Assembly (NCBI RefSeq): GCF_032854445.1
Contig: NC_088295.1
Location: 39,731,385 to 39,795,384 of the forward strand
Direction of reading: 5' to 3'
Length of the DNA: 64,000 bases
DNA from: Liolophura sinensis
Taxonomy: Eukaryota > Mollusca > Polyplacophora > Chitonida > Chitonidae
Position numbers and translations under genes: made by a program. This document shows, in pieces, positions 1 through 64,000 of this stretch. Under the pieces are notes generated by a model, which was not told where the DNA came from, did not search any database, and worked only from the letters and a program-made list of their open reading frames with translations. Positions within the stretch are counted from its first letter, which is position 1; each line of letters begins with the position of its first letter.

Positions 1-202
1 ACAATCAAGTTAATAGTCACTCGATTTTATATATGACTTGGTCATGTAAACCATTCATTCGTTTACTCATATATCCGCCATCTTGTCGCATGCGACTATC
101 AAATAAGTAACTAAATGACTGTATATAGTTAACTAAATAGATCTTACTAAACGCACATGCAATTTTCTGGACTATGAGACGTGGAAAACCTTATACCTGA
201 AT

Positions 203-270
203 CATGGAAAACCTCATAGCATGGAAAACCTCACAGTATGGAAAAACTCATAGCATGGAAAACCTCCACA
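203..270. repeat. 17-bp tandem repeat, four copies
   Basis: The unit catggaaaacctcatag repeats head to tail at 203, 220, 237 and 254 with one or two changes per copy. A related half unit lies just upstream, near 180. There are no spacers and it is not CRISPR-like. Confidence 0.8.
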
Positions 271-1520
271 TCCCAACATTCACTAATAGTAATAGCGACG
301 TGTATACAATATTTACCTTCTTCATTCGACAAATTTAAAGCTAAAGCTTACTTGTTAACTAACATAGTCATATCCCTTCTTTAGGGATAAAACTGTCCAC
401 TAACCAAATTACTTTCTTTTTTCGTTACCGGTGGGAATAGTCGTTTTCAAATAATATCGGAGTTGTCCCCTCAAGCGACGTAGATATTTCCATGATACGT
501 AAGAAGTGATAGGTTATGTTTTAAAATGTGTTCAGTTGATGAAATAAAAAAAACATAAACAGGCTGTCAGAGTGGGACCTGTCAGATAATTGCTCAGTAT
601 GCGGGACCGATCATTTATTTTTCTTTGACATGATGCTTTTGTCTATACATCAAACCTTAAAGGCTTACGACTTTATTCCTTGAAGCTGTCACAGCAAAGA
701 AACGGTCTTGGAAACTACTAGACTAATTAGCATTTATATAATTGATATTTCTGGATGTTTCCTCTATACGTTGGGAAATGCATGGTTGTTTATCGAAGTT
801 ATCATGACATTTATAGAAGGCGGGAATGTTTACATGGTCCTATATACGGAGGACGTGCACCTTAGTCAGGTATTGTACTCTCGTATGTGTGTAGATTATA
901 GATGCATGATTATAGCCTATAGCCAGTGAAACCGGTCGCCGCCTTGTAAGCTTGGTTATTGGCTAAATAATAGATCAACCAGGCTACCTTTCGGCTACCA
1001 CTCCGTTGTTGCGTGTGAGGCTGCAATGTGCCCTGCGGTAACCTCATCTGATAGAATATACGTCAATGAACCGCAGATGTGCTATGTACGCAGCACATCG
1101 TTCTTGATGACGCAAGGTGTTACAACAAGTTTGCTTTTTCAAATTTTAAAAGAATTTTGCATAAGTTGTAAGAAAATATAGAACTACCACCTGTAAAGTG
1201 AACAGAGATTTCCCGCTTTTCTGACAGTAGTCAGTGGTATGTGTCCAAATCGTGGCACATAATACCTCATTCATGAAATGTTGATATTGTAACCTACACC
1301 CTACTTCTAGGCAGTCACTGTAACTATTCCAACGTTCTGCCTATAAGCGCGTTTGCGCGGTGTGGTTTCGACAAGGCGAATGACATATGGCAAATGACCT
1401 AAAAATGGAATTTTGCAGGCAAATAAATGTCATGAAATATTACATCTGGTACTGAAATTTATACATTTCCTGTGGGATATTCATCCTGCCTTCCAAACAC
1501 CTTTTCAAAATTAATAGAAC

Positions 1521-1679
1521 TGTGGTGAATTTATGTACTCACCAGGTTGCTCTCGGACCATTAGGTAGCCATGACACTAATCCAAAGGTAATGACTCACG
1601 TATGTAGACTCAGAAGGTAGATTTAAAGAGAGGTCAATCAAGGGGTACAACTCTGGGTGACATAGAGGTCGTCATCACA
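1521..1679. mobile_element. Short TIR element (MITE-like), copy 1
   Basis: The element starts TGTGGTGAAT and ends TCATCACA, imperfect terminal inverted repeats. Its ends match the copy at 5651-5787: both share 'tactcaccaggttgctc' near the left end, and 'ggtcaatcaagg' followed by 'catagaggtcgtca' near the right end, while the middles differ. It has no coding capacity. No clear target-site duplication is visible, so calling it a DNA transposon derivative is inference. Confidence 0.55.
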
Positions 1680-3234
1680 TCTCTCTCCTTCCTGTAAAAG
1701 AGCTGCATGTGGTCTATAAGAAGAACTGTAAAAGAAAGAACAATTGCACAGAAATATTCGCCATTTACCGCTGTACAGCTGGTTTATCCCTTTCCTTTGG
1801 TCGTCTCATCGCACAGGGATTAGAAAAAACAAAGATCCCCAAGAATAAACAAAACAGAAGAACACTGATAATGGCTGATAATAATGGCTGATTGGGGATG
1901 CAGAATTTTATAAACACAAAATGAGCCCGAGGGGAAGCGAAGAACCTCCCTGAGAAGTATCTGGGATCTTATTGTTGCAGTTTATATAGTGGCATTGCAT
2001 TGATGTTGGCTGCTTAGAACAGAACAGAGAACGGAATGTCTCTCATTGTTGCTAATTTGTGGGTACACATTCTATGGACCAAGGGGTGCTAATGGCACCG
2101 TGAGATGCAGGTGACAGATATAGGGAATCGGCTTCTAGAGGAAACAGGTTTAGATCTGTCTTTGCAGCTGCCTCCAAGGTGGTGGTGAACCCAAATCGAA
2201 CTCGAGGAAGCGCGTCTGACCGTTCACGCATTATCCTGCAGAAAAGTAGTGTGGGTGGATTGGTATTTCTGTCATTTCCATTTCCTGCTGTAGGTGAAGG
2301 ACGGCACTTGCAGCGTCTCCATTGCCATTATCCCTGCCATGCAGCACAATAACTTTATGGTGTTTGACAGCTAGCGGCAAAGCTTTTCGTGGAAAGAACA
2401 GCTGGTCATCTACTTTGTCTCACTTGAACTTGCCTGGATCTACACATCGCGGGGAGCATGTGCACGCTGTAGTAAAGTGTAGACCAATTTCGCTCATTCC
2501 CACACAACGAGGGTGTTGTCGCAAGGCACACAGTCGTCTGATGTTCTCAGCTATTAATTGAGGTTGGACCATGTGTGGGTGAACACCAAAGGTTGCATTA
2601 ACTGTAGGACCTGAAAGCTGGTTATTAGACTTGTTACAAGACTTGTTACAAGGTGACAGGTAGACGTAGTTAGCAAAGGCATGATCAAGTAGCTAAGTAG
2701 GATCGCGAGAAAAGATGCTCTCGACGTTTCGCAGTGGAGCCCCGTGGGGGAATGGAGTCTGTTAACATGGAAATGTGTATCAGTAAATTGTAAGCTCTCG
2801 CGTAACGGTTCTGAGACATTAATGTGACTTTCCTCCGCGAAAAGTACGTTTTTGGAACGAATGTCTGGCTGGAGCACCAAAAAGCACCAACAGATTAGGC
2901 AGAATTCTCCAATGTATGAGCGAGATAATATGGTTTGGGGGGGGAGGGGCGGTGCTGATACTGAGTAGCTCTGGCTTGACGCTTTTCGCCGTCTGATGCT
3001 TACTGTAGACATTACAGAGCGATAGAAGGCTCCTTTTGCTACTGGTGTACTGGAAGTTAGAAGGGTCATTTTGAAGGAATAGATTTCTGTTGATGATTAA
3101 GGACACGAGTTCGTGGGTGATTCCAAATGGAATTGACGACACAGAAACTACAACATATTTGTGATCATGAGGCACCAGCGATGCAATTATGAATCTCTGA
3201 ATCCTGTCCAAATGCATGCTCAGGTTTGTCCACA

Positions 3235-3480
3235 TGTTTGGCCAAAATGTGAAACAGGGCGAGGCTCCTTGTTGTGTGCATACCCAGCATGCCGTGGAAG
3301 TAATGCAGGTGGGTGATCACTACATGCCTTTTTAAATTAGCTGTTTTGGATTCACATAACGGGCACGATTTTACTTTGCGCCCAGTTGCTGTGGTACTAA
3401 CATAGATGCGGCCTTATCCCCCTCTGCATCACTCCAGATCTCATCCAGTACAAGCAATTCGTCTAGGTCCAAGTCTTCGA
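3235..3480 (-). pseudogene. Possible C2H2-type zinc-finger fragment, frameshifted
   Basis: Read on the minus strand, a poly-pyrimidine/AG acceptor-like site near 3481 precedes an acidic segment (IEDLDLDELL). After a frame change there is a C-x2-C…H-x4-H pattern (CPLCES…KRHVVITH). The frame then breaks again. It may be a domesticated or transposon-derived zinc finger that has decayed. I do not recognise the parent family, and the call rests only on ligand spacing. Confidence 0.25.
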
Positions 3481-3631
3481 TCTAAAAAATGAAAGACAAA
3501 TGAAACAATAAAGGAAAAATACTATGTACAAGTGTAGTCAGAAAAGCGTTTGGATTGATTTTTCTGCCATGTCGTGTGATAGCCGACTGATGCTTTACAT
3601 GATCGTTGTCTTGCCTATTCACATCAGAAGC

Positions 3632-4796
3632 CTTGGCGGGGTGTCTTTATCAGAATCAGTAACAGCTTCGGGTACCGTCCCTGAATGACCAGGTAAAGGA
3701 GTGGCGTCCACAAATGAGTCTGAACTAGAAGCAGTACTAGTATCGGCTTGATACGACGTATTTGAAGCAGTAATGAGCGGCAGCTAATCGCCCTCACTCT
3801 CAGCCGGAGATAGAAGATGCCTCTTCACGCTGAGATTCATCATAGCAAGATGTTTGAGATGTCTGAGATGTCTGTATGTGATGGCGCAGGTTCCTTAGCC
3901 ACAATGGATACACGCGATCCCTGCAAGGTTTAAGCTTGGCATGGTGTATAACAAATCTTGCCTTCTCATTTTGCCTAATGTGTACAAAGGCGGCCTATAT
4001 TCAGTAACCACACAGGCACCAATCCACATCGGACGGAGTTTAGCACTCTGACCAACGACAGTGAATAAGTCTTTTCAAGACAATGTCATCAGTCTGATAA
4101 GATTTTTCGACCACTGTGTTCGCTTTTGACGAAGTTGGCTTTGCTTAAGATGATCACGAGCAAGGCTATGCATTTCCGGTAAAACTCTGTTGAGATGTTT
4201 CACCCAATCATGAACAGCGTACTGTGGTAGGTTGTTCTGTACTGTACCTAGAAGTATGTCAACAGGCTGGATGACCTCCCTCCATAGCATGACCTGGTTG
4301 GGCGTGTAACCTGTTTGACGGTTAACCGTGGAATGGAGTGCCGTTGCAAGAAGTAGGAGATCACGATCTCGATGTAGTACCGTGTCATATGCAGAACAAT
4401 ACTGTTGTAACGTTTGACTATTGAATTCGGATGGTATGATGTTGTCCTTGTTTTAGTAATGTGTAAGATATCACAGAAAGCCTGAAACAAATTACTGTCA
4501 AATTCCTACCCTGATCAGTATGGACTTCCAGAGGACAGCCAATCGTAACAACGAAGTGAACCAAAAACTTCTCTGCTACCTGCATTGCTGTTTCCTCTGG
4601 CAATGCTGCCATCTCAACCGATTAACTGAACTGATCAATCATCATCAGCACATACTTGTTCCCATTTTCACTGGCACTGGATGGGCCAAGAATGTCAATA
4701 TCGTATTGTAGAGCGCAGTCTAATAGGCTCAGCCCTTTTGCAACCTATACCTTCCAACTGAAGGTGCACTTCCTCAGAAGCTTCCTTAGAAGCTGC
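3632..4796 (-). mobile_element. Decayed Ty3/Gypsy retrotransposon, integrase region of pol
   Basis: On the minus strand, pieces in changing frames show the order of a Gypsy integrase core and its C-terminal part. First comes DILGP followed by NKYVLMMID (around 4640-4690), then VHTDQGRN (around 4510-4530) with the second catalytic Asp, then KTRTTSYHPNS with a degenerate VERYN-like stretch (around 4400-4440). Further on are a REVxxPVDxLLGT-type motif (around 4240-4290), VIHHAKLKPC (around 3930-3960) and a Ser/acid-rich tail ending near 3632. Stops and frameshifts interrupt it (a stop after IDQFS, and another between the core and the LKPC motif), so it is dead. No LTRs or reverse transcriptase were recognised. 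The SINE at 4797 appears to have inserted into its upstream part. Confidence 0.8.
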
Positions 4797-4938
4797 GGGG
4801 CCTCCGTGGCTCAGTTGGTTAGGGCGCTAGCGTAACGTATTGACCCGCTTTCCACCCACCATAATGCGGCCGCCGTCGTATAAGTGATATATTCTTGAGT
4901 ATGGCGTAAAACATCAATCAAATAAATAAATAAATAAG
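4797..4938 (+). mobile_element. tRNA-derived SINE (family 1), internally deleted
   Basis: The head has a good A box (TGGCTCAGTTGG) and the tail reads 'ataatgcggccgccgtcgtataag…attcttgagtatggcgtaaaac' followed by (AATA)n. The B-box and core region are missing compared with the copy at 7764-8021. It is flanked by a 14-bp target-site duplication with one mismatch: tccttagaagctgc at 4783-4796 and tccttggaagctgc at 4939-4952. Confidence 0.88.
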
Positions 4939-5650
4939 TCCTTGGAAGCTGCCAGTATAGTGTATTAGCCCATTGTATTAATACCTATGGCAATAAATGG
5001 AGATAAAGGTAAAAAAATTTCCACTTATATGCCTTATGTCTATATGTGGTGAACTATGGGTATAATTATCAAAATTACACCTAAATGTTTTAAGGTAAAT
5101 ACAAGGAAAACTAGAGGAAAAGAAACACAAACACAGTACCGTGGCAATGCATTCAGTGTGACGGGTATGGTAAGCTTATATTTTTGCTGAAAAACAAATA
5201 CGTTTATTGAACTCATGGCTGTTTTTTTTTCTTGAAAAACAAAAAAGCTGTAGCTATAATATATTGTGATTGTACGGTAAGAAAAATACTGGAGCAATGA
5301 GCAGTAGGATGTCCTTCGAAAAGACGCGAGTTTGAGGGCAAAGGACCTGACAATGTGAAGGTCGTGTAACACAAGAGTGCAATTGAAACGTATGTTGACA
5401 AACGTGCGTAAAAGCGGCAAGTGAAATATTTTAATATATTAATACGTACGGGGAAGTTCAGGATAAAAACAGAGAAGCGAAGTAACCTCTCAATAACAGA
5501 TATCCCGTATGTAGAATCTTGCAAAGTCGCAAAAAAAAAATAATAATAATAATACACCAGGCGGCTAGACACGAACTATGCAACGGATGAAAAAACAATT
5601 ATTTGGCACGAAAAAGAGGTCTCCGCTCCGATTTATACCAGCGACGCCAT

Positions 5651-5787
5651 TGTGGTGAATTCATATACTCACCAGGTTGCTCACGTATGGCACATGTATG
5701 TGGTCTAGGAAGGGTGTAGGCTGGGCTGGGGAGTCAAGGTCAATCAAGGGAGGCAACTCTGTGGGTCGCATAGAGGTCGTCACCACA
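5651..5787. mobile_element. Short TIR element (MITE-like), copy 2
   Basis: It begins TGTGGTGAATTC and ends TCACCACA, an 8-bp perfect terminal inverted repeat. Both ends match the 1521-1679 copy. At 137 bp it is slightly shorter and has no open reading frame. Confidence 0.6.
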
Positions 5788-6635
5788 GAACTATCAAAAT
5801 CCGGCAAAATGTGCAACTTACTCTTGGCCAAAATTTAAAAACTCTAGCATTTTGTTTCATGCAGTTGCAGTTTTAGACAAAATATGGACTGACAGTTAAA
5901 TCACGCTATTATCGGAAATTGGAACTCTTTGTCTGTCGGGGCCAGATACAATGATACAGGAGCCTTCCGCCAATGCGGTCGTTTTGAGTTCAACTCATGC
6001 CAACATGCGGATGATCATGGGTTACCCCCGGACTCTACCAAGTTTTGCAGCCAGTGTGATTGGTCATCTTTGGTATACCCAGGTGAACTTGACCTGAAAC
6101 GATCCACCACGCATAGTATTCTCAGGATACTGATCAGTACAGTCGTCCTTACAAGGCCGGAAAAACTTCCGTGTATGTCCTTCTAATCTTTGTAAACTAT
6201 AGAAGGAAATGAAAATTTTCATCCTATTAACTACTTTAAACCAGATTTTGACTTCTTTATTTTCTTTGAGCTTTACTTCTATTAGTTAACCCTCGGACTT
6301 TTTCACGCTATATCCGGTGAATACTACAAGCAGGGACAAACTGTACCAGCTGCTTTTCAATAGAGTGGTTTTTTACTTTATAAATCATTAACAAGTAGAC
6401 AAGAAAAGCTTACGTTGAGTCTTAACCCATAATAACTCCGTTAAATTTGATAACCTTCGTGACCTCTTGATTAGATTAGAATCATTGATGGTTTTTTTGT
6501 TGTTTCGCATTTTATCATTGACAGGGTTGCCATCGTTTTATCCTGACAGATTTACCCAGTCGGTTAAGTGGTTTACCAAACGTTTTCTCGATGATTGTAT
6601 AATCTAAATTTGATTGGTCTCTGTTTGTCACATAG

Positions 6636-6733
6636 ATCAAAGTCAAGGTCAGCTAATAAACAGATGGACTTTTAAGAAGCTCCGGGAACTGGAAGTGAAT
6701 TTCTCCAAAGACAATATCAGTAATGCAGTGACG
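6636..6733 (+). CDS. MGAT4C-like gene, stem exon 1 (of those visible)
   Basis: It is bounded by acceptor 'tctctgtttgtcacatag' and donor ACG|GTAAGT. It encodes a short hydrophilic segment (WTFKKLRELEVNFSKDN…) that contains an N-x-S sequon, typical of a lumenal stem. It needs one nucleotide from an upstream exon and ends in phase 0, which fits exon 8200-8278. Support is splice-site and phase logic plus similarity in character to the MGAT4C stem. Confidence 0.65.
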
Positions 6734-9700
6734 GTAAGTGTTTGTGAAGTGACACCACGCTCGGATCTCTTCGTCACAACGGGACAGTATAAAATACCAT
6801 AACATTGAGAGCAATTGTATTAGAGCACCGACAACAGTTGGCAGGTGACAGTTGGCAAAGGGTCACACTTAACCGTTGAATCCACTAAGTTTGCACATAG
6901 ATATAATAGGTGTGGGAAGCACACAAGCATAAAGTGGCAGATGGACGGATACCTCTTACTCCTAAATGCTTTCCTTTGGGACAAGTGACAAACACGGAGA
7001 GGGATTTGTGTAATATTCGGGTGTGCACTTGGGGACTTTTACCAGTTTACCCCATTTGCGGTTTTATTATGGTTATTACAGCTCCCCTAGCACCATAGTT
7101 AAAACGGAATCAGGTAAAAAAGTGCAGTCATGCTAATTGCAATTTATTAGACGCCATTGATTTAGAAATACTGAAAATGCTGTGCTGCTATCACACCTAA
7201 TAAACAAAGCCCACATGGAAGAAACACTCTTAGCGTTAAGCACGCGTAATTACCATGGCAACCAGCACTGCAGGTATTACGTCTCCATGACAATTATGTG
7301 TAACGTTAAGTGGGTTTTGTGCTAGTGGATTCTGATCTCGTGGCAGCCAATCACAGTTTTGAAAGTCAGGATTTATGTCAGACACAGAATTTGTTGATAA
7401 CAATGAAAACATGTGAGACAAGGTGCTTATCTTCAAATGGCTAATGCTAATGTAGTGACGAACCGACTACTACCGTATTTGCCCTAAAAATTTACTCCAA
7501 AATTGCATTTTTATAAGCAAATAAAGGTGATTAGTTTTCGTTGCTGAAATCACCAGTATACCATTCTATTTCTCAAACACCTTTGTGAGCGTCACTGAGT
7601 CATGGACGAAATGTTCGTGGGAACAGTGGCTGGTCGCGACTGGTGTCTTATATCCTTTCATTGAGACAGCACTACAGAAACATGGTGTCATTTAATTCAA
7701 ATGATTAAGCAGCTGTCAACACAGCAGAAGATTTTTCTTCGCCCGGCCAGTCAGTGACAACAATTTGTTTGTTTATTTATTTCATTGGTGTTTTACGCTG
7801 TACTCAAGAATATTTGATTAATACGACGGCGGCCAGCATTATGGTCGGTGGAAACCGGGCACAGCCCGGGGGAAACACACGACCATCCGACCAGGTTGCT
7901 GACAGACCTTCCCACGTACCGGCCGGAGAGGAAACCAGCATGAGCTGGACCGCACTGGTGAGAGACCCCTGGGCCATTACGCTGCGCTGGCACGCTAACC
8001 AACTGAGCCACGGAGGTCCCCCAGTGACAAGAAGGACTGAGATCTGTATGTATAATGATAGGATACGTGTTCCTCTGTATTGGACATAGACAGTGAGGCA
8101 ATGCTTTAATGTGTTACTGACCACCTGATTTGATGATGTCGTGAGGGGCATCATAACGCGCCTCCTTGTTATAGCTCATTGCTTTACTTTTTGTTGTAGG
8201 TCCCACCATGTAATTGTGGATTAGAGAAAATGCCGGATATGAAGTCATCATTATTATATGGTCAAATAAAACCGCGAGGTATGTTAGACCCCCAATTTGT
8301 AATCTTAAAACCGATGTGTCTTCTTGCAAACGCGATAAATATTTATTTGGTCAGTAAATATTATCAAATAAAAAATTTGCCACTCTTTCACATGCAGGAT
8401 TACTTGTATTGCTGTTGATATTACTGGTATTGTTATTCAGATACGTACATGCCACTGGTTCTGTGAATGGCAAGATTGACTTCCCTTGTAGATTGCACGT
8501 TGATTTATAAAGCTGTTGTCAGTTCATATTGTTTGTGTTTTCCACTCTTAGGATACCTGACTATTGGAATTCCCAGCATCGCCCGACCGGAAAACAAGAG
8601 TTACATTAAACAGACGATAGACTCTTTAATAGCCAACAGCAATGAGACAGAGCGAAATCAAACAAGAATAGTCATATTCCTGGGGGATTTAGAGGTGAAG
8701 AAGAAGGAGATCGTGGCAGAGAATGTTATGCAGTTGTATTTAGAAGAAATCGAGTCTGGCTTTATTCAAATTATTCATGCTCCGCGAGACTGGTATCCGC
8801 CCTTGGAAAAGTTGAAGGTCACTTACAACCACGATATGAAACAAATAAAATGGCGAACGAAACAAAATTTTGACTTTGCTTACATGATGTTGTATAGTCG
8901 AAGTCTAAGTCAGTATTACCTTCAACTGGAGGATGACGTCACAACAGTTCCCGGATATTTCGAAAAAATTGCGGCTTATATCAAGAAACAGGAAACTCCA
9001 TGGACGTGCTTGGAGTTTTCGGAACTTGGATTTATTGCAAAATTATTCCACTCCGAAGATCTTGAAAAACTGTCAAAATTATTACTCTTGTTTTACAATG
9101 AACAACCAAACGACGTGACATACTTGTACTTTAATGAGTTGATGACTCAGTTTCAACGACGAATTCGTCAACCGACGATTTTCCAACACCATGGACTGTT
9201 TTCCACTCTTGCGGGCAAATACCAGAGACTGAAGGACAAATCCTTCAACACGGGCAAGATCTTCCACGGTGATAATCCGCCAGCCCGCATCTACACCACC
9301 CTTACTGTTCACGAAAAGCACAGACCGAGAAAGGCTTACGATCGGTCGGACGACTACTTCTGGGCAAAGAGTCCCAAAAAGGGTGACACGTTCACTATTG
9401 TGTTCAAAAAGAAGCAGTCTTTCAAGAGAATTCTGATAGATTCCGGTTCTGTGCAGCATCCTGCGGACATAATCGATTACGGAATCCTTCAGGCCAGTCC
9501 TTCCATTCGAGAACAGAGACCAGATTATATAGAATGTGAGGACTACGTAACTCTTGGACAGTTCGAAGACGGGCGCATCGACGTCCAGATTACGGAGGAA
9601 CTGGTTCCCTTTGAGATTGCCTGTCTGGAAATCAAGCTGATCCTGCAGCAGTCCTCATGGATCGTTATTCGTGAGATTGCGGTGTTTCTGCAGGTGCCCC

Positions 9701-10218
9701 AAAACCTGGACGAACTGTGGGCGCTGAGCAGGAAGTTTGGTCAGAGGAGCTCTCACCAGAAGACCAAGGAGCATGGAGGCGACAACCCACCTGCTCGCAT
9801 CTACTCTACCTTTAAAGGCTATCATCACCACACCCCTGAGATGGCCTACAACACAACAAGAGGCTTTTTCTGGATAGAAAAACCCAAACTTGGAGATACG
9901 TACACGATAGCCCTTGAGAAACCAAAGTCTTTGATCAAAATCATAGTGGAAACTGGGAACTCTGAACACCCGTCTGATCGCATAGAGGACGGGCTAGTAT
10001 TTGCAAGCTATAACATAACAGAAAGACGGAAAGAAGGAAACATTTGCTCCTATTATTTTCCGATTGGTAATTTCACGGATGGGAGAGCGGCAATTTCTCT
10101 CGATCCTAAAAAACATCCCGGAGAAATCGCCTGTGTACAAATTAAACTTACATCAGATCAGGATAATTGGATTATTATTCGAGAAATTGCCATATTTTTA
10201 CGATCATTCTATTTCTAA
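6636..10218 (+). CDS. MGAT4C-like alpha-1,3-mannosyl-glycoprotein 4-beta-N-acetylglucosaminyltransferase (GT54), 5' end missing
   Basis: Enzymes of this family add a beta-1,4-linked GlcNAc to the alpha-1,3-mannose arm of N-glycans in the Golgi, starting a branch. Three exons join in phase: 6636-6733 (phase 1 in, 0 out), 8200-8278 (0 in, 1 out) and 8552-10218 (1 in, stop). The stem leads into GYLTIGIPS, the usual start of the catalytic domain. The acidic EDD motif expected to hold the metal/nucleotide sugar is at 8929-8937 (YLQLEDDV). WRTKQNFDFAY, the LEFSELGFI segment and FQHHGLFS also match GT54. The best family resemblance is to MGAT4C (GYLTIG start, DNPPA, YFW, GDxFxIVF). The C-terminal lectin-like domain occurs twice. 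The membrane anchor exon is not found, so the protein is N-terminally partial. The enzyme family is secure; the C subtype is by eye. Confidence 0.9.
6734..8199 (+). other. Intron of the MGAT4C-like gene
   Basis: GT-AG intron of about 1.5 kb. It contains a full-length minus-strand family 1 SINE at 7764-8021. I see no other exon in it. Confidence 0.6.
7764..8021 (-). mobile_element. tRNA-derived SINE (family 1), near full length
   Basis: Read on the minus strand it has head CCTCCGTGGCTCAGTTGGTTAG (A box), a central part with 'ctcatgctggtttcctctccggccggtacgtgggaaggtctgtcagcaacct', and the tail 'attcttgagtacagcgtaaaac' followed by A/T-rich (AATA)n. A 12-bp target-site duplication flanks it: cagtgacaacaa at 7752-7763 and cagtgacaagaa at 8022-8033. 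This is the best reference copy of the family in the window. Confidence 0.92.
8200..8278 (+). CDS. MGAT4C-like gene, stem exon 2
   Basis: It sits between acceptor 'gctttactttttgttgtag' and donor GAG|GTATGT. It is 79 nt long, reads open from phase 0, and leaves a single G that combines with GA of the next exon to make Gly. The result is …IKPR-GYLTIGIPS, which matches the way the MGAT4C stem runs into its catalytic domain. Correct phase at both ends makes this a strong small-exon call. Confidence 0.78.
8552..10218 (+). CDS. MGAT4C-like gene, main exon: catalytic domain plus two lectin-like domains
   Basis: The exon starts after 'tttgtgttttccactcttag'. The frame stays open upstream to an ATG at 8467, but that part reads through the intron and is not preferred. 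Catalytic GT54 domain: 8552 to about 9260. Lectin-like domain 1: about 9268-9700, opening GDNPPARIY and closing WIVIREIAVFL. Lectin-like domain 2: about 9778-10206, opening with the same GDNPPARIY and closing WIIIREIAIFL. Both repeats keep an FW motif followed by GDT(F/Y)TI, a GxxxHPxDxIxxG segment and an ACxxIKL motif. The stop is at 10216-10218. Vertebrate MGAT4 proteins have one such domain, which has been described as a GlcNAc-binding regulator of the enzyme. Confidence 0.92.
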
Positions 10219-12802
10219 AAAGTTTTTTGTTCTTCGTGTAACAACGTTAACCTTTAAGGATTTGGGGAGGTGTGGGGGGAGGCATGCAAGTGTGGCATCC
10301 AGGGTATCTAATTATGTCACAATAGTGTTCATGGAGCCAACCTAAGACAGGAGTCCTACGTGAACGCAACTCGGCCGCTGTCTGTGATAAATGGGTTTTG
10401 CTGGCTTGGACGGTATAGGTCCAGCATTGGTCAATTTGGCAGAACAGCATTTTGTCATTTAATTCACCAATCAGACCAACGTCCAAACACTCCTGTCAGA
10501 GAAACGTGCCTTTACGCGGAGGGTTTTGTTGGAATAACTGGTGGTTATCAGGTCGAGATCATACCATTACCTCTCACATGTAATTGAAGATGTACGCAGC
10601 TTCATGGTGCGATTAAGGCACATGATTGCACCGTATGACTGAGGCTGTTTTATTGGTGCTTGGCTAGAGAATAGAACAGTTCTCTCTATGTGTATTCTTG
10701 CGGTGTCCACTTTAAGGCAAGCATAGATTGGATTTGCGTGGGAGATATGTAGTTAGCGTCAATCCCAGACTCATCGCCAACATATCTCCGCGTGCATTGT
10801 CAAGACCAGTACCAAGACTCTGCGGGGGTAAATGTTGTGGCCACAGTCAGGGATTACTTACACTGTGAATTTTCTGATGTAACATTGCGAACGACAAATG
10901 CCTTCCTTCTGGTTACCAGTGACTGCAACCGGAAGACCGCCCAACCAAAGAAATAAGGAAGGATTATTTGACATTTGTGGTCCGTTCCATGCTATAAATT
11001 ATATGTGCGGATGGCCTGTGCGTCGTTTTTGGTGCATAAACTGTCCAGATAACATTGCTCATGACCTTGCAAATAAACAGTTGGATTTTGTCGGTGCACT
11101 GTATGAGGGCAAATTGTTTGTCTAACTTTACAACTTACAGAAATTAAGTTGATGTTTTACCTCGTCATACCAACAACAAAGGGTAATTTCAAATCTAATA
11201 CTGTCAGCTACCTCCACCATTAGTGCTGGTGGCCAGGTTGTCTTAGTCATTGAAATAAACGTGTGTTCACACATTCCCTCATACATACTAACAGCTCATA
11301 CAATATACGCATCATATGCTTTTGTTCATCTTCTACGGTTCAACTCATTCTTCACACGTTTTAAAATTATAGTCAGTGATGGTTATGGACATGAAGTATT
11401 TCATAGGTTTAGGGAGTGTACAAAAATCGATCAGATTTGTACAGATCATACAGTAAAAAAAACCCGGATGCTGTGGACATAATCGGAATTCTAAGGAAAC
11501 CAGTGAAATGAAAAGTGAAACATATATGGCTCTCCTCTAGTGTTTGTCCCTGGACCATCTTTCTATAAATAACTCCACGTGTGAATGTGATCAGGAGGTG
11601 TCAGCTTGTCGGAATATAATCAGTATTCATTCTAGTTTACACAGTCAATAAATGTCCAATTGAATGTGTTGCCATTTAACCCAGATTAGAACAGGTTTCG
11701 TCGTACGATAAAAGCCACGCACAAGTGTCAAATACAGGTGTGGATACTTACCACGTTTTTGCCTGAAGTCGTAGTTTACAATGTCTAGTTTACGGCCTAA
11801 TAAGTTCAAATTCTGACCGATTTGCCTTGGCATAGCCCTTATCATGGGCCCAAAATTTGGAATCCCATGATTCACAAATAAGCTTGAAGCTGAATTTCAA
11901 ATTCTGACTTTAACCAAACTTGACTTTTTATTTAATCGATCTCTGGAGATTGGCACGATCATTTAGTAACTCAATTCAGGCTATATTATCTAAATGACGC
12001 CCTTTCCTACTTGAAAGCGAATTATGAATCTATATTATAACAAGAATGTATTACATAACCTACACAAAGTCCTTTATTTCAAAAATGTAGCTGCCGCTGG
12101 GTCGGTAAGCAAGCACTATAGCATCAGTCTGATGCTCAGCATTACGGTATACTTAAGCCAGTATTACGATATACTTAGTCAGTATTGTTTGTGTTACCAT
12201 TTCCTACCAATTTCCGCGGCACAGTTGTTACCAGGTGTATAATGTATATCATTGCTTTCGAAAGGCTTGTTCACACATATTGCCAAGTTGCTCTGTCTTT
12301 TCGTACTGTTACCTTAGTAATAGTAGGTAAAGCATTCCTCACAAAATAAAATCATTTTGACCAAATAATTCTTCAGGAGGAGACAGCTTGTATTTACCAA
12401 TATACTGGACCCAACATTGTGCAATCACAACTGAAAAGACAATACAGCAAACAAACACGCACGTGCCGGTGGTAAATAAATAAACTATTTATTACCTGCA
12501 CAAATATAACACCGTCATTGGATTATGAAAAGTTAAGTACGACCTTAAACCTCAAACATACATTTAAAACATGAATAAAAAAATAAAGTGCGTTTGGTGT
12601 ATTTTGTTTGTTGCATGAGCAATAGTTTCAGACGATGCATTGCCGTCTCTTACACGACCTTAGTGCATGAATTTACTATGTTAATGTTAATGCTATGTTA
12701 AGATGTTATTCTATACAAATGATAACTAACATTTGTTTGCTATAATTGTGGTTAGTGACAATGATGTGCACAGCAAAGTCGGCTAAATGAGTTTGGGATA
12801 CA

Positions 12803-13176
12803 AATCTGCGAATTTTCGAGTTCGAACTCTTTTGTTGCTTAAGGTCAAAAAGTAATGCTAGCTGTGACTCATTACTTGTTACGAATGTTGAACAGCTTTT
12901 GTTGACATTAATTTACCGATTTGTTTCATTCCGTTTTCCGGAGGTAGAAATAACACCTCTTTTTCCTTCAGGAACTTGAGTTCAAAAAACGTTCCGTTCC
13001 TCGGTTTTGTCCACCATTTGTCTACTCAAAACAACTTTTTGTATAACTTTCTCTTCCCATGTTAATTATGGTATATGTAATCACACATGGTTGCTTAACA
13101 TTTTTGACCGGTCACATGGCACAATAGGACTGTTTTATCTTAGAAATAGAAGAGTTCGAACTCGAAACTCCCATAT
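12803..13176. mobile_element. Foldback/MITE-like element, copy 1
   Basis: The ends are inverted repeats around TTCGAGTTCGAACTC: the left end near 12814 and its complement near 13150. The right arm in reverse complement (…acagtcctattgtgccatgtgaccggtcaaaaatgttaagcaac) closely matches the left arm of the copy at 24266-24565. It carries no transposase. Boundaries are approximate. Confidence 0.65.
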
Positions 13177-14744
13177 TTTACCGGTACATGCGTAAATTAA
13201 ATTGATTTACATTGCTGAAAAAAACATTGCACAAATATATTGTTTATGACGCTATTGTGAACAAATTGGCGCACACGTCTGTCGGTTAGCAAAAGTTAAT
13301 GTCCTTTTGAACAGCGAAAATGGGTTAATTATGGTAAAGGAAACCCGATGACGCGCATACAGAAATTCATTCAGGTTAATTGCACTGAAGTGCATTGCAT
13401 GCAATTCTGTACGCGCATGAAAAGCTGTTTCACGACATTTGTGTTATGTGTTGATGATAAAAGAGAGTGTTATTTGTATTTACAACCTATGTTTTCGGCT
13501 GCTATATGCTTTTGTATATGTGTTTTGTCAAGCTAATTAGGTAATACAATGTTCGCTATGATATTTTAAGAGAGTAGTAAGTTATTACCGTTTGTAAAAG
13601 TCTTACCAAGGTGTATTGTTGTGTGCACGTTGTTATCTTGTTTGCTGTCTGGGGGTATTATATTATTGTTTCTTCTGTATCACACGATTGCCCGTTGCTA
13701 TGAGCCTGTGTGCATGCGTGCGATACACGGTATTTTCTAGGAGCAGCGGAACCACTTCCAGATAGTGTTGGTTGGTGGATGGGTGACAGGTGGGAGTGGG
13801 CTAAGTGTCAGTACAAAGGGTGCCTAGGAGCCCGCCTAAGAAAAATGGCTGCATTGAGCAAATAGCAGAAAACCGCCACCCAGCACTATTCTCCCCCCAC
13901 CACCCCACCCCCAACCCCACACACACACCTCCGGTTTTGTTTTGCTCTTTGTTATTGCGAAACGTTTTGTCTCTACTGCTATACTGAAAACAATGGCAAT
14001 TTTTTAAGTTAGCATAACTTATTTTACAGGAAAAAAATATACAAAATTTTCTTGTTTTTGCATAAGCGTTTTTCTTACAGTTTTTGGAAGTTGACCATGG
14101 ACCATTTACCGATATCACTGCCCATATTTTGACATATACAAGTAGTCATAATCCTGGTTTGCTGAACGCTAACAATGATCCGAAGCTGTAAATAGGCATT
14201 CCCCTTACAGTCTCGATACACGTGGGCGTAAGCATGAAAATAACATTAATAATTATAATATCATGGGTATCTGAAAGAGAACTTGTTTGGACCTAGTAAC
14301 CACGAAGGCAAAGTCGCCAAGAGTTGCTTTCATAACGTCAGTTAAGACACCGATAACATCTCCTGCAATTTATGATTTCTTTGTACGGCAGTGACCATTG
14401 TTGGAATCTTAACACAAAGTAATCTAAGTGTGCAAGACTTGCGTATGACTTCAAATCTGTACTAGGCTGCAGTTAAACGCTTATAAAACTATACAAGTCT
14501 TGAGGTCAGACGAAACTTTCATGTGAATATCTCCAGTTTTTGTTGCTGTGCCGTCTGCATAGCAGTATATTTCGTCTCCAGGACTACAACGTTAATTTAC
14601 CTTTCCTGACAATCACTACCCTGCATTGACATCACAATGCTCATATATTCATCAATGCAGTAATTTGGTGACAAAGTCTCCATTGGAACAATAAAAATTT
14701 CCATATAAAATGTGCCCATGTGTTATTCTTCAATGCTTCAATGC

Positions 14745-14750
<6 letters not shown>

Positions 14751-14836
<86 letters not shown>
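14751..14836. repeat. TA dinucleotide microsatellite
   Basis: About 86 bp of alternating A and T, interrupted once by 'gtgtgt' near the middle. It can form cruciform or hairpin structures. Apparent Tyr-Ile repeat ORFs over it are artefacts. Confidence 0.95.
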
Positions 14837-14838
<2 letters not shown>

Positions 14839-15927
14839 TAGACTAGGCGAGCGTATGGAGATGCCCGCCTCGTACACACCCGAGAAAGAGCCTCGTATTT
14901 TGAACTCTACGGTATAAAACTACAGACACTCGGAGAGAATGTATACAAACCTCCACGGCAGCCTTATGAACAAATTCCCTCGATCACTACAAAGGGACGC
15001 TACTTTGTAGATGAGAATCGTTCAGAATTTCCTGAGTATGATCACTGCCAAACTGGTCACTGGCCCAAGTTTTGCACAGAATTTCCTCCAAACATGTGTA
15101 TGACTTTCCGTAAAGTCGCTGACATAAAAGAAGGCAATACAAGTATACATGTTAAAGCTTTACCTCCTTAACTGGCGGTGGTTATAGACAGCCGTCAGCG
15201 CCTGCCACTGCGTCACTGTGTGAAAGCCATGTAAAGAAGCGTAGGCCTATGCATGCATCATTGAATTGGAATTTGCCCAAAAACCTATAAATAGGTGATC
15301 GTAATGTCTTTTGTTGATCATAGTTGAGTGAGTATAGCTTTGGCATATCTGCTTTTTATTGTAGTCCTTTTAGAGCAGCTCGTGTGATAACTAAATAACT
15401 AGGTTTACAGATATGAACACGTAACCTTCACCTGATGTACATGGCCTTGAAAGAGAAAACGATTCACATTTCTTGTTCTTGGGAGATAAAAGGTGCACGC
15501 ATCACTGGAGTTAAGCAGTGTAGAAGAGACTCAATGGAAAAATCGGGATTGCGCCTTGTTTGAAGGAAGAAAGGAAAAAAAAAATTGGAGGACGTCGATA
15601 AGACCTTTACGTTGTTGATGGCCTCATTTCCTGAACGCGCGCATGTAGCGACATCAATGGCTGTGTTAACCAAATTTTGCCCTGTAGGTTCAGTCTGTGC
15701 TTGTTAATCTTAAAGCTCCAGGTGATGGAACACGTGAAAGGATATTATTTATTTTACACGGTCCGAATCATACACCTGAATTGCTGTCCATCGAGTAATC
15801 AATAATGTTATAGATTTCGTTTGTAAGCGACCTATGTTTACCAGACGGTGTCAAATGTAATCCTCCTGAGGTTCATTTGTCACTGTTAAAATCGAAGGCT
15901 TAATTCCGAAGATATACTGGGGCTCAA

Positions 15928-16152
15928 ATGGAGAAGGCGAGAATCGTGGTTATCCTCACGCTGCTCGTCAATCTCCAACGGCACTCCACTGCATTCAAAC
16001 GACGTATTGAAGTTGCTAATGAACAGCTTCAGCAATTATACGCAAACGTGTATCATGTGACACTTCCCGTATCAAAACTCTTACAATCATCTCGAAAGGT
16101 AGAGAAAAAGGACATCTCTTTCACTGGCAATGACCACGACATATACAGTTAA
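15928..16152 (+). CDS. Unrecognised exon-like ORF with N-terminal hydrophobic segment
   Basis: The ORF encodes 74 residues. Residues 5-15 are hydrophobic (RIVVILTLLVN), possibly a signal peptide or anchor. The rest is helical and hydrophilic with an NEQLQQLY stretch. A donor-like CGAAAG|GTAGAG lies at about 16098, so it could be a first exon. A diverged, stop-containing second copy of its 3' half lies at about 16318-16430, sharing an NVYxVT motif and a later ISF, which hints at once-coding sequence. I do not recognise the family. Confidence 0.3.
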   Translation: MEKARIVVILTLLVNLQRHSTAFKRRIEVANEQLQQLYANVYHVTLPVSKLLQSSRKVEKKDISFTGNDHDIYS

Positions 16153-16317
16153 CAGCACAACTTTCAGTGGAAACATGGCTGAAATACTGCCGATATGGCG
16201 AGAAGACAATCATTCATTCATTACATGCAGGCACTCCTCTTAGAAATTTATATAGTGAATAATAAGTTGAAGCCAAATAAACGGGCTAACATCTGACGAA
16301 GAAGGAATTTTATCTGC

Positions 16318-16430
16318 AACAATGGACTGCTATATTGATGGAAACGTGTACAATGTGACCAGGACTTCATACCAAAATTTATAATCAGTCCAGACTGAAG
16401 AAAAAGAAATTTCATTTCTTTAAAGCATAT
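16318..16430 (+). pseudogene. Diverged second copy of the 15928 exon-like ORF
   Basis: The bases around 'aaacgtgtacaatgtgacc' match 'aaacgtgtatcatgtgaca' of the first copy. In the same frame both read NVYxVT and later E(E/K)K(E/D)ISF. In-frame stops follow the NL codons and the SFL codons, so this copy is broken. Confidence 0.35.
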
Positions 16431-18224
16431 TTTATATTTGTTAATAACTCCTATATATTATGCATATTTTCACTACAGCAGGCTACTTAATTTCCGAACA
16501 GACACCACTGACCTTAGGAAAACCGTAGGTTAAAGACATTTTTATGCTTCAAGAAGCTGAAAAGCGTTCTTGTACTTGGATATTTTAGGCCACACCATAT
16601 ATTCCCCATGAAGAAACACAAACCAAGCACGCATCCTTTACAGTTGAACCAGACACAGTCACATGCAGTCAGCCAACGTTTTAACTCTCCGAACCAGAAC
16701 GAGTCCGTATGAAATATTAAACTTATATCTGTTTATCAACCGAAAAAAACGTTCTACATTTCTAGTCATATGCCTTAATTCTTCCCACCTTAACACAAGC
16801 ATTAACACCCTGGTCTCTGTACAATATATAGCGCGTATAAAACACACCGCTGGTTGGGCCTAATTGTGGAAGAGAATAGGGTAGCAGCCATCCGTTTTTA
16901 ATCAAGTCTGTCGAAAGATATAGTTAATATTTTTCAGAATAAATTGACTGTATCTACGTCAAATACAGAATGAGATGCATCCGGATGTCCCCTATAAATG
17001 CATCTCAATTATGTAATCAGAATAAGACAGAAAAGAACAGCAGAATAACTGCAGGTTCCATCCATATCTATGCCAAGAAAGAGCGAGGCAATGGTTAAAA
17101 ATATATAGAACTTTTATACTATGAGTATACACATAGGCCTGCCTACTCAGTTTCTGAATTAATTTTTATTGATATCACATAACCCATAAGATTTTAATAA
17201 GACATAAAGTTCACGTAGACCGGAGATCAATGTAAGACGCCCCATTCAATTTATCTATAGCCTCTGATATTTTTTATCTTATATCCATAATACGATCTAA
17301 ACCTCGGCATGAGTAAATGTATACGTGGGTTGCATACGTGAATTGGGCCCAGGCCTACGTTTTTGAAACGTGTCGCTGAATGCAGGCCCTAACAGTCCAT
17401 CCCCTATACATAATTAACCCAGAACATAGGTCTGCAGTACAAGGTGTGAGGGTGCGTAAAGGGGGGTAGAACGGGATTGAATTCATTGGGCAAGACATGC
17501 AGCTCTCTTGGCCAAGTCATATGCATGTGATCTGTATACATAGTAAGGGGGGGCTACCACAGAAATAAGATACCAATGAATACGAATCAAGAGTTATCTC
17601 CCTTGGTCGTAGAAGCATGTACCGGCCTAAAAAGTTCGTCACATGTAGGCCTACACCTCCACCGTCCCTGTGTTATTTGCATCATTAAACACAAATGTTT
17701 ATAGACTGTGCAGGCGAAAGGGAGAACTATTCGGATGGAACCTCGTAGCTATAAAAGCATTTAGATACATGAATGCGTTTGTTTTATGCCTTGAACAAGG
17801 TGATCGGGGGACTGATATTGGCAACGGCGATTGATATCGCAATTCTGAACACGTATATATAACTCACCCAAGTCATAACAACCTCCAGGGCCCTATAATG
17901 GTATATACATACACCCATTTGTGAATGAAATATGGATGTGTATAATGTGCATGGCAAAACACGTGAACGATATAATGAAGGTGGGGCAATTTCGAACCTC
18001 TAAATTTTGCATTAACTAAGGCAGTGTCCAAACTCCAAATGAAAATTTTGAACATGTTACTTTAAAGTAACCCCCATAAGGTGAGGCAAACTGATACACC
18101 CCTTTGGGCGAAATGATGTGCTTCATATTACGCCATAGATAAACTAATGAATATTTAAGCGTTCAAAATGTTTTGTAAATATTCAAATTGTATTTACTTC
18201 AACAGCAATGCATCACCGTACAAT

Positions 18225-18321
18225 TATTTATTTATTTAGTTATTTGATTGGTGTTTTGCGCAGTACTCAAGAATATTTCACTAATACGACGGCGGTCAGC
18301 ATTATGGTGGGAGGAAACCAA
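18225..18321 (-). mobile_element. SINE family 1, 5'-truncated
   Basis: Only the 3' tail region is present (minus-strand reading ends 'attcttgagtactgcgcaaaac' plus AATA repeats). The 8-bp sequence cgtacaat flanks it at 18217-18224 and 18322-18329 as a target-site duplication, so it was truncated at insertion as in LINE-driven retroposition. Confidence 0.85.
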
Positions 18322-18426
18322 CGTACAATCAAAAGAAAAACATTTTCACCCATGACGAAAGTCAGGCCAGGCTGTACTTTGAGATGGATTGGAATCTTAC
18401 CCGGTTATATTAATCAGGCAACATTA

Positions 18427-18762
18427 TCACCAATTCCAGCATAAGCTGGGTATGCCCTGTCCAAGCAAACGGAACATTGTACCATACCATCCTGCAATCT
18501 GGCGCTCCGTGTAGGTCGGAATAGTAAATGCATTCTGCATCAGTTTCGCCAAGCACTGCAGGTTCAGTTGTCGGATCATCTTTCTTTTGATGCCCGCTTT
18601 CTTGGTTGCATTGGCGGAGGTGTGCTTATTCAAGCTTCTTTTAACAGTGTTCTTTCCTTGTGCGAAGCAGTGTTGAGTAGGTTTTCGTTTAGATTGTTCA
18701 CGTTTTGATCTCATGGTACACTTTTGGTGGCGGCGAGAAAACAAAGGCTGAAATATGCCCAA
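18427..18762 (-). CDS. Unrecognised basic ORF
   Basis: The ORF encodes 111 residues, very Lys/Arg-rich in the middle (KKAGIKRKMIRQ) with a more hydrophobic, aromatic C-terminus. It has no motif I recognise and no splice or promoter context. It may be spurious or a transposon remnant, and is listed only because it is long for this AT-rich region. Confidence 0.15.
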   Translation of the reverse strand: MGIFQPLFSRRHQKCTMRSKREQSKRKPTQHCFAQGKNTVKRSLNKHTSANATKKAGIKRKMIRQLNLQCLAKLMQNAFTIPTYTERQIAGWYGTMFRLLGQGIPSLCWNW

Positions 18763-18995
18763 AACCCTCCACCGATGCGGACGACCATCCAGAAGCTGGG
18801 GGTAAATTCAGAACCTAAAGATGGATAGGAAACTGGTGAAGGTTTAGGAGCTGTGGTTGTTATTGGAGCTGTAGATTACTCAGGAACTGAGGATGGGAAT
18901 GGTAAATGAGCCTGGGGTAGCTCGGGAGCTGATCGAGGATTTCATCTGAGGTGGGGGTAGGTATCAGGAGCTGGGAAAACATCAGGGATTATAGG

Positions 18996-19318
18996 CGGTA
19001 GAGCCAGCGTCAATCCTGGGTCGTGTCACACTAAAGACCGTAAAAGAGGAAGTTGTAACTTCCTCACTTGGCGTTCAGCGTGAAGGGAAACTGCAACGAG
19101 TGGTTGACCCGTTTCAGTCTAATGGCTCGGGTGGGTCCGCTTACTTGCCTTCGGTAAGTCGCCTCAGTGAGGCAGCACTGCATAAAAGTGCGGTGGAAGT
19201 CCGTCCTACAACAAGGACGCATATTACACGCACTTTAAGGACTCATTTTGTCGTCATATGACGTTAAAAATGGTCAAGTACGACGTTAAAGCCCAAGCAC
19301 TCACTCACTCACTCACTC
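18996..19318 (+). mobile_element. tRNA-derived SINE (family 2), nearly complete
   Basis: It carries the family hairpin GGAAGTTGTAACTTCC, then 'aatggctcgggtgggtccgctt', 'gtcgcctcagtgaggcagcact', 'ggtggaagtccgtcctacaacaagga', 'gtcgtcatatgacg' and 'aagtacgacgttaaa', ending in (CACT)n. A B-box-like GGGTCGTGTCAC lies near the left end. The A-box part is degraded. Confidence 0.85.
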
Positions 19319-20689
19319 CTAGACGCGGGGAAATCAAAGTTCCATATTTACCCCGTGGTTCCATTTTGCCCCACCTTCGCTTTTTTTTCATTTATACACC
19401 GGCAGTCAAGTCTACATATTGGTTGGAGGATATACCCAGAGTGAATGGCCATAAATTACTAGATGCCCTTCACCATACATCATGATAAAACGTCAAATGA
19501 GAAACAGCTGTTTGTAGTGTTATATGACATCAACAAAAGTCAACTATTTCAAACAGAAGCGTTACAAGAATTGTTCACTTTTTGAAAATACCATTTTTAA
19601 TTCTTTAATCCCTATAGCACAGTTAAACGTGAAAGTGCATGGTGAAGTCACTTAATTTGTGCAATGACGTTGTCGCTTTACAACGGTGGGGCAAATCAAT
19701 AATTTTATCATGGTCGGGTATATACAATAATCAACATTATAATCCATATTCAATGATCCTATACATTGATTTCAGAGATTTATCTCAGGAAATTAAAGTC
19801 AGGTTTTGCTGATAATTTTCATTATTGTCACAAGGCCCCTACTCGCCTTTATATATTTGCTCCGCCTACACGACAAACCACCAGGTATGAAGCATGAGCA
19901 GTAAATCTGTAACGCGATATGAATGATTGCATGTTCGGGTGGATTTGGTGGGTGCATGACGGGCTGATGGGGGCTCAAAAAGTTAACGATTACAAAATAA
20001 AAATAGGGCCTAGGCTATACAGGCCTAATAAGCTAGCCTAATTACAGTTAATTTGATTTAAAGGACACTTTTTTTTAGTTTCACTGATGTGAATTAAAAT
20101 GCTTAGACCTATAATGAGGTGAATGTAGGGTAGGCGTGCAAATACACCGTAGTCTTTTATGTACTACACTAATATGATCTCCATGGACCAGTCCTATTCA
20201 AATGCTGCACATTTCACCCGATGGGAATGAAAAGGAATGCCTAAATTGCAGCCGATTATATGTATGATCGACGTTTAACAGCTTCAAATGGAGCTATGGG
20301 CATTTCATTTTAAGCTGGTGGTTATATATATATATATAGGCCTGTAGGCTTACCTGATCGGCAGTTTTATGTCTGACAGTTTGGTAGCCATGTATTTGCA
20401 GAACCTACAGCAATTACATGGCTAAAAGTGAGGATGCTCCATAATATGGTGTTTACATCGATCATTGAATGCTTAGTCACTGCGCCAGGATAAACAGTTA
20501 TAGGCTCATATCTACACCTGAGGGTAGAAATTAACACATCTGGTGAGTCATAGCATTTCTTGTGATGCGTAAATCATACAGTTAATTCCTTTTAAATATT
20601 TTTCGATATATATTTTATCCATTTTCGATCAGACTGGATAATTCCAAACCCAAGATGTATCAAGGTACAGAAACATTGGTTGTTATTTG

Positions 20690-20868
20690 TACACGGCCCC
20701 CTCTCAACCAGTGACCGCTTTCGCGTTTTTCATCGATGGCGTAGGGGGCTTTGTGACCTCTGACTTAATCACGTGATCCGCAGCCATTATGTTAAAGTTG
20801 CAGAAAATGTGGTGGTACAAAAATTCAGCATCGTAGTTCGTTTTCCTGGCGTTATTTGGGTCCAAACG
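20690..20868 (+). promoter_or_regulatory. Probable promoter/5' UTR of the SAM-TCF20/RAI1-like gene
   Basis: CpG-containing sequence just upstream of the first coding ATG (20869, A at -3). It holds ATCACGTGAT at 20768-20777, a palindromic TCACGTGA E-box of the MiT/USF type. It also holds TGACCTcTGACTT at 20754-20766, a direct repeat with one spacer like an RXR-type DR1 site. The motifs are seen; factor binding is inference. Confidence 0.4.
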
Positions 20869-20961
20869 ATGCCAGGACCTGTTGAAAGATGGCTTGAGAC
20901 GTTTATGTGTAAACAATATGCTAATATTTTTGAGGCTTTCGGTTTCAAAACGCTACAGTCG
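20869..20961 (+). CDS. SAM-TCF20/RAI1-like gene, exon 1 (first half of SAM domain)
   Basis: Starts at the first in-frame ATG and ends TCG|GTGAGT in phase 0. It encodes 31 residues with PVERWLETF…YANIFEAFGF, matching SAM helices 1-2 (WL…Y…F…GF.TL). The downstream exon supplies the rest of the fold. Confidence 0.75.
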
Positions 20962-23900
20962 GTGAGTTTTCAACCATAACATAGATGCTTTGAGCAAACA
21001 TGGCTTCCTACATCTCAGTCGTCTAGTACTGGTAGTGTGCTACGGCAATCATAGATACCACCAGTTTTAACACCATACTGTGTTTGGTTTGTAGGCTTTA
21101 ACGCTTTTATGTATTGTTGGCAGGTATGCCAGCTTCAGCCACCCCAGCTCCAGGCTATGGGGGTCGCTCAAGAGCACTGTGACAAGATTCTGGAAAATGT
21201 CCATGTTTTGAGACAAACCTTGTCACTTTCAGGTGAGATATTTCGTGGTGTTTTTGATCACATTTCCACACTTGTATGAAATGTGACATTGTGAATGGTG
21301 CAGAAATCCCAGTTATCCAGTTCACAAAATGATGTGATGAGATTGGTTATATTGCATGTAACATAGGATATATGTAATCCACTTCAAGATCTCAGACAGC
21401 CAGGGACTAGCCGCTTAACTTGTGTTTACAAGCTTTTTTCATGTTGAGAGGAGGTGAAGGTAGTGCCCAAATAACATGGGTGTTGATACAACACTCAGCC
21501 CCACTGTGACAAAGGTGTAAGTCCAATACACAGGCTTTGTTGACATTTACGAAGGCTATGCACATTGTTATGTTGTCTTAAATACTATTTCTACTTATGA
21601 GCAAGCGTAGACAGAATATTGTGAATTTTTGTTCATTTCCTTATTCATAGTTTCAAGCTTTTTTGCCGATTGCAGGAGTAGAAATAGGACCCAGAAATCA
21701 AAAAGGCAGCAAATGAGATTTAACATTGTAGGTTGTTTTTATAGACAGTGTGCTATGATCTTTGTTCATATATTTGTTCAAAGTTCATTCATTTCTTACT
21801 CAAAAGTGATGTTTTTCATGTTTTATGGTAAAATTTTACACAAGGTCTATCTTGCATGGGTTAAATTCACTTTTTTTTCACCTCCAGTAGACATGTTACA
21901 TGTACAATGGAGTGTGCTGATGATTTTTTGGACATCTGTCGTGACTGCAAAACTATGAATGTCAAGCCACTGTAAGCTACTGTAACTTAACTTCAGTTGG
22001 TGATTTCTTGTGACATGATGTTACAGTTTTATTGCAAGTTGCAGCTTCATATATTTTTAACAGCTGAAAAATAACAAGTCAGGCTGCTTTACATCAGGGA
22101 AAGATTCCCTGCTTTCACTTTGCTTTTGCAGTCAACATTCGAAACAGGTCAATCATGAAAACATTTCACATTTCAGATTAAAGACCGATATTAAATATTA
22201 CAAAGTGATCTTAAAGAGCTGTAAATTGGCGTCACAGTATGAATGGACATGATCAGACATAATACTTCTCTATTGCAACTTGAAATCCACATATTGATTT
22301 AGAAGGAACAAGGCCTGTATCACTAACTATGAATTGACGATGCTCTTATGGGAAATAGACATGTTGGTGAGATTTTAACAACCATTATTGTTAGCGAAAA
22401 TTATATTAAATAATTTGTTCATTGTTATTTGTTATAGTTCATATTTATCTTTTTTGAACAGAACATGTAGGAACAAAATTCTGGTCTATTCAGATTCCTT
22501 TTCAGCATAGACATATAACTGAATGGCTGAAACATTGACAGTGAATATTTATATCACATTGATGACAGGTGTTTATGGAGCACCTTTGAAATTCTTATCA
22601 TATTAGCTGTTTCTGTTGTTCATGTCAATGGTGTGGGTATAGTGGTGTACTTGGCAATTATCTGTGTTCATATATTTGCAGTTACATAATGATGTAAGCT
22701 TATTCAACTTTCAACCATGATCAATTGTAATTGGAAATGGAGAAAATTCTGAAACAAGTCTAAAACAATTTGAATTTTTAAAGTTTCTGTTGATTATGTT
22801 CGTGATTTTTTTAATGATGTCACTAAGTAATAATATGCTAAACAGAGTAGTGGTACAAATTATTTGGAACCGTCATGTTTGGCCAGTTGGACGCTGAGCT
22901 CTTAAATGTCTACAAGTAATATTGTATAACCTGCAGTGCTTTCATATTCTCTCTCTGTATCTAATGTTACATGTCCACAACAAGATGGAACGTTCATATC
23001 AGTGATGTAATAGGATTTCAGTATGCTTCTACCTTCCTATTGGCCAATAGACTACACATCGAATTATACATGTAGGCTCACAATTTGTCTACCCCAAGAG
23101 AGATACAGCATTGCTTGTCTTTTTATCTTTTGAGCTGAGAAACTTTTTAACAAAAATACATAAGGAATTAAAACTTGGTGCTACCAGGCACTCCAGGCTT
23201 TCAATCGGAGAGATTTTTTTTCTTTTAAAGGTGTGATGCAAATGCACAGAATCTTGAGTTTCTCCCTTTGGAGTACTTCATAGGATGGTATAGAAGTACA
23301 GTACATGTATATCTAATTTCTTAGGGATAGCTAAATGCGAGAAATTATTTGAGCAAGTCTTTCTCTTTTTGTGTCTTACTGAAATCCATGGGCTTTTTTA
23401 TACTTTACCAACAAGGGTAGGTACGGTAAGGTATATTACACCTGTATTCCACATGCTCTTATCCCACTCAGATAAGCTTCACTATTCCTATAGCTTGTGG
23501 TCATGCTCTGAAAAAAGGTCTTCTGACGTTAAGGTGTTTTATTACTTTCTTTTTATCTTTTCAACTGAGACAAGACATTTTTAAATGTTGACATGTTAGT
23601 CAGAAATATGAAAGAGGATGCCCAAGCATCCCTTTTTGAAGCTCTTTTGTCTGACCAGGGTGTCCAGATTTCATTTTTTCCTGTGTCTTGATGTTAATAA
23701 TGCTGACAAGATCAGGTGCATTAATTTTCTATTTTACCTTCACTTGGAAGAGTGGACAGGCTGGTTAACCCTAAGCAATGGCAGTGCACAGTTCAGTAAT
23801 CATGTTTCTGATTATCTTAACAGCCTAAGATGAATTATCTCCCTTAGTAACTCTCATTGCCATCAAATATCAGGAGCAAAAAAAAAAAAAAAAAGGCTCA

Positions 23901-26900
23901 ACCAATTTTCGGTTGAGGACTTTTTAAGGTTTAAGAAAGCATTAGGTCTGGCTGTAGACAGACACATGCAATTCTGAGATTTTTGTATGCAATCTTGCAG
24001 TGAACCTGTTTGGTGAAAAACATGTGAGGAAAGTATAGTATCTGGGTATTAATGTCTTAAGTATCTTTCTTGTACATCCTCTTTATGTTCACAATATTTG
24101 TCGGGAGGATTTTTAATCATTTTCATACCTCCATCAGCATACTTTGGTAATGCTTGGATGAAATATGTCTGACATGTTAAACTGTGCTTGAGTATGGTGT
24201 AAAACGCCAGTTAGATAAATAAGAAACTGTGAAAAAGGGTTGTTGATAAAAGTTTAGATTTTGTAATGTGGGAATTCCGGGTTGGAACTCCTTTGTTGTC
24301 AATGCTGAAAACAGTCCTACTGTGTCATGTGAATGGTGAAAAATGTTAAGCAACGTTCTGTTGAAATTGATTTACTGATCACCTGTCTTACCCTTTTCCA
24401 GAGGCACAAATGACAAATGTTCTCAGTTTTCACTTTTTTTCAGATGCTCATATTATAGTGAATGTGATCGAAAAAAGTTACCTAACATTTTTGGCAAGCC
24501 ACATGATACAGAGGGACTATTTCTAGCTTCATCGATAAAAAGAGTTTGAACTCCAGTGTGCACTAGTATACATGTAATTTACACTCCCATTTGAGAGGTC
24601 AAAACTCAAATGCTTGGAGAGTCTCAGTGCTGGAAGAAGCTTACTTCATTGCAAGCAAAGATTATTTGTGAAGACAGGCTATCTGCTATCTGCCTGTCTA
24701 TGAAAATACAAGTACATATAATATATACATATAATATATATATATATATATATAATACATATATAATATGAACACATGGTACATGTATGTCCTCTCATAT
24801 TTCAGTGTGTTAAATCTGTTATTGTATGGAAGATAGTGTTAACATTTTAATTATCCTGTGATTTCATTTTCCATTACAGCATTCTGTAAATTGATACGTG
24901 TATGTGGTGGTTACATATCGATGTGTAGACCATTGAAATGTACAAACATATTGCACTTGCAAGTGAAATTACCTATCTGCTTTATTTACTTTTCTAGTTA
25001 GATTTGTACACATATTTATTCAGTCAACACATCTTGAATATATGTTGATTTATATGAATGGAAAAAATTGTGTTTAAACATACAAGGTACATGTCAGACA
25101 AGTGATAGTAATAACTTCACTTCTGACATTCCTGTTATAAAGGCCTGTTGCTTTTTATTGTCTACTGCCTTGTCAGACATGCTTATTTTGTATAGGCCGA
25201 AAATATTTAAAGGCTGCTGCTCAACTGCTTGTGAGAACAGCAAACATGAGAGGTTTTTTTCTCCACCAATGATCACTGAGTCAACTCATGCTTACACCAT
25301 ATCTATGACTTGTTGATGGGGGTTTTTTTAGCAGGAAATGTTATATTTTTTGACAATGTCATTGAAATTGCATTGCATCATATATGCAGCAGAGCAAAGA
25401 TTGAATTCTGTGTGGGAGAAGGATGTATACAACTTTTTCCTGTTCTTGGCCAAACTCATTTTTGGCCAACTTTTGTTTTTGTGCAGGTCAGAAGGTAGGG
25501 CTGTAAAGAAATTGCACTTGTTTTCTGTGCTCATTCAGTGGACAATAATGTATTTTGGTATATGTGAATAGGCATTTTCTAAAGCTACCTTGTTAATACC
25601 TGTGCAATGCTCGTCTCTGTGTTACCAAAGAGAATGGCTAATCTAAAGTTAACAGTGCGGAGGAAAACTCCAGATGAATAAATTTGACTCATTAGTTCAG
25701 AAAATCTCTGTGACTCTCCCCTCCACCCCCCACACACATTTTCTTGTCATCAAGTATATTTAATAAATTTTGATAACCCGGACAAATTCTTTTTTTTCCT
25801 CGCTGCCCTTCTATATGACTGACAGTACAGATAGCCAGAGAAATTTGGGTATTAAAAGGTCAGCTTTAGAGAGAATAGTTAGTGGGAAAGTTGGCATTTT
25901 CTAACAATTTCACAGTGGACTCATTCCCCCTTCCCTACCCCCTAGTTTTAGTGTATTTATCAGGGAAAGAATGTTGTAAATAATTAAAGAGATTGTGTTA
26001 TCAGAAGTTTTTTTTGAACTGCGTATTACTGTTGTATATGTCAAGTGTTTTATATGTGGATCAACCTGTACAACAAGAACAAATTCTTTTTTCAAGTGTT
26101 GCAAGTTTATGTATCTTACATGCCACAATTGTAATGATCTTGTGGCCTCGTGAGCCATATTTAGATATATGATATGATATAATATATGATATTTAGAAAA
26201 CCATCACAAATTATCTAGTGTTGTGGGAACTCAACAAACTGAAGGCAATGTGTATTGGTTCAGTATTATATTTTTGTGGGAACAATGTGAGGAGTCTGTT
26301 GCGTGCTATATTTTGCAGAATTTTAACATGCATGAATATGTTGTAAATAAAAGCTGCAGAAGCCATTGACTGATGGATTTATCTGGTTGCAATGCTAATC
26401 CTGTGTCCATGTAAGGGTTGTGGTTGAACAGGGTTAGCTGTTGGCTTGTGTGGTCAGTGAGATACAGGGTCATTTGGTGATCACCAGAGGACCTACTGCT
26501 GCCATGTCCACTGCTGTACATGTACTTGTATGGTTGGGTCCAACCAGCAGTAACAAAGGCAGAGACAAGCTGTCAGTGGAGGAAATCACCTCTGCCTAAC
26601 TGCCACCAGCTCAACCACCTGCAGTTTTTTGTTCTCCCCCCCATCCCTCTGGGCTGGAGGTTTCACAAGGGGGCTGTGCTGTCTTTGCATACCACTGCCC
26701 TTAACCTGCTCAGTCCTTCATGCTCTTTGTGTCTACAGCCAGGCAGATGTCCTTTAGCATGTTTCGGGGGCGTTGTAAAATTAGCTGTATCAGTTAAGAC
26801 ATATGCTGACAAGCATATCTACACAGGATTATATGGTGTTCATACAGTCCATTTCAAAATTATAACCACTCGTTAAAGTTGTCATCAGTTTATGGGCTTC

Positions 26901-29900
26901 TCAAATAAGAATATCAAACAGATCTTTCATTGACCTGTCTAGTACAGGACTGGCCCTTGAAGCCATGTGCACCACTGCTTGGTTGTGGTGATCTTGGGCA
27001 CATGTACAGTCTGCATGTAAAACCATACATTCATGGTGCAAACTGATTGTGGAGGTTTACATCACCATGTAGTCCTTGAAAAGAATAAATACTGGGTACA
27101 GTGATGTTAAGAAAACCTACTTCAGCTGCTTACTCTGCCTATTTAAATTTCATCCTAAATGTAGGCTCCCAGGTAATTTGTTTACTTTTATGTGGTTACA
27201 GGCTTATAACAAATCCATGTGAAATGTACTTACTCAGTGCAGTTTCACTTTTTTTGCAAATATTCCATATTAAATCTTCTGTATACATATATTAAGCATA
27301 CAGAGTTTATTTCCACATACCCCCCCCCCCTTTTGTGAACTGTTTCTAATGCTAATCTCTGTTGTAAGCAAATTTAATTCTCAGTGTATTAACAAGGGCG
27401 TGTAAAGGCCAAAACATTAATTCACTAGTTTGAATTTGTCATTTATCTGCTTAAGGGCATAGAAATTGAATGTAATGCTACTGAAGTAAGACAGCTCATG
27501 AATATTCAACATGCCCTTGATCTGTAATGAACACCTGTGTAACGTGTGCTCATACAATCATGAAGAGAGATTGTATTTCATGTCAATAAATTGATTCAAG
27601 CACTACCATTACTAAATAGGAAAACGGATATTTGCCAGGTACCATGAACTATCCAGATGAGATGTCAGGAAGTAGCCCCTATGGTCCTGCGGGAAATGGA
27701 ATGGCCCACCCTTCTCACCCATCCATGGGCTATCCTGCCTCTGACACCAGTCAAATGGTGAGTAAAATAATTTAAAGCAGTTTATAAATTACTTCAGTGA
27801 CAAAGACTTCGAGATTTGGATAAGTGTAGAGCACAGAGAATTCAGATCGTCCGTTATTCAAAGAATGGTCAATACAGTGTTATGTGTTTTGTGCCACATT
27901 AGGATTATAAACAAATCCAGATAAAATTCTTTCTCTGTGTGTGCCTTTTTTGATAGTATTCCAGGGAAACATTTGTGCTGTGGTTATAGCACTGTATGGC
28001 ACATCACTCTAAGTACTTTTAAGAAAATACGAAGGCTGGTTTGCCTGTTTGAAGACACCAGTGACATTTTCTCATTGGTTTGACTGGTCAATAAGGTAGC
28101 AAAGGGAGTTTATTTCCTCTAAAAGGCTCTCTGTTTTTATAGTGGTACGCAGGTGGAATCAGGGGTTTAGCCAGGGTGTTAGGTGAGGGTGTCTCACTTG
28201 AGTGACCCAGGACCAATAGGCCAGGGTCGAGGGTCCGGAGATGCAGTCTAGAGGCGTTCAGAGGTCTATAGTGGACAAAACTTAGTCAAACCACTGTTCT
28301 TCATGTTGTCATCATTTTTGTTATTTCCTCTGAAAATTTTATATGTTCATGTGACTAAGGTTATTTTATTACAGATATATGAAGTATGAAAGTTGTCTTT
28401 ACACATCATGCGAATGTCATTAAAGCCTTCTTGGCCTCTGCATCAGTGACTTGGTACATGTATTTTTTAGCATGATCACAGAGCCTGATAGTAAGATTGA
28501 TGGTTTAAATGAAAATGAATTACACTAAACAAATATGGTGACTTTAATTTGGACGTGATTTTTGGTCGCACTGGCCACTGTGAATGATACTTATGTGGAA
28601 TTTATAGAGGGGGCTGACATCAACAAAACTGAAAGTAAACCAGACCTGAAATTTCTCGTGTCCTCAGTCCACTCGCCCACTCTGACTGCATACTTTACAT
28701 TTCAGTGTGTTGTCAGCCAGAAAGTAACTTAGCCATGTGAACATTTTCGTCCAGCCTGCAGAAAACGTATTTGTTTCGGTACGCCTTTTTTTTCGTCGCT
28801 TTGGGCTGTTCCCTATGCTGACTCAGCGGTCCACTTCCAACATGTGCGATGAAGCCATCGGTGTCAATGTCAGCACCAGCGTGTGCCTGCAGTTCAACAC
28901 CAAGCTCCAAATCAGAATCCTTTTCGGTGTTTGAGTGTACACTAGCACGAGTTGAAGCTTTGTTGAAGAAAGACATTATCTTGCTAGATTTATCAGAGCC
29001 ACGTTTTGACATCTTCCAATTTCAGCACTTATGTACTTAGGCCGACTCTAAGTGGTTCGATGTTTCCTATACGTACCGCATGCGTGGATCGGGTCTTGAA
29101 TGTACTATGATGGGAAATTCCAAAAGTATTAAAACTTTCGATTTAAGATGGATTTAAGATCTATTTTAATATGCCAAAAGTTTACAGAAATAATCTTTTG
29201 TCCAGGGCAGGAGATTTAAGACAATTTCGCCGCACTTCGTACTTTAGTGAAGGGAGACAACTCTTTGTCCGGCTAATACCAGCTCTGGTTGGATAGCTAG
29301 GTCACGTGGATCGAAGGGTGGATTTTAAAACATTTCGGCTCGGTAGGCGTTCTTGAACTATGGTAGTGTTCAGCTAAGTGATTTTAAAATACAGCCAAAC
29401 AAGGAATAAGGACAGAATAACAAGGTATGGACATTTCATGTTTTACTGATTTATAGACCGTCTTAACATATACCTACATGTATTTAGCTGGAAAATAATC
29501 AGGCTCCTGTCTCAAATCCGCTCTGCCCGTCACATTATCACACGCCTGGTTTGCCCGTCGCACGGACGGGGAGACGTGTGGCTGGCTAAATCCTTTAATG
29601 GAGTCAACGTTGAGCATCAAAATTTTTTAATAGAGCTCTACATGTGTACAGTTAGTTTCGTAATTACAAATTTTTGCCTGAATGAAAGCATTGGTTTACA
29701 TTACTTTTCAGTATGATGTACATCATACTTAAGAATACTGGTAATGATTTTGCAAGATAGATTAACTCAAAAGATGAACCCATGCCCTTGTATGATAGAA
29801 ATCAGCATATTGATGTAACCGAATGCATGCAGATCCAGGCTGTTGTAAACCCATGTCCGAAGGTCCTGTTAGGTAATGACTGTGCCCGGTCCTCTTTAAA

Positions 29901-32900
29901 GCCATGCTAGATCTTTCCTTGGAGATTCTGGGTCCCTGTCAGCTTGGCTATCAAAAGAAAGAGATTATGTTGGCAGCATGTCTGTTAGAAACTGATAGAG
30001 CTTCTAGTTACTGCTAGACACAATGGAGACAATTCACTCATTAGTGAAGGATCGAAGCTGAGAAAATCAGCCTGGGAGATACTGTACCCGGATTCCTGGA
30101 GAGCATCAGTCTGGTAGAGTCTGTATGGCTTGGCAGGTCTTATTCAGCCTGTGCAATGCTGTCCCAGTAAACTCTGCTCTGATCACCTGTTCTTATGACT
30201 TGTATCAAGGATTCATCCAGAGCTTGTTCATTCAACAGGAAGCACTCCACATGCACACTAATGGTTAAGCGAAAACATGTGTGCTGTTGAGGTAGTGAAC
30301 ATTTTGAGGTATAGAGTAGTAGTATTGTATATGTATAAGGAACATCACATTTTCATTATGGTTTTTAAGTAGTTTTTGATGAACTCCTATACCGATTGCT
30401 GTACATATATGTATCCGGGCTTTCACTATCTTTCTGAGTAGACGGCTGACCTGGAAAACTAGCCAGCTACTAGACACAAAATTACAGAGGAAAATAGGAG
30501 CTGTGATCAAAGTGGGTGTCTACCTGCTCATTTTTTCACATAAAGATGGGAGGCTGCATTAAGCCAGAGGCACCTTCTAATGAACACCCTGATGTGTGCA
30601 TTAAGATATGGATCAACCATAGTATGTACATGTAGTTGCGCTTATGTTGTCCACAAAGCTTTGCCCTGTGTATACAGTGGAACAAGATATACATGTAAAA
30701 TATTGCAAAATATGTGCTAAAAATGATTGAAGGTGATTATTCTCTTTGACAATTCACTGGGGAGAATGATGTTACCAAGGCCACTCAGCTGTCCAGCTAC
30801 CCATGGATATAAAACATAGAAGTTAGTACATGTACATGGGACCTAGTTTCATAATTTGGTATATCATGTTCAGGGACCGGTTTCATGAAGCTCACTTAGC
30901 TAAGTTTACCCTTAAATACCATGATGAAAATTGATGTATGTTGTTGAGATATAAAGTGCACTTAGTTAAGGGCTACTTAGCACTAAATATGCTTCATGAA
31001 AGCAGCCCCAGGGACAACATTGTGCAGTGGAAAAACAAAAGAATTTTATTTATTTTAACTGAGCAGTGTACCCATCATACTTTTTGATTTCCTTTTTTAA
31101 TGTATATGCTGAATATGTATTTCAAAAGCATAAAGATGACCCGCTGTTTCCTGTCATGTTAGTAGTCAGTGTCATAGTGTTTGAGTGTATGGAACATTTG
31201 CTTTGGAACTCCCTGTTAACTATTCCCATTTGTAAGAAGAAAAAATAAGATTGTGACATTTTGTTTGGATATTCAATCCAAAAGAAAAAACATTTGTCGG
31301 AAGAGCTTAGTTCAGCGTAGATTGTGGCGGTATAACGTCAGTTATGTACTGAATTCAGATGTAAAGTAGAGATGGTCCCTAACCAGACAAACAGGAGTGT
31401 TGAGTAACTTTTCTCATACATATTTGCTGGCTTGTAAAGAAGTAGGATATGTCAACAGTGAAAACATGGTAACAGTTGTCTTCCCTGTTATGTTGGTGTG
31501 CTCTTTGTCAAGTTAATGGCCAGGCCATTACTCTGTGCCCCACACTTCAAATACATAATATTCATCCAGGTTTATTTTCGTAGGTGTAGGGAGGCCCTAT
31601 GCCACTGTGACACAGGCTTAACGCCTGGGTGACTTCAGGCTGCTCTCAGTGCAGCAAGTGAACAATGTTTTAAAATGGCTGTACCTGGTTTGTCTGCATT
31701 GTGTACATATACTACATGTGTAAACTACATGCCGTGAGTTCATCAGATCGTTTGAAGTTGTTTTTATTATGAAGATGTTTGGCAGGGACCCATTAATTTA
31801 AATTAAACACTAATTTTTTCATAATATAGCATTAGCCCACCCTCTTTCGGATGTGGGATTAATGCTAATGGCTTTAGGTGGTAAATGCTTGCACTTTGAG
31901 TATGTATATTATGCAGCATTTGTAACACATTATCCTGGATTATTATCACTATTTTTTGTTTCCCTGATGAACACGAAGAACTCTGCTTGTTGATAGTAAG
32001 TTAACCCTTGTGATTATGTAGTGAGATGCCATTACTTATTACAAGATGCCAGAGAGCTATGCGGGAAACGTACTCATAGACATGTACTTGTACATCCTGG
32101 TTCTCCTGACTTGTATGTTTGTACATGTAGATGCAATACGTTCACCTGTTATGTTCTCCCTATTTTGAGGGACCCTGCAGATAAGGTGTGGTGTCATGTC
32201 TAGAGCTGTGTACATGGAAATGCCTTCTGTATCCGCATTACTGAGTGAGACTACCCTGCACTCAAACTGCTGCTCTCTCCACATCTACACTTACATGTGG
32301 ATTCATGGGTTTGACATTTCTTAATGAGTCACTCTTGTACTCGTGATGGTGTTTCTTGAAATCTGTTGCGTGTAGTCCAGTGGTAAATTTAATTCCCCCT
32401 TGTGAAGCAGACAGGCTAAGCTTTGATTGTGTTGCACATGTGCGCATAGGCCAAGACTCTTGTCAGGCAGGAGCCACATCAGTGATGTATCACTCTGTGT
32501 TTCACAGATGCCCAGTGGTAGGTTCATTGCCTTCACTCTGTTCAGACAATGTTTGTTACATATAATGTACATATGATGATATATATGTATTCTTTCTTAA
32601 GACAGTATATGTATTACATTGTCTTCCTTTTGGCCTGGAAAAATTGATCAACCTAAAATCATGAGTGTAATATCAGTGCAGTGACTTGTTTCTTAAGTCG
32701 GAGCTCCTATGTGTGTTTTGAGTCATCATTTGAGAGTCGTGTCTTCGTAATGTCTGCCCCAAGTCAGAGATAGTCACATGTAATGATGTATTTCTGGCTC
32801 CATACCCTTTATATTGATACAAAATCTGTTTGGGATAAACTGAAGGTACACTATTTAAGAATGCTTCTCTTCATTTATTTTAATAAGCCCTATGGATTTT

Positions 32901-35900
32901 GAAAGGATCTAGTTGTTCGTGTTGTACATGTACGTGTTTCTATTCTTTACATTATCTCAGATCAGCTTAGCCCTTCATCATATTACATGTGCCCAATATA
33001 CAGTATTTCTGAAACCGTGTTAGGATGCCTAGGGTGTATTTACATGTAACCTTGTTGTGTGATAATTTTATTTAGATTGATAAAGTAACAGTTTCTTTTA
33101 CACTCTGAATTGTGCATCCTATGCACTATAGTTTTATTGGGGTAAGGGGGAGGGGCCATGCCTGCAAGTACTTGTACATGTAGTTTTTGATGTTCTGCCG
33201 AGAGTACATTTTCTCATACGAAAAGCTTGAGAAAATGTAGAGAACATGTGTATTGGCTCACAGAACAGATGCATTTACGCGTTCTCTTCATGTACTTTCC
33301 GTACAAGCAGATCACAGTTACTGTGAAAGAATGAGTAAAGTGATGTGGAAATGTCCCATAACATCCAAACTTCCTTGAGCAATTAAAAGTTAATTGCTGC
33401 TGTTAAAATTAATATGAAAGTGTCTCAGCTTCCAGATGTATCATCAGATGATATGCTCCTCCAAAATTATTTAAGCACCAGTTAGGACAATATATGATGT
33501 GACTCTACACTTTCAAGCAAGTGTTAAGACGAGAGTGTCTCGACATCCAGATGTATCGTCAGCAGATGATCTGCTCCTCCAAAATTATTTAAGTACTAGT
33601 TAAGACAATATATAATGTGACTCTACACTTTCCAGCAAGTGTTAAGACGAGAGTGTCTCGACACCCAGATGTATCATCAGCAGATGATATGCTCCTCCAA
33701 AATTATTTAAGCACTAGTTAAGCCAATATATAATGTGACTACACCTCTCCTTTATTATTACGTGCTTGTTGGGGGACATATCCTCTGACCGTGTTGTGAA
33801 GTGCGTTATAATCTATGAGGTCACTGCGTGTTGCCTTCAAGTAATGGTAGGCCTATAAGCCCTAAGAGCAATCACAGTGGGAAAAGGCAATTGCCAGTGT
33901 TTACCAATACTCTTGTATTTTATAACATAAATGGAATTGTTTATAACAAATGGATTTCCCTTAAGTCTGTATTGTTGTTTTATTTTTTGATTTCACTAAA
34001 AAAAACCGGCTTGAATGTTGCCTTATTTTTGCTATCCAGCATTTCTGTATAATGCCTGAAATGTAATATCTCGAAGCCAGCATTGTTTGGTAGCTTTGTT
34101 TACCTCATTTTCAAGTCCCATGAAGTAGCATATTATTGCCCACATTGTGACACTCTACAAAGCACAGATGGATTAATAGGTCATAAATTGCACATCTGTA
34201 TATGTAGCTAAATACTCAGCTTTACAAACTTTAGAGTCAGTGAGCGCTTAAGGTTTAACATCGACCTTAACAATTTTTCAGTCATATGATGACGAAGGAC
34301 TCCTTAGAGTGCATGTAATGTACCTCCTTGTTGCATGACAGATTTCCACCGCTTTTTGATCTATTGCTGCTTCATTGAGATGCCTTACCGAAGGCAAGTA
34401 AACCGCCCCGCCCGAGCCATTATACTGATGCGGGTCAACCAGTCATTGCACTATCCACTTCATGCTGAATGCCAAGCGAGGAAGTTACAACTTCCACTTT
34501 TAAAGCCTTAGGTGTGACTCAACCCAGGATTTACCCTGGATCCACGGCTCCCGAAGCGGACACTCTACCAACTGTGCTGTCGAGGCCGGTTCACAAACTT
34601 TAGATGTGTTCATGCCCTTTAAGTATTGAGATGAAGTTTTGCACTGACTGCCAAAATCTACTTGTACTGTTTTGATTCATATTGTTTTGTTTTCTGTTCA
34701 CCTCTATTGTTGTGTTGTTTTGTGGGGAAGAGTATCTTCTCGTCTGAAGTGTTCCGTGGAGTGCTCTCATTATATACCTGTACACATACGTGATTCTTCT
34801 TCAGTTTGTGAAATCTACTTAACATCAACCTACAGTCCACTTAATTGGTTTTTAACATTGTATATTGCAGGCCATGATAGGGCAGTATGCAGCCATGCAG
34901 GGTTACAGAGAGCAAATGCAAAGCCAAACCATGATGTCCCCACCCCACTACCCCAACCCCCAAGGGGTGTATCGCAACCAGCAACATCAACAACAACAAC
35001 AGCAGCAACAGCACCAGCTTCATCATCATCAACAGCAGCATCATCAGCAGCAACAACAGTTTATGAACCAGCAGTTCAGTAGCATGTATGGCAACCAGAA
35101 CTTTGGGGCTGTCCAGAACCCTATGATGATGAACAGCATTGCTGCAGGAAACCCAATGTTTGGGCGCTCCTCTGCTCCCCAGGGCCAAGGAGCAGGGTCA
35201 CCATCAGTCCACCCTCCCCCTCACCCCCACCTCCGGCAGGGCAGTCTCTCCCAGAACCCGCAGCAAGTGGCAGACAACATCCTCCAGATGGCATCATCTA
35301 CATATTCCAGCTCGCAGACTGTACAGGTACCTCTTAATAAGGGCAGATCTGCGCCCTACCATAACCCAAGGACTAACTATTCCATGCCCAGTGGCTCCAT
35401 GTCTGGCATGGGATTACCTCCTGGCATGGGAAACTTGCCCAGTGTGATGGCCATGCAACAAGGCATGAACATGCAGACTGGTCAGACACGGCAGGTGATG
35501 CAGCCAGCAGGCAGTCCATCACGGCTGGCTCGTAACAATGCACAGTTTGGTTACCCCAGTTCATCCCCACACCCTCATCAGCCGAGAACGTCACCTATCA
35601 GCCCTATGCTCATGCACAGCCCAGCCTCACAGCACAGTAACCAGAGTGTTCACAACAATCCTAGTCCAGGACCTCACCAGAGTCCAGCAGGAGGAGGGAG
35701 CATACGGTCCCCTGTCTCGCCAAACATGCCTGTGGGAGGGATGCAGTCTCCATGTGGCAAACAGCCCAGTATGATGTCACCGTCTCCCAGTCAGCAGTTA
35801 CGCTCCCCTAACCAGCACATTCAGCATATGACCTCACCCATGATGAACTGTACCCCTATCTCCTCTCCCAGTAACCCTGTGGTACACAATAGTATGCGCT

Positions 35901-38900
35901 CCCCGTTGACTCAACAGCCCCAGCACCATTCCCCTCACCCCCAGTACTATTCTCATATACAACAGAACTCACAGCCTCAAGGTCACTACTCCCCTGTCCC
36001 TCATAGCCTCAGTTCCCCTTTGAGTCACACCAGTTCTCCCCCCTACATGCCGGGCGGTGCCCGCACAAGCCCACCTCTTTCCAGCCCACATTCATCAGTA
36101 AGTAAACCCTCCCCCTCGGGCAGTACTGGAAGCACCTCCTGTGTAAACCAACCACCTTCAGGCGGTCATCAGAAACCAGCTGCAGCACAGTTCAATCCGT
36201 TACAATCATTACAAAAACTCGTGATGTTACCTGAAACCCAGGTAGTTGATCCCAAAAGTGTAGTAAATGATGCTTGTTTATCATCCCCTTCCCAGGAACC
36301 GGGGCACGAAGAGCCGCCAAAAAACTGTGATATCTCCACTGACCCTTCCCGAGGGGGTCAGCTGGAGGGTAAATGTGTCGACGGGAAACATTGTGAGGAG
36401 GTTAAGTCAGTTCATGACACCACACCAGCTCACTCTATTAGCTCGGGACAGTCTTGTCCGGACAACAAGTCAGATCAGCCGCAGACTTGTTATAACCCCA
36501 GTGAATCTGTGAATAAGCCTTCCGAACAGTTGCTACTGTGCAATGATAAATATGAGCAGCCTAAAGAGACAAGGACTAATGTAACCGTACCGGCTCAGAG
36601 AACAGGTGTGAATATTCCCAGGGAACAGTCCAGTCAGAATAATCATGTTCAAGAAAAGCCTGTGACAGCTGTTAAATCTTTCACTGATAGGAAACAGGGT
36701 ATTACAACAAAAGAGGGACAAAAAAGCAAACAGGAAAACATGTCTCCAAAGAAAAGATTTTTGGGCTCGCAGCCATTAATTAATGGCGGCCCATCCAGGT
36801 GTGAAAAAGTTTCCAAGTCCAATTTAAGTATGGAAGTGACATCAAACGGTTCTGAAAAATCTGCTGTAGAAACGGTCAATGATAAAATACATCCCAAAAT
36901 TTCGTACAGTCCTGTATGTTCACAGAAGCCTATAGAAAAGAAAATTACTGATCAGGATTCTAATGGCTTGGTGGACACTGAAGGCTATGTTAACAAAAAG
37001 TTCTTCAAAAAGCGAAGAATGGCTGAAAATCATCCAGTTAGTGTTGGACTCGTGTCGTGTGGCAACTCTGGCGTGAGGAGCAGTCCTGTGTCACAGACAG
37101 TCACAAGTGTGATTCAAGCTCCTCCTCGATACGGGATGCCTGTTTATGATGATGTGTCTGACGCATCTGATTTAGAGGAAGAGCTGTCTGTGCGTAAAGA
37201 TAGTACTGTTACATACACAAGAGAGAACAGAGACTTCTTGAACATGTTGTCTTCACCTTTGTTGCAGAATGTCTCTTGTCCCTCATATCCCAGTAACAAC
37301 TCTGATTCTGAGAGCATAGACACAGACTCTGTTTCCAAACCGTTTAAAGACTTTCAGGATAAAGTTTTTCCCTCAAATAGTGAAGAAGCATCAGTGGAGG
37401 ATAGAAGTGATGTTATGAAAAAATCAAATAAAAGTGAAGAGGTACAGAAATCTGTATCCATCGCAAACCACAATCATCAGTCCTCGCCAAAATCACCATC
37501 TTCACGTACCACAGATGGCTTACGGCTAGGTGACAATCAGGATGAACCAGACGCAATTGTCTCGCCTGATAAACTGCGACCTAAGAGGAAAGTGGAGCCA
37601 AAGGTCAAAGATGACATCAAGTCCAAGGTGAATTCTTTGAAAGAAGAAACACCACGGATAATGAAGAAGCCCAGAACAGCAGAGGTGGCTATTGAAGATT
37701 CTGTAAATCCCGAAAATAATATGTGGTCTGTTTCTGAGAAAACGTCCAAAGACAAAGAGGAATCTTCAGAAAAACCTGCTTCAAGGGACCAAGACGCCTT
37801 TCCAGAGCCCTTAAGCAATTCTCCAGACAAAACGACCAAGTCAGTGAATTTCAGCGAAGGCTCGAAATCAATTAAATCTGACAGCAAAGTCAGTAGTAAA
37901 CAGTTGGACTCTCAGGAAACAGGAAAATCATCGAACAAAGGAGATGAAGGGTCTCAAGGGTCAAGTGTTAAAAAAAGTTTAAGAAATGATGTCTTTTCTA
38001 AGGATAGTGGTGCAGTGACAAAAAATTCATTGGGGTCTTCTTCTGGAGATAATGCTTCAGTGACAACTGGTGTCAAAACACCTTGCCAATCAATCTCTGA
38101 AAGTGACACTCCCAAAAAGAGGGGTTTGAGGAAATGGAAAACATCTTTGGCAAAGGACAAGGTAGAAAGTGAACCTGTTTCCCCAATTTCAGAGATTCGT
38201 TCAGAACCTGCTTCAAGATTGTCAGAAGCAAAAGAGGCTGTTGACCCGGACTCGGCAAATGTGTCTCTAGCTACAGATGTGGATAGCACACCAGGCAGTT
38301 CTAGGAAATCCCTGAACACAAGTGATCAACCTTTCCAAAAAAGAAGAGGTCGGCCTCCAGGAAGTAAAAATAAAGTGAAAAAGGAGAAAAAGCACTCCAA
38401 GCGTAAACGCGATATTTATGAGTATAATTCTGATGAGGATAAGAAATCTGGCAAATCCTCCAAAAAGTCTTTGATAATGCCACCCCCTGCTGGGCGATCG
38501 GTGGGGGGGAAGAAGGCTGCCGGGCGGCCGGGTAAGAAAGACTTGCCCACGGGTGGTGTAAGCTCTGGACCTTTCATTCGGGTGGTTGGGTCTAAGCGAA
38601 AACCTACCAAATGTGTGATAATGAATGCTGCTCAAGATGAGTCTGAGACAAAGCCTGTTAAAAACAAGAAACTCTCCCAGCCTTCCTCGACACCTTCTGC
38701 GTCCATGTCGATACAATTGTCAAATTTACCCTCCGATAAATCTGTGTTAGTTCCCGGAATGTCGCCCTCAGACGAGACCCTGTGGTACTGCTGTATATGT
38801 AGAAAGCACAGTAGTTACAAATTCCTCGGTGACTTGTTTGGGCCTTACTACCCTAAAGGGTATCAGCCTGCTCCGTCTACTGCTGAAGATGGTTCAGAGA

Positions 38901-41900
38901 AACCTAAACAAAGGCGGAAGAAAATGTTTGTGTTAGCAGACCAAGTGCCGAACTATGCGGCTCTGATGAAGCCAGTGAAGGGTAAAAAGCTGGCTGGTGA
39001 AAAGAAGCTGAGCTTGTCCCCATCTTTTGAATTGGCCTCTGGTGCTATAGCTGATTCAGATGAACTCTGGGTACATGAAGACTGCGTTCTCTGGTCTGAT
39101 GGTGTGTACTTGATAGAGAATAACATTTACGGACTACAGGAAGCTGCCAATGTTGCTGCAACAGCGGTAAGTGTCGGTGAAAAATGTTGTGGATTAGAAC
39201 CCACTGTGATTCAATCCAACCCACTTTTTTCCCTATTTTTTTTTTGATCTGCCTACATCCGTGCTTTATAATCTACCTTGCTGAAGTTGATGTTTTTTTG
39301 ATAACAGTTCATTTCTTCATAAATGGATTTTCTGGCCCACTATGATATAATATGCTGATGAAGCGATATTCAAAAAATTAGTACGAAATCCCCAATACTT
39401 GGTTGTAAAAGTCTGATTACTAGTTAGTGTTTTCAGGAAACTAAAATTTGCAAAGAACAACGAAAATTTAAAAAAAAATAGGGCTCAGAATGGGAATATT
39501 GATAACATTGTTTGGGTATGACTTGTTGAATTAATCATACCGGTGTGTCAAGAGCATGAAGTCAACTGGATTAGCATACATGTACATGTATTTTCTTCTC
39601 TAGAAGGCCAAAACTAAATTATTATATGTTTAATGTAACCCTACCGACCGTTTAAAAAGGCCCCGACGGAAATTCATTTTTCGTGTTTTTACAGATGCCA
39701 AATTATTTTATTTTATTTCATTTAATATTTTTTTCGCCGATCTTTTGAAATGTCACTCTGTTTATACAGGTGACGGGCGCTCTTTCGACGTATACAATTT
39801 CCGAAAATTTGGCGTAAGGATGGCTTATATTTGCTGAAACACGGAGATCACTGCCATCCTTAGCCCGGACGACGTGATGACACTGTAACTGTATTCTTCG
39901 ACCCATCAGCAAATTTCGCCGTATACGCAATACTTAATATCCAAATCGACTTAGTACATGGTCTGTCCGCAAGCTAATTAAGACATTTATGCATCTTTTG
40001 TAACCATTGACACTGACCTTTATTTGATATTTTCTCAGAAAATCTCAGTCGAATTCGAAAAGAAGGTCTGCTTTGAGTTATTTGGTACGTCAGTCACGCT
40101 GACGTCTTTTGAGAATCTGACATGATGTAAAAATATCGCACAACGTTATTTAAGTACTCCTGTCTATGCAACAGCTCTGCACGCAAAGGTGGACAACGAT
40201 GTTGTTTTGAAAGGCAATTGTTGAGCGAAGTAGAAGTATGAAATGCCAAAACGTCAACCATATGTACGCATGTGTCGCGCGCGAAAACATTAACTGCACG
40301 TTTGTGAATATAGGGCTCAGAAAGCGAGATACACGGTATTATGGAATTAGCAGTTGTTATTCACTTCACTTTTGCCGATGACATGCAAGTGTTTTCTCGT
40401 ATTTTCGTTCCAGCGGAAAGCTCTGTTCCCAGATACATATTTTACTGTGCATAGCTTCTTAGCTGTGAACTAGTCCTTATCAATATTAAAAGTTCAGTCG
40501 ATTTTTTGGTGGACAGTTTCCTCTCTCGCTGTTGAACAATGGCGGCCTTGTAGCACTTCCACGGGTTTATACGTATCCGGCACCCGTAGATCGAAATAGG
40601 CCTACCTGTGAAGTGTTTTCACCCGTATCCATTTCGATAGCGGTAAAATGGTGTTGCCATATTGGAGTGGCAGGATGGGGGGGGGGACTATACTTTACTG
40701 AACTGGTGACCAGTGTCCTTGTGTTTCCATAGAGAGTCGAGAGTTCATATTAATTACTCATTTTGTGAGATAATCAGTGTAACATGTTCAAGAAAATAGA
40801 CGTCGCAGCTGTGAGCCTCTTTCGACGCAAGATATAGAATTCTCCGTGATCCCATTCTTTTCGCCACGCTACATCTTTAAAACACACCTAATCTCGCGAA
40901 ATTGAATTGCTGAGAATTGTTATAACAGGCGCGAAATATTTACAAACACTAACAAAAATTGGACACAGGCCTGTCCCTCCATAATATAATCATGGTGACA
41001 GATAGAACCCTTTCACCATAATATCCGCTGAAAGATAATCAAAAGGGAAGATTTTTGTTTTATACCTACGTTATCAAAGAATCCCCAACAGAGCCGCTTG
41101 TATGTTAGCATCCACCATTGTCTTACTCTCATTTTACATGTGTCAGAGCCCCCCTGATAAGGTTCGGGAGATCCCAAAATTTAAAAAAATGGGTTAGTCA
41201 GGTGTGCAGATACCTTCTCTCCTGTCAAAACTCTATTTTAGGGAGCATGTAGCAGGGAATGTATTGGTATAATTTCCTGAAATGTCATTGAGATTACCCA
41301 CAGCCAGATGCTGAGAAAAGTTTGATGGATAGAAACTGTATCTGTTTACTGATACATTGTTGTGAAGTGGAAACAATGGTGGTGACACTAGAAAGGGGAT
41401 GTGCATTTCAAAATGGATACAGGGAAGTTCACATACAAAGACAAGGCTGATATATTCCATCCTTTAATCTTCATGCAACACAACATGATTTTGGCCCTCT
41501 GCTTCCTCATGTAAAAATGTTTTGGACAGTACCAATTTGGTCAAAGCTGGTGATCTGAGCTGAGGCTCACTTGGGTGCTTACATGCTTCACTTTTTTTTT
41601 TACAAGCATGCACATTGAATGATGAATTGAAGACAGAATAAATATTTGATCCGTCACATGAAGGAAGAATCCCCTAGATATCACAAAGTTTAATCAAAAT
41701 TAGGAAACTGGAAACTTCGCAGTATAGATTTTTGTTTTACTAGGTCATGAGGTTTTGCTTCACTTGCTTCAGCTGGGCATGATTTTGGTCATATTTTCAG
41801 ATGCCTGCCCCCCAGCATAGGACCAAAAATGCTAGCACAAACTGTTGGCTTAAATTATGCTCATAAAAATGATTAATAAATGTTTACCTTTTCGTTGTAT

Positions 41901-44778
41901 TGTAAAGATCTAATAATATTTATCTGGAGAATTGCCAAATATTGGGTGATATGATTTAGTACTGTGGTCTGATCAGTGTTGAGGTTTAATTGTGATCAAT
42001 CTTTTGAACAAGATTCTATGATTGTTCTTCCCTTCTGCAAAAAAAAAAGAAAATAAAAAATAAAAAAACATCAACCTACCTACCCTCTTTTGTTACAAAG
42101 GGCATGTAGCATCTAACAAACAATATTTTAATTTTGTGCTATCATGCAGTAAATATGGACTTGCCTTATTTTATGTCTTGAATGATTTACTAAATTACAT
42201 GACTGTATCTTGGATACAAAATAGGGATAATTATGTTTGTTCAAATGATAATTTTAATGTATTTGAGTGCATTAAGTGAAAAATTCTTAAGAACAGAATT
42301 AAAACGTGCTAATTAAATGAATAAAAAACTGTACATGAACGTCCTCCTTCATGATCTGCTGATGTAGATTTGCAAACAGGACCTCTATTAAAGATTGTAT
42401 ACATATCCTTGTATCAGAACTATGTCCTAATGAAGTCGTCATATTTTGGCCAGAATTATCACCATGATAAATACTTTATGGTGTGATTCACTTTCTGTTA
42501 GAGGAGGAATTTTTGTCACTAATTTATGACTTTCATAAATTAACGTTTTAGTATACATGTGTTTTCTATGTCTTATTTTGGGACAGTGGTATACAAAGCT
42601 CTTAATCATGGCTACATGTGTATGTATGTACATGTATTATGTAGGGAAGGCAGAGGTTTTACAGCAACTTTTTTTTTACAGCATTTTCATTTGAACTCCA
42701 CATTATCCATGCAAACCATTCCGAACATTATGCTCCAGATTAAATTGTGTTCATAATGGAATAGTTATAATTGGAGTCAGTTTGTGATGATTATGTGGAA
42801 TTATTTGTCAAAGTCAGGAAAGGCCTTGGGATTTAAAAACAAGGTTAATTTGACTGATTTGTAGTGGAATAATTTTGACTTCCCCGAATCCAGCAGGATT
42901 GTAATGAATGTCCCTGTATTTGGTTTTGCCTGCAGGCCTGCTCCTGCTGTAAAGAGGTTGGCGCATCGATCGGCTGTCTTCATAAAGGCTGCTCACAGAA
43001 ATACCACTACGTCTGTGCTGTGGAAACAGGTGGGTGTTTCTCATCACTGGCCTTTATGTGTACATTTATCATGATCAGGTAATGCCCGGAAAATTCATCC
43101 ACACCCGTTGTCACCAGGAAACTTTTTTATGTCTGATTACCCCTGTTCTGGTCATGCTATTGTGCATGGTAACTTCAGCCTTCAAATATGTGCTGTGCCC
43201 TACTTGTGTTGTTTTCTTGTTCTATCCATTGATATGTATCCAGAAGTATCTATCATTGGTTAGGAAAACCAGTAGAAGACCATCATAAGTTTAATGTGCA
43301 GGATGAAAACTCAGATGATTGTTTAAAACTTAGGGGAATATATATCTGTACATGCATGAACGTAGTCACTTTATAATGCATAAGTGTTTTTTTTTAAATT
43401 ATTGTTTGTTTTTTTTTTTTTCTTTTTCTAAAAACAAATTTCAGTTGTAATTACCGGATTTAAATAACATTATTCCACTGTTGGTGCTCTGTTGATTCAC
43501 AAATTAATCATTGATACACAATTTCTGACATCACATCTCTTCTATGAATTAGAATTCATGTTAAAGTAAACTTTCCTTATGTATTGAGGGGAAATTTTGC
43601 ATTCATGTGTCTCCTATAGTTGAGCTCTTTGGGAACCTTGTACCAACTCTTAAGATTTCTGTATGTTTTTATCAGAAATTATTATTTTGTTTGGGCTGTT
43701 TTACCAAAAGACATCCCAACCGTTTTAATCATTTGGTCCTTCTACATGTATCTTCGAATTTTATGATATCAATCTAACTAATGCCGGCTTAAGTAAACTG
43801 GAACTGCGAGAAGTGACACCTCGGATTGAGCTCCCCTGGAAAAGTTTCTTACAAGCCTTATGACCTGCAATTCAGGAGAATCAATGGTAGAAATGTTAAT
43901 ACAGTATTTATAGATCATATCATTTCATTTCTTTATTCTCACCCACTCACACCTCCACCCCACCTGTTGAACTGATTGCTTGACAAATGGTGATGGTCCA
44001 ATGCTGCTCTATAATATATGGTAACACTTCGTAATTTGTATGCATTTTCGCTCAGCCTTTATTATTACTTCCTGACAGCCAATATATGTAGACTGGGATT
44101 GTTATCACAAGACAGATATTATGTAGACTACTTTTGTTAAAAACATGGGTCAGTCATGTATGATGCATTTTACACCTGGTTTGTTGTACAGAGTGCTACC
44201 TGGATGAGGAGAACTTTTCACTGCTGTGTCTTAAGCATAAGGTAAGGTCAATTGGTTTCCAGTGGTGGTGAATATGTCATCAGGGTATTTAAATTGTTTA
44301 GCTGTCAGTTGCATGCAATGTAAGATTAAACCAATTTTCCCTATTAGAGTGTAGCTTTATGCTGGCTTCGTCTCCGACTGTACGTGGGAAGGTCTGCCTG
44401 CAACCTGCGCATGGTCATATGTTCCCCCCAGGCTTTGCCCGATTTCTTCCCACCATAATGGTGACCACCATTGTATAAGTGAAATATTCTTGAGTACGTC
44501 ATAAAACATCAATCAAATAAATAAATTAAAAGAGTATGGCTGTAATCTCACAAGTGAACCATAATCCCTAATAATACTGTTTCCTGAAACTTCTTCCAGC
44601 AATCTTGTTGAACATGGTACATATAATGCATTTGAGTGATTGTACTGTATACAACAAATAAAACATTATAACTCATACTGTTTTACAGACTCAATAAAAG
44701 TGTTTTTTTTTTCCTTACTGTTCACAGGATAAACGAACAAAAACAACAACAGAACAGTCATCAAGGAAAGTCTCCTGA
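20869..44778 (+). CDS. TCF20/RAI1-like chromatin protein with N-terminal SAM domain (seven coding exons)
   Basis: TCF20 and RAI1 are nuclear chromatin-associated regulators whose signature is a C-terminal extended PHD finger. Coding exons: 20869-20961, 21124-21232, 27639-27757, 34871-39166, 42936-43029, 44192-44241, 44728-44778. All six junctions agree in phase (0,1,0,0,1,0) and give 1603 codons plus TGA. Layout: SAM domain residues 1-67; Pro/Ser/Gln-rich disorder; Gln/His tract about 144-174; Ser/Lys-rich middle; AT-hook KRRGRPPGS at about 1264; ePHD about 1410-1588; a basic tail ending RKVS. The ePHD has the first knuckle LWYCCICRK, a long linker, WVHEDCVLW, then CSCCKEVGASIGC…CSQKYHYVC and CLKHK. 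Most of the protein in one giant exon matches the vertebrate genes. The TCF20/RAI1 identity is firm; attachment of the SAM exons is inferred. Confidence 0.82.
21124..21232 (+). CDS. SAM-TCF20/RAI1-like gene, exon 2 (second half of SAM domain)
   Basis: Bounded by 'tgtattgttggcag' and CAG|GTGAGA. It is 109 nt, open from phase 0, leaving one G. The peptide has LQAMGVAQEHCDKILENV, the classic SAM C-terminal pattern L..MG…H..KIL..V. The leftover G joins GT of exon 3 to give Gly in frame. Confidence 0.75.
24184..24222 (+). repeat. SINE family 1 tail remnant
   Basis: Only the 3' end 'cttgagtatggtgtaaaacgccag…ataaataag' remains. It is an old 5'-truncated copy. Confidence 0.6.
24266..24565. mobile_element. 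Foldback/MITE-like element, copy 2
   Basis: The left end 'ggaactcctttgttg' and right end 'agagtttgaactcc' are inverted repeats. The internal 'aacagtcctactgtgtcatgtg…gaaaaatgttaagcaac' is repeated in inverted form near 24480-24530. It matches the right arm of the copy at 12803-13176. Confidence 0.65.
24714..24770. repeat. AT-rich simple sequence
   Basis: Imperfect ATATAATATA-type repeat inside intron 2. Confidence 0.8.
27639..27757 (+). CDS. SAM-TCF20/RAI1-like gene, exon 3
   Basis: Acceptor 'aaacggatatttgccag', donor ATG|GTGAGT. It encodes MNYPDEMSGSSPYGPAGNG and a Pro/Ser/His-rich stretch, joining exon 4 in phase 0. The ATG at 27644 has a good context (ACC before it), so a shorter isoform without the SAM domain could start here if exon 3 is used with a different leader. 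Confidence 0.75.
28636..29012 (-). pseudogene. Zinc-finger/hAT-like (ZNF862-type) remnant
   Basis: A 99-residue minus-strand ORF begins MSKRGSDKSSKIMSFFNK, an N-terminus style seen in transposon-derived zinc-finger proteins. After its stop at 28713 the reading continues in another frame with a WL…LKCKVC motif, then in yet another frame with RNFRSGL. That order (W-L, C-x2-C, then NFR) resembles the N-terminal zinc finger of ZNF862/hAT-derived proteins. It is frameshifted and truncated. The family call is by motif order only. Confidence 0.35.
29030..29600. promoter_or_regulatory. CpG-bearing segment, promoter-like
   Basis: CG dinucleotides are clearly denser than in the surrounding intron (for example 'cccgtcgcacggacggggagacgtgtgg'). 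It lies immediately upstream of the minus-strand ORF start at 29012. On the + strand it ends near a donor-like AACAAG|GTATGG (about 29424). It could be an internal promoter, or the undegraded flank of an inserted element. Confidence 0.25.
30873..31014. mobile_element. Hairpin MITE with ggTTTCATGAAGC termini
   Basis: The left end 'gggaccggtttcatgaagct' and right end 'gcttcatgaaagcagcccc' form imperfect inverted repeats, and the inner arms 'acttagctaag' and 'cttagcactaa' also pair. CAGGGAC occurs at both edges (30871-30877 and 31009-31015) as a likely target duplication. Elements with these ends are familiar to me from marine invertebrate genomes. Confidence 0.65.
33419..33745. repeat. Minisatellite, period 115-118 bp, about 2.8 copies
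   Basis: Units start at 33419, 33534 and 33652 with 'agtgtctc'. Each contains 'ccagatgtatc', 'cagatgat', 'tgctcctccaaaattatttaag' and 'caatatat…atgtgact'. The copies are highly similar, so the array is recent or homogenised. Confidence 0.93.
34236..34592 (-). mobile_element. tRNA-derived SINE (family 2), full length with TSD
   Basis: On the minus strand: a tRNA-like head 'gcacagttggtagagtgtccgcttcgggag', B-box-like 'gggttgagtcac', the hairpin GGAAGTTGTAACTTCC, the conserved body ('gcctcagtgaagcagca'-like segment, 'cgtcgtcatatgac', 'aaggtcgatgttaaacc') and a short tail. A perfect 12-bp duplication acaaactttaga flanks it at 34224-34235 and 34593-34604. It lies about 280 bp upstream of the giant exon. 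Confidence 0.93.
34871..39166 (+). CDS. SAM-TCF20/RAI1-like gene, exon 4 (giant exon)
   Basis: Runs from 'taacattgtatattgcag' to ACAGCG|GTAAGT, 1432 codons with no stop, phase 0 at both ends. It carries the Gln/His tract (34978-35070), many SP and SSP motifs, basic clusters such as KKFFKKRR, the AT-hook KRRGRPPGSKNK (38339 on), a second Gly-Arg-Pro basic patch (AAGRPGKK) and the first part of the extended PHD finger (LWYCCICRK…GPYYPKG…WVHEDCVLW…YGLQEAANVA). Reading past 39166 gives only intron sequence to a stop at 39247. Confidence 0.93.
39167..42935 (+). other. Intron 4 of the SAM-TCF20/RAI1-like gene
   Basis: About 3.8 kb. Its first half (about 39480-41150) has more CG dinucleotides and a different texture from the T-rich second half. 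A 13-bp direct repeat (atagggctcagaa) occurs at 39478-39490 and 40310-40322. No exon was recognised. Confidence 0.6.
42936..43029 (+). CDS. SAM-TCF20/RAI1-like gene, exon 5 (PHD part of ePHD)
   Basis: Acceptor 'tggttttgcctgcag', donor ACAG|GTGGGT. It encodes ACSCCKEVGASIGCLHKGC and QKYHYVCAVET, a C-x2-C…C…C…H-x2-C zinc-ligand series as in the TCF20/RAI1 extended PHD. Phase 0 in, 1 out. Confidence 0.93.
43030..44191 (+). other. Intron 5 of the SAM-TCF20/RAI1-like gene
   Basis: About 1.2 kb, with poly-T runs near 43388-43425. I see no other feature. Confidence 0.6.
44192..44241 (+). CDS. SAM-TCF20/RAI1-like gene, exon 6 (end of ePHD)
   Basis: A 50-nt exon between 'ggtttgttgtacag' and AAG|GTAAGG. 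It completes ECYLDEENFSLLCLKHK, giving the last Cys and His of the zinc finger. The same ENFSLxCxKHK ending is seen in TCF20/RAI1. Confidence 0.92.
44352..44530 (+). mobile_element. SINE family 1, 5'-truncated
   Basis: It lies in intron 6. It begins within the core (agctttatgctggcttcg), continues 'tacgtgggaaggtctgcctgcaacctgcgcatggtc' and ends 'attcttgagtacgtcataaaacatcaatc' plus (AAAT)n. Confidence 0.85.
44728..44778 (+). CDS. SAM-TCF20/RAI1-like gene, exon 7 with stop codon
   Basis: Follows acceptor 'ttccttactgttcacag'. It encodes a short basic, Thr-rich tail (DKRTKTTTEQSSRKVS) and TGA at 44776-44778, in phase with exon 6. A donor-like CCAAG|GTACAG 12 nt after the stop suggests a further 3' UTR intron. 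Confidence 0.85.
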   Translation, partial: DKRTKTTTEQSSRKVS

Positions 44779-47700
44779 CATTTGTCCAAGGTACAGATCA
44801 TGTATTACATGATGAGCACATCATTCCAGTCTGTCACATCAGATTTGTACAGTACTTACTTTAAAGAGGTTGTACCACAGGTTTTTGACTCTTCCTTGTA
44901 GTATTTGGAGTGTTAAAATGAATTTAAAGTTTGAAAAAGTTTAAATTCTATCCACTTCAGGAATTTCAGGAACTTGATTAACAATTTTGAACAGCAACAC
45001 CTGCACAGACAAGGCTGATATTCAGTAACTAAATAGGCTATTTCCAAAAAAAAAAAAAATAGCATAAATTTGATTGGATTTGCACTGATTGATTTTTTGC
45101 CAAATTCCTCCAGTATGGTCTCTTTTTAAAGACGTGTTAATGTCCTAGGTGTCAAGAGTAGCAGTGAAGACAACATGAGTGGTCACTTTCACAAACTGTA
45201 AATTCAATATCTCATAACTTTTCAAATGAAGTTGCTGCATTATCAATGCCTTAAAGGCTATGCGATGAGTGACAGTAAATTGAGACACAAAGTTTTGTGG
45301 CAGGGAGTCCTGATCAGGGAGGTTTAGTCTAGTAATTGACATCTGCTCCCAGTAACTAGTTTGTGGCTAGTATTAAATGTTTTACATGCAGTGTGTAAAG
45401 TAGTCAGTTTTAACATCATGGTCGTTTCACTGATTTGAATCCTCTTAACTGCCGGATGGTCGTGGGTTTCCTCCCTGTTTCATCACCATAATGCTGACTG
45501 CAGTCGTATAAGTGAAACGGTCTTGAGTAAGGCGTAAAACTCAAACCAAATAAATAAATAAATGCAATCTTAAATGCATGGATGTTCCAGTGGTGCTTCT
45601 AACAGATGTCTTCATTTAATTGGACAGCAGTGCAGAAACATTGTGCCAAAAGCTGGTGATCATTATTACTGATGTGTGTTTATATTTTTAGAAGGCTGGA
45701 CTTCCAAGTCTGCGCTGATTTCTGGATGTCAGTGGTAGCAGTCACATGGAAGACGAGTATACAGTCCTGGACGGATTTCTGCCTTCCGAGGAGCTGATGC
45801 AGGCTCCGCGTTACTGAGTGTGTACTGCTGAAGGTGTACTGCTGCTAGCGTGAAGAGAGACATTCCCTCCATGTTCTGGTGTCCCCTGCACCCAACCCCC
45901 AGGAGACTACAGTAACGGCCCTTGACAGCCTGGAGGCTCATACAAGCATAGTGATTTTCAACACACCAACCATTTACAGTGGACGAAGACGACCTCTATA
46001 GTGATGGACTTATTTTCACAAAATCTCAACTGTTTTATCATCTAGGACAGCATGTTTTGCTTTTAAAGCATTTGAATTGTTTGGCAATACACATAGACAG
46101 AGATGATAAGCGTAAGATACATGTAACATGTTACACCTCTCCTTCATCACAATGCTGTTGTTGGGGGTTAGATCTTCCCACTGCTTTGTAAGTCAAGTGC
46201 ATTGTATGAAGTTTGTTAGCGTGTTATAATATAGGAACAGAAAGAAAGTGCTGTGTGATGTAAACTGTAAAACAAATTGATATGATATGGTTTTTATTCA
46301 ATAATTACACAATAGCCAAGCCAGTGGGTGGAAAGAATTAACAAAATTAAAAAATTAGATTATCTACTGAAACTGTTACAAGTATGAAGTTGAACAGATG
46401 TTTGCAAGAACAAATTCGTAAAAAAATTTGGTGTATACATTTGTAACCATGTTAGATTGAATTGCATATTATAACAAAGTCTGTTATAATGAAGGACAGG
46501 TGTACCTCAGTACATGTATTTATTCCTTGCATAGTTTCACAGTTGTTGAAAACGGGTTAATGCAGAGGCGGGCATTGGTTCCTAGAAAAGTTGATGATGG
46601 TACATCTTGTAGAAGATGCTGTATGTTGGGTCAGATTGAGATTGATCTGTCAGACTGAAGTGCTTTTGTTTGTCAGGTTTTCATGGGTGCAAAAGCTTGG
46701 GTCATAATAGGAGTGGTCACAGAACTTGATACTCCTATGGCATTGAAACTGTTCTTTGTTTCAGTGTGTCATATATTGGAACAGGAACTCGAATCAGGTT
46801 AGTTTTGATTATGATATCTGAGCATTAGACCAGCCATAGATGACATTGGGGTCAGTTAACTCTTCTGTTCTAACTGGGGCTGTGAAATGGTTATGCTTGT
46901 TTAAAACTACACCAGCTAGATTGTTAAAACAATATTGGATAGAGATCATTGAAATCATGGTCCCACATATCAGGGTACTGAAAGTGGAGGCAACACTGTT
47001 CGCTCTTGGGTCTCAAGTGAAGCTACTGTACTAGACTTGTTAAAATCAAATGCAGCGCATTGCTCCCATAATTTGGTTGGCTATTTTGGTAAATTATTCA
47101 CAATGCGGCAAGAAAGTCAAAAGGTGAAATGTAATTTAATTGTTTGGAGGAAAGACCTGATAAGAAGTATTTTTTTGTGATAGCCATTGGACAAGCATTT
47201 CCTCCATATAGCATGGGTAAAATACCGTTGTTTGTTGGAAACCACCATACGCCAACACTGGTAAGCCTGTAAGTTGTCTTGTATTGGTGTTGTATCGTGA
47301 CTTACCAAGCCTCCTGTGTAGACATATTGTATGATACTGTAGACTAGAACAAGTTTGACATACTTTTTGCTTTCCAGATATTTATTTGTTGTACTTTGTA
47401 ATCTGCTACAAAGGATAGCCGGGAATTTTCTGTACATTAAGATGTATATATTGTCCATATATAGGGATATTATCTATCTCCTAGCCACATCTTTGTATAT
47501 ATCAAGCTTGTACAGAGAGATGTCTTGTCATGTGATGGTTTATTAAGGAACAAATGTCATATTTTTTCAGGTAATTCATGTCAGCAGTTTCTGACTTCAA
47601 CCTTGTTTGTTCATGTTGAAAAAGTTCTTTTAAATCACCAAAATTGTTTCGGCTCAGTTACATGCCGTCAAGTTCACTGAAAGACATCCATCCAAATAAC

Positions 47701-48350
47701 ATACAGTGTAAAGTAAAGGAGGTTCAAATATGTATACTGACTCGGTGTTGGGTCATACCTGAAGAAGTCATTATTCAATTCTTTGTAATACCAATCCAAG
47801 CAGACGTATGAAATATTAATGACTAAATATTATAAACATTTCAACTGTTGATTACGCATGGCTGCTGTGATGCTTAACAAGGTGCTATTGGAAAAGTCTC
47901 TAAAAGTTTTCATTTTGAATTTACAGAACAGGTCATGAAGAAATGATGTCCAAAAAAACACATAATGGCAAAGGACTGCCATCTTATCAGTTTTGTTTAT
48001 TGTTGTTTGTAAATGTATAAAAACAGCTTGCATTGTGTTTGCTGGACATTTAGTTACTCTCTGGGATCATTATTATGTCACGTTCAACTTTTTTCTTTCA
48101 AAGGAATTTCCTTGAAACTGTGGCCCTGTTCGAGTGACAAATGTTACCGCAGTTTGTCAGTGTACAATTCTGTGATTTAGTTACTCGCCAATAATCCTCC
48201 TTCCAGAAATGGACATCTGCAGTGAGCTAACAGGTTTCATTCCTATTCATTCTGCATAGTATCTAATTGAATCACTGATAATATTGATAGCGTGTCAGTC
48301 ACTACATTTCATTGTGATCTGTGAAAAATAAACTTGTTTCAATTTTCTCC
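44779..48350 (+). other. Probable 3' UTR and 3' UTR intron of the TCF20/RAI1-like gene
   Basis: A possible UTR intron runs from 44791 to an acceptor 'tttatatttttag' at 45691. After it, unique sequence continues without genes to AATAAA at 48327-48332, a plausible poly(A) signal. The extent is inference. Confidence 0.35.
45447..45563 (+). mobile_element. SINE family 1, 5'-truncated
   Basis: Begins 'gccggatggtcgtgggtttcctccc' and ends 'gtcttgagtaaggcgtaaaac' followed by (AAAT)n. Confidence 0.82.
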
Positions 48351-49442
48351 ACTCGCTTTATTTAGATTGCTTCAGGAATTAAAAAAGAATCACATGGTGA
48401 TCGCCCATAAATGATAACATATGACATTAATATACAGGGATGAGAATTTTCAGCTGATTTTAAGGGAAATCATGATTTGAAGTAGCTGATCTGTGACCAA
48501 AATGGCCAAAAGGGGTGAGTAGGCCAATGTACCTCAACACAAACAAAGTTGTACAATTTTCTTGTAATGAGAAAAGAATGTACAAAAGGTCAAGGACATA
48601 TCGGGACATAAAGTGGCACTGGGTTGTTGCCATGTCAAATATGCGCCAAGTGAATGTACCAAGTGATAACTACCGTTTCTATCAGTGAAAAAAAAAATTG
48701 CGTCAGATAGTTACGATAACATCAAAAATATCTGATCATCAAGTGTTGCCACAACCACTATCACACAGTGAGGAAATATCACGTGTGAGGCTATATTTGC
48801 CCTGAAGATTAGCCGTAATAGTGCATTTTTAGAGGCAAATAAAGGTTGTCAAATATTAAGTTTGGGGCTCAAACATTGATGTTCCAAGTAATATATCACT
48901 CTACCTTCCAAGGGAACGAGCCGTTTCTCACATCAACAGGACTTCCAGATTCAGAATGAGTAAACCTTTCAGGGACGAAATTACAGGTTGAATACTGTAC
49001 TTTGGCATCATCCCAATATAAGATCCCAGACCCATGAAAGCAGTGGGCACAGTGATCGCGAATGTGGTACTGTTTGCCAAAGAAACAAGGGGAACAACTC
49101 TGAAGTTGTGGCCATACTGTAAAAGAGTTGCTGTTCTTTACATGATATGAAGATGTTTAACATTGTCAAGTCAGAACAATAGGCTTAAGCTGCACCATCT
49201 AAAACCAGCTCCTTAGTTCAGAAAGTTTTAAGTTTAGAAGAATGAAAACAAAACATTAGGCCTATCTTTGCTGTTGTTTTTCAACAATCCATAAAGTCGA
49301 ATATTCGATAAATTCGAATATAGGCCCCTAGTCGAATATGCGGTAAGTAAAGGTACTGTATGATTTCTCTGAAAACCCGGTATATTAAAATTAAAAAGTC
49401 TGCGCGGGCTTTGAAGCTAAAATTGCTGTGATCCATGCTCTT

Positions 49443-49770
49443 TAGTATGTCTCCGCTTCGGGAGCGGTAGATTCAGTCCTGGGTCGAGTCACAACTAAGA
49501 CTTTAAAAGAGGGAGTTGTAACTTCCTCGCTTGGCGTTCAGCATGAAGGGGATAGTGCAATGACTGACTGACCTATATAAGTATAATGGCTCGGGTGGGT
49601 AGGTGGGTACCCTCCCTTTGGTTAGTCGTCTCAGTGAAGCAGCACTAGATAACAGAGCGATGGAAATCCGTCCTGCAACAAGGAGGCACATTACATACAC
49701 CCTAAGCATTCCTTCGTCGTCATATGAAAAATTGTTAAGTACGACCTTAAAGCCCAAGCACTCACTCACT
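49443..49770 (+). mobile_element. SINE family 2 copy
   Basis: Contains 'ctccgcttcgggagcggtag', B-box-like GGGTCGAGTCAC, GAGTTGTAACTTCC (slightly altered hairpin), 'cagtgaagcagcactagata' and 'aagtacgacctta', ending in a short CACT repeat. Confidence 0.87.
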
Positions 49771-50109
49771 TTATTATATCCATTCCACGAAAAGGGGGAT
49801 AACTCTAATAGACAAGGCGTGCTAATCCCAGAAGAGTTGCCCCGTTGTTTAAAGGAATACAGAATGAACACTGATCTGCTGACACCAGCTAGTCAGAATC
49901 GATTCTGTATAACTTTAAGCTAAACTTTCCATGACCATTTCGAACTTACCATTACAATTAAAACAGGTCATCTGAGCAAACTTTATTTGTTTTGTATTAT
50001 ATAGGAAGCTGGCGAAGAATGGGCATTTTTACTCATGAAGAAATCCTCCTTTTTATACAATTTTATTTTCTAGATTTATATATAGAAGAATTTCTAAAAA
50101 TTATAAAAT

Positions 50110-50416
50110 TTCGGGAGGAGGGCAGGGGGCGCTAGATCCAGGGCCAATACTGGGTCGGGTCACAGCTAAGACCTTAAAAGAGGAAGTCGTAACTTCCTCG
50201 CTTGGTGTTCAGCATTAACGAGATGGTGCAACGACTGGTTGACCTGTATCAGTATAACGTCTCGTTGGGACGCCTACCTGTCTGCGTTAAGTCGTCTCAG
50301 TGAAGCAGCACTAGATAAAAGAGAAGTGGAAATCCATCCTGCAGCAAAGGGGCACATTACATGTACTGTATCGACTTTTTAAGTACGACGTTAAACTCTA
50401 AGCACTCTCTCGCTCC
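50110..50416 (+). mobile_element. SINE family 2 copy, second in tandem orientation
   Basis: Same order of blocks as the copy 340 bp upstream, but more diverged (GGAAGTCGTAACTTCC, 'gtcgtctcagtgaagcagcactagataaaag', 'aagtacgacgttaaa'). A 27-nt block around 'gtcgtcatatgac' is lost. Confidence 0.85.
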
Positions 50417-52441
50417 AAAACACCAGTATGATTTGTATGTAGGCCGATTTGTCAGTAACTTGCTAATTGTGAAAAATTCTTGAATTAGGTGTTAAACAAC
50501 AATCAGATAACTACGTGAGAGGTATCTGCATGGAAAACTATGAAATAAGATGTACATAATCGTATATTGCATCTCATGCAATGAAACAGAACCGAACGAG
50601 CAGCATGGTGACAAACTCGTATCATCATCAAAGACAAAAGATATAATGTATTATATAACGTCTTTTCAGTCAAGTGTAACTGACTATAACATAACGGTAT
50701 CGTACAAGAAGAAAAAAAAACAATGAAAGATTTACGTTGACATATAATTTGTCATAAATCAGTGAAAGAACGCCCAGTCCGTTAAATGAGCAGGTCACAA
50801 ACATGTTCCTGTGTGAAATGTACCCTGTAATATTGTGAAATACTTGTTTGAGATAGACAATTGATCTATTACTGCATAAAATTTAAATAAAATGTTTATA
50901 ATAAAAAGAAAAGGTCTGTACACATGTGCATGCACACTGTGTTGTATGGGGTGAAAGGTTTGGCAATTGTATACGCAAGTATTTTGACCTAGTCAGTCGC
51001 ATATACTGCATGTACGCTTGTTGAAGCTGCATGACTTGCATCCTGAATTCCGAAGGGTGCATTATTAGCTACACTAATGCCGGTTATTATGTGTTTTGTT
51101 ATTAGTCATGTAATTATATCTGTCAGTGAGGCATCCTGATGTGCATATATATAGAGTCACAGGCATATATTTGTACATATATTGCATATATATCTATGTA
51201 GCCTAGTATATAGTTGTAGGTATATATACGTACGGTGTTGTCGATAGCTCATGTTCAACTTTAAATTTTGAAAACTTTCTGTTTCGAGTCAGAATTTGTA
51301 CTCTGTACAGGTATATATATTGCGCGTCAGCTGCTAGTGCTTAGGTTTGTTTCCACATAACATAGGCACATATATAACGTGGGAATGAAGTGAAAACCAC
51401 ATGCATCTACGTCTTTTCACTGACAAACTATATGGAAGAAGGTAGACTGTTATTACTGTCAAAATTTAACTGAAAGCCATGAATGTGAGGAAAATCTGAA
51501 GAAAAAAACACGTCAGTGATAAATATGCACAAGGATGGAATGGCAGCAAGCATAAATGTAGTGTGTAGGCCTACATACATAGTTTATATAATTGATTTAC
51601 TTACTTGACTGGTTTTACATCGCAGCCGAGACCGACGTAAACTTGTACGATGGTTAATGCGTATAGTCCTTGCAAAATCACGTCGTTTTTGTTACACATC
51701 ACTTGTACGTGCATACGATTATACATTCTTTGGTATACGCTTGTATGTGTCAAGTCACATTTATTTATTTATTTATTTTTACTGTACATATACATTACGA
51801 CATATCTGGTGCATCATTGCTCGACGGGTCACCGCGTAATTTTTAACTTTAAAATTAACGTTAAAATAACGTTAAAAGAATTTTTAACTTCAGTGACTAT
51901 GATTATGTTCTGGGTGACGGAATGAATCAGACATGTATATGCATGTATGTATATAAACAAATGGAGATATTCTGTACATGAACAACTACTATAAATATTT
52001 AATATCTTTAATTATATAAACAGTTTATCTCTAACACTCAGCGACATCTGATGAAAGGAACTACATACAGACAAGTTTTAGTGGTGATTTAATCACTCGG
52101 AAACTGACTGACAAGATTGAATGCAAATTAGAAATGCACTGGCAGACTCAATGATGCGTATGTCATGGCAAAACACCTGCAATGCGTGTTACCGCATGGT
52201 GTGTTGTGACGGTTGTTATGATCGTTATATATCTCAGGATCAGCCTATAGCTGCATGTATTCCTTATAGTCTTTATTCCTTCTAGTCTTTATTCCTTCTC
52301 ATTTATGCAATGCTATATCGTATAATCAGCTGGGGATTATATTTGAACCAGCGATCTATCAGTGCAAGTTTCTACCTCTAGACTAGGAGTCTTCAGTTCA
52401 CCGATGGTCGAATGTATATTACGGAACTACTGCATGAGGGG

Positions 52442-52443
<2 letters not shown>

Positions 52444-52479
<36 letters not shown>
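52444..52479. repeat. TA microsatellite
   Basis: About 18 uninterrupted TA units. Confidence 0.95.
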
Positions 52480-52481
<2 letters not shown>

Positions 52482-53740
52482 GAAGCTTTTCATCGCAGTG
52501 TGTATATATGCCATAAACGTGCATTTACATGTGTATATATATACACTCTGATTAATGGTCACATTAGGCCTACAAACACGCGTGGAATGTCAGTGATTGA
52601 AACTGTAATGATGAAAACATCATTGAAATGTAAAAAGGCGCGGACAGAGCCGGAAACATACGAGTGCAGCCGGAACTTCTTTTATACATTGGAACATATT
52701 GGTACAGACTCGCGATCGGGACTTAAATATACACTGGTTCATGCAAATATAAGTGTAAAGCCTCCAAAAATCTGTTGAGCTATATAGATACCCGGATGCC
52801 TTCTCATTCAAAAATAATAGTGGGCAAGTGCATGGAATGGAAAACAACTTGAAAGTGAAGAATCTCAGTTACAGAAAAGAGAGAAAAAAAGGGGGGTTAA
52901 TGCATTGCTTCAGTATTACCCCGTGAATCTGTGTTAAATTCGAATTAGTGCAAATATTTTGTAAACCGCACACCCCACATGCGACGAACAGATGTAGTCC
53001 AGGCCTACAAGTGGTAAAGCGTCTATACGGTATATGCCATTCAGCACGGTACATAGGCCCCAGTTCTGTACATACACCAGCAGCAGGTACGGATCAAGTT
53101 CTAAATTTATTTTCCCGCGCTGTCCCGCTTTCTGTTAAAGCTGAATGATTCAGTATCTAGAACAACGATGTTGTTGTCGAGGTAACTTAATATAATCTGT
53201 ACGTACAGCTTTATATAACAACCAGGTCAGCCGTTCTTTTGGCGCTAAATTCCCTCACCTGCTAAAGCAGCCCATTATTTGAATCACGCACTACTACATT
53301 ATACCAATTAGGCTTAGCCGAAATTAGCCCTCGAACAAATGCGCGTTTTATACGTAGTACGATGTATAGACCGGCAAATAAACATGCATGTAACTTCTAT
53401 ATATGCGCCATATAGATACTAATTGTTAAGAAGATACTTGAATATGATACGTTTGCAATCAACAGGCATTTGGAAACAAACTTTATATACCAGTTTTAAG
53501 ATAAATTACACGTGGGTAAACCTTACTTAACATAAAATACAAGGTAGGACCTCTCGGATCTCTATTTGGAGGCTGATGAAAAATGAAAGCTAGTATGCCT
53601 ACAAGGTAGGCCTACACCTACATACAGATCAGCCTACACTATAAATGCATACACCACTCCCGTTTTCAGCATTGTTCTCTACTGAAAACAGTTTTCCAAT
53701 CAGGTAATTTTATTATGTGTTTGCATCTTTCACTTAAGAT

Positions 53741-54321
53741 TTGGTCTCCACCAAAAGAGCAGCCGGACGTCCACAACTTTCAAGCTAGCTGCCAGGAAGA
53801 CTGCACCTTCCGACGATGAGGTCATCAAGGCCGGGTGACGTCATCATCCAAGTCTTCACGCCAGGTTTCAAATGCATGGCGGGTATAGTTTGATTTGCGA
53901 TGTCATTTACAGTTGAAGCAAGATTCTAGATGCCCCACCTTTGAACCAGATAGACTTGAGTCCATTGTGGAGGTCAGAAGAGCGCAAAGGTAAATCATTT
54001 ACGCAAGCCTGTTCATAAAGACCGGGCGTGCCTTTCATCGAGAGAGGGGTTTCACCGAATGTCACGTGGTAGTCTGAGACACTCCCATTGGCTGTCGGTC
54101 GCGGCTGGGGCACTGCAGTGAGTTTGGATCACACACTGTGTATGATTCAGTTAAAGAAGACTTCCGTTTGCACCCCGGCTTCGCGGAGAAGCTCAGTTTT
54201 ATTTCCTAAGGAAATACGACAAACTGGACAGGGTACTGGTGGAACGAACAAGTGTTTAGTAACGTACTTTTACTGTGTTTCACTACAAGTGCGTACCCGG
54301 TAGGACACACTTGTATTCAAG
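53741..54321 (+). promoter_or_regulatory. Probable promoter/5' UTR region of the myosin gene
   Basis: The base composition becomes richer in CG than the preceding AT-rich intergenic DNA. A perfect palindromic CRE/ATF site TGACGTCA lies at 53836-53843, 480 bp before the ATG. The 5' UTR probably begins between there and 54321; no TATA box stands out. Confidence 0.4.
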
Positions 54322-54675
54322 ATGGCTGACACGGACTACTCTGGGCTGAGTCAAGCGGAATTGAGGTATTTAGCCGTTGACAGGAATGTGATCAACGACC
54401 CAGCAGCGCAAGCAGAATGGTCAGCAAAGAAACTAGTATGGGTGCCTCACGAGACAAATGGTTTCGTGATGGCCTCTGTCAAACAAGACAAAGGGGACGA
54501 AGTTCTGGTAACAATCGAAGAGTCTGGGAAGCAGATGAAAGTTCACAGAGATGACATCCAGAAAATGAATCCTCCTAAATTCACCAAAGTTGAGGATATG
54601 GCCGAGCTGACCTGCCTGAACGAAGCATCTGTGCTACATAACTTAAAAGACAGATATTACTCTGGTCTTATCTAT
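54322..54675 (+). CDS. Non-muscle myosin II gene, coding exon 1
   Basis: Starts ATGGCTGACACGG after 'tattcaag'. It ends exactly after the RYYSGLIY codons in phase 0. The open frame continues 15 codons into the intron to a TAG at 54718, which is not coding. Confidence 0.95.
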
Positions 54676-57121
54676 GTAAGTAAAGTGTGTAAAGACTGTC
54701 ACACCATCCTTGTCAGGTAGCTATGTGACCCCCTCCCCCCCACCCCCTTTTTCTTTTGGCCACAAAGTCCGGTTTCAAACCAAATGGTCTTACGATTTCA
54801 GCGCAACAATATGTTGGGTGTAAAGTTACAGATTTTAGCAGTAACTCAGATAGTATTACTTTGTGCTTCAAATACATTTTCTTCCCAGGTCTTCTGTTAC
54901 ATTAAACTTAGAAATCCTGGACAGTTCAGATTTGTCTTGTCATTGTCACCTTTAAGCTGCCCTTCCCATCCCTCCACCCAACCCCACCCACTCACTTATA
55001 CCTACCAACCCATCTCATGTACCCATCAACCCAGACAACAAAGTTTGTTTTACACTTTCTTTTACCTGCTCTCTTTTCATTACACCTCGTAATAAAACTA
55101 TAAACAACAACTATAAACTTTGTTTCTGTTATGCATTAAATACCTAGACATATTATGACATTGCAATTTTAAATGTATGCATTAAATTTAAAGCTGGTTT
55201 GAGAAAACAAGGTTGATATGACATATTAAATCAGGATAGTTAGTTGTTCATGGGTGTGTTGTATTTTCGTGTATGTTATCTTTACCCATGATCAGATCAG
55301 AAACCATCATGTTCAAGATGTGGGTTTTAAATACATGTGTGTTGCAAAACTGACGAGTTTACTCCGTTCCGTACTATTACCTAGCGTTACCAGAAGATTT
55401 TGATGTACTGACAATATGTAGTAAGACTGCAGTATTGACTACATCAGTAGGTGGATGTGAGTGTTACTGTAGAATCAGATGCAATAGATTGTCAGTTCCA
55501 CGTGTGACAAAAGTTTGCTTAACTTCATGCGATTGATGACATCTGGACATTTTAGGAATATACATATTAACGAATGTTGTGTGTAATGTAACTAAAATTG
55601 TTAACAATTTCATGTACTTACATGTAGTATAATTGGACATCTTTGTAATGAGGGTATAGACATGAAATCATATTAATTCCCTCTAGTTTTTAAAATGTAG
55701 CTGAAATTTGAAGAGTTTTTAAAGTTCTATCCCTGACATTGTATTGTTATGCATGATAATCTGGATTTTGGTAATTACCATCCCAATGTCTTATTCATGC
55801 ATTTTTTTCCAAATCAATTTAGATGGCTTTTATGTCCACCGAGGCAGGTGTAATTACAGCTGGAAAAAAAGCTCATGAAAATGCCCAAAGGTTGACACCT
55901 GTGTAATTGTCTATAAATAACACTCAGACCTAGCTCAGTAAATTATCAGTTGTAATTGTGGTTGATCAGATCTCAGTACGAGAGGTATCTTACTTGATTT
56001 TACTCGGCAGTCCCCAGGTAGCTGTTGATAGACTAGGGAGCATGCAGTGTACTGTTTGTCACCTGTGTGGAATGCAGTTGACCTACTTGCAGTCAGATAG
56101 ATCACAGCTGACAATTGTTACCATATCCATTATGTGCGATCATAGCATAGAGCAATACCATATATGATCATGTTCGGCTAACCAAAGATCATTGTTCAGT
56201 ATGTGGATTGCCAAAAAAAAAAAAAAAAAAAAATAGAAACACATGTGAACATTTGTTCCACAAATTGTCATGAACAATTAAGCATAATTTCACAATGAAA
56301 TGTGATACCATGTACATGTGGACTAATAACCTAGGAAATGTTCCCCTATGTTATTTCTATGTTTGTGAGGATGGAAATGAAAAACAGTATTGTTATAATT
56401 GCGGTATACAAAAGGACACAGGTATATGTATACTTTATAGCATTGACTATTGTTTATTTTCTATTGATTCGTCCAAGTTAGGGTGACACGTGCACACAAA
56501 CACAGCTGTAATAATTCATTTATAAGACTTCATTATTAGATGTTTGGGAAATCTATGACATAAAGTGTTATTTTGTTGGTTAGTGGGGGAGCGTATTTTG
56601 AGTACCGGTACATGTATTTACGTAATGATGTGGCAGATCAATATACTTATGTATGATTTTAAAACAAAGTGGTTTGTTTTTTCATTATTTTTAATCAGGA
56701 CATACTAAAGGCTTTATAGTTGAAAGGAACAGCAGTATAATATATTATTTGCCCTTAGCATTTTTATTGTTTATTTTTTAACATATTGTTTCATGTATGT
56801 TTGTTCATTGAGGAAAAGTCTTGAGAATGTTTTAATTGCTCCATTTTTATATTTATATATTTTTATTGTTTCACTTGTTGTTTCATGAATATACACATGT
56901 AATTATTTTGATTCAAGTGTATTTTGTTGTGTAATTCAGCATGTATTGATCTCTTTGTTTACAGACATACTCAGGTCTGTTTTGTGTTGTGGTTAACCCC
57001 TACAAGAAGCTGCCCATTTATACAGATAAAGTTATAGAGCTGTACAAGGGCAAGAAGCGCCATGAAGTCCCCCCTCATGTATACGCCATCACAGACACTG
57101 CCTACAGGAGCATGCTGCAAG
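54322..57121 (+). CDS. Non-muscle myosin II heavy chain, first two coding exons (runs off window)
   Basis: Motor protein that binds actin and drives contractility. Exon 1 (54322-54675, 118 codons, donor TCTAT|GTAAGT) encodes an N-terminal extension ([20 protein letters not shown]), the SH3-like N-terminal domain ([13 protein letters not shown]) and the highly conserved [28 protein letters not shown] and RYYSGLIY. Exon 2 (56965-57121, phase 0 in, 1 out) gives [19 protein letters not shown] and [20 protein letters not shown]. The sequence is of the MYH9/MYH10/zipper type, not muscle. The ATP-binding GESGAGKT should be in later exons, which are not found before 64000. The ATG has a G at +4 and A at -3. 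Confidence 0.95.
54676..56964 (+). other. Myosin intron 1
   Basis: About 2.3 kb, AT-rich, with an A-run at 56213-56234. No other feature recognised. Confidence 0.8.
56965..57121 (+). CDS. Non-muscle myosin II gene, coding exon 2
   Basis: Acceptor 'gatctctttgtttacag', donor CAAG|GTGAGG. Encodes 52 codons of the motor head and leaves one G for the next exon. Confidence 0.95.
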
Positions 57122-60100
57122 GTGAGGCCAGTCATGCTCTTACATGCTTATGTGTGGTAAAAACTTTGTTAACCGCTATCAGTGAACATGTCGGATGGCA
57201 AGTGTAGGAACATTTTTGAGCAGGCAACAGTTTGTGAGGTTTTCCAGATATGACATCAATACAAAATGATCTCCCTTTGTGGCCTGAAGTGATCACTTTA
57301 CAGCATGTTTGGGTCATGCTGTGAAATTGAACATGGGCCAATATATATGCAATAGTTATCTGAAACAATAGTGTTAATTGTGCTCCCCATTACTGCTGTT
57401 TGTTTCATTGTGCAAAAGTAGTGAAATTCTGGCATCCGTTGTACATATATAGAGTACCGATATGGTAAAATATAGATGCATGTAAGTGACTGAACTCTGG
57501 TAAACCAGTGACATCATGGAACATAAGGACATCAGTGTGTTGTAACTTCCTAAATTAAAAACCGCATGTTTACTCTAGTGCATGTACATATGTCTGTGTT
57601 AAGATCTGCATTGTATGTGCAGAATTTCAGGATACAGGCTGTTTTCAAGGTTTACTTTTCGTAGTGTATGTATTATGTGGAGCTGAAACCATTGTCTGCT
57701 GCTGGAAGGTCAGACTGTAGCGCAGTGCTACACACTAGCCTTAGTGAGATACGATTGTCCCCCTCAAATAGAGAAGTGTTCCGCCTAACTGATTCTTTAG
57801 TGCAGTTGGCCAGCAATTCAGTCGTTCAGGAGCACTGACGTAGGGGTGTCATTGAAAGCTGTCCAAGCCACAAATGACACTGTTCAGCTTTGTATGACAT
57901 GTGACTGGTTGGCGGCTGTCTTGATTTACCAGTAAGTTTTGGCCACCAAGGTTCAGTGTGACCTTCCTTAAGCCATTGATTTGAACTGTATATAGTTTTT
58001 CCCTAGGTATAAAGCTGATATTGCCTGGGAGCCCTGTTTATATATGTCATTATGTACACCAACATGTAGTTTGCAAGAGGGGGTTAAAGCTGTTTCATTG
58101 TCACACCCCATGAGTGCCTATTCTCAATTGTTAGTCAAAGATTTATTTTAATGCATTCATGAAACTTCAAAGGATTTAGTTTAGGCTACAGTTCATTGCG
58201 TTGATCACTCTATATGTCTATTTCTATGTAGATTCAGGTGAAACTGTGACGGTCAAAACTCAGTTAAGTGCTTTACATAGGCCTTAATGGTATCCACAAG
58301 ATGAACACAAATTGACATGATCAGACAGCATTTTGAAGCCTTCTTGACTATGCCTTTTTCCTTGTTGAACATTTGATAGTTGCCTGTAGTTTGAGGTGCA
58401 TGCAATATAAAAGTACATTTATGACAGCATTGGTAATTTATTAGCAAAGTTAATCTTATTGTAGATTTAAGTTCACTTCAATCAACAATTTAGCAGAATA
58501 TGCACATTTCCTACAGGAAATCGACTACCCACTCAGTAATCTGGACTAATGTGAGTGGTTCCGCCATGGAATTACTTCTACATGTACGTGGTTAAGTGTC
58601 ACACCGACGCAAGATCATTAGGTGACCACCAAGTTACACTTATGTCCTGTATGCTAACTCACAAGCTTCACCAGCCCTTAGGTACATTTATGCTTATGGT
58701 AGTCCCTCTGTATCTACTGTCGGGTCTGTTTACACTGATTTGCCACAGAGGTGTGTAGGGTGGGAGAAGCAGTGTTAAGTCAGCTGTTGTACTTGTTCAT
58801 GTCCAGGTCAACTTGACTTCACACATTAGCTGAGGACTTGCCAAGTGTGCATATAAATATGTATTTATACATTGTGTGCACTTCATATTCCACCTATATG
58901 CTAACGTACCCATTACATGCTTTCTCATTCACTGAAAAACCTGTTCATTTTCCACCTACGTGTAATTTTCTCTGGAGACTTGAAGTAATTGCTTTTATAA
59001 AATACTGTATATTGTACTGTTACTTTGACCAAAAGTGCAAGTTCATTTATATCAAGTTTAATGTTACTCTTACTCATACTGTAATTCTTCAACCTTTTTT
59101 GCATGTTTGCAAAGTGTGTATTCAAGTATATTCTGAAGTCATTATTTTGTGTGGACTATTAAGATCATAATTTTGTGATGCCCTGAAACCAGCCAGTCTG
59201 AAAAATCAAATTAAAAACCCTCAGGATTGCACTGAAAGTTGCTCTTTCATAAATGAAAAAGGTTGAGGAATTAGGGCATGTGTACACAAAACAAATTGAC
59301 CGCATGTAATATTATAAAATGTAGGTGTACATGATCTATAATACATGTATGTGAAATAGCGTATTAATTGTGCAGTTTTCCTACATTTTAGTATTCAGTG
59401 TTCAAGAGGTAAAATCCGGGCCTAATCCAGCCCTTCTCAGCGTCCGATTACCGGATGCTGCCGTTCCCTTGAAGTGCTCTTTGCGTTGAAAAAATTGTCC
59501 CTTCGCCACAGTGGCGAAAGCAGTGGATACCTTTCAACTTCAGTTGTTCAGATTTAAAGTTCGTAAATTTACTCAAATTTAATGTTGGACCCAAAAGGAA
59601 GAAGGAATATTTGACTTCGGTGTGAAAGAACTTGGTTATGAAAACATCAAAGTTTTTAAAGAAAATTTAAAATTGGAAATGTATACCCTGAAGCAGGTGG
59701 CAAAAGTTGGACCCGCGATAATTCAGTTAGCATTCAGATAATGCGGGCCGGGAATTACTTTCAATTTACTTTCACAAAATAAAACAAAAAATGCCGACTG
59801 ACTGACCCGACTGAAAAAAACAGGGTTTGTTACCCCCAACAAACCATTTTAAATGATGGCCTGGGGTAGCTATGATACCATGTGATGATCAGATGCACAT
59901 GTCATCTGGGAAAGCAGAGTTCTCCACATATATGTGAATACTAGCCATCCTTTGACTGAATTTTCGGTCTAGGTACATGTTGTGAAGTGCACATGGGTTG
60001 ATGGTCAATCGTAGGAACCAAGGCCTTTAAAATGTGCCCTTATGAGAACGGAAATATTCAACAATGAGGGGCCCTTCACCAGTGGTCCTCTCATCACCTC

Positions 60101-63100
60101 CCATCCCCCATTCTCCCCCCCCCCCCCCCCCTCCCCTCCACCACCACCACCCTGCTTTTCTGAGGCCGGATTAGGCCCTGGTAATATTAGGATATTAGAA
60201 CAATGTGCTGTTATGTTCGTAATAGTCACCTGGTGTAGGCCAGAACTGGGCCTTTCCAACATTGCTAAAGTGTTGTTTATAATGGCTGAAGAGTTTGACA
60301 GCAAACTAGATGGACAAAAATAAGATCTGGTCAATACATAGATATTTTCCCTATGAAGAATCTCTAGCAGTGTACCATGTGTACATGAAATTTGTCAGAT
60401 GTTATGCACTGCACTGCTCTAATTGCCCCAGGCCACTAGTTGTTTGCCTGTCTGAATGGACAGGAGTGGGAAGATTGAAAATAGAAAGCCTGCTGGCATT
60501 ACGTGGCCTTGTGTTACAGTGTCTGGGGAAGAAGGGGGGGGGGGGTTAAAAAAAACCTGGCCATTCCTTCGACGTAAATAACTTGAAGCATTGAACTAAG
60601 ATGGTACAAAGGTTACACTTTGCGAGACTTGTAAGCCACTTATCTGACACTAGTCGCTACTCACATTGTTTGTTAGACATGTATGTTCATGCAGGGTACG
60701 TGTACCATACACCTGACTAAAGAGGGATCTTCCCAAAATGTGGAATCCAGTACATTGGTCCAATTGTAGTTGACATCAAGGCTGAAAAATTCAGCTGGAA
60801 TTGTGGTCTGGCCAGTAGAGTTGAACAAACCAACTGGTATGTGATTCACAGATATCTACAGAATTAATGCAGCTGGCTGTGACTGTACCTATATGTACAT
60901 TTATAAACAAAACATTGAAAAAGAAGTGGCTTCTGTTATGCATGTAAGGTATACATTTAAATGAATATTGTTGTAAATTGTGAAACAGGGTGATTTTATT
61001 TTCTTTCATTTAACTGAAAAACAAGCTAATATTGAGAAGGGCCTACAGGTGATGTTTTTGACTTTATATTGGACCAGTATTTTACAGATAGATTCAGTTT
61101 GTTCATGGCTTCACAGTCTTTCTTTGCTTCCAGGGCCTGATTCTAAATTATCAACCCTTATTTTGTCTAAACCTAACCTATTCCACCTAAAGTTTTTTCT
61201 TGATTCTCACAGGATAAACCGCTGATGGTGTACCTATGTCTATTATAACATGGGCTGTGCTAAAGTTTTTCTTGCTGTCATCTGCCTATGTCACAGTTTG
61301 ATGGATGTATCTACATGTATCTAACATTTTTCAAAGCTCTGATTTGAGTATTTCATTGAGAGATGTTCTTCAGATGTCGTAGCTGCTTTTGAACACCCTG
61401 CAATATTGTCTGTAAAGAAAATCACATTACATAGTTCCATTACACACAGGTGTTGTAGTCATGTTAATAAATTTATAAAAAAAAGTAATCATCATAACTC
61501 AGATTGTCTTTGTGTTCAAATGGCTTAGAAGAACTGATATTGTATGGCTGTAGTCCTGTACACACAGCAGAAATTTAAGTTGCAAGGATACTCATCCAAC
61601 ACACATTGTTGTGTGAAACTGCCCTATTATCTTACCATGTGCTGGATACCCCCTATTTTTTCAATCTTCTCAGCTGCCTTTGCAACCAATAATTTAAAAT
61701 ATTTTAAGACAAGCATGGAGTGTCGAGAAACAATGTGCACAGTTTTATGAAGCTTGCATCTTAATGACCCTAACGAATCATCTTTAGCGTCATTTTCATT
61801 CTAATGGTGTATATATATTTCATTTTAGTGGTTGAAAAGGTTGAAGATTCAAAGTATACATGTACATATTTACTTGTATTAGTCTTGCTGGACTATTGAA
61901 AAATCCTTTTCAGTGTACCTGTGTGTCTAATCCATTGACTTATCTTGTGTTGACCTACATGTAAAATGTCTCTGGTTTGTGGGCAGTGTTCAGTTCAGAA
62001 GAACTGCTCCGGGAAAAGCAAAAAAGAAGAAAAAAAGTAATTTATTAAAGAAAGCCCAAATTTGAGCGAGAGGTTTCTAGGGAGGGTAATTGATCACTGA
62101 GGACAGACCTGTTTTCTGTCTGGTAACTGATACCTCACCTCTCTCAAAGCAGGCTGTCATTAAGGTATTTTTATAATAGCCACTAGAGCATTTGGACATA
62201 ATGAACATTTCATTGGCTTGTTAAACCCTAGGTTAATTCTTGTCGCCCCTTTGGAGATCAAGGGTCAAATTTTAAACCATGTGGTGTCTTATGTGCGAAA
62301 AGTCTTGTACATATCAACACCTAAATGCCAAATCATGAAGATGATCTGACCCCCACCCCTTTGCCGCCCTTCTGTAATCATTAACCCTGTTATCTCAATG
62401 TTCATAAGATTTACCAATCATAGTAACGTATTTCACCTGAACTTTAACAGTATTTAAGTGACATGTTTTCTGTGATTCTCATAGGCCCACTTAAGCAGGT
62501 TTTTTGAAGACGTTCGATTACAGCTGAAGTTCGATTACAGCTGGTGAAAGGGATTTCTTTTTTACTAAAACTTGACCAAAGTAATTTTTTAAAGAAATTC
62601 ATCTGAGTGATAAAGTTGTATTCATTCAGGACAGTAATCTCAAAAATGCCACCACCCCCACCCCTACCCCTATCCATCCCCTTGCCCTTTTCACACAAAC
62701 ACCCTGAACAAAGACTTGCACCGTGGGCCTGAGAACCTAATGGTACATAGGAGATGTAACTGTAACTTGACTCTAGATACTGTCCTGATATGTCCGAGGC
62801 TTATCCACATTAATAAATCTTAGTCACTGACTTAAAACCTCCACTGTCAGAATATCAGATATGCACACACTCTGCTTGTATTCCTCACCATCAGTGACTT
62901 TGTATTCTGAGGGCTCTGACTGGGTATCAGTGGGAGCTTTATCAATAGGCTTTTTTTTTTTTTTCACTGTCATACTTGTATGAAGTATGGAAACTTGCAT
63001 ATTTGTCCTCTAAGACATATGATATTGAAACCTGTGTGTACATGGAAGTGAATATTCATGCATTCTGAAGCTTGGTTTTAGCCCGTTTAACGGGGGTATA

Positions 63101-64000
63101 CATGTGCTCTACACCAATTAACCCAGGCTATACACATCATGATGGCATATAGATCAATCCTACACACGGGTGGGGGTATGAGATGGGGGTCAATTATCTC
63201 ATTTTCAGAACCACGATTAGCTCAGCATACAATAACAGTAAATAACAGTGAAATGAAGAGGATTTTTTTCTACTTCCGTCTAGAGATGGCACATCTCATG
63301 ATTGCATATGTATATTTGAATGTAAGTGCAGCAGTGCTGACTGTCCTGACAGTGCAGAACTACTGCTGCACACGTAATGATGCTCTGATTTCTTGTATGT
63401 GATGAACATAACAGCCAGTAATGTTAACAACGTTATGTTTTGCTGGGAATGATTACTTGGTAGGGTGTCTTCAGTTCTTGAAAACTTGCCGATATCACCT
63501 ATTATAGTTGTTACTGTACTCAGTGTATGGCCATGGGCTTGTAACCATACACACACAGGACCACCTGACAAGGTAATAGTGACTGGTACATATAGATTGT
63601 AACCCAGTGACTTGCCAGCCTAACCATTTCACCCCACCTCAGCAGACTTAGAGACCTGCATTTCGTTAACCAAACAATGGCAGCAGCTCTCACCCAACAG
63701 TCTCCTCCCAGGCGTGGCTTTACCGCCACCCAGCTGCGCGGTGCGTTAGTCACTGCTGTAAAATGGGGAGGTGGCCCAGACGACCTGACCCAAGACACTC
63801 AAATAAAGACTTGCAGCTGCACAGATGATCGGGGTGTTTATTTTCAGTGCAGGGCTCTTGTCAACATTTATCTCCCTTATCTATTATTAGGCATTTTTTC
63901 TCTCCTGTTCCATTTTGATAGAAGGTGTGGCCAGACAGGTATCCATGTTTCCAGGTTCACTGATAAAATACATGCTCCATCATACCTCATTGCTTAGTCA
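57122..64000 (+). other. Myosin intron 2 (continues past the window)
   Basis: At least 6.9 kb. I searched by eye for the next small exon (DREDQS-type, before the P-loop) and did not find it. The intron includes C-runs at 60115-60130, a G-run near 60533-60545, and a compositionally distinct segment at about 59390-59870. Confidence 0.7.

Follow-up and report, generated by a model that had tools for sequence, protein, structure and literature searches.

Does the TCF20/RAI1-like gene of the chiton Liolophura sinensis begin with a SAM domain, and if so, is this domain a recent fusion or an old part of the family? Human TCF20 and RAI1 are not known to contain a SAM domain, and the workings of the N-terminal half of these proteins are, in our judgement, poorly known. 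An earlier note on the window, by which we mean the whole 64,000-nucleotide stretch of chiton DNA analysed here, had claimed that two small exons encode a complete SAM and are joined in phase to an exon at 27639 leading into a TCF20/RAI1-like protein. In this report, we find that the best overall explanation, which we regard as likely, is a single chiton gene in which an N-terminal SAM stands on a TCF20/RAI1 orthologue, an architecture that is probably ancestral.

In silico splicing of seven forward-strand coding exons, all of compatible phase, yields a TCF20/RAI1-type protein of 1603 residues. Coding exon 1 (20869–20961, 93 nt) carries the start ATG and the first half of the SAM (residues 1–31) and ends at a gtgagt donor, and coding exon 2 (21124–21232, 109 nt; acceptor gcag, donor gtgaga) encodes the second half (residues 32–67) plus one base, an extra G. 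After an intron of 6.4 kb, coding exon 3 (27639–27757; acceptor ccag, donor gtgagt) encodes GTMNYPDEM...TSQM, the bridge between SAM and TCF20-like body, and the joint reads G, then GT ACC ATG AAC, in frame; the coordinates, splice sites, extra G and in-phase joint were all as the earlier note had described them. The donor at 27757 is in phase with a 4296-nt exon (34871–39166) that encodes the low-complexity Q/S/P-rich body, the AT-hook and the first half of the ePHD. Because this large exon begins in phase 0, the SAM exons can reach it in frame only via 27639–27757, and a direct splice from SAM exon 2 to 34871 was ruled out by phase misfit. The ePHD is continued by exons at 42936–43029 (31 residues) and 44192–44241 (ECYLDEENFSLLCLKHK), and the last coding exon (44728–44778) includes the stop. 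The span considered in the earlier note stopped at 27757; the gene model continues to 44778, and the gene covers 24 kb. Exons 3 to 7 (residues 70–1603) reproduce, without any difference, the public protein P0019, which is isoform X2 of Liolophura sinensis LOC135468974 and shares the junction of exon 3 to 34871.

The SAM assignment itself was upheld by Pfam, as the joined exons 1 and 2 match SAM_1 over residues 5–61 (31 bits, E 3.3e-07; curated cut-off 23 bits) and SAM_2 at 2.2e-06, again above the curated cut-off. The Pfam cut-offs are passed by 14 of the 16 distinct homologous SAMs, with Dreissena and Mya below, and an AlphaFold2 model of the Pecten homologue predicts the five helices expected of a SAM fold (4–10, 15–23, 29–32, 37–43 and 47–65; mean pLDDT 86.4). 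When the chiton SAM was searched against the whole 609-Mb genome, its own two exons were found (E 6.7e-18 and 2.8e-15), and no second copy appeared below E 1.19, so that the match is not a chance one. A search of the genome with the Pfam SAM family gave 30 matches, from which the two window exons are missing because each encodes half a domain. An Rfam search gave no match.

The remainder of the protein identifies its family, in agreement with the claim that the joint leads into a TCF20/RAI1-like protein. The ePHD region matches PF13771 (40.6 bits; cut-off 29.1), and its first part (38783–39166) comprises a CxxC pair, a 91-residue loop and the motif WVHEDCVLW. The family's phylogenetic study (PMC3799622) characterizes TCF20/RAI1 by a Trp two positions ahead of ligand 3 and another three positions past ligand 4, an arrangement found in WVHEDCVLW, and gives a loop of >100 residues for TCF20 (SPBP) and RAI1, which the chiton loop falls slightly below. 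The same text assigns the AT-hook to TCF20 and not to RAI1, and the chiton protein has one (KRRGRPPGSKNK, residue 1264 on; core RGRPPG at 38345–38362, residue 1266 on). By BLASTP, gar RAI1 is 28% identical to the chiton protein over 230 residues (E 5e-22) on the ePHD side, a similarity that extends beyond the PHD and takes in the GDLxGPYYP and PFIRV side. This sequence, marked partial and the one named vertebrate representative returned, differs from the chiton protein in having no SAM. Outside the window gene, the chiton genome gave only two ePHD matches (33% and 30% identical), and the window gene is apparently its sole TCF20/RAI1 orthologue. As far as the available text goes, the published family tree was built on ePHD sequences from vertebrates, lancelet and insects, and neither 'SAM domain' nor 'sterile alpha' is mentioned (PMC3799622). 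Among the literature matches listed, we found no paper describing a SAM on TCF20/RAI1, nor any relevant title.

The earlier note had proposed to check whether TCF20/RAI1 proteins of other lophotrochozoans start with a SAM, and the domain was found there and beyond. Three protein searches, the sensitivity of which depends on shared 5-residue words, returned 52 proteins, 20 of them with a full SAM at the N-terminus; these come from bivalves, the limpet Patella, the brachiopod Lingula and the hemichordate Saccoglossus. The count was made with a profile based on 16 distinct sequences, which are the N-terminal ends of 18 of these 20 proteins, and so expresses likeness to that set; the independent test is Pfam. 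Residues 1–120 of the chiton protein retrieved 18 proteins, of which 16 have the SAM at residue 1 (P0003–P0018), P0020 retains just the second half and P0019, the chiton model, has no SAM; a precomputed Pfam SAM label was already present on nine of the 18. The hemichordate SAM, used as a query, returned itself and 13 others, molluscan and brachiopod proteins included. Lingula and Saccoglossus were absent from the ePHD search listing, and the three word-limited searches returned no insect, annelid, echinoderm, lancelet or cnidarian protein by name. Molluscan predictions called 'transcription factor 20-like' or 'CG5098-like' are the same protein with the same SAM; the name CG5098 also occurs in the available part of one paper, as a ChIP-qPCR test gene. 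The SAM is absent from ten proteins on lgn contigs (P0021–P0024, P0034, P0039–P0041, P0043 and P0051) and from seven of the eight named gastropod proteins returned, Nucella (P0026) among them and Patella being the one with a SAM; such proteins may be truncated, may have missed exons, or may be real short isoforms or real losses. Potamilus, Solemya, Patella, Lingula and Nucella also share a cassette exon (NPASxALRSVAMNAN), to which no part of the window was convincingly similar (best E 0.13, outside the intron concerned).

It could be argued that the two SAM exons make up a small gene of their own, or belong elsewhere, to another gene, and that the in-phase joint is coincidental, given the 6.4-kb intron and the omission of these exons from the public chiton model. 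This is very improbable, however. The SAM occupies the identical place in 20 proteins, contrary to the unrelated leader in all species that the earlier note had named as the contrary outcome, and it is single in the genome. Five proteins (P0007, P0008, P0009, P0013 and P0014), each starting with the SAM, are encoded as a single open frame on a contig of 4754–6811 bases as against 24 kb for the chiton gene, and these contigs are probably transcripts. Without splicing, the frame of exon 2 would run into intronic stops. In addition, the CpG content links the two parts: a probable promoter and 5' leader (20400–20868, forward strand) has a CpG observed/expected ratio of 0.82–1.06 in 400-nt windows, and the ratio is 0.07–0.33 in windows of 21.0–21.8 and 26.8–28.4 kb. 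The change point lies at 21046 (interval 20956–21290; LLR 72.2, with a maximum of 6.5 over 200 shuffles), and the depleted block (21046–49297) begins at the SAM exons and ends beyond the 3' end of the gene, running on through the TCF20 body except for two islands, at about 29 kb and 39–41 kb. We interpret this block as the footprint that gene-body methylation has left along a single transcription unit. Homologues, single-frame contigs and footprint thus support a single gene, as the earlier note had inferred, and the SAM-first, ePHD-last architecture almost certainly belongs to one gene.

Another alternative is that the locus encodes a long form with the SAM and, by way of another 5' exon, a form without it that starts at the exon 3 Met, which would make the SAM a regulated option. 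P0019 starts at ATG 27644 without the SAM, as do six gastropod models at the corresponding Met (P0027, P0028, P0030, P0033, P0035 and P0036); this Met lies 5 nt past the acceptor, so that the shorter product would have to be preceded by a non-coding 5' exon or by a leader left unspliced. Against this, only six of the 20 SAM-bearing proteins have a Met at that place, and no CpG-normal stretch was found just upstream of 27639 (observed/expected 0.07–0.2 in windows starting at 26801–27401). Moreover, predicted gene models frequently lack first exons that are small and far from the rest. We therefore consider a second product unlikely.

When eight regions were compared between the chiton and 13 species, the SAM ranked first in conservation in 10 of them, at 68–89% identity against 53–71% for the ePHD end; in three heterodont clams it has drifted to 47–55% and falls behind the ePHD. 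Its presence in brachiopod and hemichordate speaks against a lineage-specific fusion, and its occurrence in bivalves, limpet, brachiopod and hemichordate makes it a probable early component of the family, lost toward vertebrates. As judged from these sequences, a SAM on TCF20/RAI1 was very probably ancestral to protostomes and deuterostomes, the deuterostome evidence being one predicted protein (P0018), and the loss would have occurred before or within the vertebrate line. If the SAM is ancestral rather than newly joined, the surprise is its absence in vertebrates.

What might the SAM do? The earlier note had offered Polycomb-like polymerisation or partner binding; the charge pattern is unfavourable to the former, and the latter remains. 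By profile, the nearest solved SAMs are those of Eph receptors and SAMD5 (EphA4 4.4e-09, EphB2 2.4e-08, SAMD5 3.3e-06), from which the chiton-type SAM differs in protein context and in an alpha5 start one residue shorter. Eph SAM complexes, as far as the available text describes them, pair a basic end helix with an acidic mid-loop. In contrast, the end-helix start is net negative in 14 of our 16 SAMs, and the mid-loop has 0–2 acidic residues. Column 48, matched to the alpha5-start Gly of Eph SAMs, is E/D in 12 of 16, K in four and Gly in none, so that none of the 16 combines this Gly with a basic end helix; EphA4 itself lacks Gly at this column of the alignment, and the Gly is therefore not universal among Eph SAMs. 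By charge pattern, the two classical faces of the 16 SAMs do not complement each other, which argues against polymerisation as in Polyhomeotic or Scm with clustering of TCF20/RAI1-bound chromatin. Such polymerisation is suggested by the setting of the SAM, which adjoins a long low-complexity stretch of a chromatin protein, by the polymers described for Polyhomeotic in the accessible literature, and by profile matches to Caskin-1 (2.4e-05) and, weakly, to diacylglycerol kinase delta (0.3). The SAMs of the latter two polymerise. Yet up to E 10 the matches included none to a chain with the name Polyhomeotic, Scm or TEL/ETV6, and the top matches are Eph receptors, described as monomers in the text available. 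In Ph and Scm the SAM is C-terminal, and the chiton-type SAM is N-terminal. Polymerisation appears quite unlikely, and polymers of the Polycomb kind are probably not formed by this SAM, although its relatives may include SAMs that do polymerise; partner docking is likelier, and the chance that heterotypic docking is its main role seems about even.

In the explanation that we favour, nucleosomes and DNA would be held by the C-terminal ePHD and the AT-hook, the long low-complexity part may serve as an activation region, and the SAM would offer a docking face that recruits a dedicated partner to chromatin. We further propose, tentatively and at somewhat less than even confidence, that the ancestral bilaterian TCF20/RAI1 acted as a chromatin adaptor tethered by its SAM. 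This most constrained part would grip the partner through a face unlike the known end-helix/mid-loop pair, and its loss in vertebrates, before or around the TCF20/RAI1 duplication, would have been accompanied by a remaking of the N-terminus. The SAM architecture adds to the published family history (PMC3799622). TCF20 and RAI1 are described in the accessible literature as dosage-sensitive neurodevelopmental disease genes, and the strongly conserved SAM of the invertebrate orthologues suggests that a part was lost from the human proteins and provides a defined module for finding the ancestral partner. If our proposal is true, invertebrates retain an ancestral mode of action that is absent from the human disease proteins.

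Our gene model places the TCF20/RAI1-type gene on the + strand in seven coding exons (20869-20961, 21124-21232, 27639-27757, 34871-39166, 42936-43029, 44192-44241 and 44728-44778), which encode a product of 1603 residues; gt/ag occurs at every junction and the phases are consistent throughout, so that the earlier reading of the two small exons as in phase with the exon at 27639 is borne out. The two exons also encode a complete SAM, as the earlier note had claimed: residues 5-61 of the product match Pfam SAM_1 at 31 bits (cut-off 23), and SAM_2 is matched at 28.1 bits (cut-off 20.5). All 16 distinct homologous SAMs match both profiles at E up to 1, and 14 exceed the curated cut-offs, those of Dreissena and Mya falling below; the SAM of Pecten, rather than the chiton's own, is predicted by modelling to form five helices (mean pLDDT 86.4).

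Relatives with an N-terminal SAM, open frames on short contigs and a CpG footprint together support the view that the SAM exons and the TCF20/RAI1-like body belong to one gene. Searching 5.8 billion proteins with chiton residues 1-120 (with lengths taken from the whole product) returned 18 proteins, 16 of which (P0003-P0018) begin with the SAM, from sources including Sinanodonta, Argopecten, Pecten, Ylistrum, Patella, Solemya, Ostrea, two Saccostrea, Lingula and Saccoglossus; P0020 carries its second half only, and P0019, the public model of the chiton's own gene, lacks it. The C-terminal zinc-finger region (ePHD) retrieved 34 additional proteins, with a SAM in those of Dreissena, Mya (one of two), Mercenaria and Ruditapes. 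The proposed check for an N-terminal SAM in other lophotrochozoan proteins was thus positive, molluscs and Lingula included: among the 52 returned proteins, 20 have a full SAM, one has half and 31 have none, the last including truncated pieces, the chiton's own model, gastropod models and gar RAI1. Five database proteins (P0007, P0008, P0009, P0013 and P0014) are open frames of 1343-1614 residues on contigs of 4754-6811 bases, and because the same span occupies 24 kb in the chiton we infer that they are probably assembled transcripts, although a processed copy of the gene would give the same picture; the SAM is absent from ten other proteins of the lgn-labelled source. In P0010, P0011, P0017, P0020 and P0026, from Patella, Solemya, Lingula, Potamilus and Nucella (the last without a SAM), the SAM is separated from the MNxYPD stretch by an additional conserved segment resembling NPASxALRSVAMNAN; it was not found within the window.

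In invertebrates whose gene bodies are methylated, loss of CpG delineates the transcribed region. In 10-28.5 kb, a change-point scan of the share of CpG among CpG, TpG and CpA places a drop at 21046 (interval 20956-21290), from 17.7% to 4.3% (LLR 72.2, whereas none of 200 shuffles exceeded 6.5), and in the 41-55 kb scan it climbs back at 49298 (LLR 44.4, without shuffles), after both possible poly(A) signals (48327 and 48838). The gene start looks located at the SAM exon, since CpG o/e reaches 1.06 ahead of 20869 versus 0.07-0.2 directly ahead of 27639; the 1.06 window alone is no striking island, because it ranks only 21 of 318 across the whole window. CpG-normal islands at 39001-41000 (o/e 0.93-1.07) and about 29001-30000 (0.78) break the depleted gene body and are candidates for recent insertions or internal promoters. 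A second CpG-poor block (55001-64000, o/e 0.16-0.56) is probably another, broadly expressed gene, and a 583-aa single open frame at 8467-10218 (+) encodes an MGAT4-type glycosyltransferase (PF04666), in which the MGAT4A C-terminal domain (PF23524) is matched twice, suggesting that this domain has been doubled in tandem.

P0019, a public protein of Liolophura sinensis, is identical in every letter to residues 70-1603 of our model, and its first residue, as in six gastropod models, is the exon-3 methionine. Only six of the 20 SAM-bearing proteins have this methionine, which gives no support to a conserved start without the SAM; chitons and gastropods may have an optional one. Thirteen of the 20 were compared with the chiton over eight regions: in 10, the SAM is the most conserved region in each (68-89% identity, versus 53-71% for the ePHD end, residues 1515-1590), and in three heterodont clams it reaches 47-55% versus 62-68%. 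M1, W8, L9, F12, C14, F21, G25, T28, C33, L40, I53 and L60 are invariant in all 16 SAMs, and GPVERWLETFMCKQYA is unchanged in the chiton, Lingula, Saccoglossus and six further relatives (8/20 SAM-bearing proteins). The SAM is drifting in the heterodont proteins P0029, P0031, P0032 and P0037 (Dreissena, Mya, Mercenaria and Ruditapes), possibly a loss in progress.

Gar RAI1 aligns to the chiton protein over 230 residues (E 5e-22). The top ePHD matches across the 609-Mb genome are exons of this gene itself, and two others elsewhere are 33% and 30% identical. The low-complexity body contains two conserved motifs, NPLQSLQKLVMLPETQVVDPKS from window position 36194 (residue 549; pattern in 25/52 returned proteins) and VADNILQMA from 35267 (residue 240; looser pattern, 36/52); Pfam gave no match over either region in P0019. 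The SAM-TCF20/RAI1 architecture is already in databases as predictions, and nine of the 18 proteins from the residues 1-120 search bear a precomputed Pfam SAM label. Among the titles listed from an open-access library, which lacks most subscription papers, none appears to describe it; the terms 'SAM domain' and 'sterile alpha' do not occur in the main text of the family study PMC3799622.

The closest solved SAMs by profile are those of EphA4, EphB2, other Eph receptors, Caskin, ANKS1 and SAMD5; among matches to solved chains up to E 10, none was named Polyhomeotic, Scm or TEL/ETV6. Caskin-1 and diacylglycerol kinase delta (E 0.3), whose SAMs polymerise, are among the matches. Eph SAMs are described as monomers in PMC5993539, and in their complexes an acidic mid-loop is bound by a basic end helix with a Gly start. 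In contrast, the end-helix start is net negative in 14 of the 16 homologous SAMs and the mid-loop has only 0-2 acidic residues, so that, judged by charge, neither classical interaction face appears evident. The first 18 residues are well conserved, which suggests a different binding face; of the two roles proposed earlier, Polycomb-like polymerisation is not favoured by the charges, and partner binding is the likelier. Mammalian RAI1 and TCF20 have been linked with PHF14 and HMG20A; should the SAM be missing from vertebrates, the protein it binds would not necessarily be either of these.
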